Below the pieces are notes generated by a model. That model did not search any database. It had not been told where the DNA came from and saw only the letters and a program-made list of their open reading frames with translations. A DNA stretch of 64,000 nt from Leucosporidium creatinivorum (lineage: Eukaryota > Basidiomycota > Microbotryomycetes > Leucosporidiales > Leucosporidiaceae): the NCBI GenBank assembly GCA_001600635.1, contig BCKL01000028.1:252666-316665 (forward strand). Reading direction: 5' to 3'. Each line of letters starts with the position of its first letter. Positions within the stretch are counted from its first letter, which is position 1. Positions 1-64,000 of the stretch are shown in pieces. The translations under genes were made by a program, and so were the position numbers.

Positions 1-690
1 AGTAGGCAGGCGAAGGAGAGGCAGGACCGGTGGAGAATTCACTTCGGCGATGAGCTCGGCGAGGGCTGCGTGAGGCGACTTCGCGCTCTAAGTACCTGGC
101 TCGTCTGGTGCTGTATACCCACTGAGTCTGTCCACCGTCTCCGTTCTGATGCCTACGAGAGCTTTGCTCCGACGCTTGTGGAGCTGATCTCCCAAGCAGC
201 CAAAAGCTGACTCGCGAACGAAACGCCGCTCTCCCTCCTACTTCGTCCTCGATTCTCGTCTCGACTCGTCAGACAGGCTACTGCACCTTATCAAAGCCTA
301 TCTGTTCGACCGTTTGCCGCTAGCCGCACCTCGGCCGACTCTCGTACAAACCACACTCGAAAGGACCGCGTTCGCTCTCAGAGCCAAGGTGAGTTTGCCG
401 GCGCTGTAGGGCTGCAGGGAGCAATGGCAGGATAATGACACATGTCGAAGACGGTCTGCGATCAAGCTGGCTATATCAAGCTCCAGCGAGAGTCACAGCT
501 GGACCGAGATGCGAGGGAGTTCAGCGCGCGAGGTGACAAAGGGCTGCAGAGTAGGAGGAGGGGCGCTACGGACATTGTACAGCTCTTTTGTGCGACCTCG
601 AGCTGAAGACAGACTTCCTTACTGGCTACAGAGCAATACTCGGCGATCAACCCCCCGGCGATCAACCCTCCTTCGCTCCCTCGCTGCACG
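1..690. other. No gene recognised; upstream of F-box gene
   Basis: I see no convincing coding frame here. An isolated donor-like site (AAGGTGAGT) lies near 388 and could belong to a 5' untranslated exon of the F-box gene or to a gene that starts outside the window. Near 640-665 a short unit (GGCGATCAACCC) occurs twice in tandem with one or two changes. Confidence 0.4.
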
Positions 691-1810
691 ATGCCTAGCA
701 TGACAAGTCTACCACCCGAGCTCCTCCGGCATATCTTCATCGCCAACCTCAGCTATGAGCACCGAGATGACCTCCGTCTTCTCCTTCTCCAGACCTCGCT
801 CGTCTGCCGAGCCTGGCGCGACATCTCGCAGGACGGCTTGTGGCACGAAACGGTGATTCTGAGGGACGGGGAGATGGCTGAGAGATATACCGAACAGTTG
901 AGGAGGGAGAAGGTTGACAAGCGGATCAGGTGGTTGACGGTTAGTAGCAGCGGGGTCTTGGAGAAGGTGAGGGATCTCAGATGCCGGATTACGGGCATCG
1001 AGAGGCTGGAATTGAGGACGGGAAAGTACGTCCCTGGGTAGTTGGATGACGGGACGTTGCTTGGTACGTGTCTGACAGGGTCTCTCTCTCTGCACGGCCC
1101 TGCGCTGACATTCGTTCCTCTCGGCGATAGCTACCACCTCCCTCGCCATCAACGCTCCTCTCTTCGGCGACTTCAACCCTCCAGCTTCGACTACCCTCCC
1201 TCTCACGCACCTCACCCTTCAATCCTGGCGCCTAGTTCCTCGTTCCATCCTTGAACCCCTCCTCGCCGCAGCGCCAAACCTCACCAGCCTCCAACTCGCA
1301 TGGGACGAAGCAGATGATTTTTCGGACGCCCTCATGGCCATCGCTCCTCAGCTACATCATCTACTGCTCGAGACTCCTCCACCCGACTACATGACGCTCA
1401 AGTACGACGGCGGAGGCGAAGCGCTCGACTTCTCGGCTTTCCTCTCGGCCTGCACCTCGCTGCGATCCTTCCGCCTCGTCGACTACGAGCAGGACCGTCT
1501 ATACGACACCATTAATCCCATCACTTGTCCTCTCGTCGTGCTAGAGCTGAGCTTCGGCATAGAAATCGCAGACGAGGAAGGTCCAGGAGGGGAGATGGAG
1601 GCTGATTCCTATGAGCCGTTGATGAGGATGTTGAAGGGGTGTAAAGCGCTGAAGGCGTTGAAGAGGTGGAGACTCGGGTGCATGGAGGATGAGCATTTGG
1701 ATTGTCCGGGTATGAAGCAGCAGAAGGAGGCGTGGATGATGGAGTGTGAGAAGAGAGGGATTGAGGTAAGGGGGATGGAGAGGAGGATGACCGGTGAGCT
1801 ACGAGAGTAG
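691..1810 (+). CDS. F-box / leucine-rich-repeat-like protein, exon structure uncertain
   Basis: The N-terminus has a typical F-box: LPPELLRHIF, then SLVCRAWRDISQDGLWHETV. F-box proteins bind Skp1 and present substrates to SCF ubiquitin ligases. The C-terminal part reads as leucine-rich-repeat-like text (LTHLTLQSW, then NLTSLQLAWDE) from about 1132 and runs open to the stop at 1810. A first exon of 691-1025 or 691-1063 would join it through an intron ending GATAG at 1130. Neither junction works cleanly. The 1025 donor puts the second exon in the wrong frame, while the 1063 donor keeps the frame but leaves an in-frame TAG at 1039-1041. The gene may carry a mutation or a sequencing error, or use a splice site I missed. 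A donor at 1794 could give a slightly different C-terminus. F-box identity is good; the exact model is weak. Confidence 0.6.
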
Positions 1811-2575
1811 CCTGCAGTGATTCAGATTGCTGACCTCGCTCTCGTTCTGCAGACTGACGGCGCTAGAGAGGCGGTCAAGGTGCGCCGAGCTTCGCCTTCA
1901 CCTTCGCCGAGCGCGAAGCTGACCTAGCATCGGCTGCAGAGAGACACAAAAGGCTATTGTTGGAGTATCTTGAATCCTGAACGCACTATCTTGACTTACT
2001 GTGTCGTCGAGAGGCCGCTTGGGCCGAGCGAATACGGAACAGCAGCTTCGGCGACGTTGTCGACGGCGTTGTACGAGGTGTTAACCTGTGAAAGCGCACA
2101 GGACTAGGGGACGGGGCTTTGAGAGAAGCTTTGCTCCTTCTAGCTACTCTACACACTCACGGCGAGCTGTAGCTAACTCGAGCCAAGGATCGCTGCCCCT
2201 CGGCCTTCGAGTTTACGAAGGGTGATGTGCACTTCAGAAGCCGAATCAAGATCCGAAGAGCTGCAAAGCGCCTCCCAACGCGACCTAACGAGAAACAGGA
2301 TTTAAGGGGCTCATGCTCAGGGAGGCGGTGTCGGCGCCTCATAGCTATAGCAGGCGGGTGCTTCTCTCCTTCAACCTCCCTCGTCTCGCCTGCTTCTCAC
2401 GACATTTCGACGAAAACCTGTACAGGATTTACGAACGACGCCCTAGAGCACTACACGACTACAGAACAACCCATCCGGACTCGCTTTCGTCAGGCCAGCA
2501 GCTCCCGGCCCTCTCCCTCGTCTCTCGTCTCTCCGTCTCTCGTGTTCAGCTCGGCGCTAGCAAGCTACAGTCAAC

Positions 2576-5500
2576 ATGGCGGTGAGTGCTACTACTGTCC
2601 TACAACTGTAGCTCAATAGCGCTAACACTCGAACAACTCGCTCCGCCCACACCACGCGTCCCGCTCTCGCTCGCTTCCGTGGCCCTCACAGCAGACCTCG
2701 GCAGACATTGGAGCCAAGCTGGCTTCGCTACACTCTCGCATCCAAAAGGAGCGCAAGATCCTCGAGGGTTTCCAAGCCATGCGCTCGGCCACCTCCAACC
2801 AGGACGTGATTCGGACCTGTGAGGCAAAGATGCGCGAGTCGGCCAAGACGATTGGCTGGTTCGAGCAGTCGTTGCGCGAGTTGGAAGGTCGGGCGCAAGA
2901 GGGAGCTCGCGGTGCTAGCCCCGCCGGCAGCAGCTTGGAGCAGAGCAGGATGCGGAACCTCCCCCCGCCGCCGCCTGGCGCCGCGCCTAGCTATCAGCAG
3001 CAGGGCTACTCGCAGGAGCAGCAGCGTACCAGCCCCGCCCAGGATATCGCTACAAAGACCAAGATCAACTACACGAGCTTGGGTGAGTCTCGCAGAGCTC
3101 AGAGGGCTCCAGACGGAGACCGAACGCGTCCTGGCTTGCTGACGATTCGCACGGCCTTCCCTCTACAGACCTCATCAAAGCCGATACGCCCCTCACCTCG
3201 GCCAAGATCTCGCGTATGCTCCACCAGCTCGAGTTCAAGCTGCACGTCGAGCGCCAGTACAAGGAGGGAATCGACAAGATGGCCAAGCTCTACCTCGTCG
3301 ACGGCGACAAGAAAGCCAGGTGCGTTGCAGCGTCGCTCAAGCTCGGACAGAGGTAGACAAAGCATCCTGACCTTCGCTCCCTTCGCTAGGGCCGACACGG
3401 AGAACAAGCGCGTCGAATCTCGGCAGAAGATGGTCCTCCTCTCGCAGGCCCTCAAGCGGTACAAGACGCTCGATGTCATGGGAGAGCTCGGAGACGAGGA
3501 CGATGGTGAGTACGGTCTCGTGGAGGTCGTCGAGCCTTCGCTGACCCTGCCACGACAGGCATCCCCGAGGATGTTCGCGCCAACATTCGCAAGCCTCTCT
3601 CCGGAGCCCTCCAAATCACCATCAAGTCGGCTCGCGACCTGGCCCACGCCCCCCAACCCAAGAAGAGCAAGCACCCGTCCGAGACCGTCATCTACGTCAA
3701 GGTCGAGGACACTCCCCGCGCTCGTACTCACCCTTCGCGCACCGACCGCTGGAACGAGGACTTCGAGATTCACGTCGACAAAGCCAACGAGGTCGAGGTC
3801 ACCATCTACGATAAGGTCCCCGGCGAGGGAGCTCCTGTTCCTATTGGAATGCTGTGGTTGAGGCTGAGCGATGTGGTCGAGGAGTTGAGGAGGAGGAAGA
3901 TGGGCGCCGAGGCGGGACCCGGATGGGTTACTGCAGCGAGAGTCAACAGCCATCAGCAGAGTGGGAGTCACGGGAGTGGAGGAGGAATGAGTGGGAGTGG
4001 TGGAGGAGGAGCGATCGACTTGCCGCCGATGGGAGGTCAGCCCGGCGCGGTTGCCACGGGCCAGGAAGGAGTCGATGCATGGTTCGCTGTCGAGCCCGAG
4101 GGGGCTATCATGCTGCACCTCAACTTTGGTGAGTCTCCTCAGGTGTACATGCGATGCCAGCTCTGACCACCTCGCCCTTTCCACAGTCAAGACGAACGTT
4201 CGCAAACGCCCCTACGATGCCGGAGGACTCGGTCGTCAAGGCGCCGTCCGCAAGCGCAAGGAGGAGATCCACGAGCAGAACGGCCATCAATTCGTCCAGA
4301 AGCAGTTCTACGCCGTCGTCCTCTGCGCCCTCTGCGGCGAGTTCCTCCTCAAGGGAGCGGGAATGCAGTGCGAAGACTGCAAGTACGCTTGCCACAAGAA
4401 CTGTTACCAGAAGGTCGTCACCAAGTGCATCTCCAAGTCGAACGCCGATTCGGTGAGTAGTAGTCTTCACTCTTCGTTCCCTATCTCGCCGCTGACCCTC
4501 GCTTCTCGGCGCTCGCTTTCGCAGGAGAAGGACGAGGAGCAGATCAACCACCGCATCCCTCATCGCTTCGAGCCCATCACCAACATCTCGCCCAACTGGT
4601 GCTGCCACTGCGGAATGGTCCTCCCTCTCGGTCGCAAGCAGGCGCGCAAGTGCTCCGAGCCCAACTGTGGCATCACCGCTCACGCCGACTGTGTGCACCT
4701 CGTTCCCGACTTTTGCGGCATGTCGATGGTCATGGCCAACCAGCTTCTTTCCGACATCAAGAAGATCAACGACAGCAAGACGGGCCGCAAGCCTCAGCAG
4801 GCCGTTCGCCCTTCGAAGCCTCCTACCACTCCTCAGCAGCCTCGCCCTCTCCCTCCTGCCGATCGCCTCCAAGCCGATGGCGCCGACCCATACGGCGGAT
4901 CGAGGACGCCTCAGCAAGCGTACAGGCCATCTCCCCCTCAGCAGCAGCAGCAGCAGCAGCAGCCCCCTGCCGACCACCTCGCCGGCGAAGTGGGTCGCAT
5001 CCAGCTGCAGCCTTCGAGCCAGAGGATCCCTCCACCGTCGATGGACTACGAGACGATCTCGTCTCCTACCTCCTACGCCGACCAGCAGAGGCCCGCCTAC
5101 GCTCAACCTCAGCAGCAGCAGCAGGGTCAGCGACCTCCGAGCGGCGTCGCCCCCGTTGCGCCCCCGCCACGGCAATCGTCGGCTTCTACCACCTCTTCGT
5201 TCGGCAACGACGCTCGGGACTCGATTGGATCCATCATCGGCGGCTACGGCGACTCGCAGAGGCTTTCGACCTCGGGCCCACCCTACCAGCAGCAGCAGCA
5301 ACAGGCTTCGGCGCCGGCGTCGACTCCCGCTCAGCAGCAGCAGCAGCAGTCGCCGTACGCTTCCTACCAGCAGGCCAACATCCCTCCCGTGAAGCAATTC
5401 CAACCTCAACCGCCTCAGCAGCAGCAGCAGCCTTCGTACACTGCTCCTCCTCCTCCCGCCGTTTCTCAACCTCCTCCTCGGCCTCCTCAACCTCCCGTCG

Positions 5501-7234
5501 GTGTCCAACCGGGTCAGGTCTACCAGCAGCAGCAATCGGCTCCTCCCCAGCTCCAGCAGCAGCCCTCGCAACAGCAGCAGCAGCGCCTCCCCGACCCCCG
5601 CCTCTCCGCTCCTCAGCAACCTCAAGGCTACCCCCAACAGCCTCCTCCTCAACAGACCGCCATCCCTCCTCAGCAATTCAGCCAACAGCCCACACCTCTC
5701 GAAGTCGCTCAGCAGCGTATCGCCCAGCGTCAGCAAGGGGGCGTCGCCGCCGTTCGGCAGAAGCGTATCGGGCTGGACGACTTCAACTTCCTCGCGGTGC
5801 TCGGAAAGGGTAACTTTGGAAAGGTCATGCTCGCCGAGGAGAAGAAGAGCAGTCAGCTCTATGCGATCAAGGTGCTGAAGAAGGAGTTCATCATCGAGAA
5901 TGACGAGGTCGAGAGGTGGGTCATCGCCGGCTTCGCTTTCGCTTTCGCTCTTCGGTCGAGCTCGATCGCTGATCTCTCCCTTCTCCCTTCTCCCTTCTCA
6001 TTCCTCACCACCGACAGCACCAAATCGGAGAAACGAGTCTTCCTCGCGGCCGCCCGGGAGCGACACCCCTTCCTCCTCGGCCTGCACTCGTGCTTCCAAA
6101 CCGAGACGCGCATCTACTTCGTCATGGAGTACATCTCGGGAGGAGATCTCATGCTCCATATCCAGCGCGAGCAGTTCACGCCCCGACGAGCCAAGTTTTA
6201 TGCCGCCGAGGTCCTTCTCGCGCTCGAGTACTTCCATAAGAATGGGATCGTCTACCGGTGGGCTTGTTTTCTCGTTAGCCTAGCTCGAGCGCGGACCGAG
6301 CTGACCTTCGCTAATCGAACAAACAGCGACCTCAAGCTCGACAACATCCTCCTCACCCTCGATGGTCACGTCAAGGTCGCCGATTACGGACTGTGCAAGG
6401 AAGACATGTGGTTCGGCAAGACGACTTCGACCTTCTGCGGAACTCCCGAGTTTATGGCTCCCGAGGTTCGGCTTCTCTCTCTCCTCGCCCTGCTCTCCTT
6501 CCTTCGCTGAACCCCTCCTCTCCCGCTGCGCTGTGCTACAGATCATCCTCGAGCAACGCTACGGCCGTGCCGTCGATTGGTGGGCCTTCGGAGTCTTGAT
6601 CTACGAGATGCTGCTCGGTCAATCCCCCTTCCGCGGTGACGATGAGGATGAAATCTTCGATGCCATCTTGGAGGACGAGCCGCTGTACCCTATCCACATG
6701 CCCAAGGATAGCGTGTCGATTTTGCAGAAGGTGAGTTCCTGTCGCTCGCTCGCTCGAGCTTCGGAGCTTGAGGCAGGTGAGCTGACGAGGTTGACATGGA
6801 TTGAGCAGCTTCTTACTCGCGATCCGGTGCGCCGATTGGGCTCGGGAGAGGCCGACGCGGCGGAGATCAAGAGCCACTTGTTCTTCAAGGATACCAACTG
6901 GGACGACATTTTCCACAAGCGCGTGCCGAGTCCTTTCTTCCCCAACATCGTGCGTGATTTCTCCTCTTTCCTCTTTCCTCTCGCGCGCGCCGAGCTTGAG
7001 TTGACCGAGCTCGATTTTGTTCGAACAGTCCTCCGCCACCGATACCTCCAACTTTGATTCCGAGTTCACGAGCGAACAGCCGACTTTGACGCCCGTGCAC
7101 TCGACCCTCTCGGCGCAGGATCAGGGAGAGTTTGCTGGCTTCTCGTGCGTATCTTTTCTCCCTTCTCGATGGGCGATACAGACGCTGACCTCCTATGATG
7201 CGACAGATGGACCGCAGGATGGGTTGGACAGTAG
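2576..7234 (+). CDS. PKC1: Protein kinase C, cell-wall-integrity kinase
   Basis: This is the fungal PKC1 that acts below Rho1 and above the cell-wall-integrity MAP kinase cascade. Thirteen exons join in frame to about 1,246 residues. In order: HR1 repeat ([16 protein letters not shown]), second HR1 ([15 protein letters not shown]), C2 domain (about 3559-3880), two C1 zinc fingers ([34 protein letters not shown]), a Gln/Pro-rich linker with CAG runs, then an AGC kinase domain. Visible kinase motifs are the Gly-rich loop LGKGNFGKV, the Lys in AIKVLKK, YRDLKLDN, DYG in place of DFG (usual for fungal PKC1), the activation loop [13 protein letters not shown], a turn motif near LTPVHSTL and the hydrophobic motif FAGFSW. 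The first coding exon is only ATGGCG (2576-2581) and the last only 28 nt. Donor sites are mostly GTGAGT or GTGGGT; the one at 6466 is GTTCGG. The start is the first ATG that splices in frame onto HR1. Confidence 0.96.
4941..4965 (+). repeat. CAG/poly-glutamine run in PKC1 linker
   Basis: This is a short perfect CAG repeat encoding Gln. It is the longest of several CAG/CAA runs between 4900 and 5720, in the linker between the C1 fingers and the kinase domain. It lies in frame inside the coding exon and is a likely length polymorphism. Confidence 0.85.
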
Positions 7235-8087
7235 AGCAGCGCATGCGATGGAGATGGAGGGGGAGCGAGCGTGTCGATAGACGAAGGAGCGCGAGTGGTA
7301 GTGCAGTGGTGTTTTAACTTTCCCCCTTTTCTTTTTCCTCTAGTATCTCACTCAGTCCGACTACATAACATAACGCCGGTCGATTTTACCCCAGCTCGGC
7401 TCGTCGCCTTAGAGCTGAGAGGAGAAGCGACCTGGCTGCTCGCCGAGGACGAGGATGGAATCTGTTTTGTTTTGCGAGACGCTTCCTATCGAGACCATGT
7501 AGTACTAAGTAGCCTCGCTGACGAAGGACAGGGTCGCTCAGCGCTCCTGGCTGTTGCGCGCCAGCTCGCTTCTCTCGGCGCCGAGCTGAACTCGAGAAAG
7601 AACCGAAGGAAAGGGTTTGGCTAGTCCTGCGCGTGAGAGGGGTCTTTTTAGATCTTCAGAATATCCCTCAATCTGTTGCGAAGACCTCAAGAAGCAATTC
7701 TGCACCCTTAGCGGTGACGAATTGGGTAGAGAACGTTGAACAGCTTCCGGTGTTGCTATCTTCGAGCAGGGAACGCTGTTTGGTGGTCTTGAAGAGCTGC
7801 AGAATGCAAATAGAGGGTGCTGCACCCTCTGCTGCGACTGAAACTAGTAGAAGTGAATGTAAGCGGAACTGAGAGCTCGCTAACTTCCAAAGCGGGCTCT
7901 CTCTCTCGTTGCTCTTCTTCCCGCCTCGTTCTTCTGCTCCTCGACTCGCCTACAGCTTTTAACCTACAAGCTCGACTTAGCAGGCAGGCCCTACTCCTCT
8001 GCCAGCAGCTGTACTCTCTCCCTCCAGTGAGAGCTCGCTACACAGCAACACAACTCTCGTCTCTCCTCTCCCAAGCTAGGGCCCATC
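7235..8087. other. Intergenic: PKC1 3' end and IGO1 5' region
   Basis: I see no supported gene. The last 200 bases before the IGO1 start are pyrimidine-rich (CTCTC, CTTCTTCC) and probably hold the IGO1 promoter and leader. The short open frames here look like chance frames. Confidence 0.45.
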
Positions 8088-8894
8088 ATGCTTCCTGGAC
8101 GTCAAAAGGTCGACATTAGCGTGAGTTGTCATTTCTGTACCCTTCTACATCTCCCTACTCGTCTAGCCTGCACTGCTACATCCTGTTACCATCGCTAGTG
8201 ACGCTGCCATGCCCCACTCTAGACGCTGACGTTGCTCTCCCCCTCGTTCCCTCTGTACGGCTATTGTAGTCCTTCTCGGAGCAAGAGCGCGAGTTGTTTC
8301 AAAAGTATGGCAAAGTCCCTTCTAGCAAAGGATTGTTGGCCAACAAGCTCAAGGTCAGTCGCTCTCTCTCTCTTTCTACTCTGCGTCAGCTGGCCAGCGG
8401 GGCACAAGCAAACGACGCTAGTCGTTGGAGGTCGCTGGCTGCTCGGGCGGGCTCTGTAGGGCTGTTGCTGTACATTGAGCTGACGTCTCTCTCTCCTTCT
8501 ATTACCTCATATCCCCTCGCCCTCCCGCCCGTCGCTTGTCTCCCCGTCGCCCTCGTCCTCGCTCTCCCCCGCCGCCAAACCCTCAACACACCTACAGGAG
8601 CGCAAATACTTTGATTCCGGCGACTACGCCCTCTCCAAAGCGGGCGTAGCCCCTCAACACACCGTCGGCACTGCGATCCCCTCCCCCGCCGACATTCCTC
8701 ATGCCTCCCCCTCTAACAACGCTGCTGCTTCGACTTCGCCTGGGTCGACGGGATTCGCGGGGGGATCTCCTACTGGTCAGGGAGGGGCTGGGTTGCTCGC
8801 GGGAGTAGGAGGCAACAAGGATAGTGCGGGAGTGGGCATGCCGATTGGGAGCCCGAGTAAGGGGCAGGAGAGCTTTGGAGGGAGGTTCCAGTGA
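8088..8894 (+). CDS. IGO1: Endosulfine family PP2A inhibitor (Igo/ENSA)
   Basis: This is a homologue of yeast Igo1/Igo2 and animal ENSA/ARPP-19. After phosphorylation by Greatwall/Rim15 these proteins inhibit PP2A-B55; in yeast they control entry into quiescence and mitosis. Three exons (8088-8120, 8270-8353, 8598-8894) give 137 residues. The family signature KYFDSGDYALSKAG begins the third exon, with the phospho-acceptor Ser inside FDSGDY. It is preceded by the usual helix (ELFQKYGKVPSSKGLLANKLKE). The C-terminal half is Gly/Ser/Pro-rich and probably disordered, ending GGRFQ. Start and both introns keep one frame. The identification rests on the invariant FDSGDY motif and on family-typical length. 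Confidence 0.94.
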
Positions 8895-10559
8895 GGCGTG
8901 AGGAGGACAGGATAGGATAGGACTTACGAACGACTCGACGAAGATTGCAACCGCCGACCCCCCGCCCCGCCCCCCCGCTCCCTCACCCTCCACACCGAAC
9001 CCGAACCGACATCTCGCCCCACCTTCTCCCTCGCCCTCCTCCCTACTCACTCGACACCCATTCCTTCCTCCTCTTCTTCGACCCCACCCCTCCCCCTCCT
9101 CTCGTGTATGCCCAGCGCGTCTTCTCATAGGTCGGACTACCCCGCTTCGGAGATGTGTTCTCGATATGTTCGGCGGAGGAGGAGGAGCAAGGGAAGGAGG
9201 GACCTCAGCATGATGGGACACGATAGGATGTGTGAATACAACTCGACCCGACAATTGTACCAGTACTCGTTGCGATGCGCGGGGACGAGAGGAGAGCGAG
9301 AAGCGAGGGCTCGGCGAAGGCCTGCGCGACGTCTGGCGCTGGGACTGCGAGCGAGGTTGACAGCGGGCTGAGTCGGCTCGGTGTTTGAAGCGAAAGAGGA
9401 TGAAGAGGTCTTGCCTGCGAGCCGCGAGTGAGGGCGGAGCAGTCGGAGGCGAGGGTAGCGCCGAGCGCCCGAGGTGAGCCTTTCTTGAGAGCTGCGAGGG
9501 AGGATGGTTCCAAGCCGACGCCCTGCTTCTTACTCTACCCTACTCGACTCTACCTGCTACCTCGCGCTCGGGTCTTCCGCTTTCCCTCACCTCACCGGAA
9601 AGAAGGCCGGCGAGCGAGCGTGCCATTCGACGCCGTCTCAGCTTGCCCAAGCTGCTACATCTCTCAGAGATATCTAGCTGAACCGGCGCTCGCCAGGTTG
9701 CTCAAATTGTGCTCTTGATCTGCCGATCGTCGCCCGCATGCAGCGCGGAGAGGAGTGACAGCCCGCACGGACTGGAGAGAACCATCGCCGAGCTTCTCAA
9801 CTGTCCCCCGAACGCAGGCATCCTAGCCCGCTACCCCTTGACCCTGACTGCGCCGTCGCTAAAAGTGCTTGCAGTCTCAGCTTGGAAAGTCACCGCGGGC
9901 GTCGGTCTGCTCGATTACGACCCTCGAGAGCCTGAGAGCGCCCGCGACTTTCTCGGCGTTCGTTCATTATCGCCTGTAGAGGCACGAGAATGCGTCTTAC
10001 AGGGCAGAGTCGGCGCCAGCGTTGGGCATAATTACCTCTCTGTGCTAGAGCAGCCCTTGTGAGCCTCCCGCCGTGGCTCGCTCGCTGGGAAACGAAAAAC
10101 TCGGCGATGCAGTGGAAGAGCTCAGCTCGACTTGTGGCGCTCCAGACCAAGGTGGCAGGTCTCTCGGATGGGACTCTGAAGAGAGTAGAACTGAGCACTG
10201 TGCAGCCTCGTGCTGTAGCCTATTGACGAGGAGCTGCTGTCCGGATTCGGCGAGAGCAAGACGGTCTTTCCCAACTGCCCCTCTTGCCGGACAAAATGAC
10301 ATCGCTGTAGATCGATAAATGAGATTTGACGCAGCGAAGCTAATGAGGTGCAGAAAGGTGAGAGAGCCGAACGAGTGTTTGATCGATCTCTCAGGCGCGA
10401 AGGGAGAAGCTGAGAGCGCGTCGCGTTTGAAGCTTGAACTTCTCCCATCTCCTTCGCGCTCTACTCGGCTACAAGACCCCGCTCGCTACAGCTGTACTAC
10501 AGCAGGATCTACCAATACGGCATCGAGCAGTCAGCACCCACCTCTTCACCGCCTTTAGG
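8895..10559. other. Intergenic stretch, 1.66 kb, no gene recognised
   Basis: Open frames here are short and have no family resemblance. The DNA is rich in CCCCTCC-type pyrimidine tracts near 8950-9080 and in CTCGGCG/CGCCGAG heptamers. The last 120 bases before 10560 are likely leader of the transporter gene. An in-frame upstream start at 10434 would add 42 residues without family resemblance. Confidence 0.45.
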
Positions 10560-11702
10560 ATGGCCTCCGCCGCTCCTCCGCCTCAAACGAGTTACATCGC
10601 GGCCATCATCATCATCAACTCGGCAGCAGCGATTGGGTACACGCTCAGCTGTAAAACTGTACTCAAAGTATTGCCCCTCAGTTTGACGGTGTTATGGATC
10701 CAAGCCACCGTCTCTTGCTTGGTCTTGATGGCCATGTCGAGGCTGTACCCTGCTTCGGGGATTCTCATTACTAGACCTTGGAAGGTGAGTGTTCTAGTCT
10801 GTAATCGCTGTAGGGCTTTAGCTGTAGCCTGCCCCACAGCCCACCCTCGACGCGCCTCGCTCATCACGCGTCTCTCGCTCCTCGTTGAACAGGTCTGGCG
10901 CACCTTTATGCCCCTCGCCCTCACCCGCATCCTCGGCGCTCTCTCTAAAACCGCTTGCCTAGCCAACGTCGACGCCGCCTTTTACCAAACCGCCCGCGGT
11001 CTTCTTCTACCCTTCACCGTCCTCCTCTCGCTCTACTTCCTCCCCCAAACCCGCTTCGCCCCCCTCACCCTCCTCGGCATCGCACTCGTCATCCTCGGAT
11101 TCGCAGGAGGCATCATCGTCGACTTACAGCAGTCCCTCTCGCTCAATTGGGGGATCGCCCTCGGCGTTTGGAGCTCCTTCACCACCGCCGTCGAGACGGT
11201 CGTGCTCAAGCACTTTACCGCGGGCAACGATATGCACATGCTCCAGCTCATTTATATGAGTTCGGCCGTAGCGGCCTTGGTGTACGGCCCGCTGGTCTAC
11301 CTCTTTGAAGCGGACGCCTGGAGCGCCGCCCCGTGGGAGAAGCACCATCAATTCCTCCTCAATTCCATGGTCTCCTCCGCTGTCGCCCTCGTCCTCTCCT
11401 TCGCTACGTGGATGCAAGTCAAGGTCACCTCTCCCGTCACTCATACCGTCGTTGCGGCTACTCGAGGAGTCCTGCAATCCCTCCTCGCTTCCGTCGCCTT
11501 CAACGAATCCCTCCCTTTCCATCGCTGGATCTCGACCATCTTCATCCTTGGAGGCACCGCCGTGTATACGTGGAGTAAGAGTACCGAGATGAAGAGCGGG
11601 GCGGCGGGGGCAAAGTATACGCCGGTCGCGGGGAGTGAGGATGAGGCGAGGGAGTCGAACGAGTTGAAGGAGGTTAGGGTGCAGACAGGCGAGAAGCTGT
11701 AG
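10560..11702 (+). CDS. TPT/DMT-superfamily nucleotide-sugar or triose-phosphate-type transporter
   Basis: This is a multi-pass antiporter of the drug/metabolite transporter superfamily, triose-phosphate-transporter branch. These proteins carry nucleotide sugars or sugar phosphates across Golgi/ER or plastid-type membranes. Two exons (10560-10784 and 10893-11702) give 344 residues with about nine to ten hydrophobic helices. The intron of 108 nt is a multiple of three and contains no in-frame stop, so the unspliced frame also stays open. Typical text includes SLTVLWIQATVSCLV, the polar pair after the repeat (VTSPVTHTVVAATRG) and a charged cytosolic tail. The substrate cannot be told from sequence; GDP-sugar carriers of the SLC35C type look closest to my eye. 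The ATG at 10560 was preferred to the upstream 10434 because transporter homology starts just after it. Confidence 0.85.
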   Translation: MASAAPPPQTSYIAAIIIINSAAAIGYTLSCKTVLKVLPLSLTVLWIQATVSCLVLMAMSRLYPASGILITRPWKVSVLVCNRCRALAVACPTAHPRRASLITRLSLLVEQVWRTFMPLALTRILGALSKTACLANVDAAFYQTARGLLLPFTVLLSLYFLPQTRFAPLTLLGIALVILGFAGGIIVDLQQSLSLNWGIALGVWSSFTTAVETVVLKHFTAGNDMHMLQLIYMSSAVAALVYGPLVYLFEADAWSAAPWEKHHQFLLNSMVSSAVALVLSFATWMQVKVTSPVTHTVVAATRGVLQSLLASVAFNESLPFHRWISTIFILGGTAVYTWSKSTEMKSGAAGAKYTPVAGSEDEARESNELKEVRVQTGEKL

Positions 11703-11902
11703 GCTGTTAGTCGTGGGAGCGTGGAGCGAGGAAGAGCATTATAGATCTCGGGCCTGGTACAACTTATTCGTCTCGTTCGCGGCTGGGACTTGCAACTGCC
11801 GAAGCAGAGCGAGCGTTCGCCGAGCCGACTCCCTCAACGCAAGACCGCTGACTGATAAACTTGATCGCTTGCACTGAGTCTACTTCTACATCTCACCGCA
11901 CT

Positions 11903-13843
11903 CTACACTTTGACAAAGAAGCCCGTCTCCCGCCACTTTTCTACAAACTTTGCCATCAGCGCCGAATTGACGATAGGCGCCTCTCTGAGACTCTGACTCG
12001 CAGCAAGGGTCTTGACCGTCGAGAGCTGGTACCTTTTTGCCTTGGGTTCGCTGGAGGCGGAGGAAGAGGGGGGAGCGCCGTACTTGGATTCGAAGAAGTC
12101 GGGTAGCTTCTGCTCGCGCCGAAGGGGCAGGTCAGCGACGAGACCAGACGAGGGGAGGGAAGGTAGAGAGGGAGCGAACGATGGTTGGATTGATGACGGG
12201 GTCTTGAGGCCCCTTGCGCAGGCGCTCGACCCATTCGGAGGGGGTCACTCGGTCGAACTTGATGCCGCAGGAGGAGAGCGAGTCGAGGAGGGAGGAGAAG
12301 GGGAGGAGAGTTGGTTGGAGGACTGTTGAGGGGTATGGGAAGGGGACAGTCAGTAAAGAGAGCGGAGGTGGAGAGGAGGGTACGAGACCGACCGTGCCAA
12401 GTCTGTGAGGTGGGAGTTGAAGGAGCGGGCGAAAGAGCGAGGTCGAGGATGGTTTTGGCGGCGTAGTCGACGGGGAGCCAGCTGGGCGTCTGTATAAGAG
12501 CGAATCAGTCAGCCAACTCCTCCGTCGAGTAGTGCAGGGCCGAGCAAACTCACCTCCTCGAGATCAGGGAGCGCGCCGAGCACGTCGCCCGTGCGAAGTT
12601 GGAGACTGATCGCCTCGCTCTCGTTCCACCTTCCATCGACCGTGGAGCCGACCATTTGACCGATACCTATCATTCATAAATCATCGATCAGCTCCCGTTC
12701 ACCCACAAGCACCGCTGAGAAAAAGAAGGCTAAACTCACGAAGCACCACGGCCCTCAACCCCTTCTCCTCACTAACAACCTTACAAATCCTCTCCGTCAC
12801 CCACTTACTCCTCGCGTATCCCATCCCTTGCGCATAGGTCGGATCATCCGTCACCTCCTCGGGAACGTCGCCGGATCCTCGCCAGGCGGCGACGGCAGAG
12901 ACGGAGGAAGCAAAGTAGAAGGAGGCGCCGTAAGGAGAGGAGGAGCAGAGTTGCAAGAGGTGGACGGCGCCCTGGATATGGGGAGTGAAGGAGGCGAGGT
13001 TGAGATTGAAGTTGACGGCCCTATCAGGCAGAGGAGAGGTCAGCGAGCTGCTCGGCGAGGGCGATGGGCGCCGAGAAAGCTCGGGGTGATGCTGCTGCAG
13101 CGAAGGGAAGGGGGAACTCACCAAGCGTTGTGTAACACGACCGTCGCTGAGGCCACGATCTCCCCGTATCGAGCCTCGCTGAGGCCGAGTCGCTCCTTCG
13201 CGAGGTCAGCAGCGAGGGGAACCACTCGAGGATCATCGATCCCCTCCAACCCGCGCTCCTCGAGTAAAGCACTAACGCGCTCAACCGCTTCCTCACCATT
13301 CTTAGCACGCACGAGTGCGTACACCTTCCTGACGTTCGAGTCGGCGAGCAATTGAGCGAGGAGTTGAGCGCCGAGGGAGCCGGTGGCGCCGGTGAGGACG
13401 ACGGTGGAGAGGGAGGGAGGGCCGATGGGAGTGGTGCGAGAGGGGAAGAGGGAGGTGTAGGAGGTGACCATGGAAAGCATTTGATCGGTCTCGCTGAGCT
13501 TGGTGATGGTTTGGCCCGAGGAGAAGGCGATGAGGAAGGCGGCGGCTCTGTAGTCGAGCAGAGAGTCAGAGAAGGTAGATAGCGGAGACGAGTATTTAGA
13601 CGCACTGCGCGATAGTAGGATGCTCAAAGACAAAGTTGGTGCTGAGCTTCTTGCCTCCGAGTCGGAAGGCCTGCGAGGTTAAGGTCGCCGAGACGATTAG
13701 CCAAGCTCTGAGAATTGAAGAGAAGCATCCCTCACCCTCTGCAGCGCGTTACGAATCCTTCCCGCGGCGAGCGAGTCCAGTCCGTACGAGAAGAGGTCTG
13801 TATCTTTCGTCAGGCCTTCATCTCCTCCGGCGACGCTGTGCAT
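11903..13843 (-). CDS. NRPS-like enzyme remnant: carrier (T) plus thioester-reductase (R) domain, adenylation domain missing
   Basis: The readable part starts with the second half of a phosphopantetheine carrier domain (DLFSYGLDSLAAGRIRNAL; the Ser of GLDSL is the attachment site). It continues with KKLSTNFVFEHPTIAQ and then a complete NAD(P)-binding reductase. The Rossmann motif is TGATGSLG, the catalytic Tyr-Lys pair lies in YARSKWVTE, and the C-terminus is KFVEKWRETGFFVKV. Such enzymes adenylate a carboxylic acid and release it as an aldehyde. Introns are regular and every exon joins in frame. No adenylation domain lies upstream: 56 bp beyond the first readable Met (13843) comes an exon of another gene on the opposite strand. 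The gene is therefore 5'-truncated by rearrangement or misassembly. A short carrier-reductase protein starting at 13843 is possible but unproven. Confidence 0.82.
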
Positions 13844-13898
13844 TCTGATACTCCCCCCTCACTCTGGAGCCACGCTGATCGTCTCCTCCCTCTTGCAG

Positions 13899-14102
13899 AT
13901 GTTCCCCTCGGCCGATGGACCTCGCTTCCTCCCCGGAGGCATCGCGCTCGCCGTCTTCTGTATCGCTGTAGCCCTCTGCGCCATCACCATCCGCTTTGTG
14001 CTCCGAGGCCAAAACCGCAAGATGGACGTCCTCGACGAGCAGGATGCTCCCTACACCGGTGGACTCGAGGGCTTGCCGAAGGGCTATCGGTTCAACTACT
14101 AG
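13899..14102 (+). pseudogene. Last exon of an allantoate-permease-type (Dal5-like) MFS transporter, orphaned
   Basis: An exon preceded by a clean acceptor (CTCTTGCAG) encodes FPSADGPRFLPGGIAL, a hydrophobic helix, RFVLRGQNRKMD and a tail ending GYRFNY. This is the usual C-terminus of anion:cation symporter (Dal5/Seo1) proteins: the last transmembrane helix, then the R-x-N-x-R/K-x-D motif. Nothing upstream on the plus strand encodes the remaining eleven helices. Instead, the minus-strand NRPS-like remnant begins within 60 bp. I treat it as a fragment. It is the mirror partner of the same breakpoint that removes the 5' part of the NRPS-like gene. Confidence 0.7.
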
Positions 14103-14435
14103 TCCTGTTGCAGTTTGAGGTAGGGAGTTGGCTAGGGAACGCTGCTTGAGTATGTATAGTTGCAAATAGGAATGTATTGGAAGCTGTTCTTCTTGCGCCT
14201 GGAGCCTGCGAGGCTCCCGAGCAGCTCGGCGCTGGCTCGGCGCACCTCTCCTACCTCGTCACGACTCGTAGCAAGTCGCGGTAGGCTTCGCGGAGTCACT
14301 TAAGTACAGCGAGGAAGCGGTACGCCGGCCTGCAGGCCTGTCCAAGTACTCGAAAGACTTACCCCCTCTCGCCCAACCCAGCTTCGAACTCGCCTCATCT
14401 CTCCTCCTCCTTCACACCCGACTCGTCTCACCAAG
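14103..14435. other. Intergenic: UFD2 promoter region
   Basis: This is a stretch of about 330 bases between the MFS fragment and UFD2. It contains several CTCGGCG-type heptamers and a pyrimidine-rich leader (CTCTCCTCCTCC) just before the UFD2 start. I see no gene. Confidence 0.5.
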
Positions 14436-17400
14436 ATGGATCCCAACGAGCCTACACCGCTGTCAGACCAGGACAAGGTGAGGACTGCACGCCTACAGCG
14501 CAGTCAGCAGCTCACATGCCCCTCTCGTCAGATCCGCCTCAAGCGCATCGCGAAGCTTCAGCAGAAGCCCCAGTCACCCTCAGAGTCGCCTACGGCTTCA
14601 CCTGCTCCCAAGCCTACACCTCCTCCTTCACCCAAGGTACAACGTCCAGCTACTCGCTTGCGTCAGCGCTCAGCCCAGCTCACCCTCTTCTCCTTCGAAA
14701 CAGCCCGCACCAGCTCCCAAGCAGCCCGTCGCTTCGACCTCTGCTGCACCTGCATCGGCCCCTCGCGGTATCAACATCGTACCAGCGGGCACGACACCTC
14801 GATTCGCAGAGTCGTTCGAGGCCTGGCAGGATGCTGTCGTCGGCCGGATCCTCAACGTGACTTTGGACGTGAGTTAAGAGCTCGCTGCTACTTTACGGAC
14901 CTCGCTGACCCCTCCTGCTACTCCAGCGCGATGCTGCCGAGGCGTCAGGATGGTCCGTTACCTACCTCAAGGAAGTCGCGGAGGAGATTCGGTCCGAGGA
15001 GCCTTGTGAGCTCGCTACGACCCTCAGAACACCCACAGCAAGCTAACAGTAACTCCAAACAGCCCTACCGACCCCTCTGAAGCTCAACAGCGAGTGGACG
15101 GATCGCCTGCTGCTCGCGCGCTTGTCCCTCTCGCCTTTCAACATGACGGACGACCCAGAGCTCATCACCGTCGTCGCTTCGCTGCCAGCCGACCTTACGG
15201 CATTCGAATACCTCGGTGGAGCTTGGAAGAGGGAACGAGCAGAGCGATACAAGGTCTCGTTGAAGAAGGTGCGTGCGTGCGGGCCAGCGGGCTTGTGGGG
15301 CAGGCTGGAGCTGATGGAGCTGACCTCGGGCTGCTGGAACAGAACGCGGATGCGGCAGAATACAACAAACGATTGGAGGCGCTTAATCAGATCAAGGCGC
15401 TCTTGGTGTCGTACATTGGTCTCGTCCTCACCGACTCGTCCATGTTCCCTCAGGACCACATCTCGTTCGTAGCTGTCGGCTTGAACCTCCTCTGCGTCGA
15501 GCTGACCTCTCCACCACACCACAGGAACAAGGTCCTCGGTCCCATGGAGCTCGAGCCCCTGCTCATCACTTCGACTCCCCTTCCTTCTTCCTCCGCCCTC
15601 TCCTCGACCGACCTCCCCTCCCTCCTTCAAGACCTCGCCGCTCGCTTCTCCCCCTCCGCCTCCAACGACTTCGAAGGCGGTCTCGAGGACATCATCGGGC
15701 CTTTGATCAACTCTCTCGGCCTGCGGTTGGTGACGAACCGTATCGATATTGGCGGAGGAGGGCAAGGTGGAACTGGGTGGAGGGAGATTGTCGGCGCGGT
15801 GCAGAGTCTGGTGGAGGTCAAGGGAGTGGCGATGATGCTGCCTGAGGTTAACAATTGGGATGTATCGAGTAACCCGAGAGCCACGGCGCCGGCGTTGGAG
15901 CTGGCAACGTTGCTCGGGCCGTTCTTGAGGCTGACGACCTTCCCCGACACTTTCGTGAGTGGTGGCTTACGAGCCTGACTGTCTCGAGCTAACACTCCTT
16001 TGGTACCTACAGCCCGAGATCGCCAAGGCTTACCTCTCCGACCCGACTGCCATGGGCCGAGGCAACGTCGAGAGCGCGTCGGCGAGCCTTCGCGGTACTC
16101 TCGGCGGTCTGCAGGTGAGTACCGTGTATCGCGACAAGGTCGACCGCCCTCGCTGACCTACTTCCACTGCAGAGCATCCTCTTCCAAATGCTCAACAACG
16201 TCGTCCGCGCCGGCCCCAAGCCTCGCGAGGCCGTCCTCTCCTACTTTGGAAACGTCCTCAAGGCCAACTCGAAGCGAGCGGCGATGCGCGTCGACCCCAA
16301 CACTGTCTCGAGCGAGGGCTTCATCATCAACCTGCATAGCATCCTCCTTTCGTTCGCTCAGCCGTTCATGGACGCTCAGTTCTCGAAGGTGGGTTCGGCT
16401 GCGTGAAAGATGGTAAGAGGAAACGGCGCTGACTCGACGACGACTACAGATCGACAAGATCGACCCGCTTTTTTACAAGGTCTCGCAGCGCATCAACATC
16501 GCCGAGGAGACCAAGATGAGCGCGACTCAGACCGAGAGCGACGAGTACTATGCTCGCGCGGCTGATGCTCGTGAGTCTTCTTCATTCTCCATCTCTTCTT
16601 TCGCCCGCCTACACTGGCTGATCCCATCTCGCTCACAGCCGCAGCGCCAGCTCCAAACTTCATCTCCGAGGTCTTCTTCCTTTGCTGCTCCTACCTCCAC
16701 ATCGGCATCATGCACACGATCAAGGAGCACAAGGGATACCGTCAGAGCATTCGCCACGAGGAGCGCCAGATCGCTGATATCGAGGCTGATTCGACTTGGC
16801 GAGGAGTGAGTACTCGGCGCACTCGGTACTGGCGAGGGAGAGATGCTGAACCGACTGCATCCTTCGCAGACACCTGGAGAGGCCGCTGCTCAGGCGCAGC
16901 TCGACCGACTGAAGGTGCGTTGGTCCCGCTCGTCGACTTGCAGATCGCCGAGCTGACCTTCTCGATCCGCAGGCTCGCAAGGAGAAGTGGAACTCGCACG
17001 TCCACGCCATTGAAGTCCAGCTGCTTGATCCCGAGTATCTCACTCGTTGCGTCGGCTTCGTCAACCTCGTCATGGCATGGCTCGTTCGCATGGTTGACCC
17101 GAACAAGCAGCACCCTCAGACGAGGGTATCGTGAGTCGGCGTTCTTCTTCCTCCACGTTGGGCGATCGTTGACGAGAGTTGATCGACATAGACTTCCCAT
17201 GCCGGAGGAGACGCCTGAGGTGTTCCGCTTCTTGCCCGAGTACCTCATCGAGGACATCACCGAGTTCTTGAGCTTCACCTCCAAGTAGGTGGCTTATCTC
17301 GAGTGAGCTTAAAATGTGATGCTGACGGTCGCCCGATACCACAGATACGCTCCTCAAGTCCTCGCCGACAACTCGCAGGACGAGCTCATGACCTTCATGC

Positions 17401-18857
17401 TCGTCTTCCTCTCGACGCCCTACATGAAGAATCCTTACCTCAAGGGACAGTTCGTCGAGGTGCGTCATCTCGTTGCAGCCCCGAAGAGTCACGAGCTAAA
17501 CTCCCGCTCGCAGATCATGTACTACCTCTCGCAGCCGATGCCTCGCAACCCTCGCGGCTGCCTCGGCGACGTCCTCAACTTCCACCCTCTCGCCCTCAAG
17601 AATCTCATGCCTGCTCTCGTACACGCCTACGTCCGTGAGTAGACGAACCTCTCCTCCTCGCATCGAGCCGAAAGTTGACCCCCTCGCCTCGCAGAAATCG
17701 AGATCACTGGCTCGCACACCCAGTTCTACGACAAGTTCAACATTCGTTACTACATCACTCAGATCTTCAAGATGGTGTGGAGCAACCCTTCCCATCGCGA
17801 GGCCCTGCGCCTCGAGAGCCTGTGAGCTGTCGCCATCTTGACTCGCCTCGCCCTTCGCTGACCCATCTCACCACAGCCACCTCGACCGCTACGTCCGCTT
17901 CGTCAACCTGCTCATGAACGACACCACCTACCTCCTCGACGACGCCCTCATGCACCTTGGCAAGATCTCGGAGATACAGCGCGCGATGGAGGACAAGGCC
18001 GCTTGGGAGGCTCGTCCAGCAACCGAGCGTCAAGAGCAGGAGAAGCTCCTCCGCGAGCACGAAGGTGGAGCTCGCAGCGACCTCGACTTTGGTACCGAGT
18101 CGCTTCGCCTCCTCAAGCGCTTCGCCGGCGAGACCAAAGAGCCCTTCCTCACTCGCGAGATCGTCGACCGCCTCGCCGCCATGCTCGACATGAACCTCGT
18201 TATGCTCGCCGGACCTCGCTGCCAGGACCTCAAGGTGCGGGAGATGGAGAAGTACAAGTTTCGCCCCAAGGAGTTGCTCTCGGACGTGCTGGGCATCTTC
18301 CTCGAGTTGGCGCCGAGGGTCGAGTTCCAGGAGGCGGTCGCTAAGGACGGAAGGAGTTACTCGAGGGATCTGTTCGAGAGGGTGCAGAGGATCGCGAGGA
18401 AGACGAGCATTAGGACGGACGACGAGCTCGAGGGGATCAAGGTGTTGGTGGAGAAGGTCGAGGCGCTCAAGGCGGCCGAGGAGGAGGACGATGCGATGGG
18501 AGAGGTCCCCGACGAGTTCCTCGGTACGTCTCAGCTCCCTCATCTGCGCTCTTCCCATTGCTGACCGCTCGTCTCTCTACAGATCCCCTCACTTACGACA
18601 TCATGCGCGACCCCGTCTTCCTCCCCTCCTCCAAGACCATCATCGACCGCTCCACCATCAAGCAGCACTACCTCTCCGACGCTACCGATCCCTTCAACCG
18701 CGTACCGCTCAAGTGGGAGGACATCGCCGACGCCGTCGAGATCAAGGCTCAGATCGACGCCTTCCTCGCCGAGCGCAAGGCTAAGAGGGTGGGAGGAGCG
18801 GCGGCGGCGGCAGCAGCGGAGGTGGCTGGTGACGACGCGATGAAGGTTGATGAGTAG
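14436..18857 (+). CDS. UFD2: Ubiquitin chain elongation factor E4 (U-box ligase)
   Basis: Ufd2 extends ubiquitin chains on substrates delivered by Cdc48 in the ubiquitin-fusion-degradation pathway. Many exons (more than ten, introns of 50-110 nt) can be read through in one protein of roughly 1,050-1,100 residues. It begins MDPNEPTPLSDQDKIRLKRI and has a Pro/Ser-rich N-terminal stretch. A long helical core follows, with recognisable pieces (LLLARLSLSPFNMTDDP, PNFISEVFFLCCSYLHIGIM, LVMAWLVRMVDPNKQHPQTR, FLSTPYMKNPYLKGQFVE). The C-terminal U-box runs DPLTYDIMRDPVFLPSSKTI to KQHYLSDATDPFNR. The tail is Ala-rich and acidic, ending MKVDE. Start and stop follow from the first Met and the U-box frame. 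Order and length match the family. Confidence 0.95.
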
Positions 18858-19280
18858 TCGTGTGCATAGCTGTCCTTTTTCGTACTTTGCAACAGACGAG
18901 CTTTGTCTCGCGATTGACGCTTTGGCGCGAGTTCGGCGCACGCTCGGCGCTACTCTGCTTGCTCCCATCGTCACAGAGCTACTTCACCGACTTCAAGAGG
19001 TGTCCAATAGCGACTACTCACACCAATCACCTTCGATACGACTGCAGAGGGCTCCACTACGCCGCCAGAGCTGCTCCCCCCGAGAAGGTCTCAGCTCTTA
19101 CGGCATCGCCTTGCAGCGTAACGTAACCCTTCGGGAGAGCTCCAGATTGCACAAGTATGACTAGGAATAGCTCCTACGGACCGACTGACTCACTCTGGCA
19201 AATCCTGAGAAGGCGAGGTAGAGGATTCTCGCCTCCGAGGTTGCTCCCTCGCCTCATCCTGCTTGTTCGATCGTCGCGCT
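18858..19280. other. Intergenic between UFD2 and the PLP-enzyme gene
   Basis: About 420 bases lie between two genes on the same strand. I see no ORF of note. It should hold the UFD2 3' end and the promoter of the next gene. Confidence 0.5.
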
Positions 19281-21103
19281 ATGGCTCAGCAGCAAGCTCT
19301 CTCTACACGTGCTGTGCACGCAGACCACGGCTTTCGTGGCCCCAGCGCAGCTGTAGCGCCCGACATCTCGCTCTCCACCACCTTCCGTCAAGAGCATGGT
19401 CTCGACGAGTCATCTTCGCATCCCAGCAATCCCGTGGCTGACATCTATGCAAGGTGAGGCTTTGTAGCTGCTGCTCTGTCCTGCTGTCTACCCTCAACCG
19501 CCGGCTAATTCGCCAAGAGCATGTACTCACTTCCTCGGAACGACTGCTGACCTTCTCACCTCTGCAGGGAGACACGCCCGGTGGTGACGCGTGTAGAGAA
19601 GGTACTAGAAAGTATTATTGGCGGTCCTACTGCTCTCTTTCCTTCCGGTGGGGCTCTGTCTCGGCTCGGCGCCCGTCGCATAGGCTAACCCTAAGTCCTC
19701 CTCCATCCAGGCATCGCTGCTGCCTTTACGATCCTCCTGCATGTTCGTCCAGACGCTATCGCTATCTCGCAAGGGTAAGCCGCTCCCTCACTGACTCTCT
19801 CGCTGTCACAAGAGGCTCGGCTTTGCCTTCGCCGAACTCTTGACTCACGCTGAGCCCACCTACGCAGCTATCACGGCGTTCACCAGGCGATTCGAATCTA
19901 CCGCAAGACTAGAGGAGAGGACAGTGTGGTACGTTCAGTCATATCATAGACTGCCTCCGTTCTTCACCTGACCCTCAGCTCGGCGCAGAATCTTATCGGC
20001 TTGGACGACGCCTACCCAAGCGGAAAGACCCTCGTATGGCTGGAGACACCGCTCAATCCTACTGGAGAGTGTCGGTCTATCGAGCACTACGCTCGACGAG
20101 CGCACGAGGTCGGCGGTCAGCTCTGCGTCGATTCGACCTTCGGCCCTCCTCCCATCCAAGATCCGTTCAAGTGGGGCGCCGACATCATCATGCACAGCGC
20201 TTCCAAGTACTTTGTGAGCTGCCCTTCTCACTTGCTTGTTCCGTATAGCGTCACTGACCTCGATACCCTACAGGGAGGCCACAGCGATGCTCTGCTCGGC
20301 ACCGTCTCGGTCCGAACGCCAGAGGAGTGGCACTCGCTTTGGGATCTTCGTACATACACCGGTACGCTACTCTTCGCCATTCCTGTAATCCTGGATGCTT
20401 CTCAGCCAGCTCCTCGCCCGCCATAGCGCGCTCTCTCGGTGATGTAGCTGACCGCTCTGCGCGGCCCCCTCTTGACAGGCAGCTGCGTCGGATCATTGGA
20501 AACTTGGCTCCTCCTGCGCTCCGTCAAGACTTTATCACTGCGCGTATCAGCACAGTGCGAGACGGCCACCAAGCTGGCTGCCTGGCTCGCTTCCATCTCG
20601 GGCGTCAAGGGCTCGCCAAGCACCGAGGAAGGGACAGAAGGCTTCATTGAGGACGTCTGGCATGCTTCGCTACAAGAAGGAGCCGATGGGTATATCGGAG
20701 AAGGAAAGCAGATGTCAATTGGGAGTGCTTGCTTCTCGTTCCTGATGACGAAGGAGAAGTACGCCGAGCATATCGGACACAAGCTTGAGCTCTTCACGGT
20801 GCGTTCGTCGCTCAGCTCCCGTCTCACTCTTTCAAAAGCGAGAGCTGATTTACTTTATCACCAGCCTGCTGCCTCATTGGGAGCCGTCGAGTCCCTCGTC
20901 GAGCAACGAATCCTCGCCGACCCCAACGCCGATCCTCGCATGGGTGAGTACCAGCTGACATCGGTACTTCGAGAAGCAACAGCTGATGCTTCATCTGTGT
21001 GTCTTCACCTCCAGTGCGCATCTCCATTGGACTCGAGGCCTTCGAGGACTTGAAGGCGGATCTCATCGCCGGGTTCGCCAAGGTGAAGGCTCTCAGGCTG
21101 TAA
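19281..21103 (+). CDS. Cys/Met-metabolism PLP-dependent enzyme (cystathionine gamma-synthase/beta-lyase-like)
   Basis: This is a fold-type I PLP enzyme of the trans-sulfuration family. The N-terminus reads STRAVHADHGFRGPSAAVAP, with DISLSTTFRQ and NPVADIYAR following. Later come VWLETPLNPTGE, LCVDSTFGPPPIQDP and the PLP-lysine motif HSASKYFGGHSDALLG. The C-terminus reads VRISIGLEAFEDLKADL, the family's usual end. About eight exons join in frame, and the donor after FPSG is GTGGGG. The family makes or cleaves cystathionine, linking cysteine and homocysteine. Which reaction this member performs is not clear. The tone of the sequence is that of the fungal paralogues annotated as cystathionine gamma-synthase-like rather than of Str2/Cys3 themselves. 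The ATG at 19281 was chosen because homology begins directly after it. Confidence 0.9.
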
Positions 21104-21439
21104 TCGAGCCCCACTAGGTTCTTCGAAGATATCGATACAGAATGAAGGCTTCCAGCGAGACCGCAGAGGTAGCTGTAGCCCACTTGTCGTCGCCCAGAGT
21201 TAGCTCGGCGAGTTCTCGGCGACTCGGCGCAGGCTTGAGCGATGGGAGGAAGGAGACCAGGGCATCTTAAGGTACAGTGCCGCAAGCCCCCGACCTGAGA
21301 ACTCGGCTCCCCTGATTTTGAATAGCTTACAGAGACGGCTCTCTCCCCTTCAGTCGGCCAAGCTCACCGAGTAGGCTCTCCCTCCGCTCTTTCGCTCGCT
21401 TTTCTCGTCGTCCCTCGTTGAAGCAGCACACGTCGCTCG
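21104..21439. other. Intergenic: promoter of the Zn2Cys6 gene
   Basis: This spacer of about 335 bases lies between two co-directional genes. Its end is pyrimidine-rich (CTCTCCCTCCGCTC). No gene is seen. Confidence 0.5.
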
Positions 21440-23570
21440 ATGGAAGCTGGACCAAGTTGCAAACCGCCATCCGTCAACAAGCTCGCGTGCACGTCCTGTA
21501 GGGCTCGCAGTGAGTCTCCAGTGCCCCGCGTAATCTTAAGCTCGCTCGCTAACCTCTTCCGCTCTCATATTACCTCGTACTTTTCATCTCGGCTCTATCT
21601 CTACTTACAAGAGGTCCGCTGCTTGGAGGGAATCGGAGAGCGCTGCGCACAGTGCTTGAAGCACGATCTTGAGTGTCGCTACGAGGCGCACAAGCGAGGG
21701 AGACCGCTCGGGAGCAAGACGAAAGCCGCCAAGGTCAACCAACTCCCACCACCAGCTGTACGGCCGTCTTCGCCTGCTCCAGAGTCTAACGACGAGCTTC
21801 AGCCCGAGCTTGGCGCACCTCTGGCCCTCTTCGGCGCAAGTGCTTCCACTGGTCAAGGTGCGTCTACTCGAGGAAGGCAGCTAGCTAGCTCACTAAGCTA
21901 GCTCAGAAGCTGACTTGAGCCTAAGCAGGATCTACCGGCGACCGCTTGTATCGCTACCAGCCTCAGTCCCTCTTCTCTCCTCGATACGATAATGGACTCC
22001 TCCTGGACCCGATTACGAGCGGAGTGTGCTCGGTGGAAGAAGCACAACAACTCTTTGCGCTGTGAGTAGGTGCCAGTGACTTAGAGCTGAGCTGAGTCGC
22101 TCGCTGACCTTCGGTCTTTCGCAGCTTCTTCGCTCGCCTCAACTCCTACGGCGGCTTCCTCGACGCCGAGCTACATGGAGACGTCGACTTCGTCCGAGCT
22201 CGGTCCTCCCTTCTCCTCACCGCCATCGTCATGATCGCCGCCCGACACGACTCTTCGCCTCTCTCACCAGACATCGCCGAACGAGCCGACGCTCACATCT
22301 CGAAGGTCTGCTGGCCGGCAGTCCTTTTGGAGAACTATCGTAGCGTACAGGCTTTGCAGGCGTGCATGCTACTTGCTACTTGGAGGACGAGCGGAGGTAG
22401 AGGAGACGAGGACGAAGGGTGGAGGTTCTTCGGCGCAGCGCTCGGCATGGCTGTCGCGATTGGCCTACAACGACCGCTGAGGAGGTTACACAATGATTCG
22501 CACGGCACGGGAGAACGCCTTGTGCGCGACGCACAGCGAGCAATGTCAACCCTCGCCCTCGCCGACGCCTCATGGAGCGCTCAAACCGGCCGCCCTCCAC
22601 TGCTTCCCCTCGAAGAGCTGCCACCAGAGTGGCTGCAGAGCCAGATCACCACTCCAGAGGATCGCTCTATCGTCGCGTTGATCGATTACAGGCTGTTGCT
22701 CAAAAGCCTTCGCTCTCGAAGCGCCGATGCGCTCGAGCTGCCGGCGAGGGAGCTCGTCAAGTGGCGAGAGAAGTGGTGTCGGCCAGGGAATGGAGGTGAG
22801 TGGTGTCTGCCACCTTGCTCGAGTGGGACAAGCTGACCTGTACTTCTTGCACGCAGCCCGCATCTCTGAGCTCGGCGGTATCTACCTTCGCTACGGCCAA
22901 CTTCTCCTTCTCGGCTCAAGACTTTCAGTCGGCGCCGATGCCTCTGCAGTTGCTTTCAGTGAAGCTGGTGTGTATCGCTTGTCTTGTTTTTCCTCTCGAC
23001 AACAGTCTGACAGCCGTCTCTTCTTGGCTCCAGCCTCCCTCATCGCCGAGGCCGCCGCTCTCTCGACGGAGGTGCTCCATCATGCCCACGACAACTTCTT
23101 TACCATGCTCATGTATGCCATTCAGATCGTCTTCCACGTACGTCTCGCTTCGCTCTGCCTCGCCACTCTCAGCTTCACACGCCCGGCGCTGACCTTCGTT
23201 TCTCGCTCAGCTTCGCAACAAGGCCATCAACCCCTCCACCCTCTCCAACACCATCAAGACTCTCCGAACTCTCCAACCTCTCATGTACTCTGCGGGCAGC
23301 AGCCCACCGCACAAGGATGGTCTTGCTGGCCTCTACGCCTCTCGGCTGGCAAAGCTGCTGCAGGCGTGGGAGGTCGAGCGAAGTGGTGGAGAGCTGGGAG
23401 AGCTGCTCATGGAGCAGCCGGATGCTTTGAGGCAGCAGACGGGTCACGACGACCTCATGACGATGGGCAATGACTTCCTCTCGCTCGACTCGACCTATCT
23501 GAGCTTCTTTGAGCAAGAGCCCGACATGCTGGGCTCTGTTGGGAATTGGATGCCGACAATGCAATGGTAA
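21440..23570 (+). CDS. Zn2Cys6 fungal transcription factor
   Basis: This is a binuclear zinc-cluster regulator. The cluster is split by the first intron and reads CTSCRAR then KVRCLEGIGERCAQC and LKHDLECRYE. That gives the canonical spacing C-x2-C-x6-C-x7-C-x2-C-x6-C. A basic linker follows (KRGRPLGSKTKAAK). The middle region shows the fungal-specific transcription-factor domain: LYRYQPQSLF, FFARLNSYGGFLD, QALQACMLLATWR, ALGMAVAIGLQRPLRR. About seven exons join in frame to the stop at 23570. The C-terminus is acidic and hydrophobic (LSLDSTYLSFFEQEPDML, ending MPTMQW) and may activate transcription. Target genes are unknown. The preceding Cys/Met enzyme is on the same strand, but I see no direct link. 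Confidence 0.93.
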
Positions 23571-23890
23571 TATAAATGCTCACAGCTACGAACCATCGCA
23601 GAGCCCGTGAAAGCGGCGAGCTGTCTCACGAGCCAGAATGAAAGGTCGAACTCGGCTTCGGCCTCGGCGCTGGCAGCTGGCTCGCAACTTGCGCGAGTGC
23701 TCTTGGGCGCCTCGCAAGATCGTGTAACTGCTCTATTCGTTCGAAACAGCTATACTATACTACCCTAATACAGGAGAAACTGATGCTGATGCTATATCTA
23801 CAAAAGTGCGCAACGCCGACCTCTCCGCCTCCTCACCCTCCTCCGAATCCACCCCGCCGAGCATGTAGATGAAAACTGACACGCTACAGA
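23571..23890. other. Convergent 3' intergenic region
   Basis: About 320 bases separate the ends of two convergent genes. No ORF is seen. It should hold both polyadenylation regions. Confidence 0.5.
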
Positions 23891-25675
23891 CTACGGCCCA
23901 AACCTCTCGGTGAAGTAAATCGACGTCCAGAGGTCGTAGAGCTTCGAGTTCATGTGGACGTTGTCGATCATCCAGCCTGCTCCTGCCATGCGAGTAACGG
24001 TGAAGAGGTCCAGTACGGCGATGCCCAGCTCTTGTGCGTACGCGCTGATGACGGCGTTGCTGGCCTTGATTTGGATGTTGTGGCGCATCACTCGGTCCTT
24101 GATGAACTTGACGGGGATGCGAGCGGGAGCGGTGGCGCTGGTGAGGACGAGGACTACAGCATCGCCGTACTTCTGTAGTGTGGGGGTGACGGCCTCCATG
24201 ATCTCGCGCCAGCCTTTGGTGGTGAGTTGCGAGGCGTGGGAGCCGAACGAGATGTAGATCCGGTCGGCGGGGGTGGTGATGTTGGCGAATTGAGAAGGGA
24301 GGGTCGGCGCCTCGCCAGCTTCGCCTTGCCAGCGAAGGTCCCATGGGTCGTCCTTGCGGTTGTAGATGAAGTCGTGGAGGCTCTCGTTGAGACGCTTGGC
24401 GAGCTTGACGTTCGTGCTGACGGCGTCCTCGGCGCCGAAGAACCAGTCCCACGACCACGCGGTCTGCTCATCCCAGCAGAGGACGTGGGTCTTGCGAATG
24501 CTCTTGACGCACGTCGTCGCGCCGAGCTTCTTGGGGTAGTTCCAGACGAAGAAGAAGCGCATGTTCGAATCGCCGAGGAAGCGCCACCAGCGTAGTTGGC
24601 CGGGGGGAGGAAGTGAGATGTCCTTCGTCGCTTCGAGAAGGCGGCAGGGGTTGCCGTCGGGGCCGAGGGGGGTGAAGAGGGCAGAGGCGTTGTTGAAGAC
24701 TCCGGGAAGGTTGTCGAGGACGGTACAGATGGGAGTATCGTCGGTGGGAGTCGGGAGAGAGGAAAGAGCTGTATGAGAAGGAATAGGTTAGTCAAGCACT
24801 CGATCGTATTACTCGGGTCGAGGCGCCAGCGGACCGCTGCTCGCTCGCGCCGAGGTCGAGCCGGCTCAGAAGAAGGCGACGACTCACTGTTTTGGTAAGT
24901 GGGGAGGACTGAACGCGAGTTGAGTATAGGCTGACCGACCCAGTCGATACCCTCGCCAAGGAGGGTAGTGTAGTTGCAGGCCGACTCGGCGCAGGGCATG
25001 CCCGAGACGCCGCCGGGGTACCAAGCGAGCTCGAGGACGGCTTCGACTTGAACCGTTGCGGTCGTCTGAAGGCCGAGAGGAGCGACGAGGTCGTATTGGT
25101 ACTCTCCTGGCCGAGTTTGGATGGGGTCGTCCAGCAGGCGGATGTCGTTGTTGGCGAAGAGCAGGCGAACGGTGAAGAAGGCCGAGGCGAGCGCTTCGCA
25201 GTTCTTGTACTGCTCCCAATCCTTTGGCCGAACGATGACGTCTGTAGGAGAGTGCGAGTCAGCCCCTGCAACCTAGCTCTGCCGCCTATTCAAACATACG
25301 CGGATCCTCGATGATGACCTCCCAAAAGCTCGGGCTCATGGCTGTTTGGTGTAGATCGGCGGCACTGCAGGCGGATCCTAGGCTGGTATCGACCACCTTG
25401 TGCCACTCCTGCTTCGCCTGCCGCTTATGCCGGAGAGAGAGGCCGACCGCGAGTCCGACGATGAGAGCGACGGCGAGGGGTAGCAGCAAGCGATAAGCTC
25501 GCCGCCGGTCTTTGGGAGAACGTAGGAGGAGTCGAGAAGGGGACCATGCGGAAGTAGAACCAGCGCCGGGGGTCTCGTAGTCGTCCAGAGCCGCATCCTT
25601 GCCGTCCTCCTCGTCCAAGGCGACTGGCGAGTGTCGGAAGGCCTTGAAGCTGGCGAGCTCCCGCACACGGTCCAT
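23891..25675 (-). CDS. Type II membrane protein with a PC-esterase/SGNH-like domain
   Basis: A cytosolic N-terminus (MDRVRELASFKAF) is followed by one transmembrane segment (LLLPLAVALIVGLAVGLSL) and a long lumenal domain. That domain carries an SGNH-type block, FLGDSNMRFFFVWN (GDS), and near the C-terminus DNVHMNSKLYD, a D-x-x-H motif. The pair GDS plus DxxH, behind a signal anchor, is the layout of PC-esterase proteins (plant TBL and fungal Cas1-like relatives). Some of these add or remove acetyl groups on polysaccharides. Four or so exons join in frame. An acetyl-transfer role on capsule or wall glycans is inference from layout only. The start is the first ATG in the open frame; a non-ATG extension upstream was ignored. 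Confidence 0.75.
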
Positions 25676-26037
25676 GGTCGTAAGGACAGGCGCACAACCC
25701 TGGCGCTCCAAAGGCGCGGTCGTTTGGTCGAGTTTTGCTGAACGAGCGGTAAGGGAAGAGCGAGAGCAACCGATCAGTCCCGTTGACCCGCCTCCTCGAA
25801 GCTAGGGAGAAGCATGGCAGTAAGCTAGTAGCGTGTCGTAGAGTAGTTGGTGTATCCCTGTAGGCAGACTGCTGCTGCTGTAGCTCTGTAGACCTCGCCG
25901 AGCCCCTCTCTCGGACCTCTCGCCGAAAGCGGCCTGCTCGCTTTACAATTTGTTGGAAACGTGTGGTATGACAGTCTGGCGAAGCGTAACGATGATTATA
26001 CAGTACTACGCTAGCGAGAGCGCAACCCGCTCAGCCA

Positions 26038-27285
26038 CTACTTCTTCCCCTCATCCCCCATCGCCGAAGCCGATTTCGACCCTCCCTCAACATCTACATC
26101 GAAAGCGTACGTCGACCCAGCATCGCTCGCCATCACTGGTACAATTCCCAACGAACCGCTCATCGGTTGACTGCCCGCTCGAAGCTCGTCGAGCTGCTTG
26201 CGGTGGCCGAGAGTAGCGGTGACCTTCTCGGCTGCGCCGAAGGTGGTGAATAGTGAGAGGGCGTAGAGTTGGGCGAGGGGGAGCCAGAAGGCGTAGGGGA
26301 TGCAGCTGTTGATATCGGACGTCAGCGAGGGCTCTTCGAACGAGGAAGAAAATGGGGCCAGCCAAACTCACTTCTCGTTGAACTTGCCGCCGAGAGTGAA
26401 CGACTGGCTCATGACTGCGCTGATGAGTGCGAGGACCGCCGTGTAAAGAGCCGATTCGAGTGCGATGGGTATAATGAGCCGAATGGTGGAAGCGGCGATC
26501 TGGTTGGATCCTCGGATTCGGCGAAGCAGGAGGACGATGTCTAACGAAGCTCGAATCAGCTTCTGCTCTCACTCGATGAGTGTGAGGGTCACTCACAGCT
26601 TCCCGTAATCACAGCGTCCGTTACAGCAGCCGCCCACATCCACAGCGAGAGAGTTCCAGGGAAGTCGAGCTGGAGGTAGCCTTCGCTCGCTCCGCCGAAG
26701 TGGTAGTGCACCGACCAGACGGTCGCTAGGACTGAGCCGACGAAGGAGAGAGCGATGAGGAGTCCCATTGAGGAGAGGTAGAGCCATCGACGTGAGGGTG
26801 TAGCGACGACCTGGTTAGAAGGAGGGATGTCAGCTTCGGTCGGTCGGTCCAGGGAGCGTTGACGAGGCGCACCTTGCTTCCACGGATGGCGAGGGTCGTT
26901 TGTACTAGTGCAGCGATTAAACCAGCGATGAACTGTAGTGGAATGGTCAGCCTCCGTCTCTGCTGCACTCGGCGAAGCAATCACTCACCGGCTCGGTCGT
27001 CGCCGTGACCGTGCCCGTCAACAGAGGCCCCACATCATCCGTAGCAATAGTGCCATAGAACCACAGATCATGCGCCGTCAACGCCGAGTAGAACACCGTA
27101 AGAAAGACGACCGTGCAAACGACTGTTCGATCTGCCTTGCTGGCGCGTTTCCAGGCGGCCGTTTTGAAGTGCTGCACAGCTACGACGCTGAGGAGGCCCA
27201 TTAGGTAGATGCCGAAAGTGTAGCCCATCACCACGGGCCCCGAGATGGGGTAGGCGGCGTCCTGTACTGATTCTGCGACGGTCAT
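26038..27285 (-). CDS. Seven-pass membrane protein of the DUF6534 type
   Basis: Exons encode a chain of hydrophobic helices: ISGPVVMGYTFGIYLMGLLS, VVCTVVFLTVFYSALTAHDL, a segment after TEPFIAGLIAALVQTTLAIR, LYLSSMGLLIALSFVGSVLA, LWMWAAAVTDAVITGS, IPIALESALYTAVLALISAV and IPYAFWLPLAQLYALSLFTT. The TDAVITGS motif in helix 5, followed by short charged text, is typical of the large basidiomycete DUF6534 family, whose function is unknown. The C-terminal tail is polar (YAFDVDVEGGSKSASAMG). Six or so exons join in frame. The ATG at 27285 is the first true ATG in the frame. Confidence 0.82.
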
Positions 27286-27928
27286 GGCGATGCGGCAAGA
27301 GTTGGAGAAGAGCGAAAGCTGCACGAGAGCAGAAGGGGGAGCAGAGAGGGTAAGTTGGACATTCTGGGAGTGTGACCTTGGGGTTCAAGATCGTCGGTGC
27401 GAAGTGTTGGGAGGCAGATGAGCTGGAACCGAGGTGGAGAGCGGAGGGCAAGCCTCGACTCAAGCTCCAAAAGTGAAGAGGGAAGGAGGTCAAGATGAGA
27501 GGGTTATGAAGTGGTTCAGAACTCTGCTGGGTGAGTCGTTTGGCCCTCGCCGAGTGTTCTCAGAGCCGCTGTACCCTTCCGCCTCCTCAGCCTCGGACAT
27601 GGCCTTCAAGATCGAGACGTCGCGGAAGCTGTCGACGACCGCTGATCTTGAGTGCGACAGATCTGAGGGGTCCATCGTACAGATTAAGGTGTGATGAGGG
27701 AGGATCAGATCCGGCGAGACAAGCTTAGCTCTCGCACTCAGCCTCGGCGCTTAGAGAAGCGAGCGCCGAGCAGGGTTTCGCGCCGAGATGAGCTTGGAGT
27801 GAGTATGTACAGTACAGATTGACGTGAATTAGCTATTGAATGATATCTTCTCCTCCCCGACCCATGTAACGTCCGCTGGCCTTCCTCCTCTCCCCCGGAA
27901 GCCATCGCCGAACTCTCTCCATCCTGCC
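27286..27928. other. Intergenic, 0.64 kb
   Basis: A short plus-strand frame near 27508-27694 is open but has no recognisable content. Otherwise this is the DUF6534 promoter and the 3' end of the PLAC8 gene. Confidence 0.4.
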
Positions 27929-28783
27929 TCAAGCCTGACTCTGTTCCACCTTCCCCTTCTCATCCCACCCCTGATTCCTCAAAGTGCCCAACTCGTGGTC
28001 CAACTCCCTCTGCTGCTGCGCCTGCGAACAAGAAAGGCAGCAGCAGGAGAGAGCGAGGTCCTGGAAGGGGGAGCCGGAGATGTTGAGGCGCTGTGAGGGA
28101 AGGGCGGGGTCAGCGAGTTGCGCAGCGCAAGGAAGAGACGGTGGTAGCGAATGAGGGGAGATGGAAACCTCACCTCGCGGATAGCACTGGAGGGGCAAGG
28201 AGATCAGCTGTAGCTCGGACCCCGAATCAGCGCCGAAGAATCGACGTACCGCCTCTGCAAGGCCTCAAAGCCAACACAGCACCCCGTGGTAACATGCAAT
28301 AACATCTCCTTACAATCTCTCCAGCTGGGGATCTCTGCTTCCACCAAGTCGGTCAGCTCGGCTCGGCGCACTTGCTCGACGCTGAAGATCGGCTCACGAG
28401 CGTCTTCACCACGGTAGGGCTTGTAATCCGAAGCTGGCAGCTCTTCATATTTCCCCTTGTTGAGGAGGTAGCCTGCACAGGGACTGTACGTCGACGACGA
28501 GCGCGTCAGCTCTCCCGGTCGGCGACAGTCTTGGAACGCCCCACCAGAACAGGTTCTTCCACGGGAAGCCACCATCGCCGAACTGCATCACTCCCGAGGA
28601 CCAGGCTCTCCCCTGGCCTCCCGCAACCCTCTCGTCGGCCGTGCGTTGCTGCTGGAGACGAGAGCTCGACGACATGCTCTCCCTCGGCTGAGGCTGACCC
28701 TGGCCCTGGCCGGTGAGGGGGGAAGTCGAGGTAGTAGCGATTTGGTGGAGGTCGGGTGTGGTGCTTTGCTGTTGAGCTGCCAT
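27929..28783 (-). CDS. PLAC8-family Cys-rich protein (first copy)
   Basis: The PLAC8 domain is readable across four or five exons. FPWKNLFWW is followed, after a probable GC-AG intron, by YLLNKGKYEELPASDYKPYR. Then come HVTTGCCVGFEALQRR, AIRE, RLNISGSPFQDLALSCCCLS and CSQAQQQRELDHEL. AIRE is encoded by a 13-nt microexon (28174-28186) that keeps the frame and restores the family text ALQRRAIRERLNI. PLAC8 proteins are small membrane-associated Cys-rich proteins. Relatives act in cadmium resistance, Ca2+ flux and organ-size control, and the fungal role is poorly defined. The start used is the Met of MAAQQQSTTPD. An in-frame upstream Met at 29077 exists but adds only low-complexity text. Confidence 0.8.
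28174..28186 (-). other. Thirteen-nucleotide microexon in the PLAC8 gene
   Basis: On the minus strand the bases TGCTATCCGCGAG lie between an acceptor (CCCCTCCAG) and a donor (GTGAGG). Joining them to the flanking exons gives ALQRR-AIRE-RLNI, which matches the PLAC8 family. Skipping them shifts the frame. Confidence 0.7.
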
Positions 28784-29610
28784 GGTGGAAGGCCCTGCAA
28801 GGAAGAGGGAGAAGCGAAGAGAGAGGGTCACGCGCAACTCGCGAAGGGAAGGGCGCAGAGGATCGCCCGAGTTGGAGCTCTGAGATCTGAGTGGGCTTGG
28901 GGTGACGCCGTGGCTTGGAGGGGGCTGTAAGATGTGAGAAGGGAACGAGAGAGAAGAGCTGAAGTCAGAGGAGAGTTGCAGGGAGGACAGACGACGAGAG
29001 CGGACCCGAGACGGAGAAAGGGGAGTTCGGCGCTCGGTCGAGAGGAGAGCGACGGGCTGTCGCTTGCTGGCGGACATGTCAAGGCCGGAGAAGGGCTGAG
29101 CACGGCTTGACTGGTTCTGTACAGCCCTTCTCGTGCTCTCAGCCTCGTCTCACTCCTCCCCAGCAACCCCTCCGCCGCAGCGCTCTTCGCAGCGCTCCCC
29201 GAACTCTCGCCCTCCCCGTCTCTCCTGCCCGAAGCTACTAGATACTGTCGAATACCACCGCAAAATGTCCATTGTATCAAACACAACGAGAGAGATAAAC
29301 CGAAAACCGAGAACCGCGAGAACGTATTACTAGTAGAAAGGCGAAGGGCGAGGCGAGAGGTGCTAGAACGATAAGAAGAGCGAGGGCGAAGGGTAGGGTA
29401 TAAATGTGCTGCTGGGCTGATAGGAACGAGGTACGGGTGTGGGTGTGGGAGGCGAGGAGGAGGTGCGTCGTGTGTTGGTGGGATGCGAGCGAGGGAGAGG
29501 CGCGAGTCGAGTCGATTCGGCGCGAAGGAGGTTGTGAAAGAGGTGGTAAGGCGAAAGGTCGAATATGGTGTAGTCGGCTGTGTCGATTAGATGTCGAGGT
29601 GGCGATGTAG
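28784..29610. other. Intergenic, PLAC8 promoter and 3' end of membrane-protein gene
   Basis: The minus-strand frame of the PLAC8 gene stays open up to 29077 with Ser/Pro-rich text. I take this as leader, though a longer N-terminus is possible. The remainder (29080-29610) shows no gene. Confidence 0.4.
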
Positions 29611-31549
29611 CTAACCCTGCTGCCCCCACCTCCGTCCCCCCTGAACAGAGCGCAGACTCCTTCCCTCGCTCCTGATCTCATTCTCCCAGATCGTCCCTCC
29701 CTCTCCGCCGTCTCCCAATATCCTCGACTCTCTATGCCGCGCTCGATACATATCGTCCCCCTCCTCACCTACTTCTCCCATCTCCCCCACCTCCCCCTCA
29801 TGCTCGGCATGCTCGGCGCCGGTTGCTGAGCCCAAAGCGCCGGGAGAGGGCGTAGTCTCCCCGCTGGGGAACTCGGGTTTCCGCAGAGCCTTGCGGAAGG
29901 CTTCGGCCATGATTGCTGCGTCGGTGTGCGTGATTGGTCCGGCATCGCTGGAGCTGTTGCCGCCCTCGCTCGTCGGGCCTCGGCTGGCTGCGTCTGAGTC
30001 CCTCCCTCTTGCTCCTCCCGCCACTCCTGCTCCTCCTAGCATGGCAGCTTCTGCAGCTCCCGCCCCTCCTCCTCCACCACCGCCATGGTGAACATTAGAC
30101 ATCATCGGCTGCTCACTCCCCTTCCCACTACTCGCTTCATCCCCCTCCCTCCTCTCCCTCCGTCTCCTCCCGCACACCATACAAACATAAGCTCCCACCG
30201 CGATGGCCACGAGCGCCAAAAATCCGAGCACGACGATGACGGCGATGGCCCAGTGTGGTAGCCTACTGCCGCTGGAGGAGGGGGAGCCGTCTTGGAGGGA
30301 GTTGGGGTTGTTGCGGGCTGCTGAGGAGGAGGATGCGGAGGCGGAGGAGAGGGACGATATGGAGGAGAGGGAGGCGACAGAGGAGAGGGATGCTGAGGAC
30401 CGAGAAGCTGCTGAGGCGGATGAGGCAGAGGAGGCGGAGAGGATCGAGGAGGAGAGGGAGGAGGGCGCGGCGGTTTCTGTTGGTGAGCAGCGCGGAGAGT
30501 TAGCAGAGAGTCGGAGTACGACAGCCCCTTTTACGCTTCCAGACGAAAGCCGAACTCGAACTCACGAACGGCGACAAAAGTACTCTGATGCTCCTCCCCT
30601 CCCGTCAAGCTCTGCCCACCATCCACAATGACAAAGAAGTACGGCCACGTCTGATTCGTCCCTTGCTCCCAATTCGTCTGAGGGGAAGGCCACCAGCTGT
30701 CGTCCGGTCGGATGCCGATCATGCCCCGGGAGTTGTCGATGGAGAGGAAAGAGGTCGCGATGGTTTCGGAATCGGCGTGGTAGAGGTAGATGTCGACGGA
30801 TCTGTTTGGGGTGCAGGGCGTTAGCGAGCGGTACAGAAGAGGACAGCTGACGCGGACGCGAACCCCGCGCGCCCTCCTCAGCTCAGCGAAAAGAGGACTA
30901 ACCCGGCGCCGATGAAAGTAGGATAGCGAGCATTCCAAATGAATTTGGACCAGACGTTGTCCACCAGAGTAGAGTTGGAGAAGGGGAAGCAGGAAAGGAT
31001 GCCGTTGCCTTCGTTGGAGCAGTCTGGGTCTGTTTTGCCCGACGCCGGGTCAGCTGAGCTGTTTTGTAGCGGTATAGAAGAGTGAGTGAGGGAGAACGTA
31101 CAGCCTTCAGCTGATTGCCTCTTCTCTAGTGTTGGTGCAGGAAGGGAAAGGCTCCTCCGCTCTCTCAGACCGCGTCTCTGCTGCTGCTGCTGCTGCTGCT
31201 GATCGTCCAGCTGAGTTGGTGCTCTTCGGCGTTCCTCCCACCGCTGCCCGTTCCCTGCGAAATATCTCTGACTGTCCTCCTGCTCCTGTAGCAGAAGAGC
31301 AGCTAGAGTAGTCCTCTCCTCATCGTTGACGGGGATCCAACTCGTAGTTGTGTCCGAGTCGTCCTCTTTAGCGAGTTGAGCGAGTTGAGCAGCGAGGGAA
31401 GGGGGAATAGACGGGTGTGTTGAAGTAGAGGCTGAGGAAGGTGCTGCTGTAGCTGTAGCAGAGGAGGCAGGCGCTGAAGAAGTGAGCGAGGTCCGTGTTG
31501 TTGCTGAGGCGGTGGGAGAGCGAGACGATGTAGGTGAGGCTTGTGCCAT
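29611..31549 (-). CDS. Single-pass, Ser/Thr-rich (mucin-like) membrane protein
   Basis: The protein begins MAQASPTSSRSPTASATTRT. A low-complexity Ser/Ala/Thr stretch follows, then a poly-Gln run, then a compact globular part: NGILSCFPFSNSTLV, YPTFIGAG, SVDIYLYHADSETIATSFLS, DSWWPSPQTNWEQGTNQTWP, FFVIVDGG. This part looks lumenal or extracellular, with several N-x-S/T sites. A Ser/Ala-rich stalk leads to one transmembrane helix (WAIAVIVVLGFLALVAIAVG), a basic stop-transfer (GRRRRERRE) and a cytosolic tail containing DAAIMAEAFRKALRKPEF. That last block recurs in basidiomycete proteins of this layout. No N-terminal signal peptide is visible, so either the start is further upstream on a missed exon or the helix acts as the anchor. 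Function unknown; surface sensing or wall contact is a guess. Confidence 0.75.
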
Positions 31550-32859
31550 TCCTATTGGCTACCGCTGTAGCAGGCTATTAAAGCTGCTTATAGTTGATTA
31601 GAGTTGACGAAGCAGAAACGAGGTGAAGCGGGCGGAGGCAAGGAGAGGCTGCGAGCAGAGAGATGACCCACCAAGTCGGCCGCTTTGGGACGACTTCTTC
31701 TCTGCGCTATTGTAGAGTAGAAGCTACCAGACACTCAAAAACACGTCTGTAACTCGTTGCAATTCAGCACAGGCCTCCTCATCGATACGGCTACTACTCC
31801 GGCTCGCCTTTCGCTTGCGTTCCACCTCACTCGCTCGGCGAGATACTGCAGAGCAGATAGCCTTGTCTTCTAAGCCGTGTCATACTTCCAAGCCGAGACA
31901 CCAATACAAGCAGGGCCATTGGTAGTGCTCTTCTGCAAGCCCTTCGGCTCGGCGGAGTCTCAGCGGTGTCGGGAGCAGCAAGGGAGGGACAAGCAAGGTA
32001 ACGACGAAGTGGGAGTCGAGTAAACGTGAGCTTGAGAGTAAGATGCATTCAAACCGGAGCTCAAACGATCGCAAGGAGAGGCGCAAAAGGTCGAACAGCC
32101 TGGCTGCCGGCGCCCTTCGTCGAGCTTCAACTCCGAGACCATTCCCTCGCTGGCCATCTGCTCTCAGGCCGACTCTGAACTACGCAAGGGTCTAAAAAGT
32201 CCTTGATCTAGTCCCATGCCCGACAAGGGAAGAGGACTGAGGCAACAGCTCGTCGTCGACCGAGCCGAGCGCCAATCCACTTCCGCGTTCGCCGAGCTCT
32301 GCTGAGAGGCCGAAGTGCAGCTGCAGGGCTCCCAGATGCACGAGAAGGCTCATTTGAGAGATCTTGTACTGCTCCCGGCTGTCGAACTTCGCTTGAAGTC
32401 GTTCGCCCACTCGCATACATCGACCCTCACAGCCTCGCCGAGCCCCCCTAGTCCGTTGTCTGTTCGCCTCGTTCATCGTACAATGCTGAGCCGGGAAGCT
32501 TCAGCGCATCTGTATTCTTATAAGAAACGTCCCAATGCAAAGAAGCGCGTAGTAAACGCGTTTGCTGCACCTCAGCAGCCTCTTTTTCAGCTCGGCGATG
32601 AGTTGAGCTGTACTGCACTGAGAAGAGCGCGGGTAGCTCGCTCGACACCTCGGAAGAGCTGTATCAAGCGTCTGCTGTTAGCCTACACGACGCGCCAACC
32701 CGGGATCTGCACCGCTCGAAACTAGCTCCGAGAGCCCTTCTGGAGCAAGCCCACCAAGCGAGAAAGCTCGTGACTGCCTCTCTCTTCCTCCTGCCACATC
32801 TTGCTCTTCTCGCTCGCTCGTTTCTCTATCGACCTACACACCTACATCACTACAAGACA
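31550..32859. other. Intergenic, 1.3 kb, divergent promoter region
   Basis: This lies between the divergent membrane-protein gene (minus) and the second PLAC8 gene (plus). A plus-strand frame near 32484-32725 is open but unrecognisable. Five exact CTCGGCG/CGCCGAG heptamers fall in roughly 800 bases here (near 31826, 31936, 32289, 32431 and 32589). Confidence 0.45.
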
Positions 32860-33947
32860 ATGTCCTACGACCAGCCTCCCCCTCAGACCAAGATGGAGCA
32901 ACCTTCGCCTCTTCAAGCTATGAACTCGACCATCTCTGGCACGACGATGGGGCAACCTCAGGGTCACTCTGCTGTAAGCTCCCTCTCCTCTTCCTGCCGG
33001 CCTACAGGTGAGCAAGAGCTGATGTGGTGGATGCGCGACGACGCCGAGCAGAGCCAGCACCTTGGCCCAGACGGCAAGTTCTCCACCGGCCTGTGCGATT
33101 GCGACATCGGCGGCTTCTGTATCAGTTGTTGGTGCCCTTGCATTACTTATGGGGAGGTAAGTCGTCTCTTCCACCCACCCTAGCACCCGAACGAGCAGGA
33201 GGGAGGTGTAGCGTGAAAGAGGGATTAAGAGCTGACAAGGATGGCATGGAGCAGAACAAGCAGCGCTACGATAGCTTGAATGCGAGGGGGATAGCCTTGC
33301 CCAAGGAGCAGGTCGGTGAGTCGTCTTTGCTGCTTCCCTTCAGCGAGCTGGGAGCAGGGATCGACCGAGGCATGTGGGGCGCCGAGCTGATCCTTTCGCT
33401 GGGGGGGTCGCAGAGGGCTGCGGTTCCCACACGCTCGTCTACGCTGCTGTGCAGTGCGGTAAGTGTTCCTTCTATGGTGTCGGAGACGAGACAGGAAGAG
33501 CGATGGAGGGAGGCAGGGGAAAGCTGACTCTCGGCGCTCGAACTGACAGTCACCGGCTGGGGCTTCGTCCTCGACTTCCTCCTCCGTGGCGAGGTTCGCA
33601 ACGTGTGTCCTCTCTCTGTCTCTCCCGTCCCGTCTCCCTCGTTAACCCGCTCCTCTCGCCCCTCTCCCGCTCACTTCCTCCCCTCCCTCGCATCCCTCGC
33701 GGCCCCAACAGCGCTACCGCATCCAAGGGTCCGCCGGCTCGGACTTCTGCACCTCGTGCTGCTGCACCCCTTGCTCCTTGCAGCAGCAGAGCAGGGAGAT
33801 CGCCTTGGAGGAGGCGGGGCAGTGGGGCGCTCAGGCTGGTCATGGCAAGGTGAGTTCGAGGTGTTGGAAGGAGAGAGAAGGAGAGAGGGAGAAAGGAGAG
33901 AGAGGAGAGCTGACGATTTGCGTGATGATGGTCAGGATCAGGCCTAA
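32860..33947 (+). CDS. PLAC8-family Cys-rich protein (second copy)
   Basis: A Pro/Gln-rich start (MSYDQPPPQTKMEQP) is followed by the full PLAC8 domain: GKFSTGLCDCDIGGFCISCW, CPCITYGENKQRYDSL, CGSHTLVYAAVQC, TGWGFVLDFLLRGEVRNRYR and GSDFCTSCCCTPCSLQQQSR. The tail ends in GHGK-DQA. Cys-rich blocks flanking a hydrophobic segment are the family hallmark. Five or six exons join in frame. A short intron near 32972-33005 is uncertain, because the region also reads through. Compared with the first copy, this protein has a shorter N-terminus and a different Cys pattern, so the two are paralogues but not a recent tandem copy. Confidence 0.87.
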
Positions 33948-34429
33948 GCCTCGACTCAGCACGATTCGGCGACGGCTCGGCGTTCGCATGGACTGGCTCG
34001 CTTGCTTCTTCCCTCCCTCTCCCTCCGGTTCTCTCGCTTTGATCGCCCTAATTCTCGCTACTAGCTACCCCCCTCACGCTCGTTCTGTGCTCTGTATGTA
34101 CCCCCACTCCACCGTGACTCGATGCTAGTTCCCTTCCCCCCCCCTCCCCCCCCTGCGCTTTGAGTAGGCGGCGGTCGATGAACTCGAGGAGCCTGAAATC
34201 AGTTCTATCAAAGCCGAACTGTTTGGGAGGCAAGTGAGGGACGCCGGACAGAGTCAAGAGAGCGAAGCCGTTTCGAAAGGTGAAGGCGCGCCGGCGGCCG
34301 AGCTCGGCGTAAACTCGCCGCCGCTTGACGACGCTGTTGAGCGACAGATATGTCTGCGTAACCAGTAAGCAGTAGCTGAACACTTTTCTCTCAACATCTC
34401 TCACTTTCCCTGACATCCTGCAGCACCTC
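33948..34429. other. Intergenic, no gene
   Basis: Roughly 480 bases after the PLAC8 gene lead up to the outer edge of the inverted duplication. A C-run (CCCCCCCTCCCCCCC) lies near 34137-34151. No coding frame is supported. Confidence 0.45.
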
Positions 34430-34753
34430 GCCTCGCCCACCTGCGAACGCCGAACCTCGCCGCCACAAACGCCGAACGCCGACATGCTACGATTGGACGT
34501 ACATCTGAGTCAAAGTGACGATGGACGTCAGCTGTACACACACTCGAATCCGCCGTGTTCTCCGACTCGACCAATGAATGGACAGCATCACCGCCCACGT
34601 CAACCCTCGGCGCTACCGGGTCGCATCCGGATAAGCAAACAATTGAGCTTCTGTTGACATTTCGTCAGCTTCTATCACAGTCTACGGAAATGCGATGCAA
34701 TAATGCAGTGCTGAAAGACATGGTGAGGAGTCGAGTTAGTGTAGGTGAACAGG

Positions 34754-34760
34754 TATAAAA
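34754..34760 (+). promoter_or_regulatory. TATA box of the left secreted-protein gene
   Basis: TATAAAA lies 97 bp before the ATG. It sits in a block (GTAGGTGAACAGG, then AAAGCCGAGCGA) that is repeated almost unchanged before the right-arm paralogue. That argues for a functional core promoter. Confidence 0.75.
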
Positions 34761-34856
34761 GCCGAGCGACGGCTCGTCTCTTGCTTCCCTTCACTTCACT
34801 ACCGCAGCTCGTCTACTCTCCACCTCGAACCCCAACTCACCAACACTACCAACATC

Positions 34857-35788
34857 ATGCTCTTCACCTCCGCCTTCGCTTTGACTTCCCTTCTCGCTCT
34901 CGGCGCTTCCGCCGCTCCTTTTCAAGCTCGCGACGCTCCCACTGGCAACTCGTCGAACCCTGACGTCTGCAGGCCTGCTCTCACCGGCACTCCTTCTATC
35001 ATTCGATTCGATGCTACCAGTGAGTACTCGTACTGAGCTTCCGAGCGAGCGTCGCGACTGACCTTCCTCTTCGCCGAACAGCTCTCGACGTCCTCACTCC
35101 CACGGACGTCACTCAGGCTAGCTTTACCAGTGTGAATGTGGTGAGTGGACTTGTCCTCGCCGTTTGAGTGCAACACTGACCCCTCTCGACCTCTCTGTAG
35201 TCTCCTCGCAACACAATGGCGGACCCTTCAACCGCGCCCAACTTCAGTGTCATGGTCGGTGACTCGGCCAGGGGCACCGTTCAGATCAAGTGCGATCTGT
35301 TGCACTTTGCTATCACCCTGGAGCGATACTGACTTGGCTACAACCCTCGACAGGCTCACCAGCGGCTCATTGGAGGCCGGCTGCCTCGTCGCCGAGGATA
35401 AGGGCGTTGTCAGCGGATCCTGCGCCGACACTCTTGGTCGTCAAGAGGTGAGCTCATCTCTTCTACCTTGCCAAAGCTGTCAGCTGACCCAATCCCCAAC
35501 AGTTCTTCCTCACTTGCAGCGGCTGCACCGACGACGCCGCCAACGAGTGCCAATTCCAGAGCGCTTACGAGGGACAGTGCACCACTTATGTGGGAGACGG
35601 AAGTCTTGTGACTCTGACCAACTGCGACAACACCGGTCTTGTGGTGAGTCTAGCTTCTCCGGGCTCGATGAAGCTACCCCGGCCTCTCGGCGCGGGGTTT
35701 CGTGAGCAGCGAGCTGACATGTCGCTTCTCAATTCTTCAGTACCCCGATCCCCAGGCGCAGTACTTCAGCTTCGACCTCACCGCTTGA
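34857..35788 (+). CDS. Small secreted Cys-containing protein, left paralogue
   Basis: A clear signal peptide (MLFTSAFALTSLLALGASA) precedes a mature chain of about 180 residues. Its segments include NPDVCRPALTGTPSIIRFDA, TMADPSTAPNFSVMVGDSAR, SGSLEAGCLVAEDKGVVSGS, CSGCTDDAANECQFQSAYEG and DGSLVTLTNCDNTG. Eight or so Cys, including paired CxxC-like spacing, suggest disulfides. Six exons join in frame. I do not recognise the family. The right-arm paralogue at 48957-49884 shares the whole layout and all Cys-rich blocks, at perhaps 55-60 percent identity by eye. A secreted wall or environment-facing role is inferred from the signal peptide only. Confidence 0.85.
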
Positions 35789-36433
35789 GCGTGAATTGGT
35801 GCAACGAGGCTACTACTCGCCCTCGCCGAACTCTTCGCTTCATCCTCCGGCCGCTGCTATCCCCTGCAATCTGCTTCAAGTACATAGACATTGTACTGCA
35901 ACAACACTCCCACATATTTGTTCTTCAGGGAGTGTCCAACCTTGGGCAAGCTGGTGTACCAAGCCCCGTCGGACCCCGACAGAGCGCCGAGCTCGGCCTG
36001 CTGCAGCTCGGAGCCTCTTAGCAGAGCCTGAGCGTGAGCAGGCTGTTTCCGGGATCAGCAGCGCTTTCCAGGAAGCTGAGACGCTCCTCTGAAATGCCTC
36101 ATGGTCCAGAAAGCCGTGTCGGGAAGCAAGCTTCGCCGAGACGTCTGCTGCTTTTGTCCTCGCCTGGGCGGGCCACGGGCTCGCCACGGTGCTGAGCGCG
36201 TCAGTAATGAGATAGCTGCAGCCCCTATTGCCACTCACGGAGGTCTCCAGATCCTGTCTGAAGCACAGCGCTAGCAGAGGCTGTTCAGCCCCTCTACAGT
36301 CACTCTCAGCTCCTTTGATTCGCTGCCTGTAATTGTCTTGCTGCTCCTCTCCCTAGTCTCTTCACGCCCATTCGCCTCTCTCCCTTTCCCCTCATCTCTC
36401 GTCTCTCTACTCGGCTACAATCTCGGCAATAAA
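35789..36433. other. Intergenic within the left arm
   Basis: There are 645 bases between the secreted-protein gene and POP5. The last 70 bases (CTCTCTCCCTTTCCCC, then CTCGGCTACAATCTCGGCAA) match the right-arm POP5 leader. The corresponding right-arm spacer is about 2.8 kb. Confidence 0.5.
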
Positions 36434-38317
36434 ATGGTCCGCTTCAAGCACCGCTATCTTCTGCTACATCTCTTATGCCCCACCACCCTGGCCAACCCTC
36501 TCGCCGACTCCAACCCGGATGAACAGCAGCAACTCCCCTCGGCGCCAATAGTCGGCGAAGCGGGCTTGATCTCGCTGTTGAGGGATAGTCTGAGTGTCAA
36601 TTTTGGGGATGTGGGAGCGGGTGAAGTGGGTGGGAGCTTTGGCAGTGAGTACTGCAGAATCGATGTTGCTGGGAGGGCTGGAGCTTTGACGGTGCAGAGG
36701 AGCAAGAGCAGAGGCTGTAGGAGAGCAGGGCGGTGCTGTATGAGCTCCAATGGAGCTTGGAGCAAAGCTCTAAGGCTGCAGAACGAGAGCAGTGGAACCA
36801 GCTGGCCTCCCCTCACATCCGCGCTTCTGCGGGAGCTGTAGCTCTTGTGGCTGACGGCTGTTGTCGTTGAGAAGGTTGCACTACTGGATTCAATCTCCCC
36901 AATTCTCGCTTGCCCGGGCCTCACCATGACCCCAGCCTCGCCGGCTCGTAGGACAGCGCTCGAGGTCTTCGCCGCTCAAAGTGCCGAGGCTTTGTTTCGC
37001 TGTACTCCACGACAGGAGCTCTGTACGAATTGAAGCCTCGACAGAGTGCTCCAGAGGTTCACGCTGGTGCTCTCGTGCCCTGCGTGGACACTTCGCACCC
37101 TTCCGTTGTTTGCTCGGCTCGAGGACTCAAGCTGTGCTATGTGCACCTTGGCTCCGGGAGGTGCAGGTTCAACATTGTATCCTTTGAAGTCGTCCGGTGA
37201 GCAGCAGCCCCACGGAACATGGCTGGGGGGAAAGGCGCCGAGCGGTCACAGGCGGTTCTCGGCGATTGACTGCGCTGCGGGCGCTTCATGTGAGCGCGTT
37301 AGGTTTCGTCTTCATCTACGCCGCTATACCGCAGACGTGTCAAACCTGGTCTTTGAGGTCCTCATGTCTCCCCGCAACTCCCTTGCCTGGGCTTGTGGCG
37401 CGGCGGCGCAGGTTGCGCCGCTGGGAGGACTATGGAAGAGCATGAGAGAGAAAGGGCTCGCAACAGGGTGATGCGACGCTTTCAAGGAGTCTACAGCCTG
37501 GTTAGAGTATGCCAAAGTGGTCCGCAACTCCAGGCTCGCTTCTCCTCTCTCGCGGCGCTGATCGACAGGCTCCGCCGTTCATGACCTTGCTTCAAGCAGG
37601 GGTTCGAAGGTGCTGCTACTCAATGAGCGTGGTGGCGTCGCATGAAGCTTTGCCTCCCGAGAGCAAGGTCGTGGCCTGTTTCTCTTCGGCGAGCGACCGC
37701 TGACCTTACTGCTTCCGATTTCTTCCTTCCTTCCCCTTGTCGTTACACCCTGCCTCCTTCTTCCGTCCTCCTCTTCCCATCCCGACCTCTACACCATCTC
37801 TTACCGACAGTCAAGTACCTCTCACCGCACACCAACATCCTCATCATCCGCGTCTCGCGTGAGCACTACCGAACGCTCTGGGCAGCTTTAACCTTGCTGA
37901 GGAGGATTGGCGGGGTCGAGGTGATCGTCAGGTGTTTGCATGTGGGAGGTGAGTTGGTACTGTGACCTATTCGCTCCCATGTCCCCACTCTACCTCGCCC
38001 CCTTCCGACACCTCGTCCTTTCCTCGCTCAGCTCGCCGAGCTTCACCTTCTCTACCTCCACCTCTTGCGACACGAGCTGACTCCTGTCTTCACCAAATAC
38101 AGGAACCATTCGCAAGACTCAACACGCCGCCATCGCCTACGACCGCGCCGAGATCCTGGAAGCAGCAGCCAAGCGGAAACGAGCTGAGCGCCGACGAGCA
38201 GCAGCACTGGGGTCGAAGACGCCAGCTGCAAATGAGGGAGAAGTCGAGGAGATGGATGAGACTACCAAGACGCTACTCGAGCAGAGCGAGAAGGAGTTGA
38301 TGGGGATGGAGGCGTAG
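36434..38317 (+). CDS. POP5: RNase P/MRP protein subunit POP5, left copy
   Basis: Pop5 is a protein subunit shared by RNase P (tRNA 5' processing) and RNase MRP (rRNA processing). Exon 1 (36434-36644) begins MVRFKHRYLLLHLL and contains LISLLRDSLSVNFGDVGAGE. Exon 2 (37811-37948) encodes IKYLSPHTNILIIRVSREHY, LWAALTLLRRIGGVEVIVRC and LHVGG. Exon 3 (38103-38317) continues TIRKTQHAAIAYDRAEIL and ends in an acidic tail (ELMGMEA). The MVRFKxRY start and LHVGGTIR block are family hallmarks. Intron 1 is 1,166 nt, roughly ten times the usual intron here, and contains no ORF. A second intact copy lies in the right arm. Confidence 0.9.
36645..37810 (+). other. Oversized first intron of the left POP5
   Basis: It has donor GTGAGT and acceptor TTACCGACAG. 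Its content aligns along its length, with many changes and indels, to the first intron of the right-arm POP5 (about 44811-45946). The expansion therefore predates the duplication. No transposon ORF or terminal repeat was found. Confidence 0.75.
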
Positions 38318-39038
38318 GAGGGTGCGGCGATGGGAGCGCCGAGGGAGGGTTGGTCAAGCTCGCTCGCTGGAGGAGCTGGATCAAGGTGGACGATGTAGGA
38401 TAGCTGTTGTGACGACTAGAGTGGTGGGGTAATACGCTTCGATCCAGCTTTTGAAGGCCAGCAGCTGGGCGAGTCAAGCTCGGCGGGGCACTCTCCTCCT
38501 CTCGACTCTCCTCCTCTCGACTCGCGTGCAGCTTCCCCTCGCCGCTTCAGTCGCTGAATGATCTCTTCCCTGCTTCAGCCCAGCCCGTCTTCCGATCTCG
38601 AAGCCACAAAACGGGCGCGAGTGACGGCCTCAGCAGCCTCGCCGATTTCGCTAAGTCCGTCCGCCACCGTCGCGGACGGACTTGGTAGGATTCGAGGCGA
38701 GGGCGTCGGAGGCTTTGATGAGAGGAAAAGAGGTGAGCTAGAGTCGAGCCTCGTCGGCGCGATGGAGTCGACGCTACTAGACTGTAGCTTTGGCCCTGCG
38801 AGGATGATCGGTGTGCTGCTCTCGATCAGCCGGCGCCGAGCAGGGCAGTCAGCTCGAGAACGAATGGATGAAGAAATCTGTTTGGTGTATAACTCTGCAG
38901 CAGGCACAACTAGGAAACCCTCCTTCTCCTTCTTGCGAACTGAAACACCGATAGCCGTCTCCTCCTCTGCCANCGAGCCGTCNATAACTCTGCTCCGAAT
39001 CGCCGAGCTTAACCTCGCTCTCGAAACGCCGTGACCCA
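38318..39038. other. Intergenic within the left arm, contains a hairpin
   Basis: This is the 3' spacer between POP5 and the VMA2 fragment. It is alignable to 43584-44290 in the opposite orientation. No gene is seen. Confidence 0.6.
38653..38683. terminator. Perfect 12-bp inverted repeat between convergent 3' ends
   Basis: AAGTCCGTCCGC (38653-38664) and its exact complement GCGGACGGACTT (38672-38683) flank a 7-nt loop. The mirrored site in the right arm (43936-43966) has one mismatch. It sits between the 3' ends of POP5 and the VMA2 copy, so a role in 3'-end formation is possible, but this is inference. Confidence 0.45.
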
Positions 39039-39966
39039 CTACTGCTCGGGCGTAGGCTTGACCTTGCGCGAGTAGAACTCGTCGAGAACTTTCTGTGGGT
39101 NGTGAAGAAGGAGGGGTCAACGTTTGGTCGCATGCGAGAGAGGCGAGAGGGAGACGACGAACTCGAGGGATACGGTTGAGTTGCTGTTGGGGGTGCAAGA
39201 GGGAGGGGGGTCAGCGATGAGAGTCAGGAGTAGTAGTGCGATAGAACGCACCTCGCGAGGGAAAGTCCTGAGCAGCGACCAGGCCAAGTCGAGCGATTCG
39301 AAAACGGTACGGTTCTCCGAAATGCCCTGGTTGACGAACTCGTTCTCGAACTGTGGTGGTGTAGCATTAGCGGTAAGACCGTGTAGTAGAGTAGGATTGA
39401 TGACTCACGCGGCCAAGGAAGGACAGGGCGAGCTGTTGAGGGAGGGANCGTTGAGTTGGTCAGCTCGGTCGGCGGGAGGAAGCCCAAGTCGAGCAACTCA
39501 CCTTCTCCTCCGCGCTGAGTGCCTCTTCTCCTACGACCGCCTTCATGCCAGCAGTATCCTTGCCGATAGCGTACATCGAGTACATCCTGCGGGGTCAGGG
39601 CGAGAGAGGGAGAGGAGGAGGGGGAAGGGGAAAGAGAGAGGCCGAGCTTGGAAGTCAGCGTCTTGCTTCGACTGAACTTCAGAACCATCGAAAGTCAGGA
39701 CTCAAGCTCAAACTCACTGGTTGGACACATCACCGTGATCCCTCCTGGTCAAGCCCTCGCCGATAGCAGACTTCATCAGGCGCGAAAGGGAGGGGAGGAC
39801 GTTGATGGGCGGGTAGATCTGCTTGTTGTGCAGCGTACGGTCCACCGAGATCTGGCCCTCGGTAATGTAGCCCGTAAGATCAGGGATCGGGTGGGTGATG
39901 TCTGTGAGCGAGCGGGGTACAAGCGGGAGGAGCGCGAAAGAGCTCGGCGAACGGTGATGGACCCTG
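39039..39966 (-). pseudogene. VMA2: Truncated 3' copy of VMA2 (V-ATPase subunit B)
   Basis: This fragment carries only the last exons of subunit B. It starts at [17 protein letters not shown] (39738-39900) and includes [33 protein letters not shown] and QLNRIPR. It ends at [12 protein letters not shown] with the stop at 39039-39041. All intron positions match the complete gene at 40302-43583, and the retained exons have no stop. The N-terminal half and promoter are absent; similarity ends near 39966 inside what would be the preceding exon. Differences from the full gene are few: in one exon, KDTAGMKAV against KDAAAMKAV. From 39550 down to about 38880 the match is nearly exact, introns included. 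It cannot make a whole subunit and is best called a duplicated gene fragment. Confidence 0.9.
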
Positions 39967-40301
39967 TTTTCCGCAGGGCAGGGAGCTGTTCCCGCTCCCC
40001 GGAGCTGTTGAGGAACGTAAGAGGTATATAGCTCTCTTTGAGGAAAGCGACAGCGCATCTGCTACCCTACAGCCCGACATGAGGACTAATTATAAGAAGG
40101 CTGAAGCAGAATCGCCGAGCAGGCGAGTTACAGAGGCTCAAAGCTCGGAAGTCGCGTGCATATACTGAAAAGAGTGTTTGCGATCTACTGAGCGACTCCA
40201 CTAAGCTGCAGCATCACATTTGACCCCTTTCCCCTCCCCTCGTCTCTCGCCCGTCTCTCTCGCTGCTCCCGCTCACTTCATCTCATCCAACTCGTCCTTC
40301 G

Positions 40302-43300
40302 ATGGCGCCCTCGACCGCCGACCCTCGTATCTCTGACCGCGAGGTCCACGCGTAAGCTATCGCTTTACAGCTTTTGACAAGCAGCAAGGAGCGGCTCCAC
40401 CACTTCGAGGCTCGAGTGGGTCTATGGGCGCTCTGCTCGCCGAGGGAGGGGCTCAGTTGGCCTAGATAATCTACAAGGCTACAGCAGGCCGGTCTGCCTG
40501 CTCACAGCTACTCTACAGAGCTGTAGCGGACCAGACGGACAAGCTCGAGCGTAGCGTCACGGTCGCCGTCCTCCTTGGGCTGAGCGGAGCCATCCAGCAG
40601 GTTAGGCAAGCCGAACTTCTAGCAATGAGTACTGACCTACATTATCTCTCCATATCTCTCTTCCCGCTCTCCTGCACTTCCTCTCTCTCCCTACCGAATC
40701 GCACCCACCTCCGACCCACGCCTCCTCCCCTCGGCCCTCTCGTCTGATCGCCTGGATCGTGCTCCCTCTCTACGTTGGCGACATTACACCTTCTTAACGC
40801 ATCCTCTGCCATCTTCGCTGCCCTTCAAACCCCCTTCGGCTGCATCTTGAACAGCATCAACGCAGCGGCCGCCGTTCGTCGCTACGATGTCAACCCCCGT
40901 CTCGACTACAGGACCGTCTCGGCCGTCAACGGTGGGTTTCTGATATCTCCCGACAAGCTTCGATGACACCTCGGAGCTCTTGAGACCTGCAGCAGCGGCG
41001 ATGGACTCGGCGGGAGATGCACACGGTCTCTCGCGCTCAGGCGTCATGTTCGTCCAGACGAGCAGGCTACTGAGTTGCAGGGGACTGCCAGGATCTCTCG
41101 ATTTGTTGAGGGCACCCTGTCGCTGATGGGGTGGATTTGGAGAGCCGCCATGGGAGCATGCAACGAGCTCACGCGATATGCTGCTCGCGGCAGGTTGACG
41201 TTCAGATGCGGCGACAGGCTTCGAGGGAGCGGGGGAAAGGGGATGAATGCACGTCTCAGAAAGAGGGCGTGGTCACAAGGCGGATGAGGTGCTCTGGCTG
41301 TTCGGCGCTTGTCGACCTCGGCTGGCAAGAGCCGCTTCTGCACCGCAACTTTGATGGCTCTGAGACTATCTTACTGACTCTCGCTCATTCAACAGGTCCT
41401 CTGGTCGTCCTCGACAACGTCAAGTTTCCCTCCTACAACGAGGTAGGTCATCGGCCGCTCTCGCCGAACCGCTTCGCTCACCCCTTCGCTCCCCACAGAT
41501 CGTCCAACTCACCCTCCCGGACGGAACCACTCGTGGTGGACAAGTCCTCGAGGTTTCTGGCCGCAAAGCCATTGTCCAGGTCTTCGAGGGAACCTCGGGA
41601 ATTGACGTCAACGCTACTCACGTCGAGTTCTCGGGATCCAGCATGAAGCTGCCCGTCTCGGAGGACATGCTCGGTCGCATCTTTAACGGTAGTGGAAACC
41701 CCATTGATAAGGGCCCCAAGGTTTTTGCCGAGGAGTACCTTGACATCAATGGGGCGCCCATCAACCCCTACTCTCGGATTTACCCCGAGGAGATGATCCA
41801 GACGGGTATCTCGACCATCGACACGATGAACTCCATCGCTCGTGGTCAGAAGATTCCCATCTTCTCGGCTTCCGGACTTCCTCACAACGAGGTAGCGCAA
41901 TCTTGTCTCCTTCGCCGAGCAGCCTCGCTGACTTCCTTCTTACTCATCTCTCCCCTCCCTCTCTCGCTCCACAGATTGCCGCCCAGATCTGTCGTCAAGC
42001 AGGTCTCGTCGACAAGAAGTCGACCGAGCGCAACCCCGAGTCGGCGCCTACCAAGGGCATCCACGACGGCCACGAGGACAACTTCTCCATCGTCTTCGCC
42101 GCCATGGGAGTCAACATGGAGACCGCTCGCTTCTTCCGTCAAGACTTCGAGGAGAACGGATCGCTCGACCGCGTCACCCTCTTCCTCAACTTGGCCAATG
42201 ACCCCACGTTCATTGCCTTCGTTCGCCTGTCGTTAAGGAGCTCGCTGACCTCTCCTTCTCCAACAGCATCGAGCGTATCATCACTCCTCGTCTCGCTCTC
42301 ACCACCGCCGAGTACTACGCCTACCAGCTCGAGAAGCACGTCCTCGTCATCCTCACCGACATGTCCTCCTACGCCGACGCTCTTCGTGAGGTCTCGGCTG
42401 CTCGTGAGGAGGTTCCCGGACGTCGTGGTTACCCTGGATACATGTACACGGAGTGAGTCACTTACTTATCGGATCCGAGCGAGTAGGCGGACGATGGAGC
42501 TGAGCTGACATCTTCTCGCCGAACGCAGTTTGTCCACGATCTACGAGCGCGCTGGACGTGTCGAGGGCCGCAACGGGTCCATCACCCAAATTCCTATTCT
42601 CACCATGCCTAACGATGGTGCGCCGCAACGTCTCTCCCCTTTCATCTCGCCTGCTACCAGCTCAGCGCCGAGCTCGTTCGCCAAACTAACCCTTGTCCGC
42701 CCTCCTTCTCTACGCTCGCTCACAGACATCACCCACCCGATCCCTGATCTCACGGGTTACATTACCGAGGGCCAGATCTCGGTGGACCGCACGCTGCACA
42801 ACAAGCAGATCTACCCGCCCATCAACGTTCTCCCCTCCCTCTCGCGCCTGATGAAGTCTGCCATCGGCGAGGGCTTGACCAGGAGGGATCACGGTGATGT
42901 GTCCAACCAGTGAGTTTGAGCTTGAGCCTCCTCATCACCGGTTCTTGAAGAGGAGAGCCCGAAGCTGACTTCAACGCTCGGCCTCTCCTCTCCCGCCCCT
43001 CTCCCCTTCTCCCTCACCATTCTCTAACCTCGCAGGATGTACTCGATGTACGCGATCGGCAAGGACGCTGCTGCCATGAAGGCGGTCGTAGGAGAAGAGG
43101 CACTCAGCGCGGAGGAGAAGGTGAGTTGCTCGACTTGGGCTTCCTCCCGCCGACCGAGCTGACCAACTCAACGNTCCCTCCCTCAACAGCTCGCCCTGTC
43201 CTTCCTTGGCCGCGTGAGTCATCAATCCTACTCTACTACACGGTCTTACCGCTAATGCTACACCACCACAGTTCGAGAACGAGTTCGTCAACCAGGGCAT

Positions 43301-43583
43301 TTCGGAGAACCGTACCGTTTTCGAATCGCTCGACTTGGCCTGGTCGCTGCTCAGGACTTTCCCTCGCGAGGTGCGTTCTATCGCACTACTACTCCTGACT
43401 CTCATCGCTGACCCCCCTCCCTCTTGCACCCCCAACAGCAACTCAACCGTATCCCTCGAGTTCGTCGTCTCCCTCTCGCCTCTCTCGCATGCGACCAAAC
43501 GTTGACCCCTCCTTCTTCACNACCCACAGAAAGTTCTCGACGAGTTCTACTCGCGCAAGGTCAAGCCTACGCCCGAGCAGTAG
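40302..43583 (+). CDS. VMA2: Vacuolar H+-ATPase catalytic-sector subunit B
   Basis: Subunit B is the regulatory nucleotide-binding subunit of the V1 sector that acidifies vacuoles and endosomes. Exon 1 (40302-40351) encodes [17 protein letters not shown]. Exon 2 (40855-40931) gives [14 protein letters not shown]. Later exons give [80 protein letters not shown] and [20 protein letters not shown]. The rest reads [49 protein letters not shown] and the C-terminus KPTPEQ. Introns 1 (503 nt) and 2 (464 nt) are long for this genome. The 3' third lies inside the right arm of the inverted duplication and is nearly identical to the left-arm fragment. Two N bases (43174, 43521) fall in it, both at intron positions. 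Confidence 0.95.
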
Positions 43584-44290
43584 TGGGTCACGGCGTTTCG
43601 AGAGCGAGGTTAAGCTCGGCGATTCGGAGCAGAGTTATGGACGGCTCGGTGGCAGAGGAGGAGACGGCTATCAGTGTTTCAGTTCGCAAGAAGGAGAAGG
43701 AGGGTTTCCTAGTTGTGCCTGCTGCAGAATTATACACCAAACAGATATCTTCATCCGTTCGCTCTCGAGCTGGCTTCCTTGCTCGGTGCCGGCTGATGGA
43801 GAGCAGCCCACCGACCATCTTCGCAGGACCAGCGACAGTCTAGTAGCGTCTACCACTTCGTACTGACAAGGCTCGACTCTAGCTCACCTCGTTTCCTCTC
43901 ATCGAAGCCTCTGACGCCCTCGCCTCGAATCCTAGAAGTCCGTCCGCGACGGTGGCGGACAGACTTAGCGAAATCGGCGAGGCTGCTGAGGCCGTCACTC
44001 TCGCTCGTTCTCATGGCGTCGAGATTGGCAGACGAGCTGAGCGCTGGAGCAGGATTGGAAGACCGTCGAGCGGCTGAAGGGGCGCGGAGAAGCCGCACGC
44101 GAGTCGAGAGAAGAGTGCTCCGCTGGACTCAAGTCGCCCGGCTGCGGGCCTTGCGATGCTGTATCGAAGCATATTAGCCCACCACTCTACTCGTTACAAC
44201 AGCTATCCTACATCGTCCACCTTGATCCAGTCTCCTCCTGCGAGCGAGCTAGACCGACCCGCCCTCGGCGCTCCCCTCGCCTCACCGCTG
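43584..44290. other. Intergenic within the right arm
   Basis: This is the 3' spacer between VMA2 and the right POP5. It is alignable in reverse to 38318-39038 and includes the imperfect hairpin at 43936-43966. No gene is seen. Confidence 0.6.
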
Positions 44291-46157
44291 TTACGCGTCC
44301 ATCCCCATCAACTCCTTCTCGCTCTGCTCCAACAGACTCTTCGTACCCTCATCCATCTCCTCGAGATCTCCCTCGTCTACAGCTGCCGTCTTCGACCCCA
44401 TTGCTGCTGCTCGCCGACGCTCAGCTCGTTTACGCTTGGCTGCGGCTTCCAAGATCTCGGCGCGGTCGTACGCGATGGCGGCGTGTTGAGTCTTGCGGAT
44501 GGTTCCTATTGGTGATGTAGGACAGTGTCAGCTGGGCTTCGAACAGGGGTAGGGGTCGAGTCGACGAGCGTCGAGCTGAGCGAGGAAGAGACGGCGACTG
44601 GAAAGTGCGAGGTGAAATGGAGCGAGAAGAGGAAAAGACGAAGACACCGCATCAACTCACCTCCCACATGCAAGCACCTGACGATCACCTCGGCCCCGCC
44701 AATCCTCCTCAGCAAGGTCAACGCCGCCCAGAGCGTTCGGTAGTGCTCGCGCGAGACGCGGATGATGAGGATGTTGGTGTGCGGGGAGAGGTATTTGACT
44801 GTCGGTAAGGGACGGATTGAGGCGATGTGGAAAAGAAGGGGTGAGGCAGAGGGAAGGGCAGAGGGCAGTGGTGGAAGGCGGAGAGCGAGGGAGGAACGCA
44901 AGGTCAGTTACCCGCTCGCCTAAAGGAAGAGATCGCGAGTTTGGGCTAGGGGGACGGCACTGCACTTGTGGACGACGGGAAGCAGGTCGGGACCCAGCAC
45001 CGTCGCGCCCTCACCCGAGGCAAGGACACGAATGGGGAGGCGACCGACAACCGCCGAGCAGCGAGAGAAGCGTGAATGAGCTTCACGACACCAACTCGGG
45101 AGACGCCACTGTGACCCAGCAAGGGTCATGCTAGCTTACCCCGAGCCGGCTTCAAATCAACAGCCTACGCAGCTCGCGCAACCTGCGCCGCCAAGCGAGC
45201 TGAAGGCTGATGCGAAGGGCTGAGGCGATCTCGAGGGTACGTGAGCGATTGCAGTAGCGCTGTGTAGCTAGGGTAGCGACCACGCTCCGAGCGACGAACA
45301 TGGAGCGCTCCCAGCGCATTCCATCGCCGAGAACCGCCGGTAACCGCTCGGAGCTTCTTCTCCAGCCCTCCTTGCGAGGGCCGGGGCACTCGGGAGAGGT
45401 CAGCCATAGCACTGTTGAGCCCTCACTTCAAGGAGTCAAGGTTCCGACAGCGCGGTTCCGAGTCCTCGAGCCGAGTAAACGGCGGAAGGGTGCGAAGCGT
45501 TCACGCAGGGCACGAGAGCACCAGCGTGAATCTCTGGAGGACTCTGTCGAAGCTTCCTTTCGTAGAGAGCTCCCGTCGTGGAGTACAGCAAACCAGAGCC
45601 TCCGCACTCTGAGCGGCGAAGACCTCGAGCGCTGACCTACGAGCTCACGAGGCTGCGATGGAGGAGGGAGTAGCGAAAGAGAGAAGTACAGCTCACGATC
45701 CCCGCAAGATTAACAGACGCCTCCCACAAGAGCTACAGCTCTCGCAGCAGCGCGTCTGTGAGCTGAGGGCCGCCGGCTGCTCTTCCTGCTTGCATCGAGT
45801 CGCCCTACAGCCTTGAAGCTCTGCTTCAAGCTCCTTCAAAGCTCGTACAGCACCGCCCTGCTCTTCTCCACCCTCGGCTCTGCTTCCTCTGCTCCCTCAA
45901 AGCTCCAGCCCTCCCAGCTAACAGCGATTCTGCACCTTCCCGTACTCACTGCCAAAGCTGCCACCCACTTCACCCGCTCCCACGTCCCCAAAGTTGACAC
46001 TGAGACTGTCCCTCAACAGCGAGATCAAGCCCGCTTCGCCGACGATTGGTGCAGAGGGGAGTTGCTGTTCGTTCGAGTTGGAGTCGGCGAGAGGGTTGGC
46101 CAGAGTGGTAGGGAATAGGAGATGTAGCAGAAGATAGCGGTGCTTGAAGCGGACCAT
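44291..46157 (-). CDS. POP5: RNase P/MRP protein subunit POP5, right copy
   Basis: This second POP5 has the same three-exon layout. It begins MVRFKHRYLLLHLLFPTTLA, includes LISLLRDSLSVNFGDVGAGE and, after a long first intron, VKYLSPHTNILIIRVSREHY and IGGAEVIVRCLHVGG. It ends with TIRKTQHAAIAYDRAEILEA and the acidic tail LMGMDA. Compared with the left copy it shows conservative changes (P/S, V/A, E/D, one Gln fewer in a short Gln run) and no stops. Both copies look functional, which is unusual for a core RNase P subunit normally present once. Its long first intron aligns to that of the left copy with clear divergence, so the duplication is not recent overall. Confidence 0.9.
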
Positions 46158-48956
46158 TTTGCTGTCGAGCCGTAGCCGAGCAGAGAAACGAGGTGCGATG
46201 AAGGGAGAGGGAGAGAACCGAACGAGGGTGAAGGAGGCGAAGTCGGCGAAAGGGTCCAGGCGACAGGCGGCAGGCGATTGAGGACAAGAATAACAGAATG
46301 AACCCAGCAACAGCTCGAGCACTTTGCTCACTTTGCTGCCAGTTCAGTCATGTCCTGCCCTCCCGCCGTCGGCGCCGAGCATGACAGCCTTCGTCGGGCC
46401 GCGCGGCGAGGTGTCCCTAGAGGCCGTCCGCGCGATGATCTGAACAGCGAATAGTTCCTCGACTACCACCTACCACCCTGACGAGCCAGTGGCCCGCCTA
46501 GGCGATGAGACTGGGCGAAGAGGCGTCTCGGCGTTGAGAAGCATTCTATGCGAGCGCGATGCCGACACATCCCATGACTCAGCGGCACACGAGAAAAGGC
46601 GAGCAGGAGCCACCTTCATCCCGCTTCCCAGCGAGAGCGAATCCCTCCCGAGAGCGCGAGAAGGAGCGCTGAAGCTGCCCCAGTTCTTCCTTCGCCGAGC
46701 AGCGAGCCTAGATCTCCATCATGGGCCCAGCAGGAAGCACGTCCGCCCGATCAACTTGTACGCTGAAGCAACTCCACGCCATCTCTGCGCTCGAGGCTGG
46801 CCGAACACCGAGCAGACGATGAGGAGCGACCGTAAGCTGGGCAGAGCGAGAGGTCAAATGCGGAGCCGAGGGCTGCATACCAGTGAGGACTTATGCCCAA
46901 GTAGTTTCTCCGCCGAGACGATACAGCATATAGTAAAGCTTGAGAGCTGAAAGACGAAGCAAGAGCCGAGCACGGAGCGAGCAGCGAGAAGGAGAGAGCT
47001 GATTTCGACTTGCTCGCTCTGCAACCTCTCTCCTCCTCCACTTCTCGCCCTTCGTCTCGACTAGTTCGCCTCATCGTAGGGTACGGCTCCTCCGCTCATC
47101 TACAGGACCACAGCTCAGGACGGAAATCTGCTTGACTCGACTGGGAGCGGTTGCGGAAGGAGAGCAGCTCGAGATCAGGACGGGAGGAAGGCGCTGAGAG
47201 CGCTCGGCTGGGCTTCGCTGAGAAATGGGATTGGACTGGAACTAACAGAGTGAGACAGGGAACGGGTAAGCACCTAGTACGATGGCTGGCTGCTTCACTG
47301 CAGACGCTGAGGAGGGTGCGAAGCGCTGCCAAGATCATACACTCTTGAGTTGGGGGTCGCTCGCTCGCATGTTTTGCTCAACGGTCTATCGCTGATAGTC
47401 TGTAGGGCCGACATTACAGTAGAGTAAACGGTCTCATTTTTGTCTCGTGGTCAGTGTAGGCCATCTCTCTCGACTCTCAGCCGCTTGCCGAGCTGCAGAG
47501 TTCAGATCCTCGCGTTCGCTTGATCTGCCTACTCCGCGTGAGCTGGGAGAGTGAGTGATAATTTGTTCGAGGTGTCGGTCTCTCCATCATCTTTCCCCGC
47601 AGCCGGTAGGCGAGGATCAAGCTCTTCGGCTGATCTGCGCCTAAGGGGCACCGAGCCTCCGCCTCACCCGCTCGTCGGCTACTCAAGGAGCAGCGGACTT
47701 GGGACAATGTTGAAATCATTTGCCCTCCTCAAGTCTGATCAGCTCCCTCACCCTGCTTCTTCCACAACAGCAAGCTCTCGGCTCGGAGGTCCCTCATCGG
47801 CGGCGGCGCTCAGCTCGACTTTCGCTTGCTGGTCTCTCTTTGCAGCGAAAGAGCGCTACGGGAGTGTGAAGTTGTGCGATCGATCCGAATTTGCCCGAAA
47901 GCTGAGCAGCTCAGAGTACGCTGCCAACCCAGATCGAGCCGACTGAGCTGGCGCAAATGGTCGCCGAGGAGCGTTCACCGATACTCTGGCTCGCGACAGA
48001 CAGCGAGCCGGGGAGCGGTGTCAGCACCTCTGTGCAGAGCCTTACACGTTTGTGCATGAGATGCTCCTGGGCAGTTGAGGCTTCAGCGCCTAAGACTCCG
48101 CGCTCGGAGCAGCAGCACCCATCGCCGAGGCTCGCCCCTCCCTGCTTAGGAGGGGGAAAGAGCTCAGCTTGATGACGGGGAGCTCTCCTTCCCTATCCCA
48201 TTTCAACTGTGAAATACCGCCAACTTCGCATAGCTGGCCACTGCTCCGCCCGACCCTCCGAGCCGCTCGCTTGATCTGCGCCGACTCGCCCTCAAGCTTC
48301 GCCGAGCTACCCTCGTAGCGAGCTACCTGCCTCGCCGCGTGGTCGACGTGGTAGTTGGTGATGAGGTGTAGGTTGGTATCGGTCGATCTACACAAGTCTT
48401 CGGAGGGACGCAGCGGCAGGCGAGCTGCAGGCTCACAGTTGGCAGCCGCTTCCTCCGGCGCCAAACACTTGCGACTCGCTCTCTCTTTGCCGTTCATCTC
48501 TGTCCGCTTCGACGTAGGGCCAAGATACAATTGCGCGCTTGAGCGACTCTGCACCGTATCAGTGCGGTTTCACGACGTAGCAGCTATCAGGGGGGCATTC
48601 GCATCGCCGGCAGTCGACGAGGGCTCATAGGCATGGGCTCTCGAGCGTCCAGGGTCGATGAACGCCTCCTCGTCTCTGGAAAAAGCTATCATAGCGTCTG
48701 AGATAGCTTCTGCAAGCCTCTGAGGAGTTGAGGCAGCAACAGCCCGTGTTCGGTGCACTTTCGGCTTTCGGGCGAGCTCGCAAGTGAGCTTACTGAGAGC
48801 TGATCGTTCGCCAGAAGGAGCAAGAGGGTCTTTGGGATATGTCGGTGCAGTGGAGTGTCTATCGAGCTACCCTAGGAGGACGGAAGGGGGGGCCTCTGAG
48901 CCATGACGGAAAGTCAGCTCCAGCTGCAAGACAACGATGAGGAGCCTCGCACCTGA
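46158..48956. other. 2.8 kb without a recognised gene; asymmetric spacer of the right arm
   Basis: The first 80 bases match the left POP5 leader. After that I find no similarity to the 0.65-kb left spacer, so about 2 kb was inserted here or lost on the left. Open frames (46489-46950 plus, 48090-48554 minus) have no family resemblance, and I found no transposase, reverse transcriptase or clear terminal repeat. Confidence 0.5.
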
Positions 48957-49884
48957 TTACGCGGAGGTGGTGAGGGAGAAATCAAAGTACTGCTGAGTAG
49001 CCGTAGGATACTACACGAAGGATAGAAAAGGTCAGCTCGCATTCGCCGAGGACTCACGCCGAGGAGAGGTGGAGCGAGCTGAGAAGTCTGACGCACCTCG
49101 AGACCCTTGTTGTCACAATTAGTGAGGGTGACAAGACTCCCGTCGCCGGTGTAAGTGATGCACTGACCTTGATAAGCGCTTTGGAACTGGCATCGGCTGG
49201 CGGCCTCCGAAGTGCAGCTGCTGCACGTGAGGAAGAACTGCTCGGGATTGCGTCAGCTAAGAAAGAGTCAGTTTTCTTATAAATGAGCCTACATCCTGAC
49301 GGCCGCGAGAGTCGGTGCAGGATCCACCAACAACGCCCTTGCCCTCGGCGATCAAGCAGCCGTCCTTCTCGATGGCGCTGGTCAGCCTGTTGAGGGTAGG
49401 AATCGGGTCAGCAGTGCTCGGCGACGATGATGAAGCTTGATGTTTCGTACTTGACCCGGACAGTGCCCCTTGCCGAGTTGCTGACGACCACATTGAAGTT
49501 GGGCGCTGTGTCGGAAGCGGCCATCGTTCCGCGAGTTGCCTACAGAGAGCGCGAGGCCGGTCAGCTCCAGGGTTGGAGGAGTTGGTAAGAGTCTACTCAC
49601 CACCGACAAGCTTGCGAAGCCGGTTTTAGTGAGCCCGGTGGGAGTGAAGACCTCGCGAGCTGTTCGGCGAAGGGGAGGTCAGTCGGGGTTGCTCGCTCGG
49701 CCGCTTGGTGCCGTTACTCACCCGAAATGTCGTAGCGGATGAGAGCTGGTACACCGGTGGGTGCCGGCCTGCAGATGGCAGGGTTCGAGGCGCTGCCAGT
49801 CGGGGCGTCGCAGGCTTGAAGTGGGGTGGCGGAAGCGCCGAGAGCGAGAAGGGAGGTAGCGACGAAGGCGATGGTGAAGAGCAT
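48957..49884 (-). CDS. Small secreted Cys-containing protein, right paralogue
   Basis: The signal peptide (MLFTIAFVATSLLALGASA) and mature chain follow the left paralogue block by block: NPAICRPAPTGVPALIRYDI, TMAASDTAPNFNVVVSNSAR, EKDGCLIAEGKGVVGGSC, FFLTCSSCTSEAASRCQFQS and DGSLVTLTNCDNKG. It ends SLTTSA. Exon junctions lie at the same places. The promoter is also shared (TATA at 49978-49984). The two genes are the outermost parts of the inverted duplication and are more diverged than POP5 or VMA2, as expected of relaxed or divergent selection on a secreted protein. Family not recognised. Confidence 0.85.
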
Positions 49885-50480
49885 GGTGTTCGAGTACGGG
49901 GAGATGAAGTTGAAGGTGGGGTTAAAAGACGAGCTGAGGCGGTGAAGTGAAGAGGAGGAAGAGCCGTCTCGCTCGGCTTTTATACCTGTTCGCCTACACT
50001 GCTCGCTTCCTTCAGCTGTTCAGGTTCGAGCACTGCATTGCATGTACCGCCGTGGACTGTTTTAGAAGCTGGCGAAGGTGAAGGTGCAGCTCAAATTGGT
50101 CCCGACCAGATGCGACTCGCTAGCGCCGAGGGTCGAAGGAGCGGTGCTCTCCAAATTGGTGAAGTCGAAGCGGCAAATACTCTGTAGGAGAGCAGAATAT
50201 ATAGTGCAAGCTGTGTGAGAGCCGACGTAATGATGTCAGATCTTGGTGCAAAAGTAGCATGCCGGCGTTCGGAGATCCCTCAAGCGAGCTCGGCGTTCGC
50301 GAGTCAGAGCTCTCGAAGGCGCGGACCTGTAGGTAAGGGTGAACAACGAGTTGCTTTCTAATCAATTACTGCAGGTAATGCGTTCTATGGATCCGATGTG
50401 TCGTCTAAGAGGTCGACTTGAAATTCTAATGAGTGGAGCGCGGTGCGAAGAAATCCCGAGAGTCCTGTTCTCCAGCCACT
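49885..50480. other. Promoter of the right secreted-protein gene and outer edge of duplication
   Basis: Reverse-strand text from 49885 to about 50310 aligns to 34430-34856 (shared blocks GTAGGTGAACAGGTATAAAA-like, CCCTCGGCGCTA, CGAACGCCG). From 50310 to the transporter stop at 50481 there is no match. Confidence 0.6.
49978..49984 (-). promoter_or_regulatory. TATA box of the right secreted-protein gene
   Basis: On the minus strand this reads TATAAAA, 94 bp before the ATG. It sits in the same GAACAGG-TATAAAA-GCCGAGCGA context as the left copy. Confidence 0.75.
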
Positions 50481-53104
50481 TTACTCCTCATCATCGTCGA
50501 GGTTCCTGGGCTGAACGTTCTCGTGGTGCTTCTGGGTGGTCTGGAGCTTGAGCGAGCCGCCGTCGGTGGCGTTGCGCTTGGAGGCTCCGCCGAAGGGGAC
50601 CCAGCTGGACGAGCGCCAGGCGGGAACGCGGGAGAGGTAAAGCTCGTCGACCTGGACGAGGGAGAGTCCCTTGGTCTCGGGCTGCGTTGAGGGAGAAGGA
50701 GAGGTCAGCTACGGGCCTTTGACACCAGACGAGGTGGCTCGGCGAGGGGGGCGGGGCGGTGAAGTTCGGCGGGAGACAGATGGAGGAGTCGGCGGGGAGG
50801 TTTAGCGGGATAACAGCTACTTACGACGAAGAAGAACACGAAGAGGGTCATAACGACAATCGCGGCGGCCCAAATAAAAGTGATCTTAGCCTGTGAGGTG
50901 CAGAGAAGGTCAGCGCAGGCCTACTATGCAATCGAGCGAGCCAGACCAACCTGTAGGTCGCCATACCCCGCGTCTGTAATAGTGTAGTAGAAGGCCGCAG
51001 AGGAAGCGAGGAGCAAAGGGAAGGTCAGCGCGAGCTTTGGAGGCGAGAAAGGCGCGGGGGAAGCGGTGGAGACGGGAGAGCAACGCACCGGTGATGTAAG
51101 GGGTGATCATCGCGAGGATGAAGTTGTTCAGCCAGTTGGAAGCGGTAGCGAAGGCGACGCAGTAAGGAGCCATGCGAACGGGGAACTGCTCGGCGGCGAC
51201 GACCCATCCGAGAGGTCCTGGAAAGAGCGAGTCGGGTCAGCTTCAGCCCCCCAAGAGTAAGCTACACACCAACAACTCACCCCACGAAGAAGCGAAACCA
51301 AAGATGAAGATGCAGGAGAAGGTGATGAGGATCTTTCCAGCGACCTCGCCGTCGGGGTAGGCGGTTCCAAGGGCACCAGCGACGACCTGACCGGTGAACA
51401 TGATGAAGGAGCCGATGAAGAGGGTTTGACGACGGCCGAGCTTCTCGACGGCGAGGAGACCGGGGAAGGTCGAGATGACGTTGACGGCGCCGAGGATGAC
51501 TTGGATGAGGAAAGAATCCTTGATGCCGGCCGAGGCAAAGAACTTGACTCCGTAGGAGAAGAAGAAGTTGACTCCGGTCCATTGCTGGCCGGCTTGGACG
51601 CAGATCTGTCAGTGGGGAGAGAGTCAGCCTCCGCCGAGCAGCTCGATTCGGAGAGCCCGACTTACACCGATGAGGGTACGGAGACCCATGCGGCCCTCGC
51701 TCCTGAAGCAGTCCATGTAACTGGCATCTCCGGCAGCCTCCTCCTCGCGCTGGCGGGCGACATACTCCTCAAGCTCAGCCTCGAGCTCCTCATCTCCAGG
51801 CGCAAGACCACGGAGCTTTCCGAGGTTGATGCGAGCCTGATCGATGTTTCCGCGCATCACGTAGAAGCGGGGCGACTCTGGGCAGAAGACGGTGCCGATG
51901 AGAACGAACGCTCCCCAGACGAGCTGGAGGGCGATGGTGAGGCGCCAGGAGAGGGGGCCCTCGACGTCGTGCATCTTGTAGTTGACGACGTTGGCAAAGA
52001 AGATTCCGAAAGTGGCGCAGAGCTGGTAGGTCGAGGTGATCATTCCACGGAGGTGCTTGGGCGAGCACTGGTGAGATGAGAGAGAGACGGGTCAGCGAGA
52101 GTGCGGCGATGTCGAGGCACCTTTGTCGTCGCGCTAAGGAGAAGCGAGAGAGAACAAAACTCACCTCAGCCTGGTAGAGAGGAGCAAGCATAGAGAGGGC
52201 TCCAACACCGTAACCGGCGATGAAGCGACCGGCGAGCATCTGTCCCCACTGAGTCATGGAAGAGAGCTCGATAGCGACTCCGATGAGGAATATGACGAGC
52301 CTGCATGTAGGAAGATGTACCAAGGTCAGCGATGGTCCTTGAGCTTCGAAACGCCAGCATTCATCCGCTCCCTTCCTTCTCGGCGAAGGTCAAAGCGCGA
52401 AGAACTCACGAGATGAGGTAAGCGACCTTGATACCGAGCTTGCCGGAGATACGTCCAGCGAGGAGAGCACCGAAGAGAGCTCCGAGTCCTGCGAGTAGTG
52501 GCGACCGAGATGAAAGTCAGCGAGCTGCTGCGAGGGCGTCGAGCCGAGGGACGAAACGGACCCATGAACGAAGTGATGAGAGCCTGGCGAGTCGAAGGGA
52601 TGGAGAAACCGGTGATGGAGGTAGGGTCGGCAGTTCCGAAGCGCATTTGGTCTGTAGAGCGAAGGGGAAGATGAGGTCAGCTTTCCAATCGTCGGATGCG
52701 AAGGCGCGAAGCGAAGGGCGCGAAACTCACAATCCCTGCAGTTGACGAGTCCCGAGATTCCTCCAGATTCCCATCCTGTAGTAGAGAAAATACGAGTCAG
52801 CTTTGCTCTTCCCTTCCTTCGATGATCGCATCGTCGCGAGAGAAGTTCAAAACTCACCGAACAGCAATCCCGCAAGACTCTGGAAGAGGCAGAGCACCAC
52901 AACGAAGACGGGTGCACGGTCCTTAGCGACGGGGCGCTGGCCTTGGTCTACATGCACGCCGGTAGGCTTGGTGGAAGTAGGAACATCAGACTGCTGGAGA
53001 GCGGCGGCCTCCTTGTTGCCTCCCTTGAGCGACTGGGCGCGCGAAGGAGGTTGCGAAGGGACGATGGTCGTCGCCGCTGAGGGCGGTTGAGTGTGGGACG
53101 CCAT
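50481..53104 (-). CDS. MFS sugar transporter (hexose-transporter type)
   Basis: This is a twelve-helix sugar porter of the plasma membrane. After a polar N-terminus (MASHTQPPSAATTIVPSQPP) the helices begin FVVVLCLFQSLAGLLFG. Family signatures visible across about ten exons include RLVIFLIGVAIELSSM, MLAGRFIAGYGVGALSMLAP, CSPKHLRGMITSTYQL, PESPRFYVMRG after helix 6, and QWTGVNFFFSYGVKFFASAG (Q-x-x-G-x-N-sugar contact). EKLGRRQTLFIGSFIMFTGQ and PETKGLSLVQVDELY follow helix 12. The C-terminus is charged and ends NLDDDEE. Basidiomycete HXT/quinate-type proteins look alike, so the substrate (glucose, xylose or other) is open. Start and stop are the first Met and the first stop in the spliced frame. 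Confidence 0.92.
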
Positions 53105-55205
53105 GTGCTGATGTCGGTCGACGTGGTCGAGGTGAAAGGGAGGGAAGAGACGGGGGAGGAGAGAGAGTTGAGGAGCTCGGGTGGAGATGGGATGGGAGAG
53201 GGGAAGGAAAAGAGGGAGATGGCGAGAAATCGATGAGAGGCCGAGCTTGCTGAGCTGTTGTTTTCTGCACGAAGCGGAGAAGGCTTCGATGATGCAGGAA
53301 TCTGGGGAAGCCAGCGAAGCCGAAGTTCAGCTTGCCTCGCTTCGGCGTCGGCTTCAAGTGGCGCTCATCAGCAGACTCACCTCAGCAGTCTCCTATAGCG
53401 GTGCAGAACGTCCTCGGATAGCTGTTGTAGCTGTAGCGCACCCCAGCGGGATCTCCCGAGCTGTAGTCGACTCCAGCTGATCTGCCCTTGATGGCGCGTC
53501 TTTTTCACCTCCACAATCCCCAGCTCGCAGAGAGCTGGAGAAGGGCCATAAAAGGCCGTGACCCTGGCGAGAGTTATGTAGGACGATGCATGTTGCAGCT
53601 GGAGAGCTACAAGCTTTAACCCTGTCCTATGGGGAGGAAGAGGAGGTCAATGACGAGGGTCCGAGCGTTCGCCGAGGTAGCGCCGAGTCGAACGCACCGA
53701 CTCTCTCCCAAGTCTCTCGTCGACTTGTCGCCAACGCTGGGCTGCCGAGGTGCACCACTTGATTGACTGTAGTGGATTGTGGACGAGTAGCAAGGTCAGC
53801 GATCTTTTCCTGAGAGAATCGGAAACCGAAGCCCATCCCCTTGCTCTCCGCCTTCGGTCGCTCCACACAACTCGGGGCCGAAAAGCCACGACGAACGAGA
53901 GATGATCTCGAATCGCCCCGGCAGACGGGGAGGATGTACGGAACGACGAGACCGGACAGCAGACTCACCTCGGCGACAGAAGACGGAGTCGGCGAAGGCG
54001 ATGATGGAGGAGGGGCCGAGGGCGGTGGCGTAGCCCGCGAGGGAAGGCCGAGGATGCTGATGTAGGAGGCGGTGCGAGTTTTGAGGCCGAATGTGCAGTA
54101 GTGGGTTCTCAGTGGTGATGATGTAGTAGCAGTGGCGGCGTCGACCTGCGAACCGAGAAGGAAGGGTCAGCTCTCTGCTACCCAGCTCGTCGACGAGAAA
54201 CATGAGACGACTCACCTCGCGCAGATAACCTCGCTGCCTCGATGCAAGCGTTCAGAGACAGCTGTCTATAGTACTAGCCACTCCTTCGCGTCACCCGGCC
54301 GTCGAACGGGCTCGGCGCTCCCACTCGTCGTCGTAATTGAGAAAGAGATGGTCGAGGTCGAGCGAGGAGGAAGAGAGAGTGGGAAGATAGGGTCGGCGTT
54401 GGGCTAATGAGGGACGAGCTCGGAGAGCTGCGAACAGAGAAGGAAAGGTCAGCTCTCCTGCTAGCCCTCACGGCGACGGGAGAATGGGAGGCGACTCACC
54501 TCGCTCGCAGACATCACGCTGCTGCAGTACAGATGATCCACGGACCCCTCGTAGCAGTACTCGCCCATACGCAGCTCCTCGCCTCATCCTCGTCCTTTCC
54601 AACTGCCGAACGAGCTCGGCGCTTGACAGGCGAGCGGGTATTATCCGTAGATGTGGACACGTGAAGAGAGGTCGTTCGAGTGAGGATGAGAGGGTGTGGG
54701 AGAAGGGTGTAGGTCGATGTTTGGTTAGTTAAGGAAGAGTTGGGCCGGCTGCGAAAGCGAGAACGCGAGGTCAGCTTTCATACTGAGCGAGCAAGCATCT
54801 TTTCGGTGCGGATGAAGAAGGGGCAGGGAGTAGGAAGGATTTGTAGGCGCCATCTCACCGTCCTCGCCCACCGCTCACTTCCATCAGAAGCTCAGCGTGG
54901 TTATGGAGCGGGACGTCTCAGCAGTAAGGGGACGGGAAGGAAAGCGTGCGAAGACGACGAAGTTAAGTATGGCGCCAATCGCTCTGCGAAGGCACAACGA
55001 ACGCGAGCTGTTGCTATATGATATAATATGGCCGAAGCCGAGCCCAAGGAGAGGAAAGGGGGGGTAGCTGCGAACGAGTCTGTCCTTCGCCTTCGCCGAG
55101 GGGGATTCTCGGCGGAAGGGCTTGGAGAGGGATGGGGAGAGGGGAGGGAGAGGGAGGAAGAAGCGGGATTGAGGAGAGAGCTTACGCTTGTAGGTGGAAG
55201 AGGGA
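53105..55205. other. 2.1 kb with intron-like signals but no clean reading frame
   Basis: On the minus strand four exon-like blocks (about 54500-54748, 54216-54427, 53969-54145, then from 53766 downward) are bounded by good donors (GTGAGTCG) and acceptors (TTCGCAG) with CTGACC branch points. Joined together they do not give one long open frame. The longest joint reading I find is about 75 residues. Short stretches (AGYATALGPSSIIAFADSVF) look protein-like but change frame. This could be a decayed gene or a spliced non-coding RNA. The stretch from 53105 to 53640, upstream of the transporter, shows no gene. Confidence 0.4.
54216..54790 (-). repeat. Tandem repeat of an exon-plus-splice-site unit
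   Basis: Two diverged units of about 250-290 bp follow each other. Each starts with a branch-point/acceptor tract and runs through an exon-like block containing GCGCCGAGC-CGTTCG and AGTACT. Each ends CTGCG-GCGAG followed by GTGAGTCG. Alignment by eye is good over most of the unit. Confidence 0.55.
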
Positions 55206-56102
55206 CTACAGGCTCGACGTCGGGACGGGTCGCATGGTCGGCTGGAGCCAGCTTGGGTGGGGCCAGATCTACGAGGGAGGGGGAGGTAGTGAGGGAGAAA
55301 GAGGGCGGAGGCGGGAGGAGAAGGTCAGCTCTACCGTCCTCGAATCATGGCTCCTCCAACCTGCATCTCGGCCCCCGAAAGACCACTCACCCTAGCGACG
55401 ACTCCCCCCTTGACCATAGCCAACGGCACGGGTCCATAATCCCTCGAATCCGTCGAGTTGCTCGTATTATCCCCAGCGAGCCAAACTGCTCCTTTGGGCA
55501 CTGTGACCCATTCCTCTGCAGCTCCCGCTGCTCCCGCTGCTCCCAACTTCTTTCGCTCGCCCGTAGGGTCCACGCAGACCTTGTCGCCTGGGAGACCGAT
55601 GACACGCTTCAACACTTGATGGCTCGGATCCAAAGGGCTGATGGCGGTGACTAGGGAGCCTCGGGCTGGCAGGCCGGAGGAGGAGTTGCCGAAGAGGGAG
55701 GAGAAGGGCCAGCGGAGGGAGAGCGGCGAGTGGAGGATGTAGGAGCCCGAGTGGGAGAGAGTCGGGTACATGGAAGCGCCGGTGCACTTTGGTTTGGGCG
55801 TTGTACAGGAAGGGAAAGAAAAAGAGTGGGCGAGCGGAGGACGGGGGGCGCGGGGGACCGGGTCAATGCGAGCTGCTGAGGAGGGAGGTGCTAAAGACGT
55901 ACAGGTCTGATTTCTGCGATGTGATTGTTGAAAAGGTGTACAGCGCATAAGATCTGCAGCAGAGCAGAGAGAGCGCCGACGTTAGAGAAGCGAGGCGGGG
56001 GGGATGCGGGTAGGGAGAGAGCGAGAGACGAACCTGTAAGGTGGTAATCCCTGCTGATCCTATCCTCTTGGCTGTCCACCCTGATTTCACTGCAGAGGCC
56101 AT
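55206..56102 (-). CDS. IMP1: Mitochondrial inner membrane protease subunit 1
   Basis: Imp1 is the signal-peptidase-like Ser/Lys protease that cleaves sorting signals of proteins bound for the intermembrane space. Exons encode MASAVKSGWTAKRIGS, ILCAVHLFNNHIAEIRP and GASMYPTLSHSGSYILHS (catalytic Ser in SMYPT). Then follow GSLVTAISPLDPSHQVLKRV and IGLPGDKVCVDP (catalytic Lys in KRVIGLPGD), and WLAGDNTSNSTDSRDYGPVP, the third conserved block. The last exon gives IWPHPSWLQPTMRPVPTSSL. A Gly/Ala insert (KKLGAAGAAGAAEE) lies between the second and third blocks. The gene is divergent from the DUF4504-like gene, with 129 bp between the two starts, implying a shared promoter. Confidence 0.92.
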
Positions 56103-56231
56103 ATCGTCCTACAGAGCGATGCGAACGACGAGGTGAAGAGCAGGAGGGCAAGAGGTGTGATCGCTTCACCTTCTCTCCCTCCTTCGAAGCCTTCCCCCCA
56201 CCGAGTCGTCATCTCTTCATCGCTAAGGAGA
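56103..56231. promoter_or_regulatory. Short bidirectional promoter between IMP1 and the DUF4504-like gene
   Basis: Only 129 bp separate the two divergent start codons. No TATA box is visible. The stretch is CT-rich in the direction of the plus-strand gene. Confidence 0.6.
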
Positions 56232-57417
56232 ATGGATCTGCTGCACAAGGAGATCGCTACCGCTTTACAACATGCTCTCCCTCCTTCTACCGCTCGCTTA
56301 CAGCCTGCGCTCGTTCGCGACATTTGGGCAGTCGCTTTGGGGCTAAAGTGAGCTTTCTCGCTTTCTGTAGGGCTTCACGCCAGCTCACACGCCTCGGATA
56401 TAGAACTACTACATTACTGGACACGATCCTTCTCGACGAGCCTCAGACGAGGTCTCTAGCATCCGCTTTCGACGAGGTGAGCTCCCTTCTTCGCTCCTCG
56501 GGCGTCGGCTGACACCTGTTCTACTACAGATTAAAGACCTCCGACCAAAAGACAACAAACTGGTAGTTCTCCACGAGCCTACATCGGGCCAAACCCTCGT
56601 CGGCACCTCGTTCTACCTCTTGCGGCACATCATGAAGCTCGAAGAGCGACCTTTCTGTCGGTACATCGATGTTTCGGGCGCAGAACCAATACTGGTGAGT
56701 CACTTCAGTGTTCTGCCTTTTCAACGCGGATCTCATCAGCCGCCTCCACAGCTCCCCAATGAAGAACGACCACCCCAAGTCGGCGACCTACTCTACCAAG
56801 TCCTCGATGCCTTAGCCCCTCGTCCCGGGCCGAAGACGATGGCTCCTCCTTCATCTTTTGTGCTTCTCAAGCTGAAGCACGGCCAATCACCGCAAGCCCT
56901 GATACCCTTTGTTGGCTGGTTTCTGGATTATCCCGTCGCTTACTCGCTCGGCGATGGATTGGGGGACGGGGAGGATGGGGAGGGGGAGCAGAGAGGGAAT
57001 TGTCTGGGAGGGAGAGAGTTGACTGTGTTTGATGTGACGTGGACGGAGGACTCGGCGCTGAGTGGCTGCCAGTGAGTCTCGCCTCGCCTCGCCCTCCTTG
57101 TCCCTACTCGGCGCCGAGCTGACCCCCCTTCTCTCCCTCTCAGACGAGCACAAAGCGCCTCCCCTTGCACACCCCTCCTTTCCTTCTCCCTCCCTACATC
57201 TCTCCTTCCCTCCTTGACAGCCCATCGCTCAACCGGCCCAGCCGGCACAGGCGAGCTACAATCGGTCGAGCAGGAAGTGAGGGAGCTCTTTCAACAGAGG
57301 GTGAAGACTATGAGGGTCGGGGCGCCGAAGGGGAAACTACAGCAGGCGTGGATTCAAAGTGTCGAGGTCGAGCTGGAGATGAGGACTGGGGTTAGGTTGG
57401 AGAGGGTCGCTTTGTAG
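56232..57417 (+). CDS. Conserved protein, DUF4504/C1orf74-like
   Basis: Exons join to MDLLHKEIATALQHALPPST, LVRDIWAVALGLKTTTLLDT, KDLRPKDNKLVVLHEPTSGQ and TLVGTSFYLLRHIMKLEERP. The chain continues with FCRYIDVSGAEPILLPNEER, SSFVLLKLKHGQSPQALIPF, VGWFLDYPVAYSLGDG and NCLGGRELTVFDVTW, and ends in a helical tail (VEVELEMRTGVRLERVAL). The run FLDYPVAYxL...NCLGGxxLTVF resembles the animal C1orf74 / DUF4504 family, which has no known activity. That call is from memory of the motif and is moderate. Introns are short and keep frame; the penultimate exon (near 57145-57240) is uncertain. It shares a short promoter with IMP1. Confidence 0.65.
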
Positions 57418-57888
57418 AGGCCGAGGGGGGAGGGGGAGGCTCGGCGCGGGCGCTGAGCTTCGGTCGTGGGGTTGAGCAAACTAGTGCAGCTTGCTCATGC
57501 CCTACAGCTCGTATCGGGCGAGCAGTCGAACTTGCTCTCTGCATCGCAAGGACCACTCTTTCGCTGATCAGCTCGCTTCGGCGTTGACTTGCTCTCTTGC
57601 ACTCTCGCTCGAACCGACTTGGAGGATGTAGAAAACCGAGAAGCACAACATTTCGATCCAACTACCAGCCAATGAGCGCACTGCGCTCTACCAAAAAAAA
57701 GTACTAAAGCGAAAAGGCCACGAAGGACCGGACGATGAAGCACGACTCGAGGAGAAACTAGCTCGACTCGGCGGCTGACAGACTGGCTGCTCGTCCATCA
57801 AAGAAAGAAAAAAGGGAAAGGCGACGCGAGAACTAGCTCGAGCGGTCGCTGGATACCCCTACACCCCACCGCCGAAGAGAAAGCCCAT

Positions 57889-59099
57889 TCAAAGACGAGC
57901 GACGTCGACCTTGACCCACTCCCTCTTCTCCGCAGCAGCGGCAGCATGGCGAGCAGCGACTTGCTGGACACTACGACGAGCCTTGCGGAAGGCGGCGGGG
58001 GCGGAGCCGTGGGTGGTGGAGGCGAACTCGGCCGATGCGGATCCAGATGCCGAGGAGGGGAGGATGGGAGAGGCCGCGGCGGAGGAGGAGGAAGGGAGGT
58101 AGGCTTGGTCAATGTAGGCTCCCGAGGGACCCGCGGGGATGAGCGTCATGGTCAGGGTGATGGGCTCGAGGGAAGCGACGGTGGGTGCGGAGGGAGAGGC
58201 CGAGACGAGCGCCGAAGGGGGGGGAGCCGAGGCGAGGAGGGTGGATTTGGGGTTGACGACGATGGGCGAGGAGGTGGAAGTGGCCTGCTCTTCGACAACG
58301 ACGGAGGAAGAGGAGGGGGCGACCGAACCAGAGACGACGGCGTTGATCACGGGCGCGGCGTTGGTCTTGAAAGCCTCGGTGCTCGAGGAAGTAGGGGTGG
58401 GCTCCTCGAGCGCAGCGACGGCCGCGCGGTAGATGCTCTGCTGCTCCGAAAGGTCCGTTTGGTAGAGACCAGCACGCTCCTCGAGAGCGCGCTCGACCTT
58501 CCTAGCAGCGGGCTTGGAGCGCTTCTCGCGAAGGGCTTTGCCAGCTTTGGCGTGGCGGCGGGTTCCCTGGTGCTGAGATTGGTGGATGGCGACGGGTTGA
58601 CGCTTCTCGACGATGGCGATGGGAGCGGCGGTGATAGACTCGGAGGAGGGGGCGGAGGAGGAGCCGAAGAGGGAGCGAACGACTCGGGCGAAGATGGAGG
58701 CTTGCTCGTCCCGCTTGGAGATGACGGTGAGGTTGATGGTCGAGTTCTTGATGCCTCCAGCTCCGGCAGACGAAGAGGAAGGGTCGGAGGAAGTGGAAGC
58801 CGAGGCGTCGACGATGATGGAGTGGTCGCCGGTGGTGGTCCTCTTGGCCCGACCCGAGAAGGAGAGACCGTCGGGCGAGCGGCGGAGGCCCTTGTTGGTC
58901 TTGGGGCGCTGAGCACGACGAGTGAGTTGAGAAGTCGAGCGACGAGTGGGGAGAGCTGTGGGTGTAGCAGAGTAAGGTCAGCTTTCGGGCTCGGAGTTGG
59001 TTCGGCGGAGGTGAGAGAGTGGGACGCACCTTGAGCTTCGTTGGCGAGGATGGCGACGGTGGCCAAGAAGGAGAAGAGGGATGTAGGTGAAGTGAACAT
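57889..59099 (-). CDS. Secreted Ser/Ala-rich protein
   Basis: The first exon gives a signal peptide (MFTSPTSLFSFLATVAILAN, then EAQ). The mature part has three zones. The first is basic, with RRAQRPKTNKGLRRSPDGLS and KRTTTGDHSIIVDASAST. The second is helical and basic, with QHQGTRRHAKAGKALREKRS, KVERALEERAGLYQTDLSEQ and QSIYRAAVAALEEPTPTSSS. The third is a long Ser/Ala/Pro-rich stretch ending KREWVKVDVARL. Dibasic KR sites (ISKRDEQ, VEKRQPV) could be Kex2 sites. Two exons join in frame, and a TATA-like site lies about 130 bp upstream. I do not recognise the family. Codon use and composition match the neighbours. Confidence 0.75.
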
Positions 59100-59226
59100 G
59101 TCTGCTGAGGTGTTGGCTGGTAGGCGGTTGAGGCTTTGAGAGGACTTGAGAGAGCTTCGAGCGGTTGAAGTCGAATGGGGGAGTGAGGTGAAGGAAAGAG
59201 AGAGAGGAAGCAGAGGTGGTACGGCC

Positions 59227-59233
59227 TTATAAA
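59227..59233 (-). promoter_or_regulatory. TATA-like box of the secreted Ser/Ala-rich gene
   Basis: On the minus strand GTTTATAAGG lies about 130 bp before the ATG at 59099. Spacing and sequence fit a core promoter. Confidence 0.55.
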
Positions 59234-62200
59234 CCTCTCAAGCAGATGGCTGTTACATGACAAGCGAAGGCGCGAACCCTCCTGCAACAGCAAGACGGCA
59301 GACCATCCCTCAGCTTGAAGAGAGAAGGCGCGTCGCAGGAGGCTGGTCGACTGGCTCAGCTGAGCTTATGGGCGCGTTGGAGGCTTTGCTGGGCTGTAGG
59401 CGGGTGGTAAGCCTGCATTCTCGTCTATTACAATTGGCTGTCGAGTGTCGAGGTGTGATGACGAGGTAATGGTCGAAGGGAGAAGGATGGCAGCTCGCTT
59501 CGCTCTTCTGCTGGCTGGGCTGACGATGAGCTGAGGCTTGCTGGGGTAGCCATTTTGCTGTACAGTGCAACTTGACGCTACTGGGCTTGCTTTCGCCACT
59601 CTGCATGACTATTTGTAGTCGAGCCCCCTCTCCTGCCGAGCCGAGAGTCAGCGCCGAAGGCTGTTCGAAGGGGCTGTACTGCAGTATGCTCACGTAGGTT
59701 TGTCTAGTAGACAGAGTACGAGCTGCTGACCTGCCTCTAGCGGGGTGCAGCCCACCTGTTGGAGAGAGCAAATAGGTCAGCTCGCTCTCAACTTCGCCGA
59801 GCTCACTTTATGCCGACCAAGGCAACGGCTCTCAGCTCCCCAGCAGACCCGCATGATCAGTTGCACCACTCGAGCCGCTGCTTACTCAACATACGACTGC
59901 CCTTTGCGCAACTTCGATTGCGTAGAGGACCAGCCGAGCGAGAGTGGAACGGCCAAGGGCACGGCCGCCAGCGTGGTATAACAAGATACCGAGATCGATA
60001 AGGGTTCTTGTAACGAAGTTGGCAATGGGGTGTAGCTTCCAGCGCGCTTGGATATACAGCAAGCACGCCGCAAAGCACCGCGGGCTGCTCCGCAACCGAC
60101 GCCGAGACAAACTTCTCGAGGTCGTCAGTGGAAAGCCATCTGCCTTGACTGCACTCAAGCTGCACTGCGGGTGTGTGTAAGAAGGTGATGTTCGGCCAGC
60201 TCTGCAAGGAACATCACGACACCCTCGTTTGACCGACGAGAGCAAGCGCAACGAGAGCTCGGCCGAGAGCTCGTCTTCTGAGATCAACAGCAACACTCTC
60301 CGAAGGCAAGTCAGGCTTCAAGGACCATTAAGATCGAGGTCGGCATCTTCGATAGGGTAGCCTGCAGCGAAGCATCGGTCTCGCCGAAAGCAACCGAGTC
60401 AAACTCGAAGCGCCGAGCCGATCCCCGTGGTTTGCCTCAGCTGTTCACCGAGGCTAGGTGCAGTCCAGCGGCACCACGATCTTCCCGAGTACGCTTCAGA
60501 ACCCTACAGCGACGCTGAAGGAACCCGCTGGCGTCGTGAGCTCGCATCCGCCGCTTGACTTGATTGCCTAGGCGAGGCGGCGCCGATGTGCGCATCCGCT
60601 ATGATGAGTCTGAACGCCCATGGGTACCAGGCCAGTGTACCCTCAGACCTTTGCACAGCACCGAACCCTCTCTCAGTCCTTGCAGACCGAAAAAGGAGCT
60701 CGGTCGGCGAGAGTGTCTCGCTGCCCAGCGTGCCCTGCAGCCAAGTGTGCCATCTTCCACATATTCGGAGAGCGCAGAGCCATCGCCAACGCTACAGCAA
60801 GCTCCAGGATGTCGTGTTAGCTTACTGAAGCCTGTCGAGAACTGTCGCTGTTGCCTGCTCATCGCGAACGCCGAAGCCGAACGAGGCCTCGTCGAGCTTA
60901 TGCAACATCTCAGACACTCGAGCATCGGTTCGTGGTCGAAGATCAATCAGACGCCTCCGTCCGTTATAGAGCAAACGGAGAGCCCTGACAAGACCTGCAG
61001 GTGACCGACGCTCGGTGAACAGACTCAGCTCGCCCAAAGGGGACACGTTGTTGGGCAGCAGGATTTGAGGTAGCGCAGTTCAGGCTTGATGCAGTCGAGC
61101 AAAGCCTCGCATTCATCTTATCAGAGCCTCCTAACGGCGTCTGTGTCGCCGTCAAGCAGGTCCAAAGCGAGGGCGAGCCATCCTCGGCGTTGCTACTCAA
61201 GCTTGTTCAACGCTCCTCTTTCTAGCCAGGCCCGACCAGAGTGACCTACACCCAGCAGCAGCCACTGTCCATACAGCTGTCAGCTGAAGAGCAGTAGTCT
61301 GAAGTGAGTAGCGAGCCTGCTCCCTTATATACCAAGAGAGTGGGCGAGCGAGCGCTGAGAGATGGGATGAGATGGGATGAGAGAGCTTCAACGAGCTTGG
61401 CAGCGCTACGCATCCATCGTGTTACGCAACAGAAGAGTGACGCAAGGAATGCTGCAGTCCTCCTGCCGCGATCTGAGCTCTGACCCGCAGAGGAGAGCAA
61501 CGCCGAGCTCGGCGAGCGGCCGCAATCGCCTTGTCAGGATCTGCAAGTACCGCGATCTCACGACTGCAGCTATTTTTTTTGCTTCTCTGCTCGTCTGCAT
61601 CGAGTGCACCCGACGAGACCTCAGCTCATCAAGCAAGCCCGAAGGAGGGCGAGGTCAGCTGAGCTCCTCTGAGAGCCTTGCTGTCCTAGACCAGGCGGCA
61701 CAGCCTTTCTTATTTAGAGCTGGAGCCATCGTACACCCAACTCAACGACCACCCTCCACAAGACTCCCAATCCCGCAGCGAGCCAGCTGAGAGCGAGCGT
61801 CGAGCCTCCCACGCTTTGTCGATGAACGCGGAAGGTGTTCAAGCCGTTCTGCTAAGATCAGCAAGCGCAGGGATCGTCCCGAGCAGTTATACTGCGCTCC
61901 CCATCAACAAGCTGCCGAGGAAGAACACAGGGAGCCAGAGATGATCCTGCGCCCGTCGCCGAAAGCGTAGGCGCCTCGAAAGAGGGAAGGGACCCTCAGG
62001 ACGCCGTGTTCGTATTGCCAGAGTTCTACTCAGCACTGACCGCACATTACCGACGCAAAGAAACGCCCCTCGTCGACTCATCGAACGCCCAGCAGCCTTG
62101 GTCAGACTGCCAAGTGTGCGAAGCGAAGGCGAGCTCTGCCTCCAAGCCGGTAGGGACGCTGTGCAGCGGCGCTGACGGCGCGCGAGTCTAGACTTGGGAG

Positions 62201-64000
62201 GGCATCAAACGGCTGGCCTACAGCCACCTCCCATAAGACCACCAGTCTCGCAGGAAGTGAGCTGAAGTCGAACGCCGAGCCTCCGAGTCCCGTCTTCGGC
62301 GATGAGCTCCTCCTCCTCGAGGCAAGCACTCTGCAGCTACGTACGGGCGGATTTGAAGCACCTCTATGCTACCGAGCTCACCAATACTAGCCCACCGTCA
62401 GACGACACAGAGCCAGCACAGGAGCCGCGGGAGTCGAGCGCCGAGAGTCGAGAGCCGAGCGGTCGAAGAGCGAGCAATACTGCCTCACTCGCCTCTGTAG
62501 CAAGATCTCATCTAAGGGACAGCTCCAGAGGATGCTGGTGGAAGTCCAAGACCATCAACGTGCCCAGCAAACCCCTTCTGAGCCTGCCAAGCGTATCGAA
62601 AGAAGCGACGCCGAGCAGCTCCTGGATCTCGGAGGGCTACTCAGTGACTGCTGTGTGCGTCTGCAGAGACTCGATAGAGATGTTCGCTACAGTTGCCTCC
62701 CACAGAGCCTACAGCCCCGCAGACAGCCCACTGAGCCGTTCCCAGCTCGCTCCCTGCTCGGCGTGCGATCAAACAGACTTGAAATGGCGGGTTGACGAGA
62801 AAAGCGGAGCACCAGCTCACTCAGCATCCTCATGAGACGTCGAACGAGCTGCAGCCTTCCTCTCGCTCGCCCCCCTGCTCTCGACGCATCCTCCCAGCTC
62901 AGCCCAGCTCAGCCCTCGCGCGAAGACTCACCTTTGCCCCAGTAGCTGAGCCAGCAGAAGTCTCTCCTACTTTCTCCCTTCCTCCTCCTCCAACTAGCCC
63001 CGACCGAGTCGTCCGTTACGATGCGAGAGGCGATTGGAGTTGAGCGAGAAGATGCGAGTGAGCTGAAGGGGTGCAAAGTGAGAGGAGAGGAGAAGGAGAT
63101 GTCGGAGAGGATGTGCCAATGTACTGTAGTCGAGCCGCCGAGTCGGGAGCGAAGAGACGAGGTGAGCGTAGGAGAGCAAGAGCGAATTCCAGTCGAGCGG
63201 TCGACTTGAGCGAGCTGCTGTAGGCCTTCAGTCGAGCTTCAGCCCGTCTGAAAGCAGCGAGAAGATGGATATGCATACGTCTACGCCGCAAGTTCTCTTA
63301 AATTGCACTCAAGCTTCCTCAGAGGGCTCACGAGCGGCCTAAACGAGCGCCGAGCCTCGGCGATGAGCCTGAAGCGCTGTAGGTGAGCTCTTTAGCAGAT
63401 TCGTGAGTTCTGCTAAGTCGTTTTGAGCCTAAGGCGCCACCTTGGACCAGCCCATGCGCTAACTGACTACAGCTGCCGATCGCAACTCCTCTCGCTCCGC
63501 CTTGAAAGACTTCGCGATTTGGGACGCGCCTCTCTTGCTTCCTTACCTCTCACTCGTCTCTTGGTGCGTTTCATCTCAGCTCACGGCACTCCACAAGCTA
63601 ACCTTCTACACTACAGTACTACCACGCTGTAATCGCACCTTACTTCCCACATCTACATCGACTCGCCCGTTTTCTTTTCCCCCTTCTCCCACCAACAACG
63701 CCCCGGCTATGACTTGTAGCTCGTTTCAGCCCTCGCGGCTAGTCACACAACGACCAACTTTTAATGTCGGGGCAGACCAACGTTCGCTATCTTTTGCCAC
63801 CATGTCTCGCACTCGTAATGTACCCTTGACGCTGGCGGTCTCTTCACGGGGGCACAACGGCCGATGGGGTCGTATCGATCCAAGCGCTCTGCAGATGCCG
63901 GTCTTATATAGCGGCGACAGTCTTCTCAACTACTTGCAACCATGCTTTCTCCCATCATCTGTCAAGCGTCGTCGAGTCCGAGCGAGAGCGCTGTGAGATG
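59234..64000. other. 4.8 kb without a supportable gene
   Basis: Open frames on both strands are below 180 codons and none shows a known domain, splice-consistent extension or transposon motif. A short GATGGGATGA tandem lies near 61365. CTCGGCG/CGCCGAG heptamers are frequent. The last 400 bases (63.6-64.0 kb) are pyrimidine-rich and could lead into a gene beyond the window. Confidence 0.45.

What the first reader, a model, noticed from the sequence alone, without database searches (positions are those of the whole stretch)
34430..50310. A 16-kb inverted duplication folded around VMA2
Two arms carry the same elements in mirror order: a promoter and secreted-protein gene, POP5, a hairpin spacer and the VMA2 3' end. 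Homology continues into the promoters (34430-34856 against 49885-50310) and into the POP5 introns, so one ancestral event probably covered the whole block. The pairing places two convergent or divergent copies of essential genes face to face, a form that is prone to hairpin-driven rearrangement. If real, it is an unusual stable foldback at an essential locus.
Basis: seen in the sequence. Interest (0 to 1): 0.8.

Follow-up and report, generated by a model that had tools for sequence, protein, structure and literature searches.

The report
Eroded inverted duplication around VMA2
A stretch of a fungal chromosome carrying three neighbouring genes is present twice in mirror image; it looks like an old, decayed duplication in which one short stretch was recently copied from arm to arm, an ordinary kind of genome rearrangement.

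Summary
The mirror-image homology is real. Left blocks (34560-39914) match right blocks (42713-50170) in inverted, collinear order: secreted-protein gene, POP5, intergenic hairpin, VMA2 3' end. It is not a 16-kb foldback: the arms are patchy (introns 56-68% identical, one tract 100%), unequal (5.4 and 7.5 kb) and separated by a single-copy 2.8-kb spacer holding the 5' half of the only complete VMA2. The left VMA2 is a 3' fragment (exons 8-13). In the genome POP5 matched only these two places, three other ATPase-type genes matched once each, and the right flank had no second copy, so a hybrid genome or retained haplotype is unlikely. Mirror order favours one old event, though synonymous divergence differs between the genes (0.78, 0.255, 0.16). 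A 598-bp tract at the VMA2 3' end is identical, introns included, and points to recent gene conversion between the arms; but all six Ns of the window lie in it, so its exact identity and the orientation of the spacer are insecure. Best explanation: old inverted duplication, one VMA2 truncated later, POP5 kept twice, partial homogenisation. New member of a known kind; low to moderate interest.

The parts
34857..35788 (+). left secreted-protein gene (SEC-L), 6 exons, 197 aa, signal-like N terminus (by eye)
   Evidence: spliced open frame with GT-AG introns; 65.0% aa identity with SEC-R, dS 0.78, dN/dS 0.31; Pfam CDtoxinA 16 bits, below the cut-off of 22
34560..34856 (+). homologous promoter region of SEC-L with conserved TATAAAA block 34738-34769
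   Evidence: (I21)
36434..38317 (+). left POP5 (POP5-L), 3 exons, 187 aa; intron 1 is 1166 bp
   Evidence: Pfam PF01900 E 1.4e-30; POP5 chain 6ahr_E E 8.4e-15; intact frame
38615..38725 (+). quasi-palindromic hairpin between the convergent POP5-L and VMA2-fragment 3' ends; core 38653-38683
   Evidence: fold z -4.67; core pattern found at 2 places in the genome with up to 3 mismatches, both in the arms
39039..39901 (-). left VMA2 3' fragment: exons 8-13 (39718-39901, 39502-39586, 39409-39432, 39252-39350, 39163-39183, 39039-39092)
   Evidence: homology ends at 39914, 13 bp into intron 7
39902..40058 (-). possible new 5' end of the fragment: in-frame ATG at 40058, open for 53 codons into exon 8, not homologous to VMA2
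   Evidence: as long an open run with an ATG arises in 386 of 5000 base shuffles, so it may be chance
38950..39547 (.). 598-bp tract identical to 43075-43672 (N columns counted as matches): probable recent gene-conversion tract, perhaps partly an assembler consensus
   Evidence: isolated Ns at 38973, 38983, 39101, 39448
39915..42712 (.). single-copy spacer: upstream region and exons 1-7 of VMA2
   Evidence: no second match in window or genome
40302..43583 (+). complete VMA2 (V-ATPase subunit B), 13 exons, 513 aa
   Evidence: V-ATPase subunit B 3j9t_B E 2.3e-266 over residues 10-506; Pfam ATP-synt_ab and ATP-synt_VA_C
43075..43672 (.). right copy of the identical tract
   Evidence: Ns at 43174, 43521
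43895..44003 (-). right copy of the intergenic hairpin; one C-G pair becomes U-G
   Evidence: fold z -2.50
44291..46157 (-). right POP5 (POP5-R), 3 exons, 186 aa
   Evidence: Pfam PF01900 E 1.7e-30; 93.0% aa identity with POP5-L, dS 0.255, dN/dS 0.15
46240..49080 (.). right-arm interval between POP5-R and SEC-R, about 2.1 kb longer than on the left, unique in the genome
   Evidence: no Pfam hit at E up to 0.01 in the 3 ORFs scanned, of ten ORFs of 100 aa or more that overlap it
48957..49884 (-). right secreted-protein gene (SEC-R), 6 exons, 199 aa
   Evidence: Pfam CDtoxinA 22.8 bits against a cut-off of 22
49885..50170 (-). homologous promoter region of SEC-R

Best explanation
An ancestral block SEC-POP5-VMA2 was duplicated once in inverted orientation next to itself (inferred). 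Both arms then diverged for a long time while the genes were under purifying selection, so POP5 and VMA2 exons stayed alike and introns drifted (contrast shown; selection inferred). Later the left VMA2 lost its 5' half and promoter, probably by a deletion at the centre of the inverted repeat, leaving exons 8-13 (truncation shown; order of events inferred). Both POP5 copies stayed intact (shown as open frames, not as expression). Gene conversion between the arms recently rewrote about 600 bp of the VMA2 3' end, probably from the complete gene into the fragment (tract shown; conversion and direction inferred).
For: Mirror-order homology. Introns outside the tract are 56.2-67.7% identical in all three gene pairs, against means of 40-46% for shuffled introns. 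POP5 matched 2 places in the genome, both here; the VMA2 DNA matched only itself and the fragment, and the ATPase family gave three other loci; 50400-58400 gave itself and one 63-bp match on another contig. dN/dS is 0.15 for POP5 and 0.31 for SEC; no stop or frameshift in any spliced copy. In the VMA2 fragment exon 8 has 6 differences, all silent, while intron 8 has 42 in 126 aligned bases (Fisher p 5e-13): the fragment did not drift freely since the duplication. Two amino-acid changes in exon 9 (DAAAMKAV to DTAGMKAV) hit residues that the yeast protein keeps, as expected after a later loss of function. The 598-column identical run compares with at most 102 in 10,000 shuffles of the 258 mismatch or gap columns among 2131, and it holds three introns, as modelled, at 100%.
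Against: dS differs: SEC 0.78, POP5 0.255, VMA2 0.16 outside the tract, which could mean events of different age; I ascribe it to codon constraint plus conversion, not proven. Intron identity is near saturation and so weak evidence for equal age; for two of the five SEC introns (3 and 5) it does not exceed the best of 20 shuffles. All 6 Ns of the window lie in the two copies of the identical tract, so the consensus there may be artificially uniform. An in-frame ATG with 53 open codons leads into the fragment, so it may not be dead. No outgroup could be searched, so the ancestral order is assumed.
Confidence: 0.6

Rival explanations
1. The inverted duplication itself ended inside VMA2 intron 7, so the left copy was truncated from birth, and its exons were kept similar only by repeated gene conversion from the complete gene.
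For: Homology ends within intron 7 at 39914, so no second deletion is needed. Conversion evidently occurs nearby. Diverged introns are said to impede conversion, so exon-limited tracts are conceivable (PMC3966223, passages).
Against: Exons 8 and 9 are similar while intron 8 between them is 66.7% identical; conversion would have had to stop near both exon borders.
Confidence: 0.17
2. Independent duplications (SEC pair older, POP5-VMA2 pair younger) that came to lie in mirror order.
For: dS falls from 0.78 (SEC) to 0.255 (POP5). SEC belongs to a small family with a third member at contig position 332419-332634.
Against: Mirror order and orientation of three genes; high intron divergence in all three pairs. 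The third SEC is more distant: 42% over residues 113-181 against 74% between SEC-L and SEC-R over 133-182.
Confidence: 0.12
3. The left fragment is a live truncated gene: a new start at 40058 gives about 53 new residues followed by the V-ATPase B C-terminal part, and selection on that protein keeps exons 8-13.
For: In-frame ATG at 40058 and open frame into exon 8; silent changes dominate outside the tract, 8 silent to 2 replacing over 74 codons.
Against: Such an open run with an ATG appears in 386 of 5000 shuffles of the same bases; the two replacements hit conserved residues; no promoter or expression evidence; the same pattern follows from late truncation.
Confidence: 0.08
4. Assembly artefact: two haplotypes or a hybrid subgenome joined head to head, or a short-read misjoin through the 598-bp tract.
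For: All 6 Ns of the window are isolated single bases in the two tract copies, 4 of them at mirrored positions. Six loci from outside the window (two of them overlapping) have none and a seventh has one 30-base gap. Short reads cannot cross a 598-bp identical tract, so the orientation of 39548-43074 is not secured by them (the read type is inferred).
Against: No second copy of the right flank beyond one 63-bp match, of VMA2 or of the other ATPase genes. Intron identities of 56-68% are too low for alleles. Outside the tract the arms differ enough to assemble uniquely.
Confidence: 0.06
5. An invertible locus: crossovers between the arms within the shared VMA2 3' end flip the spacer, and either orientation gives a complete VMA2.
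For: The tract covers 46 of 85 bp of exon 9 and all of exons 10-13 with the stop codon in both arms, so an exchange there would rebuild an intact VMA2 (inference). Inverted repeats in budding yeast give both conversions and inversions (PMC8748988, passages).
Against: No isomer has been seen. A crossover in the tract would not protect exon 8, which is also conserved. In a human Y palindrome inversions are rare beside conversions (PMC3723533, abstract).
Confidence: 0.05

Closest known systems
Gene-bearing palindromes of the human Y chromosome (P6, P8)
   Same: mirror-image arms carrying genes, identity ascribed to gene conversion between arms, and loss of much of one arm (PMC3723533 and PMC6790999, abstracts)
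   Different: arms here are short and 70.7-88.6% identical over the main blocks, not above 99.9%; the genes include housekeeping genes
Adjacent inverted paralogs with gene conversion in Caenorhabditis, e.g. hsp16 modules
   Same: inverted paralogs close together, conversion inferred from local identity beside diverged sequence (PMC3966223, passages)
   Different: here three genes wide, and one gene is truncated
Foldback (inverted) duplications made at double-strand breaks in yeast
   Same: an origin that would give this mirror layout (PMC10622511, search listing with the start of the abstract)
   Different: the original junction here is eroded or deleted, so this origin cannot be tested

Membership tests
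Long inverted repeat with gene conversion between arms | arms homologous in inverted, collinear order | tested here: met
Long inverted repeat with gene conversion between arms | a tract of unusual identity crossing neutral sequence | tested here: met
   598-column run including introns; 10,000 shuffles reach at most 102; caveat of the Ns
Long inverted repeat with gene conversion between arms | inversion isomers in a population | not testable with these tools
   one assembly only
Hairpin- or cruciform-forming palindrome (foldback) | no spacer or a short one, and high arm identity | tested here: not met
   spacer 2798 bp between homology ends 39914 and 42713; inner block 88.6%, outer block 70.7%
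Hybrid or diploid haplotype duplication | neighbouring genes also present twice in the assembly | tested here: not met
   right flank 50400-58400: itself and one 63-bp match at 83% on contig C23; three other ATPase loci; left flank not searched
POP5 (RNase P/MRP subunit) | PF01900 domain over the cut-off | tested here: met
   both copies, E 1.4e-30 and 1.7e-30; left copy also matches POP5 chains in the PDB
VMA2 (V-ATPase subunit B) | full-length match to V-ATPase subunit B | tested here: met
   right copy only; the left holds the C-terminal part
CDtoxinA domain (PF03498) proteins | score over Pfam's cut-off | tested here: inconclusive
   SEC-R 22.8 bits against 22; SEC-L 16 bits, below

The most novel reading that the evidence does not exclude
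The locus is an invertible V-ATPase gene: recombination between the inverted, conversion-maintained 3' ends flips the VMA2 promoter and 5' half; each orientation gives an intact VMA2 but places it against a different POP5 copy, and this exchange keeps the spare 3' end of the gene in working order.
Probability: 0.05. Interest if true: 0.6.

Novelty: new member of a known kind. Interest (0 to 1): 0.28.

Why it matters
It is a clear natural example of how a gene-bearing inverted duplication ages: outer parts drift, one side of the centre is lost, and a shared gene end is homogenised. It also leaves this fungus with two intact, selected copies of POP5, an RNase P/MRP subunit that is usually single copy (general knowledge, not tested here). 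It warns that near-identical inverted tracts in an assembly can hide true differences and true orientation. As to print: a search for POP5 with VMA2, duplication and yeast returned 0 papers; one for POP5, RNase MRP, paralog, duplicated and basidiomycete returned 1, without the word POP5; of 82 papers only 8 were listed and seen, none with 'V-ATPase subunit B'. The library holds open-licence papers only.

Tried and rejected
RNA gene or exon in the conserved stretch of POP5 intron 1 (36926-37130; 28 differing columns of 206): no Rfam family at the gathering threshold in the window; two sub-threshold hits at E up to 5 in 36300-46300, one on the intergenic hairpin and one inside VMA2; no tRNA. Fold z-scores -1.98 and -2.42 in the left copy but -0.73 and -0.52 in the right copy. 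One forward frame is open in both copies apart from a stop in the first left codon, with 52 of 66 residues alike, but the differences fall 6, 9 and 10 on codon positions 1, 2 and 3, no sign of coding selection. Left unexplained; it may be an older conversion patch.

Hairpin as a dispersed element: the core occurs at no third place at up to 3 mismatches. Covariation cannot be judged from two copies: of 32 pairs, 1 has a one-sided change kept as U-G and 0 a two-sided one.

Mobile element as cause of the longer right interval: no other copy, and no Pfam hit in the 3 ORFs scanned of ten.

Full report
What is there. The window lies in a 27.7-Mb, 63-contig assembly on a 344-kb contig. Intron-rich genes fit a basidiomycete-like fungus (inference). 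Self-comparison shows three large and one small inverted match in mirror order, reported as 23 ungapped inverted pieces within 33000-52000. Five of five block-shuffled controls gave nothing better than E 0.14.

Gene content. From outside to inside each arm holds a secreted-protein gene (SEC), POP5 and the 3' end of VMA2, with POP5 and VMA2 convergent. Splicing by hand at GT-AG borders gives open SEC-L (197 aa), SEC-R (199 aa), POP5-L (187 aa) and POP5-R (186 aa). VMA2 proper is on the right: 513 aa, matching yeast V-ATPase subunit B over residues 10 to 506. Its 21-bp exon 12 (43439-43459) was missed in the models and set by likeness to the yeast protein; the same bases stand on the left. The left VMA2 consists of exons 8-13 only; homology stops at 39914, 13 bp inside intron 7. 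An in-frame ATG at 40058 would add 53 residues unlike VMA2; 386 of 5000 shuffles of the same bases do as well.

Genome context. Each search below examined one genome, the window's own, and counts are lower bounds by the tool's own statement. PF01900 matched 2 places, both here. PF00006 matched 10 exon-sized places: five in the complete VMA2, one in the fragment, and four in three other loci on contigs C1 and C8, presumably VMA1, ATP1 and ATP2 (names inferred). DNA of 38000-44000 matched only itself and the mirrored parts, and 36400-37800 likewise. The right flank matched itself and one 63-bp stretch at 83% on another contig. The left flank was not searched. SEC has a third, more distant relative at contig position 332419-332634.

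Divergence (simple Nei-Gojobori counts). SEC: 65.0% aa identity, dS 0.78, dN/dS 0.31. POP5: 93.0%, dS 0.255, dN/dS 0.15. VMA2 fragment: dS 0.16 and dN 0.012 over the first 74 codons, 0 and 0 over the 73 codons in the tract. Intron identities: SEC 67.7, 60.0, 56.2, 56.4 and 57.0%; POP5 66.6 and 62.5%; VMA2 intron 8 66.7%; three introns in the tract, as modelled, 100%. Shuffled introns average 40-46%, but the best of 20 shuffles exceeds SEC introns 3 and 5. SEC synonymous and intron divergence do not differ (p 0.14), while POP5 and VMA2 synonymous sites are less diverged than their introns (p 0.003 and 0.011). I read this as one event, with conversion or codon constraint slowing POP5 and VMA2 exons; separate events are not excluded, and introns this diverged cannot date it.

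The identical tract. The longest identical run is 598 columns, 38950-39547 against 43672-43075, N columns counted as matches; shuffling the columns 10,000 times gave at most 102. All 6 Ns of the window are isolated single bases inside it: two on the left opposite C (38973, 38983), and two pairs at mirrored positions (39101/43521, 39448/43174). Shared Ns suggest that reads of both arms were pooled by the assembler (inference). The tract is therefore very nearly but perhaps not exactly identical, and short reads could not have fixed the orientation of the segment between the two tracts.

How it arose and works. A fragment dead since the duplication should have exons as diverged as introns, yet exon 8 has 6 differences (184 bp, all silent) against 42 in 126 for intron 8. 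So the left VMA2 was either whole for most of its life and truncated lately, which I favour, or kept by exon-limited conversion, or is a live shortened gene. Two changes in exon 9 at residues that yeast also keeps fit recent loss of constraint. Both POP5 copies look functional from sequence alone.

Hairpin formation is favoured by short spacers and high identity; a review notes that 6-kb repeats with a 280-bp spacer are stable in wild-type yeast, though not when DNA polymerase alpha is reduced (PMC7999016, passages). With 2.8 kb the relevant process is homologous recombination between arms, giving conversions and inversions (PMC8748988, passages). An inversion within the tract would leave VMA2 complete, which makes the invertible reading possible but unproven.

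Limits. No relatives of this genome are held, and no reads or RNA data. Homology beyond 34560/50170 is weak.

Noticed in passing
36926-37130 and 45458-45662 (POP5 intron 1): About 205 bp of intron kept at roughly 86% while neighbouring intron is near 50-60%; no Rfam family, no sign of coding selection.
   Followed up: partly
34857-35788, 48957-49884; contig C28:332419-332634: Small family of secreted proteins; one of the two window copies passes the cut-off of the CDtoxinA Pfam domain, narrowly.
   Followed up: partly
38615-38725 and 43895-44003: Quasi-palindromic hairpin between convergent POP5 and VMA2 3' ends, its core found at no third place in the genome.
   Followed up: partly
54143-54225 and 54425-54511: Direct repeat of 87 columns, 80% identical.
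   Followed up: no
window 34000-51000: The word CGCCGAG/CTCGGCG looks very frequent in introns and intergenic sequence; seen by eye, not counted.
   Followed up: no
32605-33180 (+) and 51793-52389 (-): Flanking open frames with a sub-threshold PLAC8 match (left) and a sugar-transporter match over the cut-off (right).
   Followed up: no
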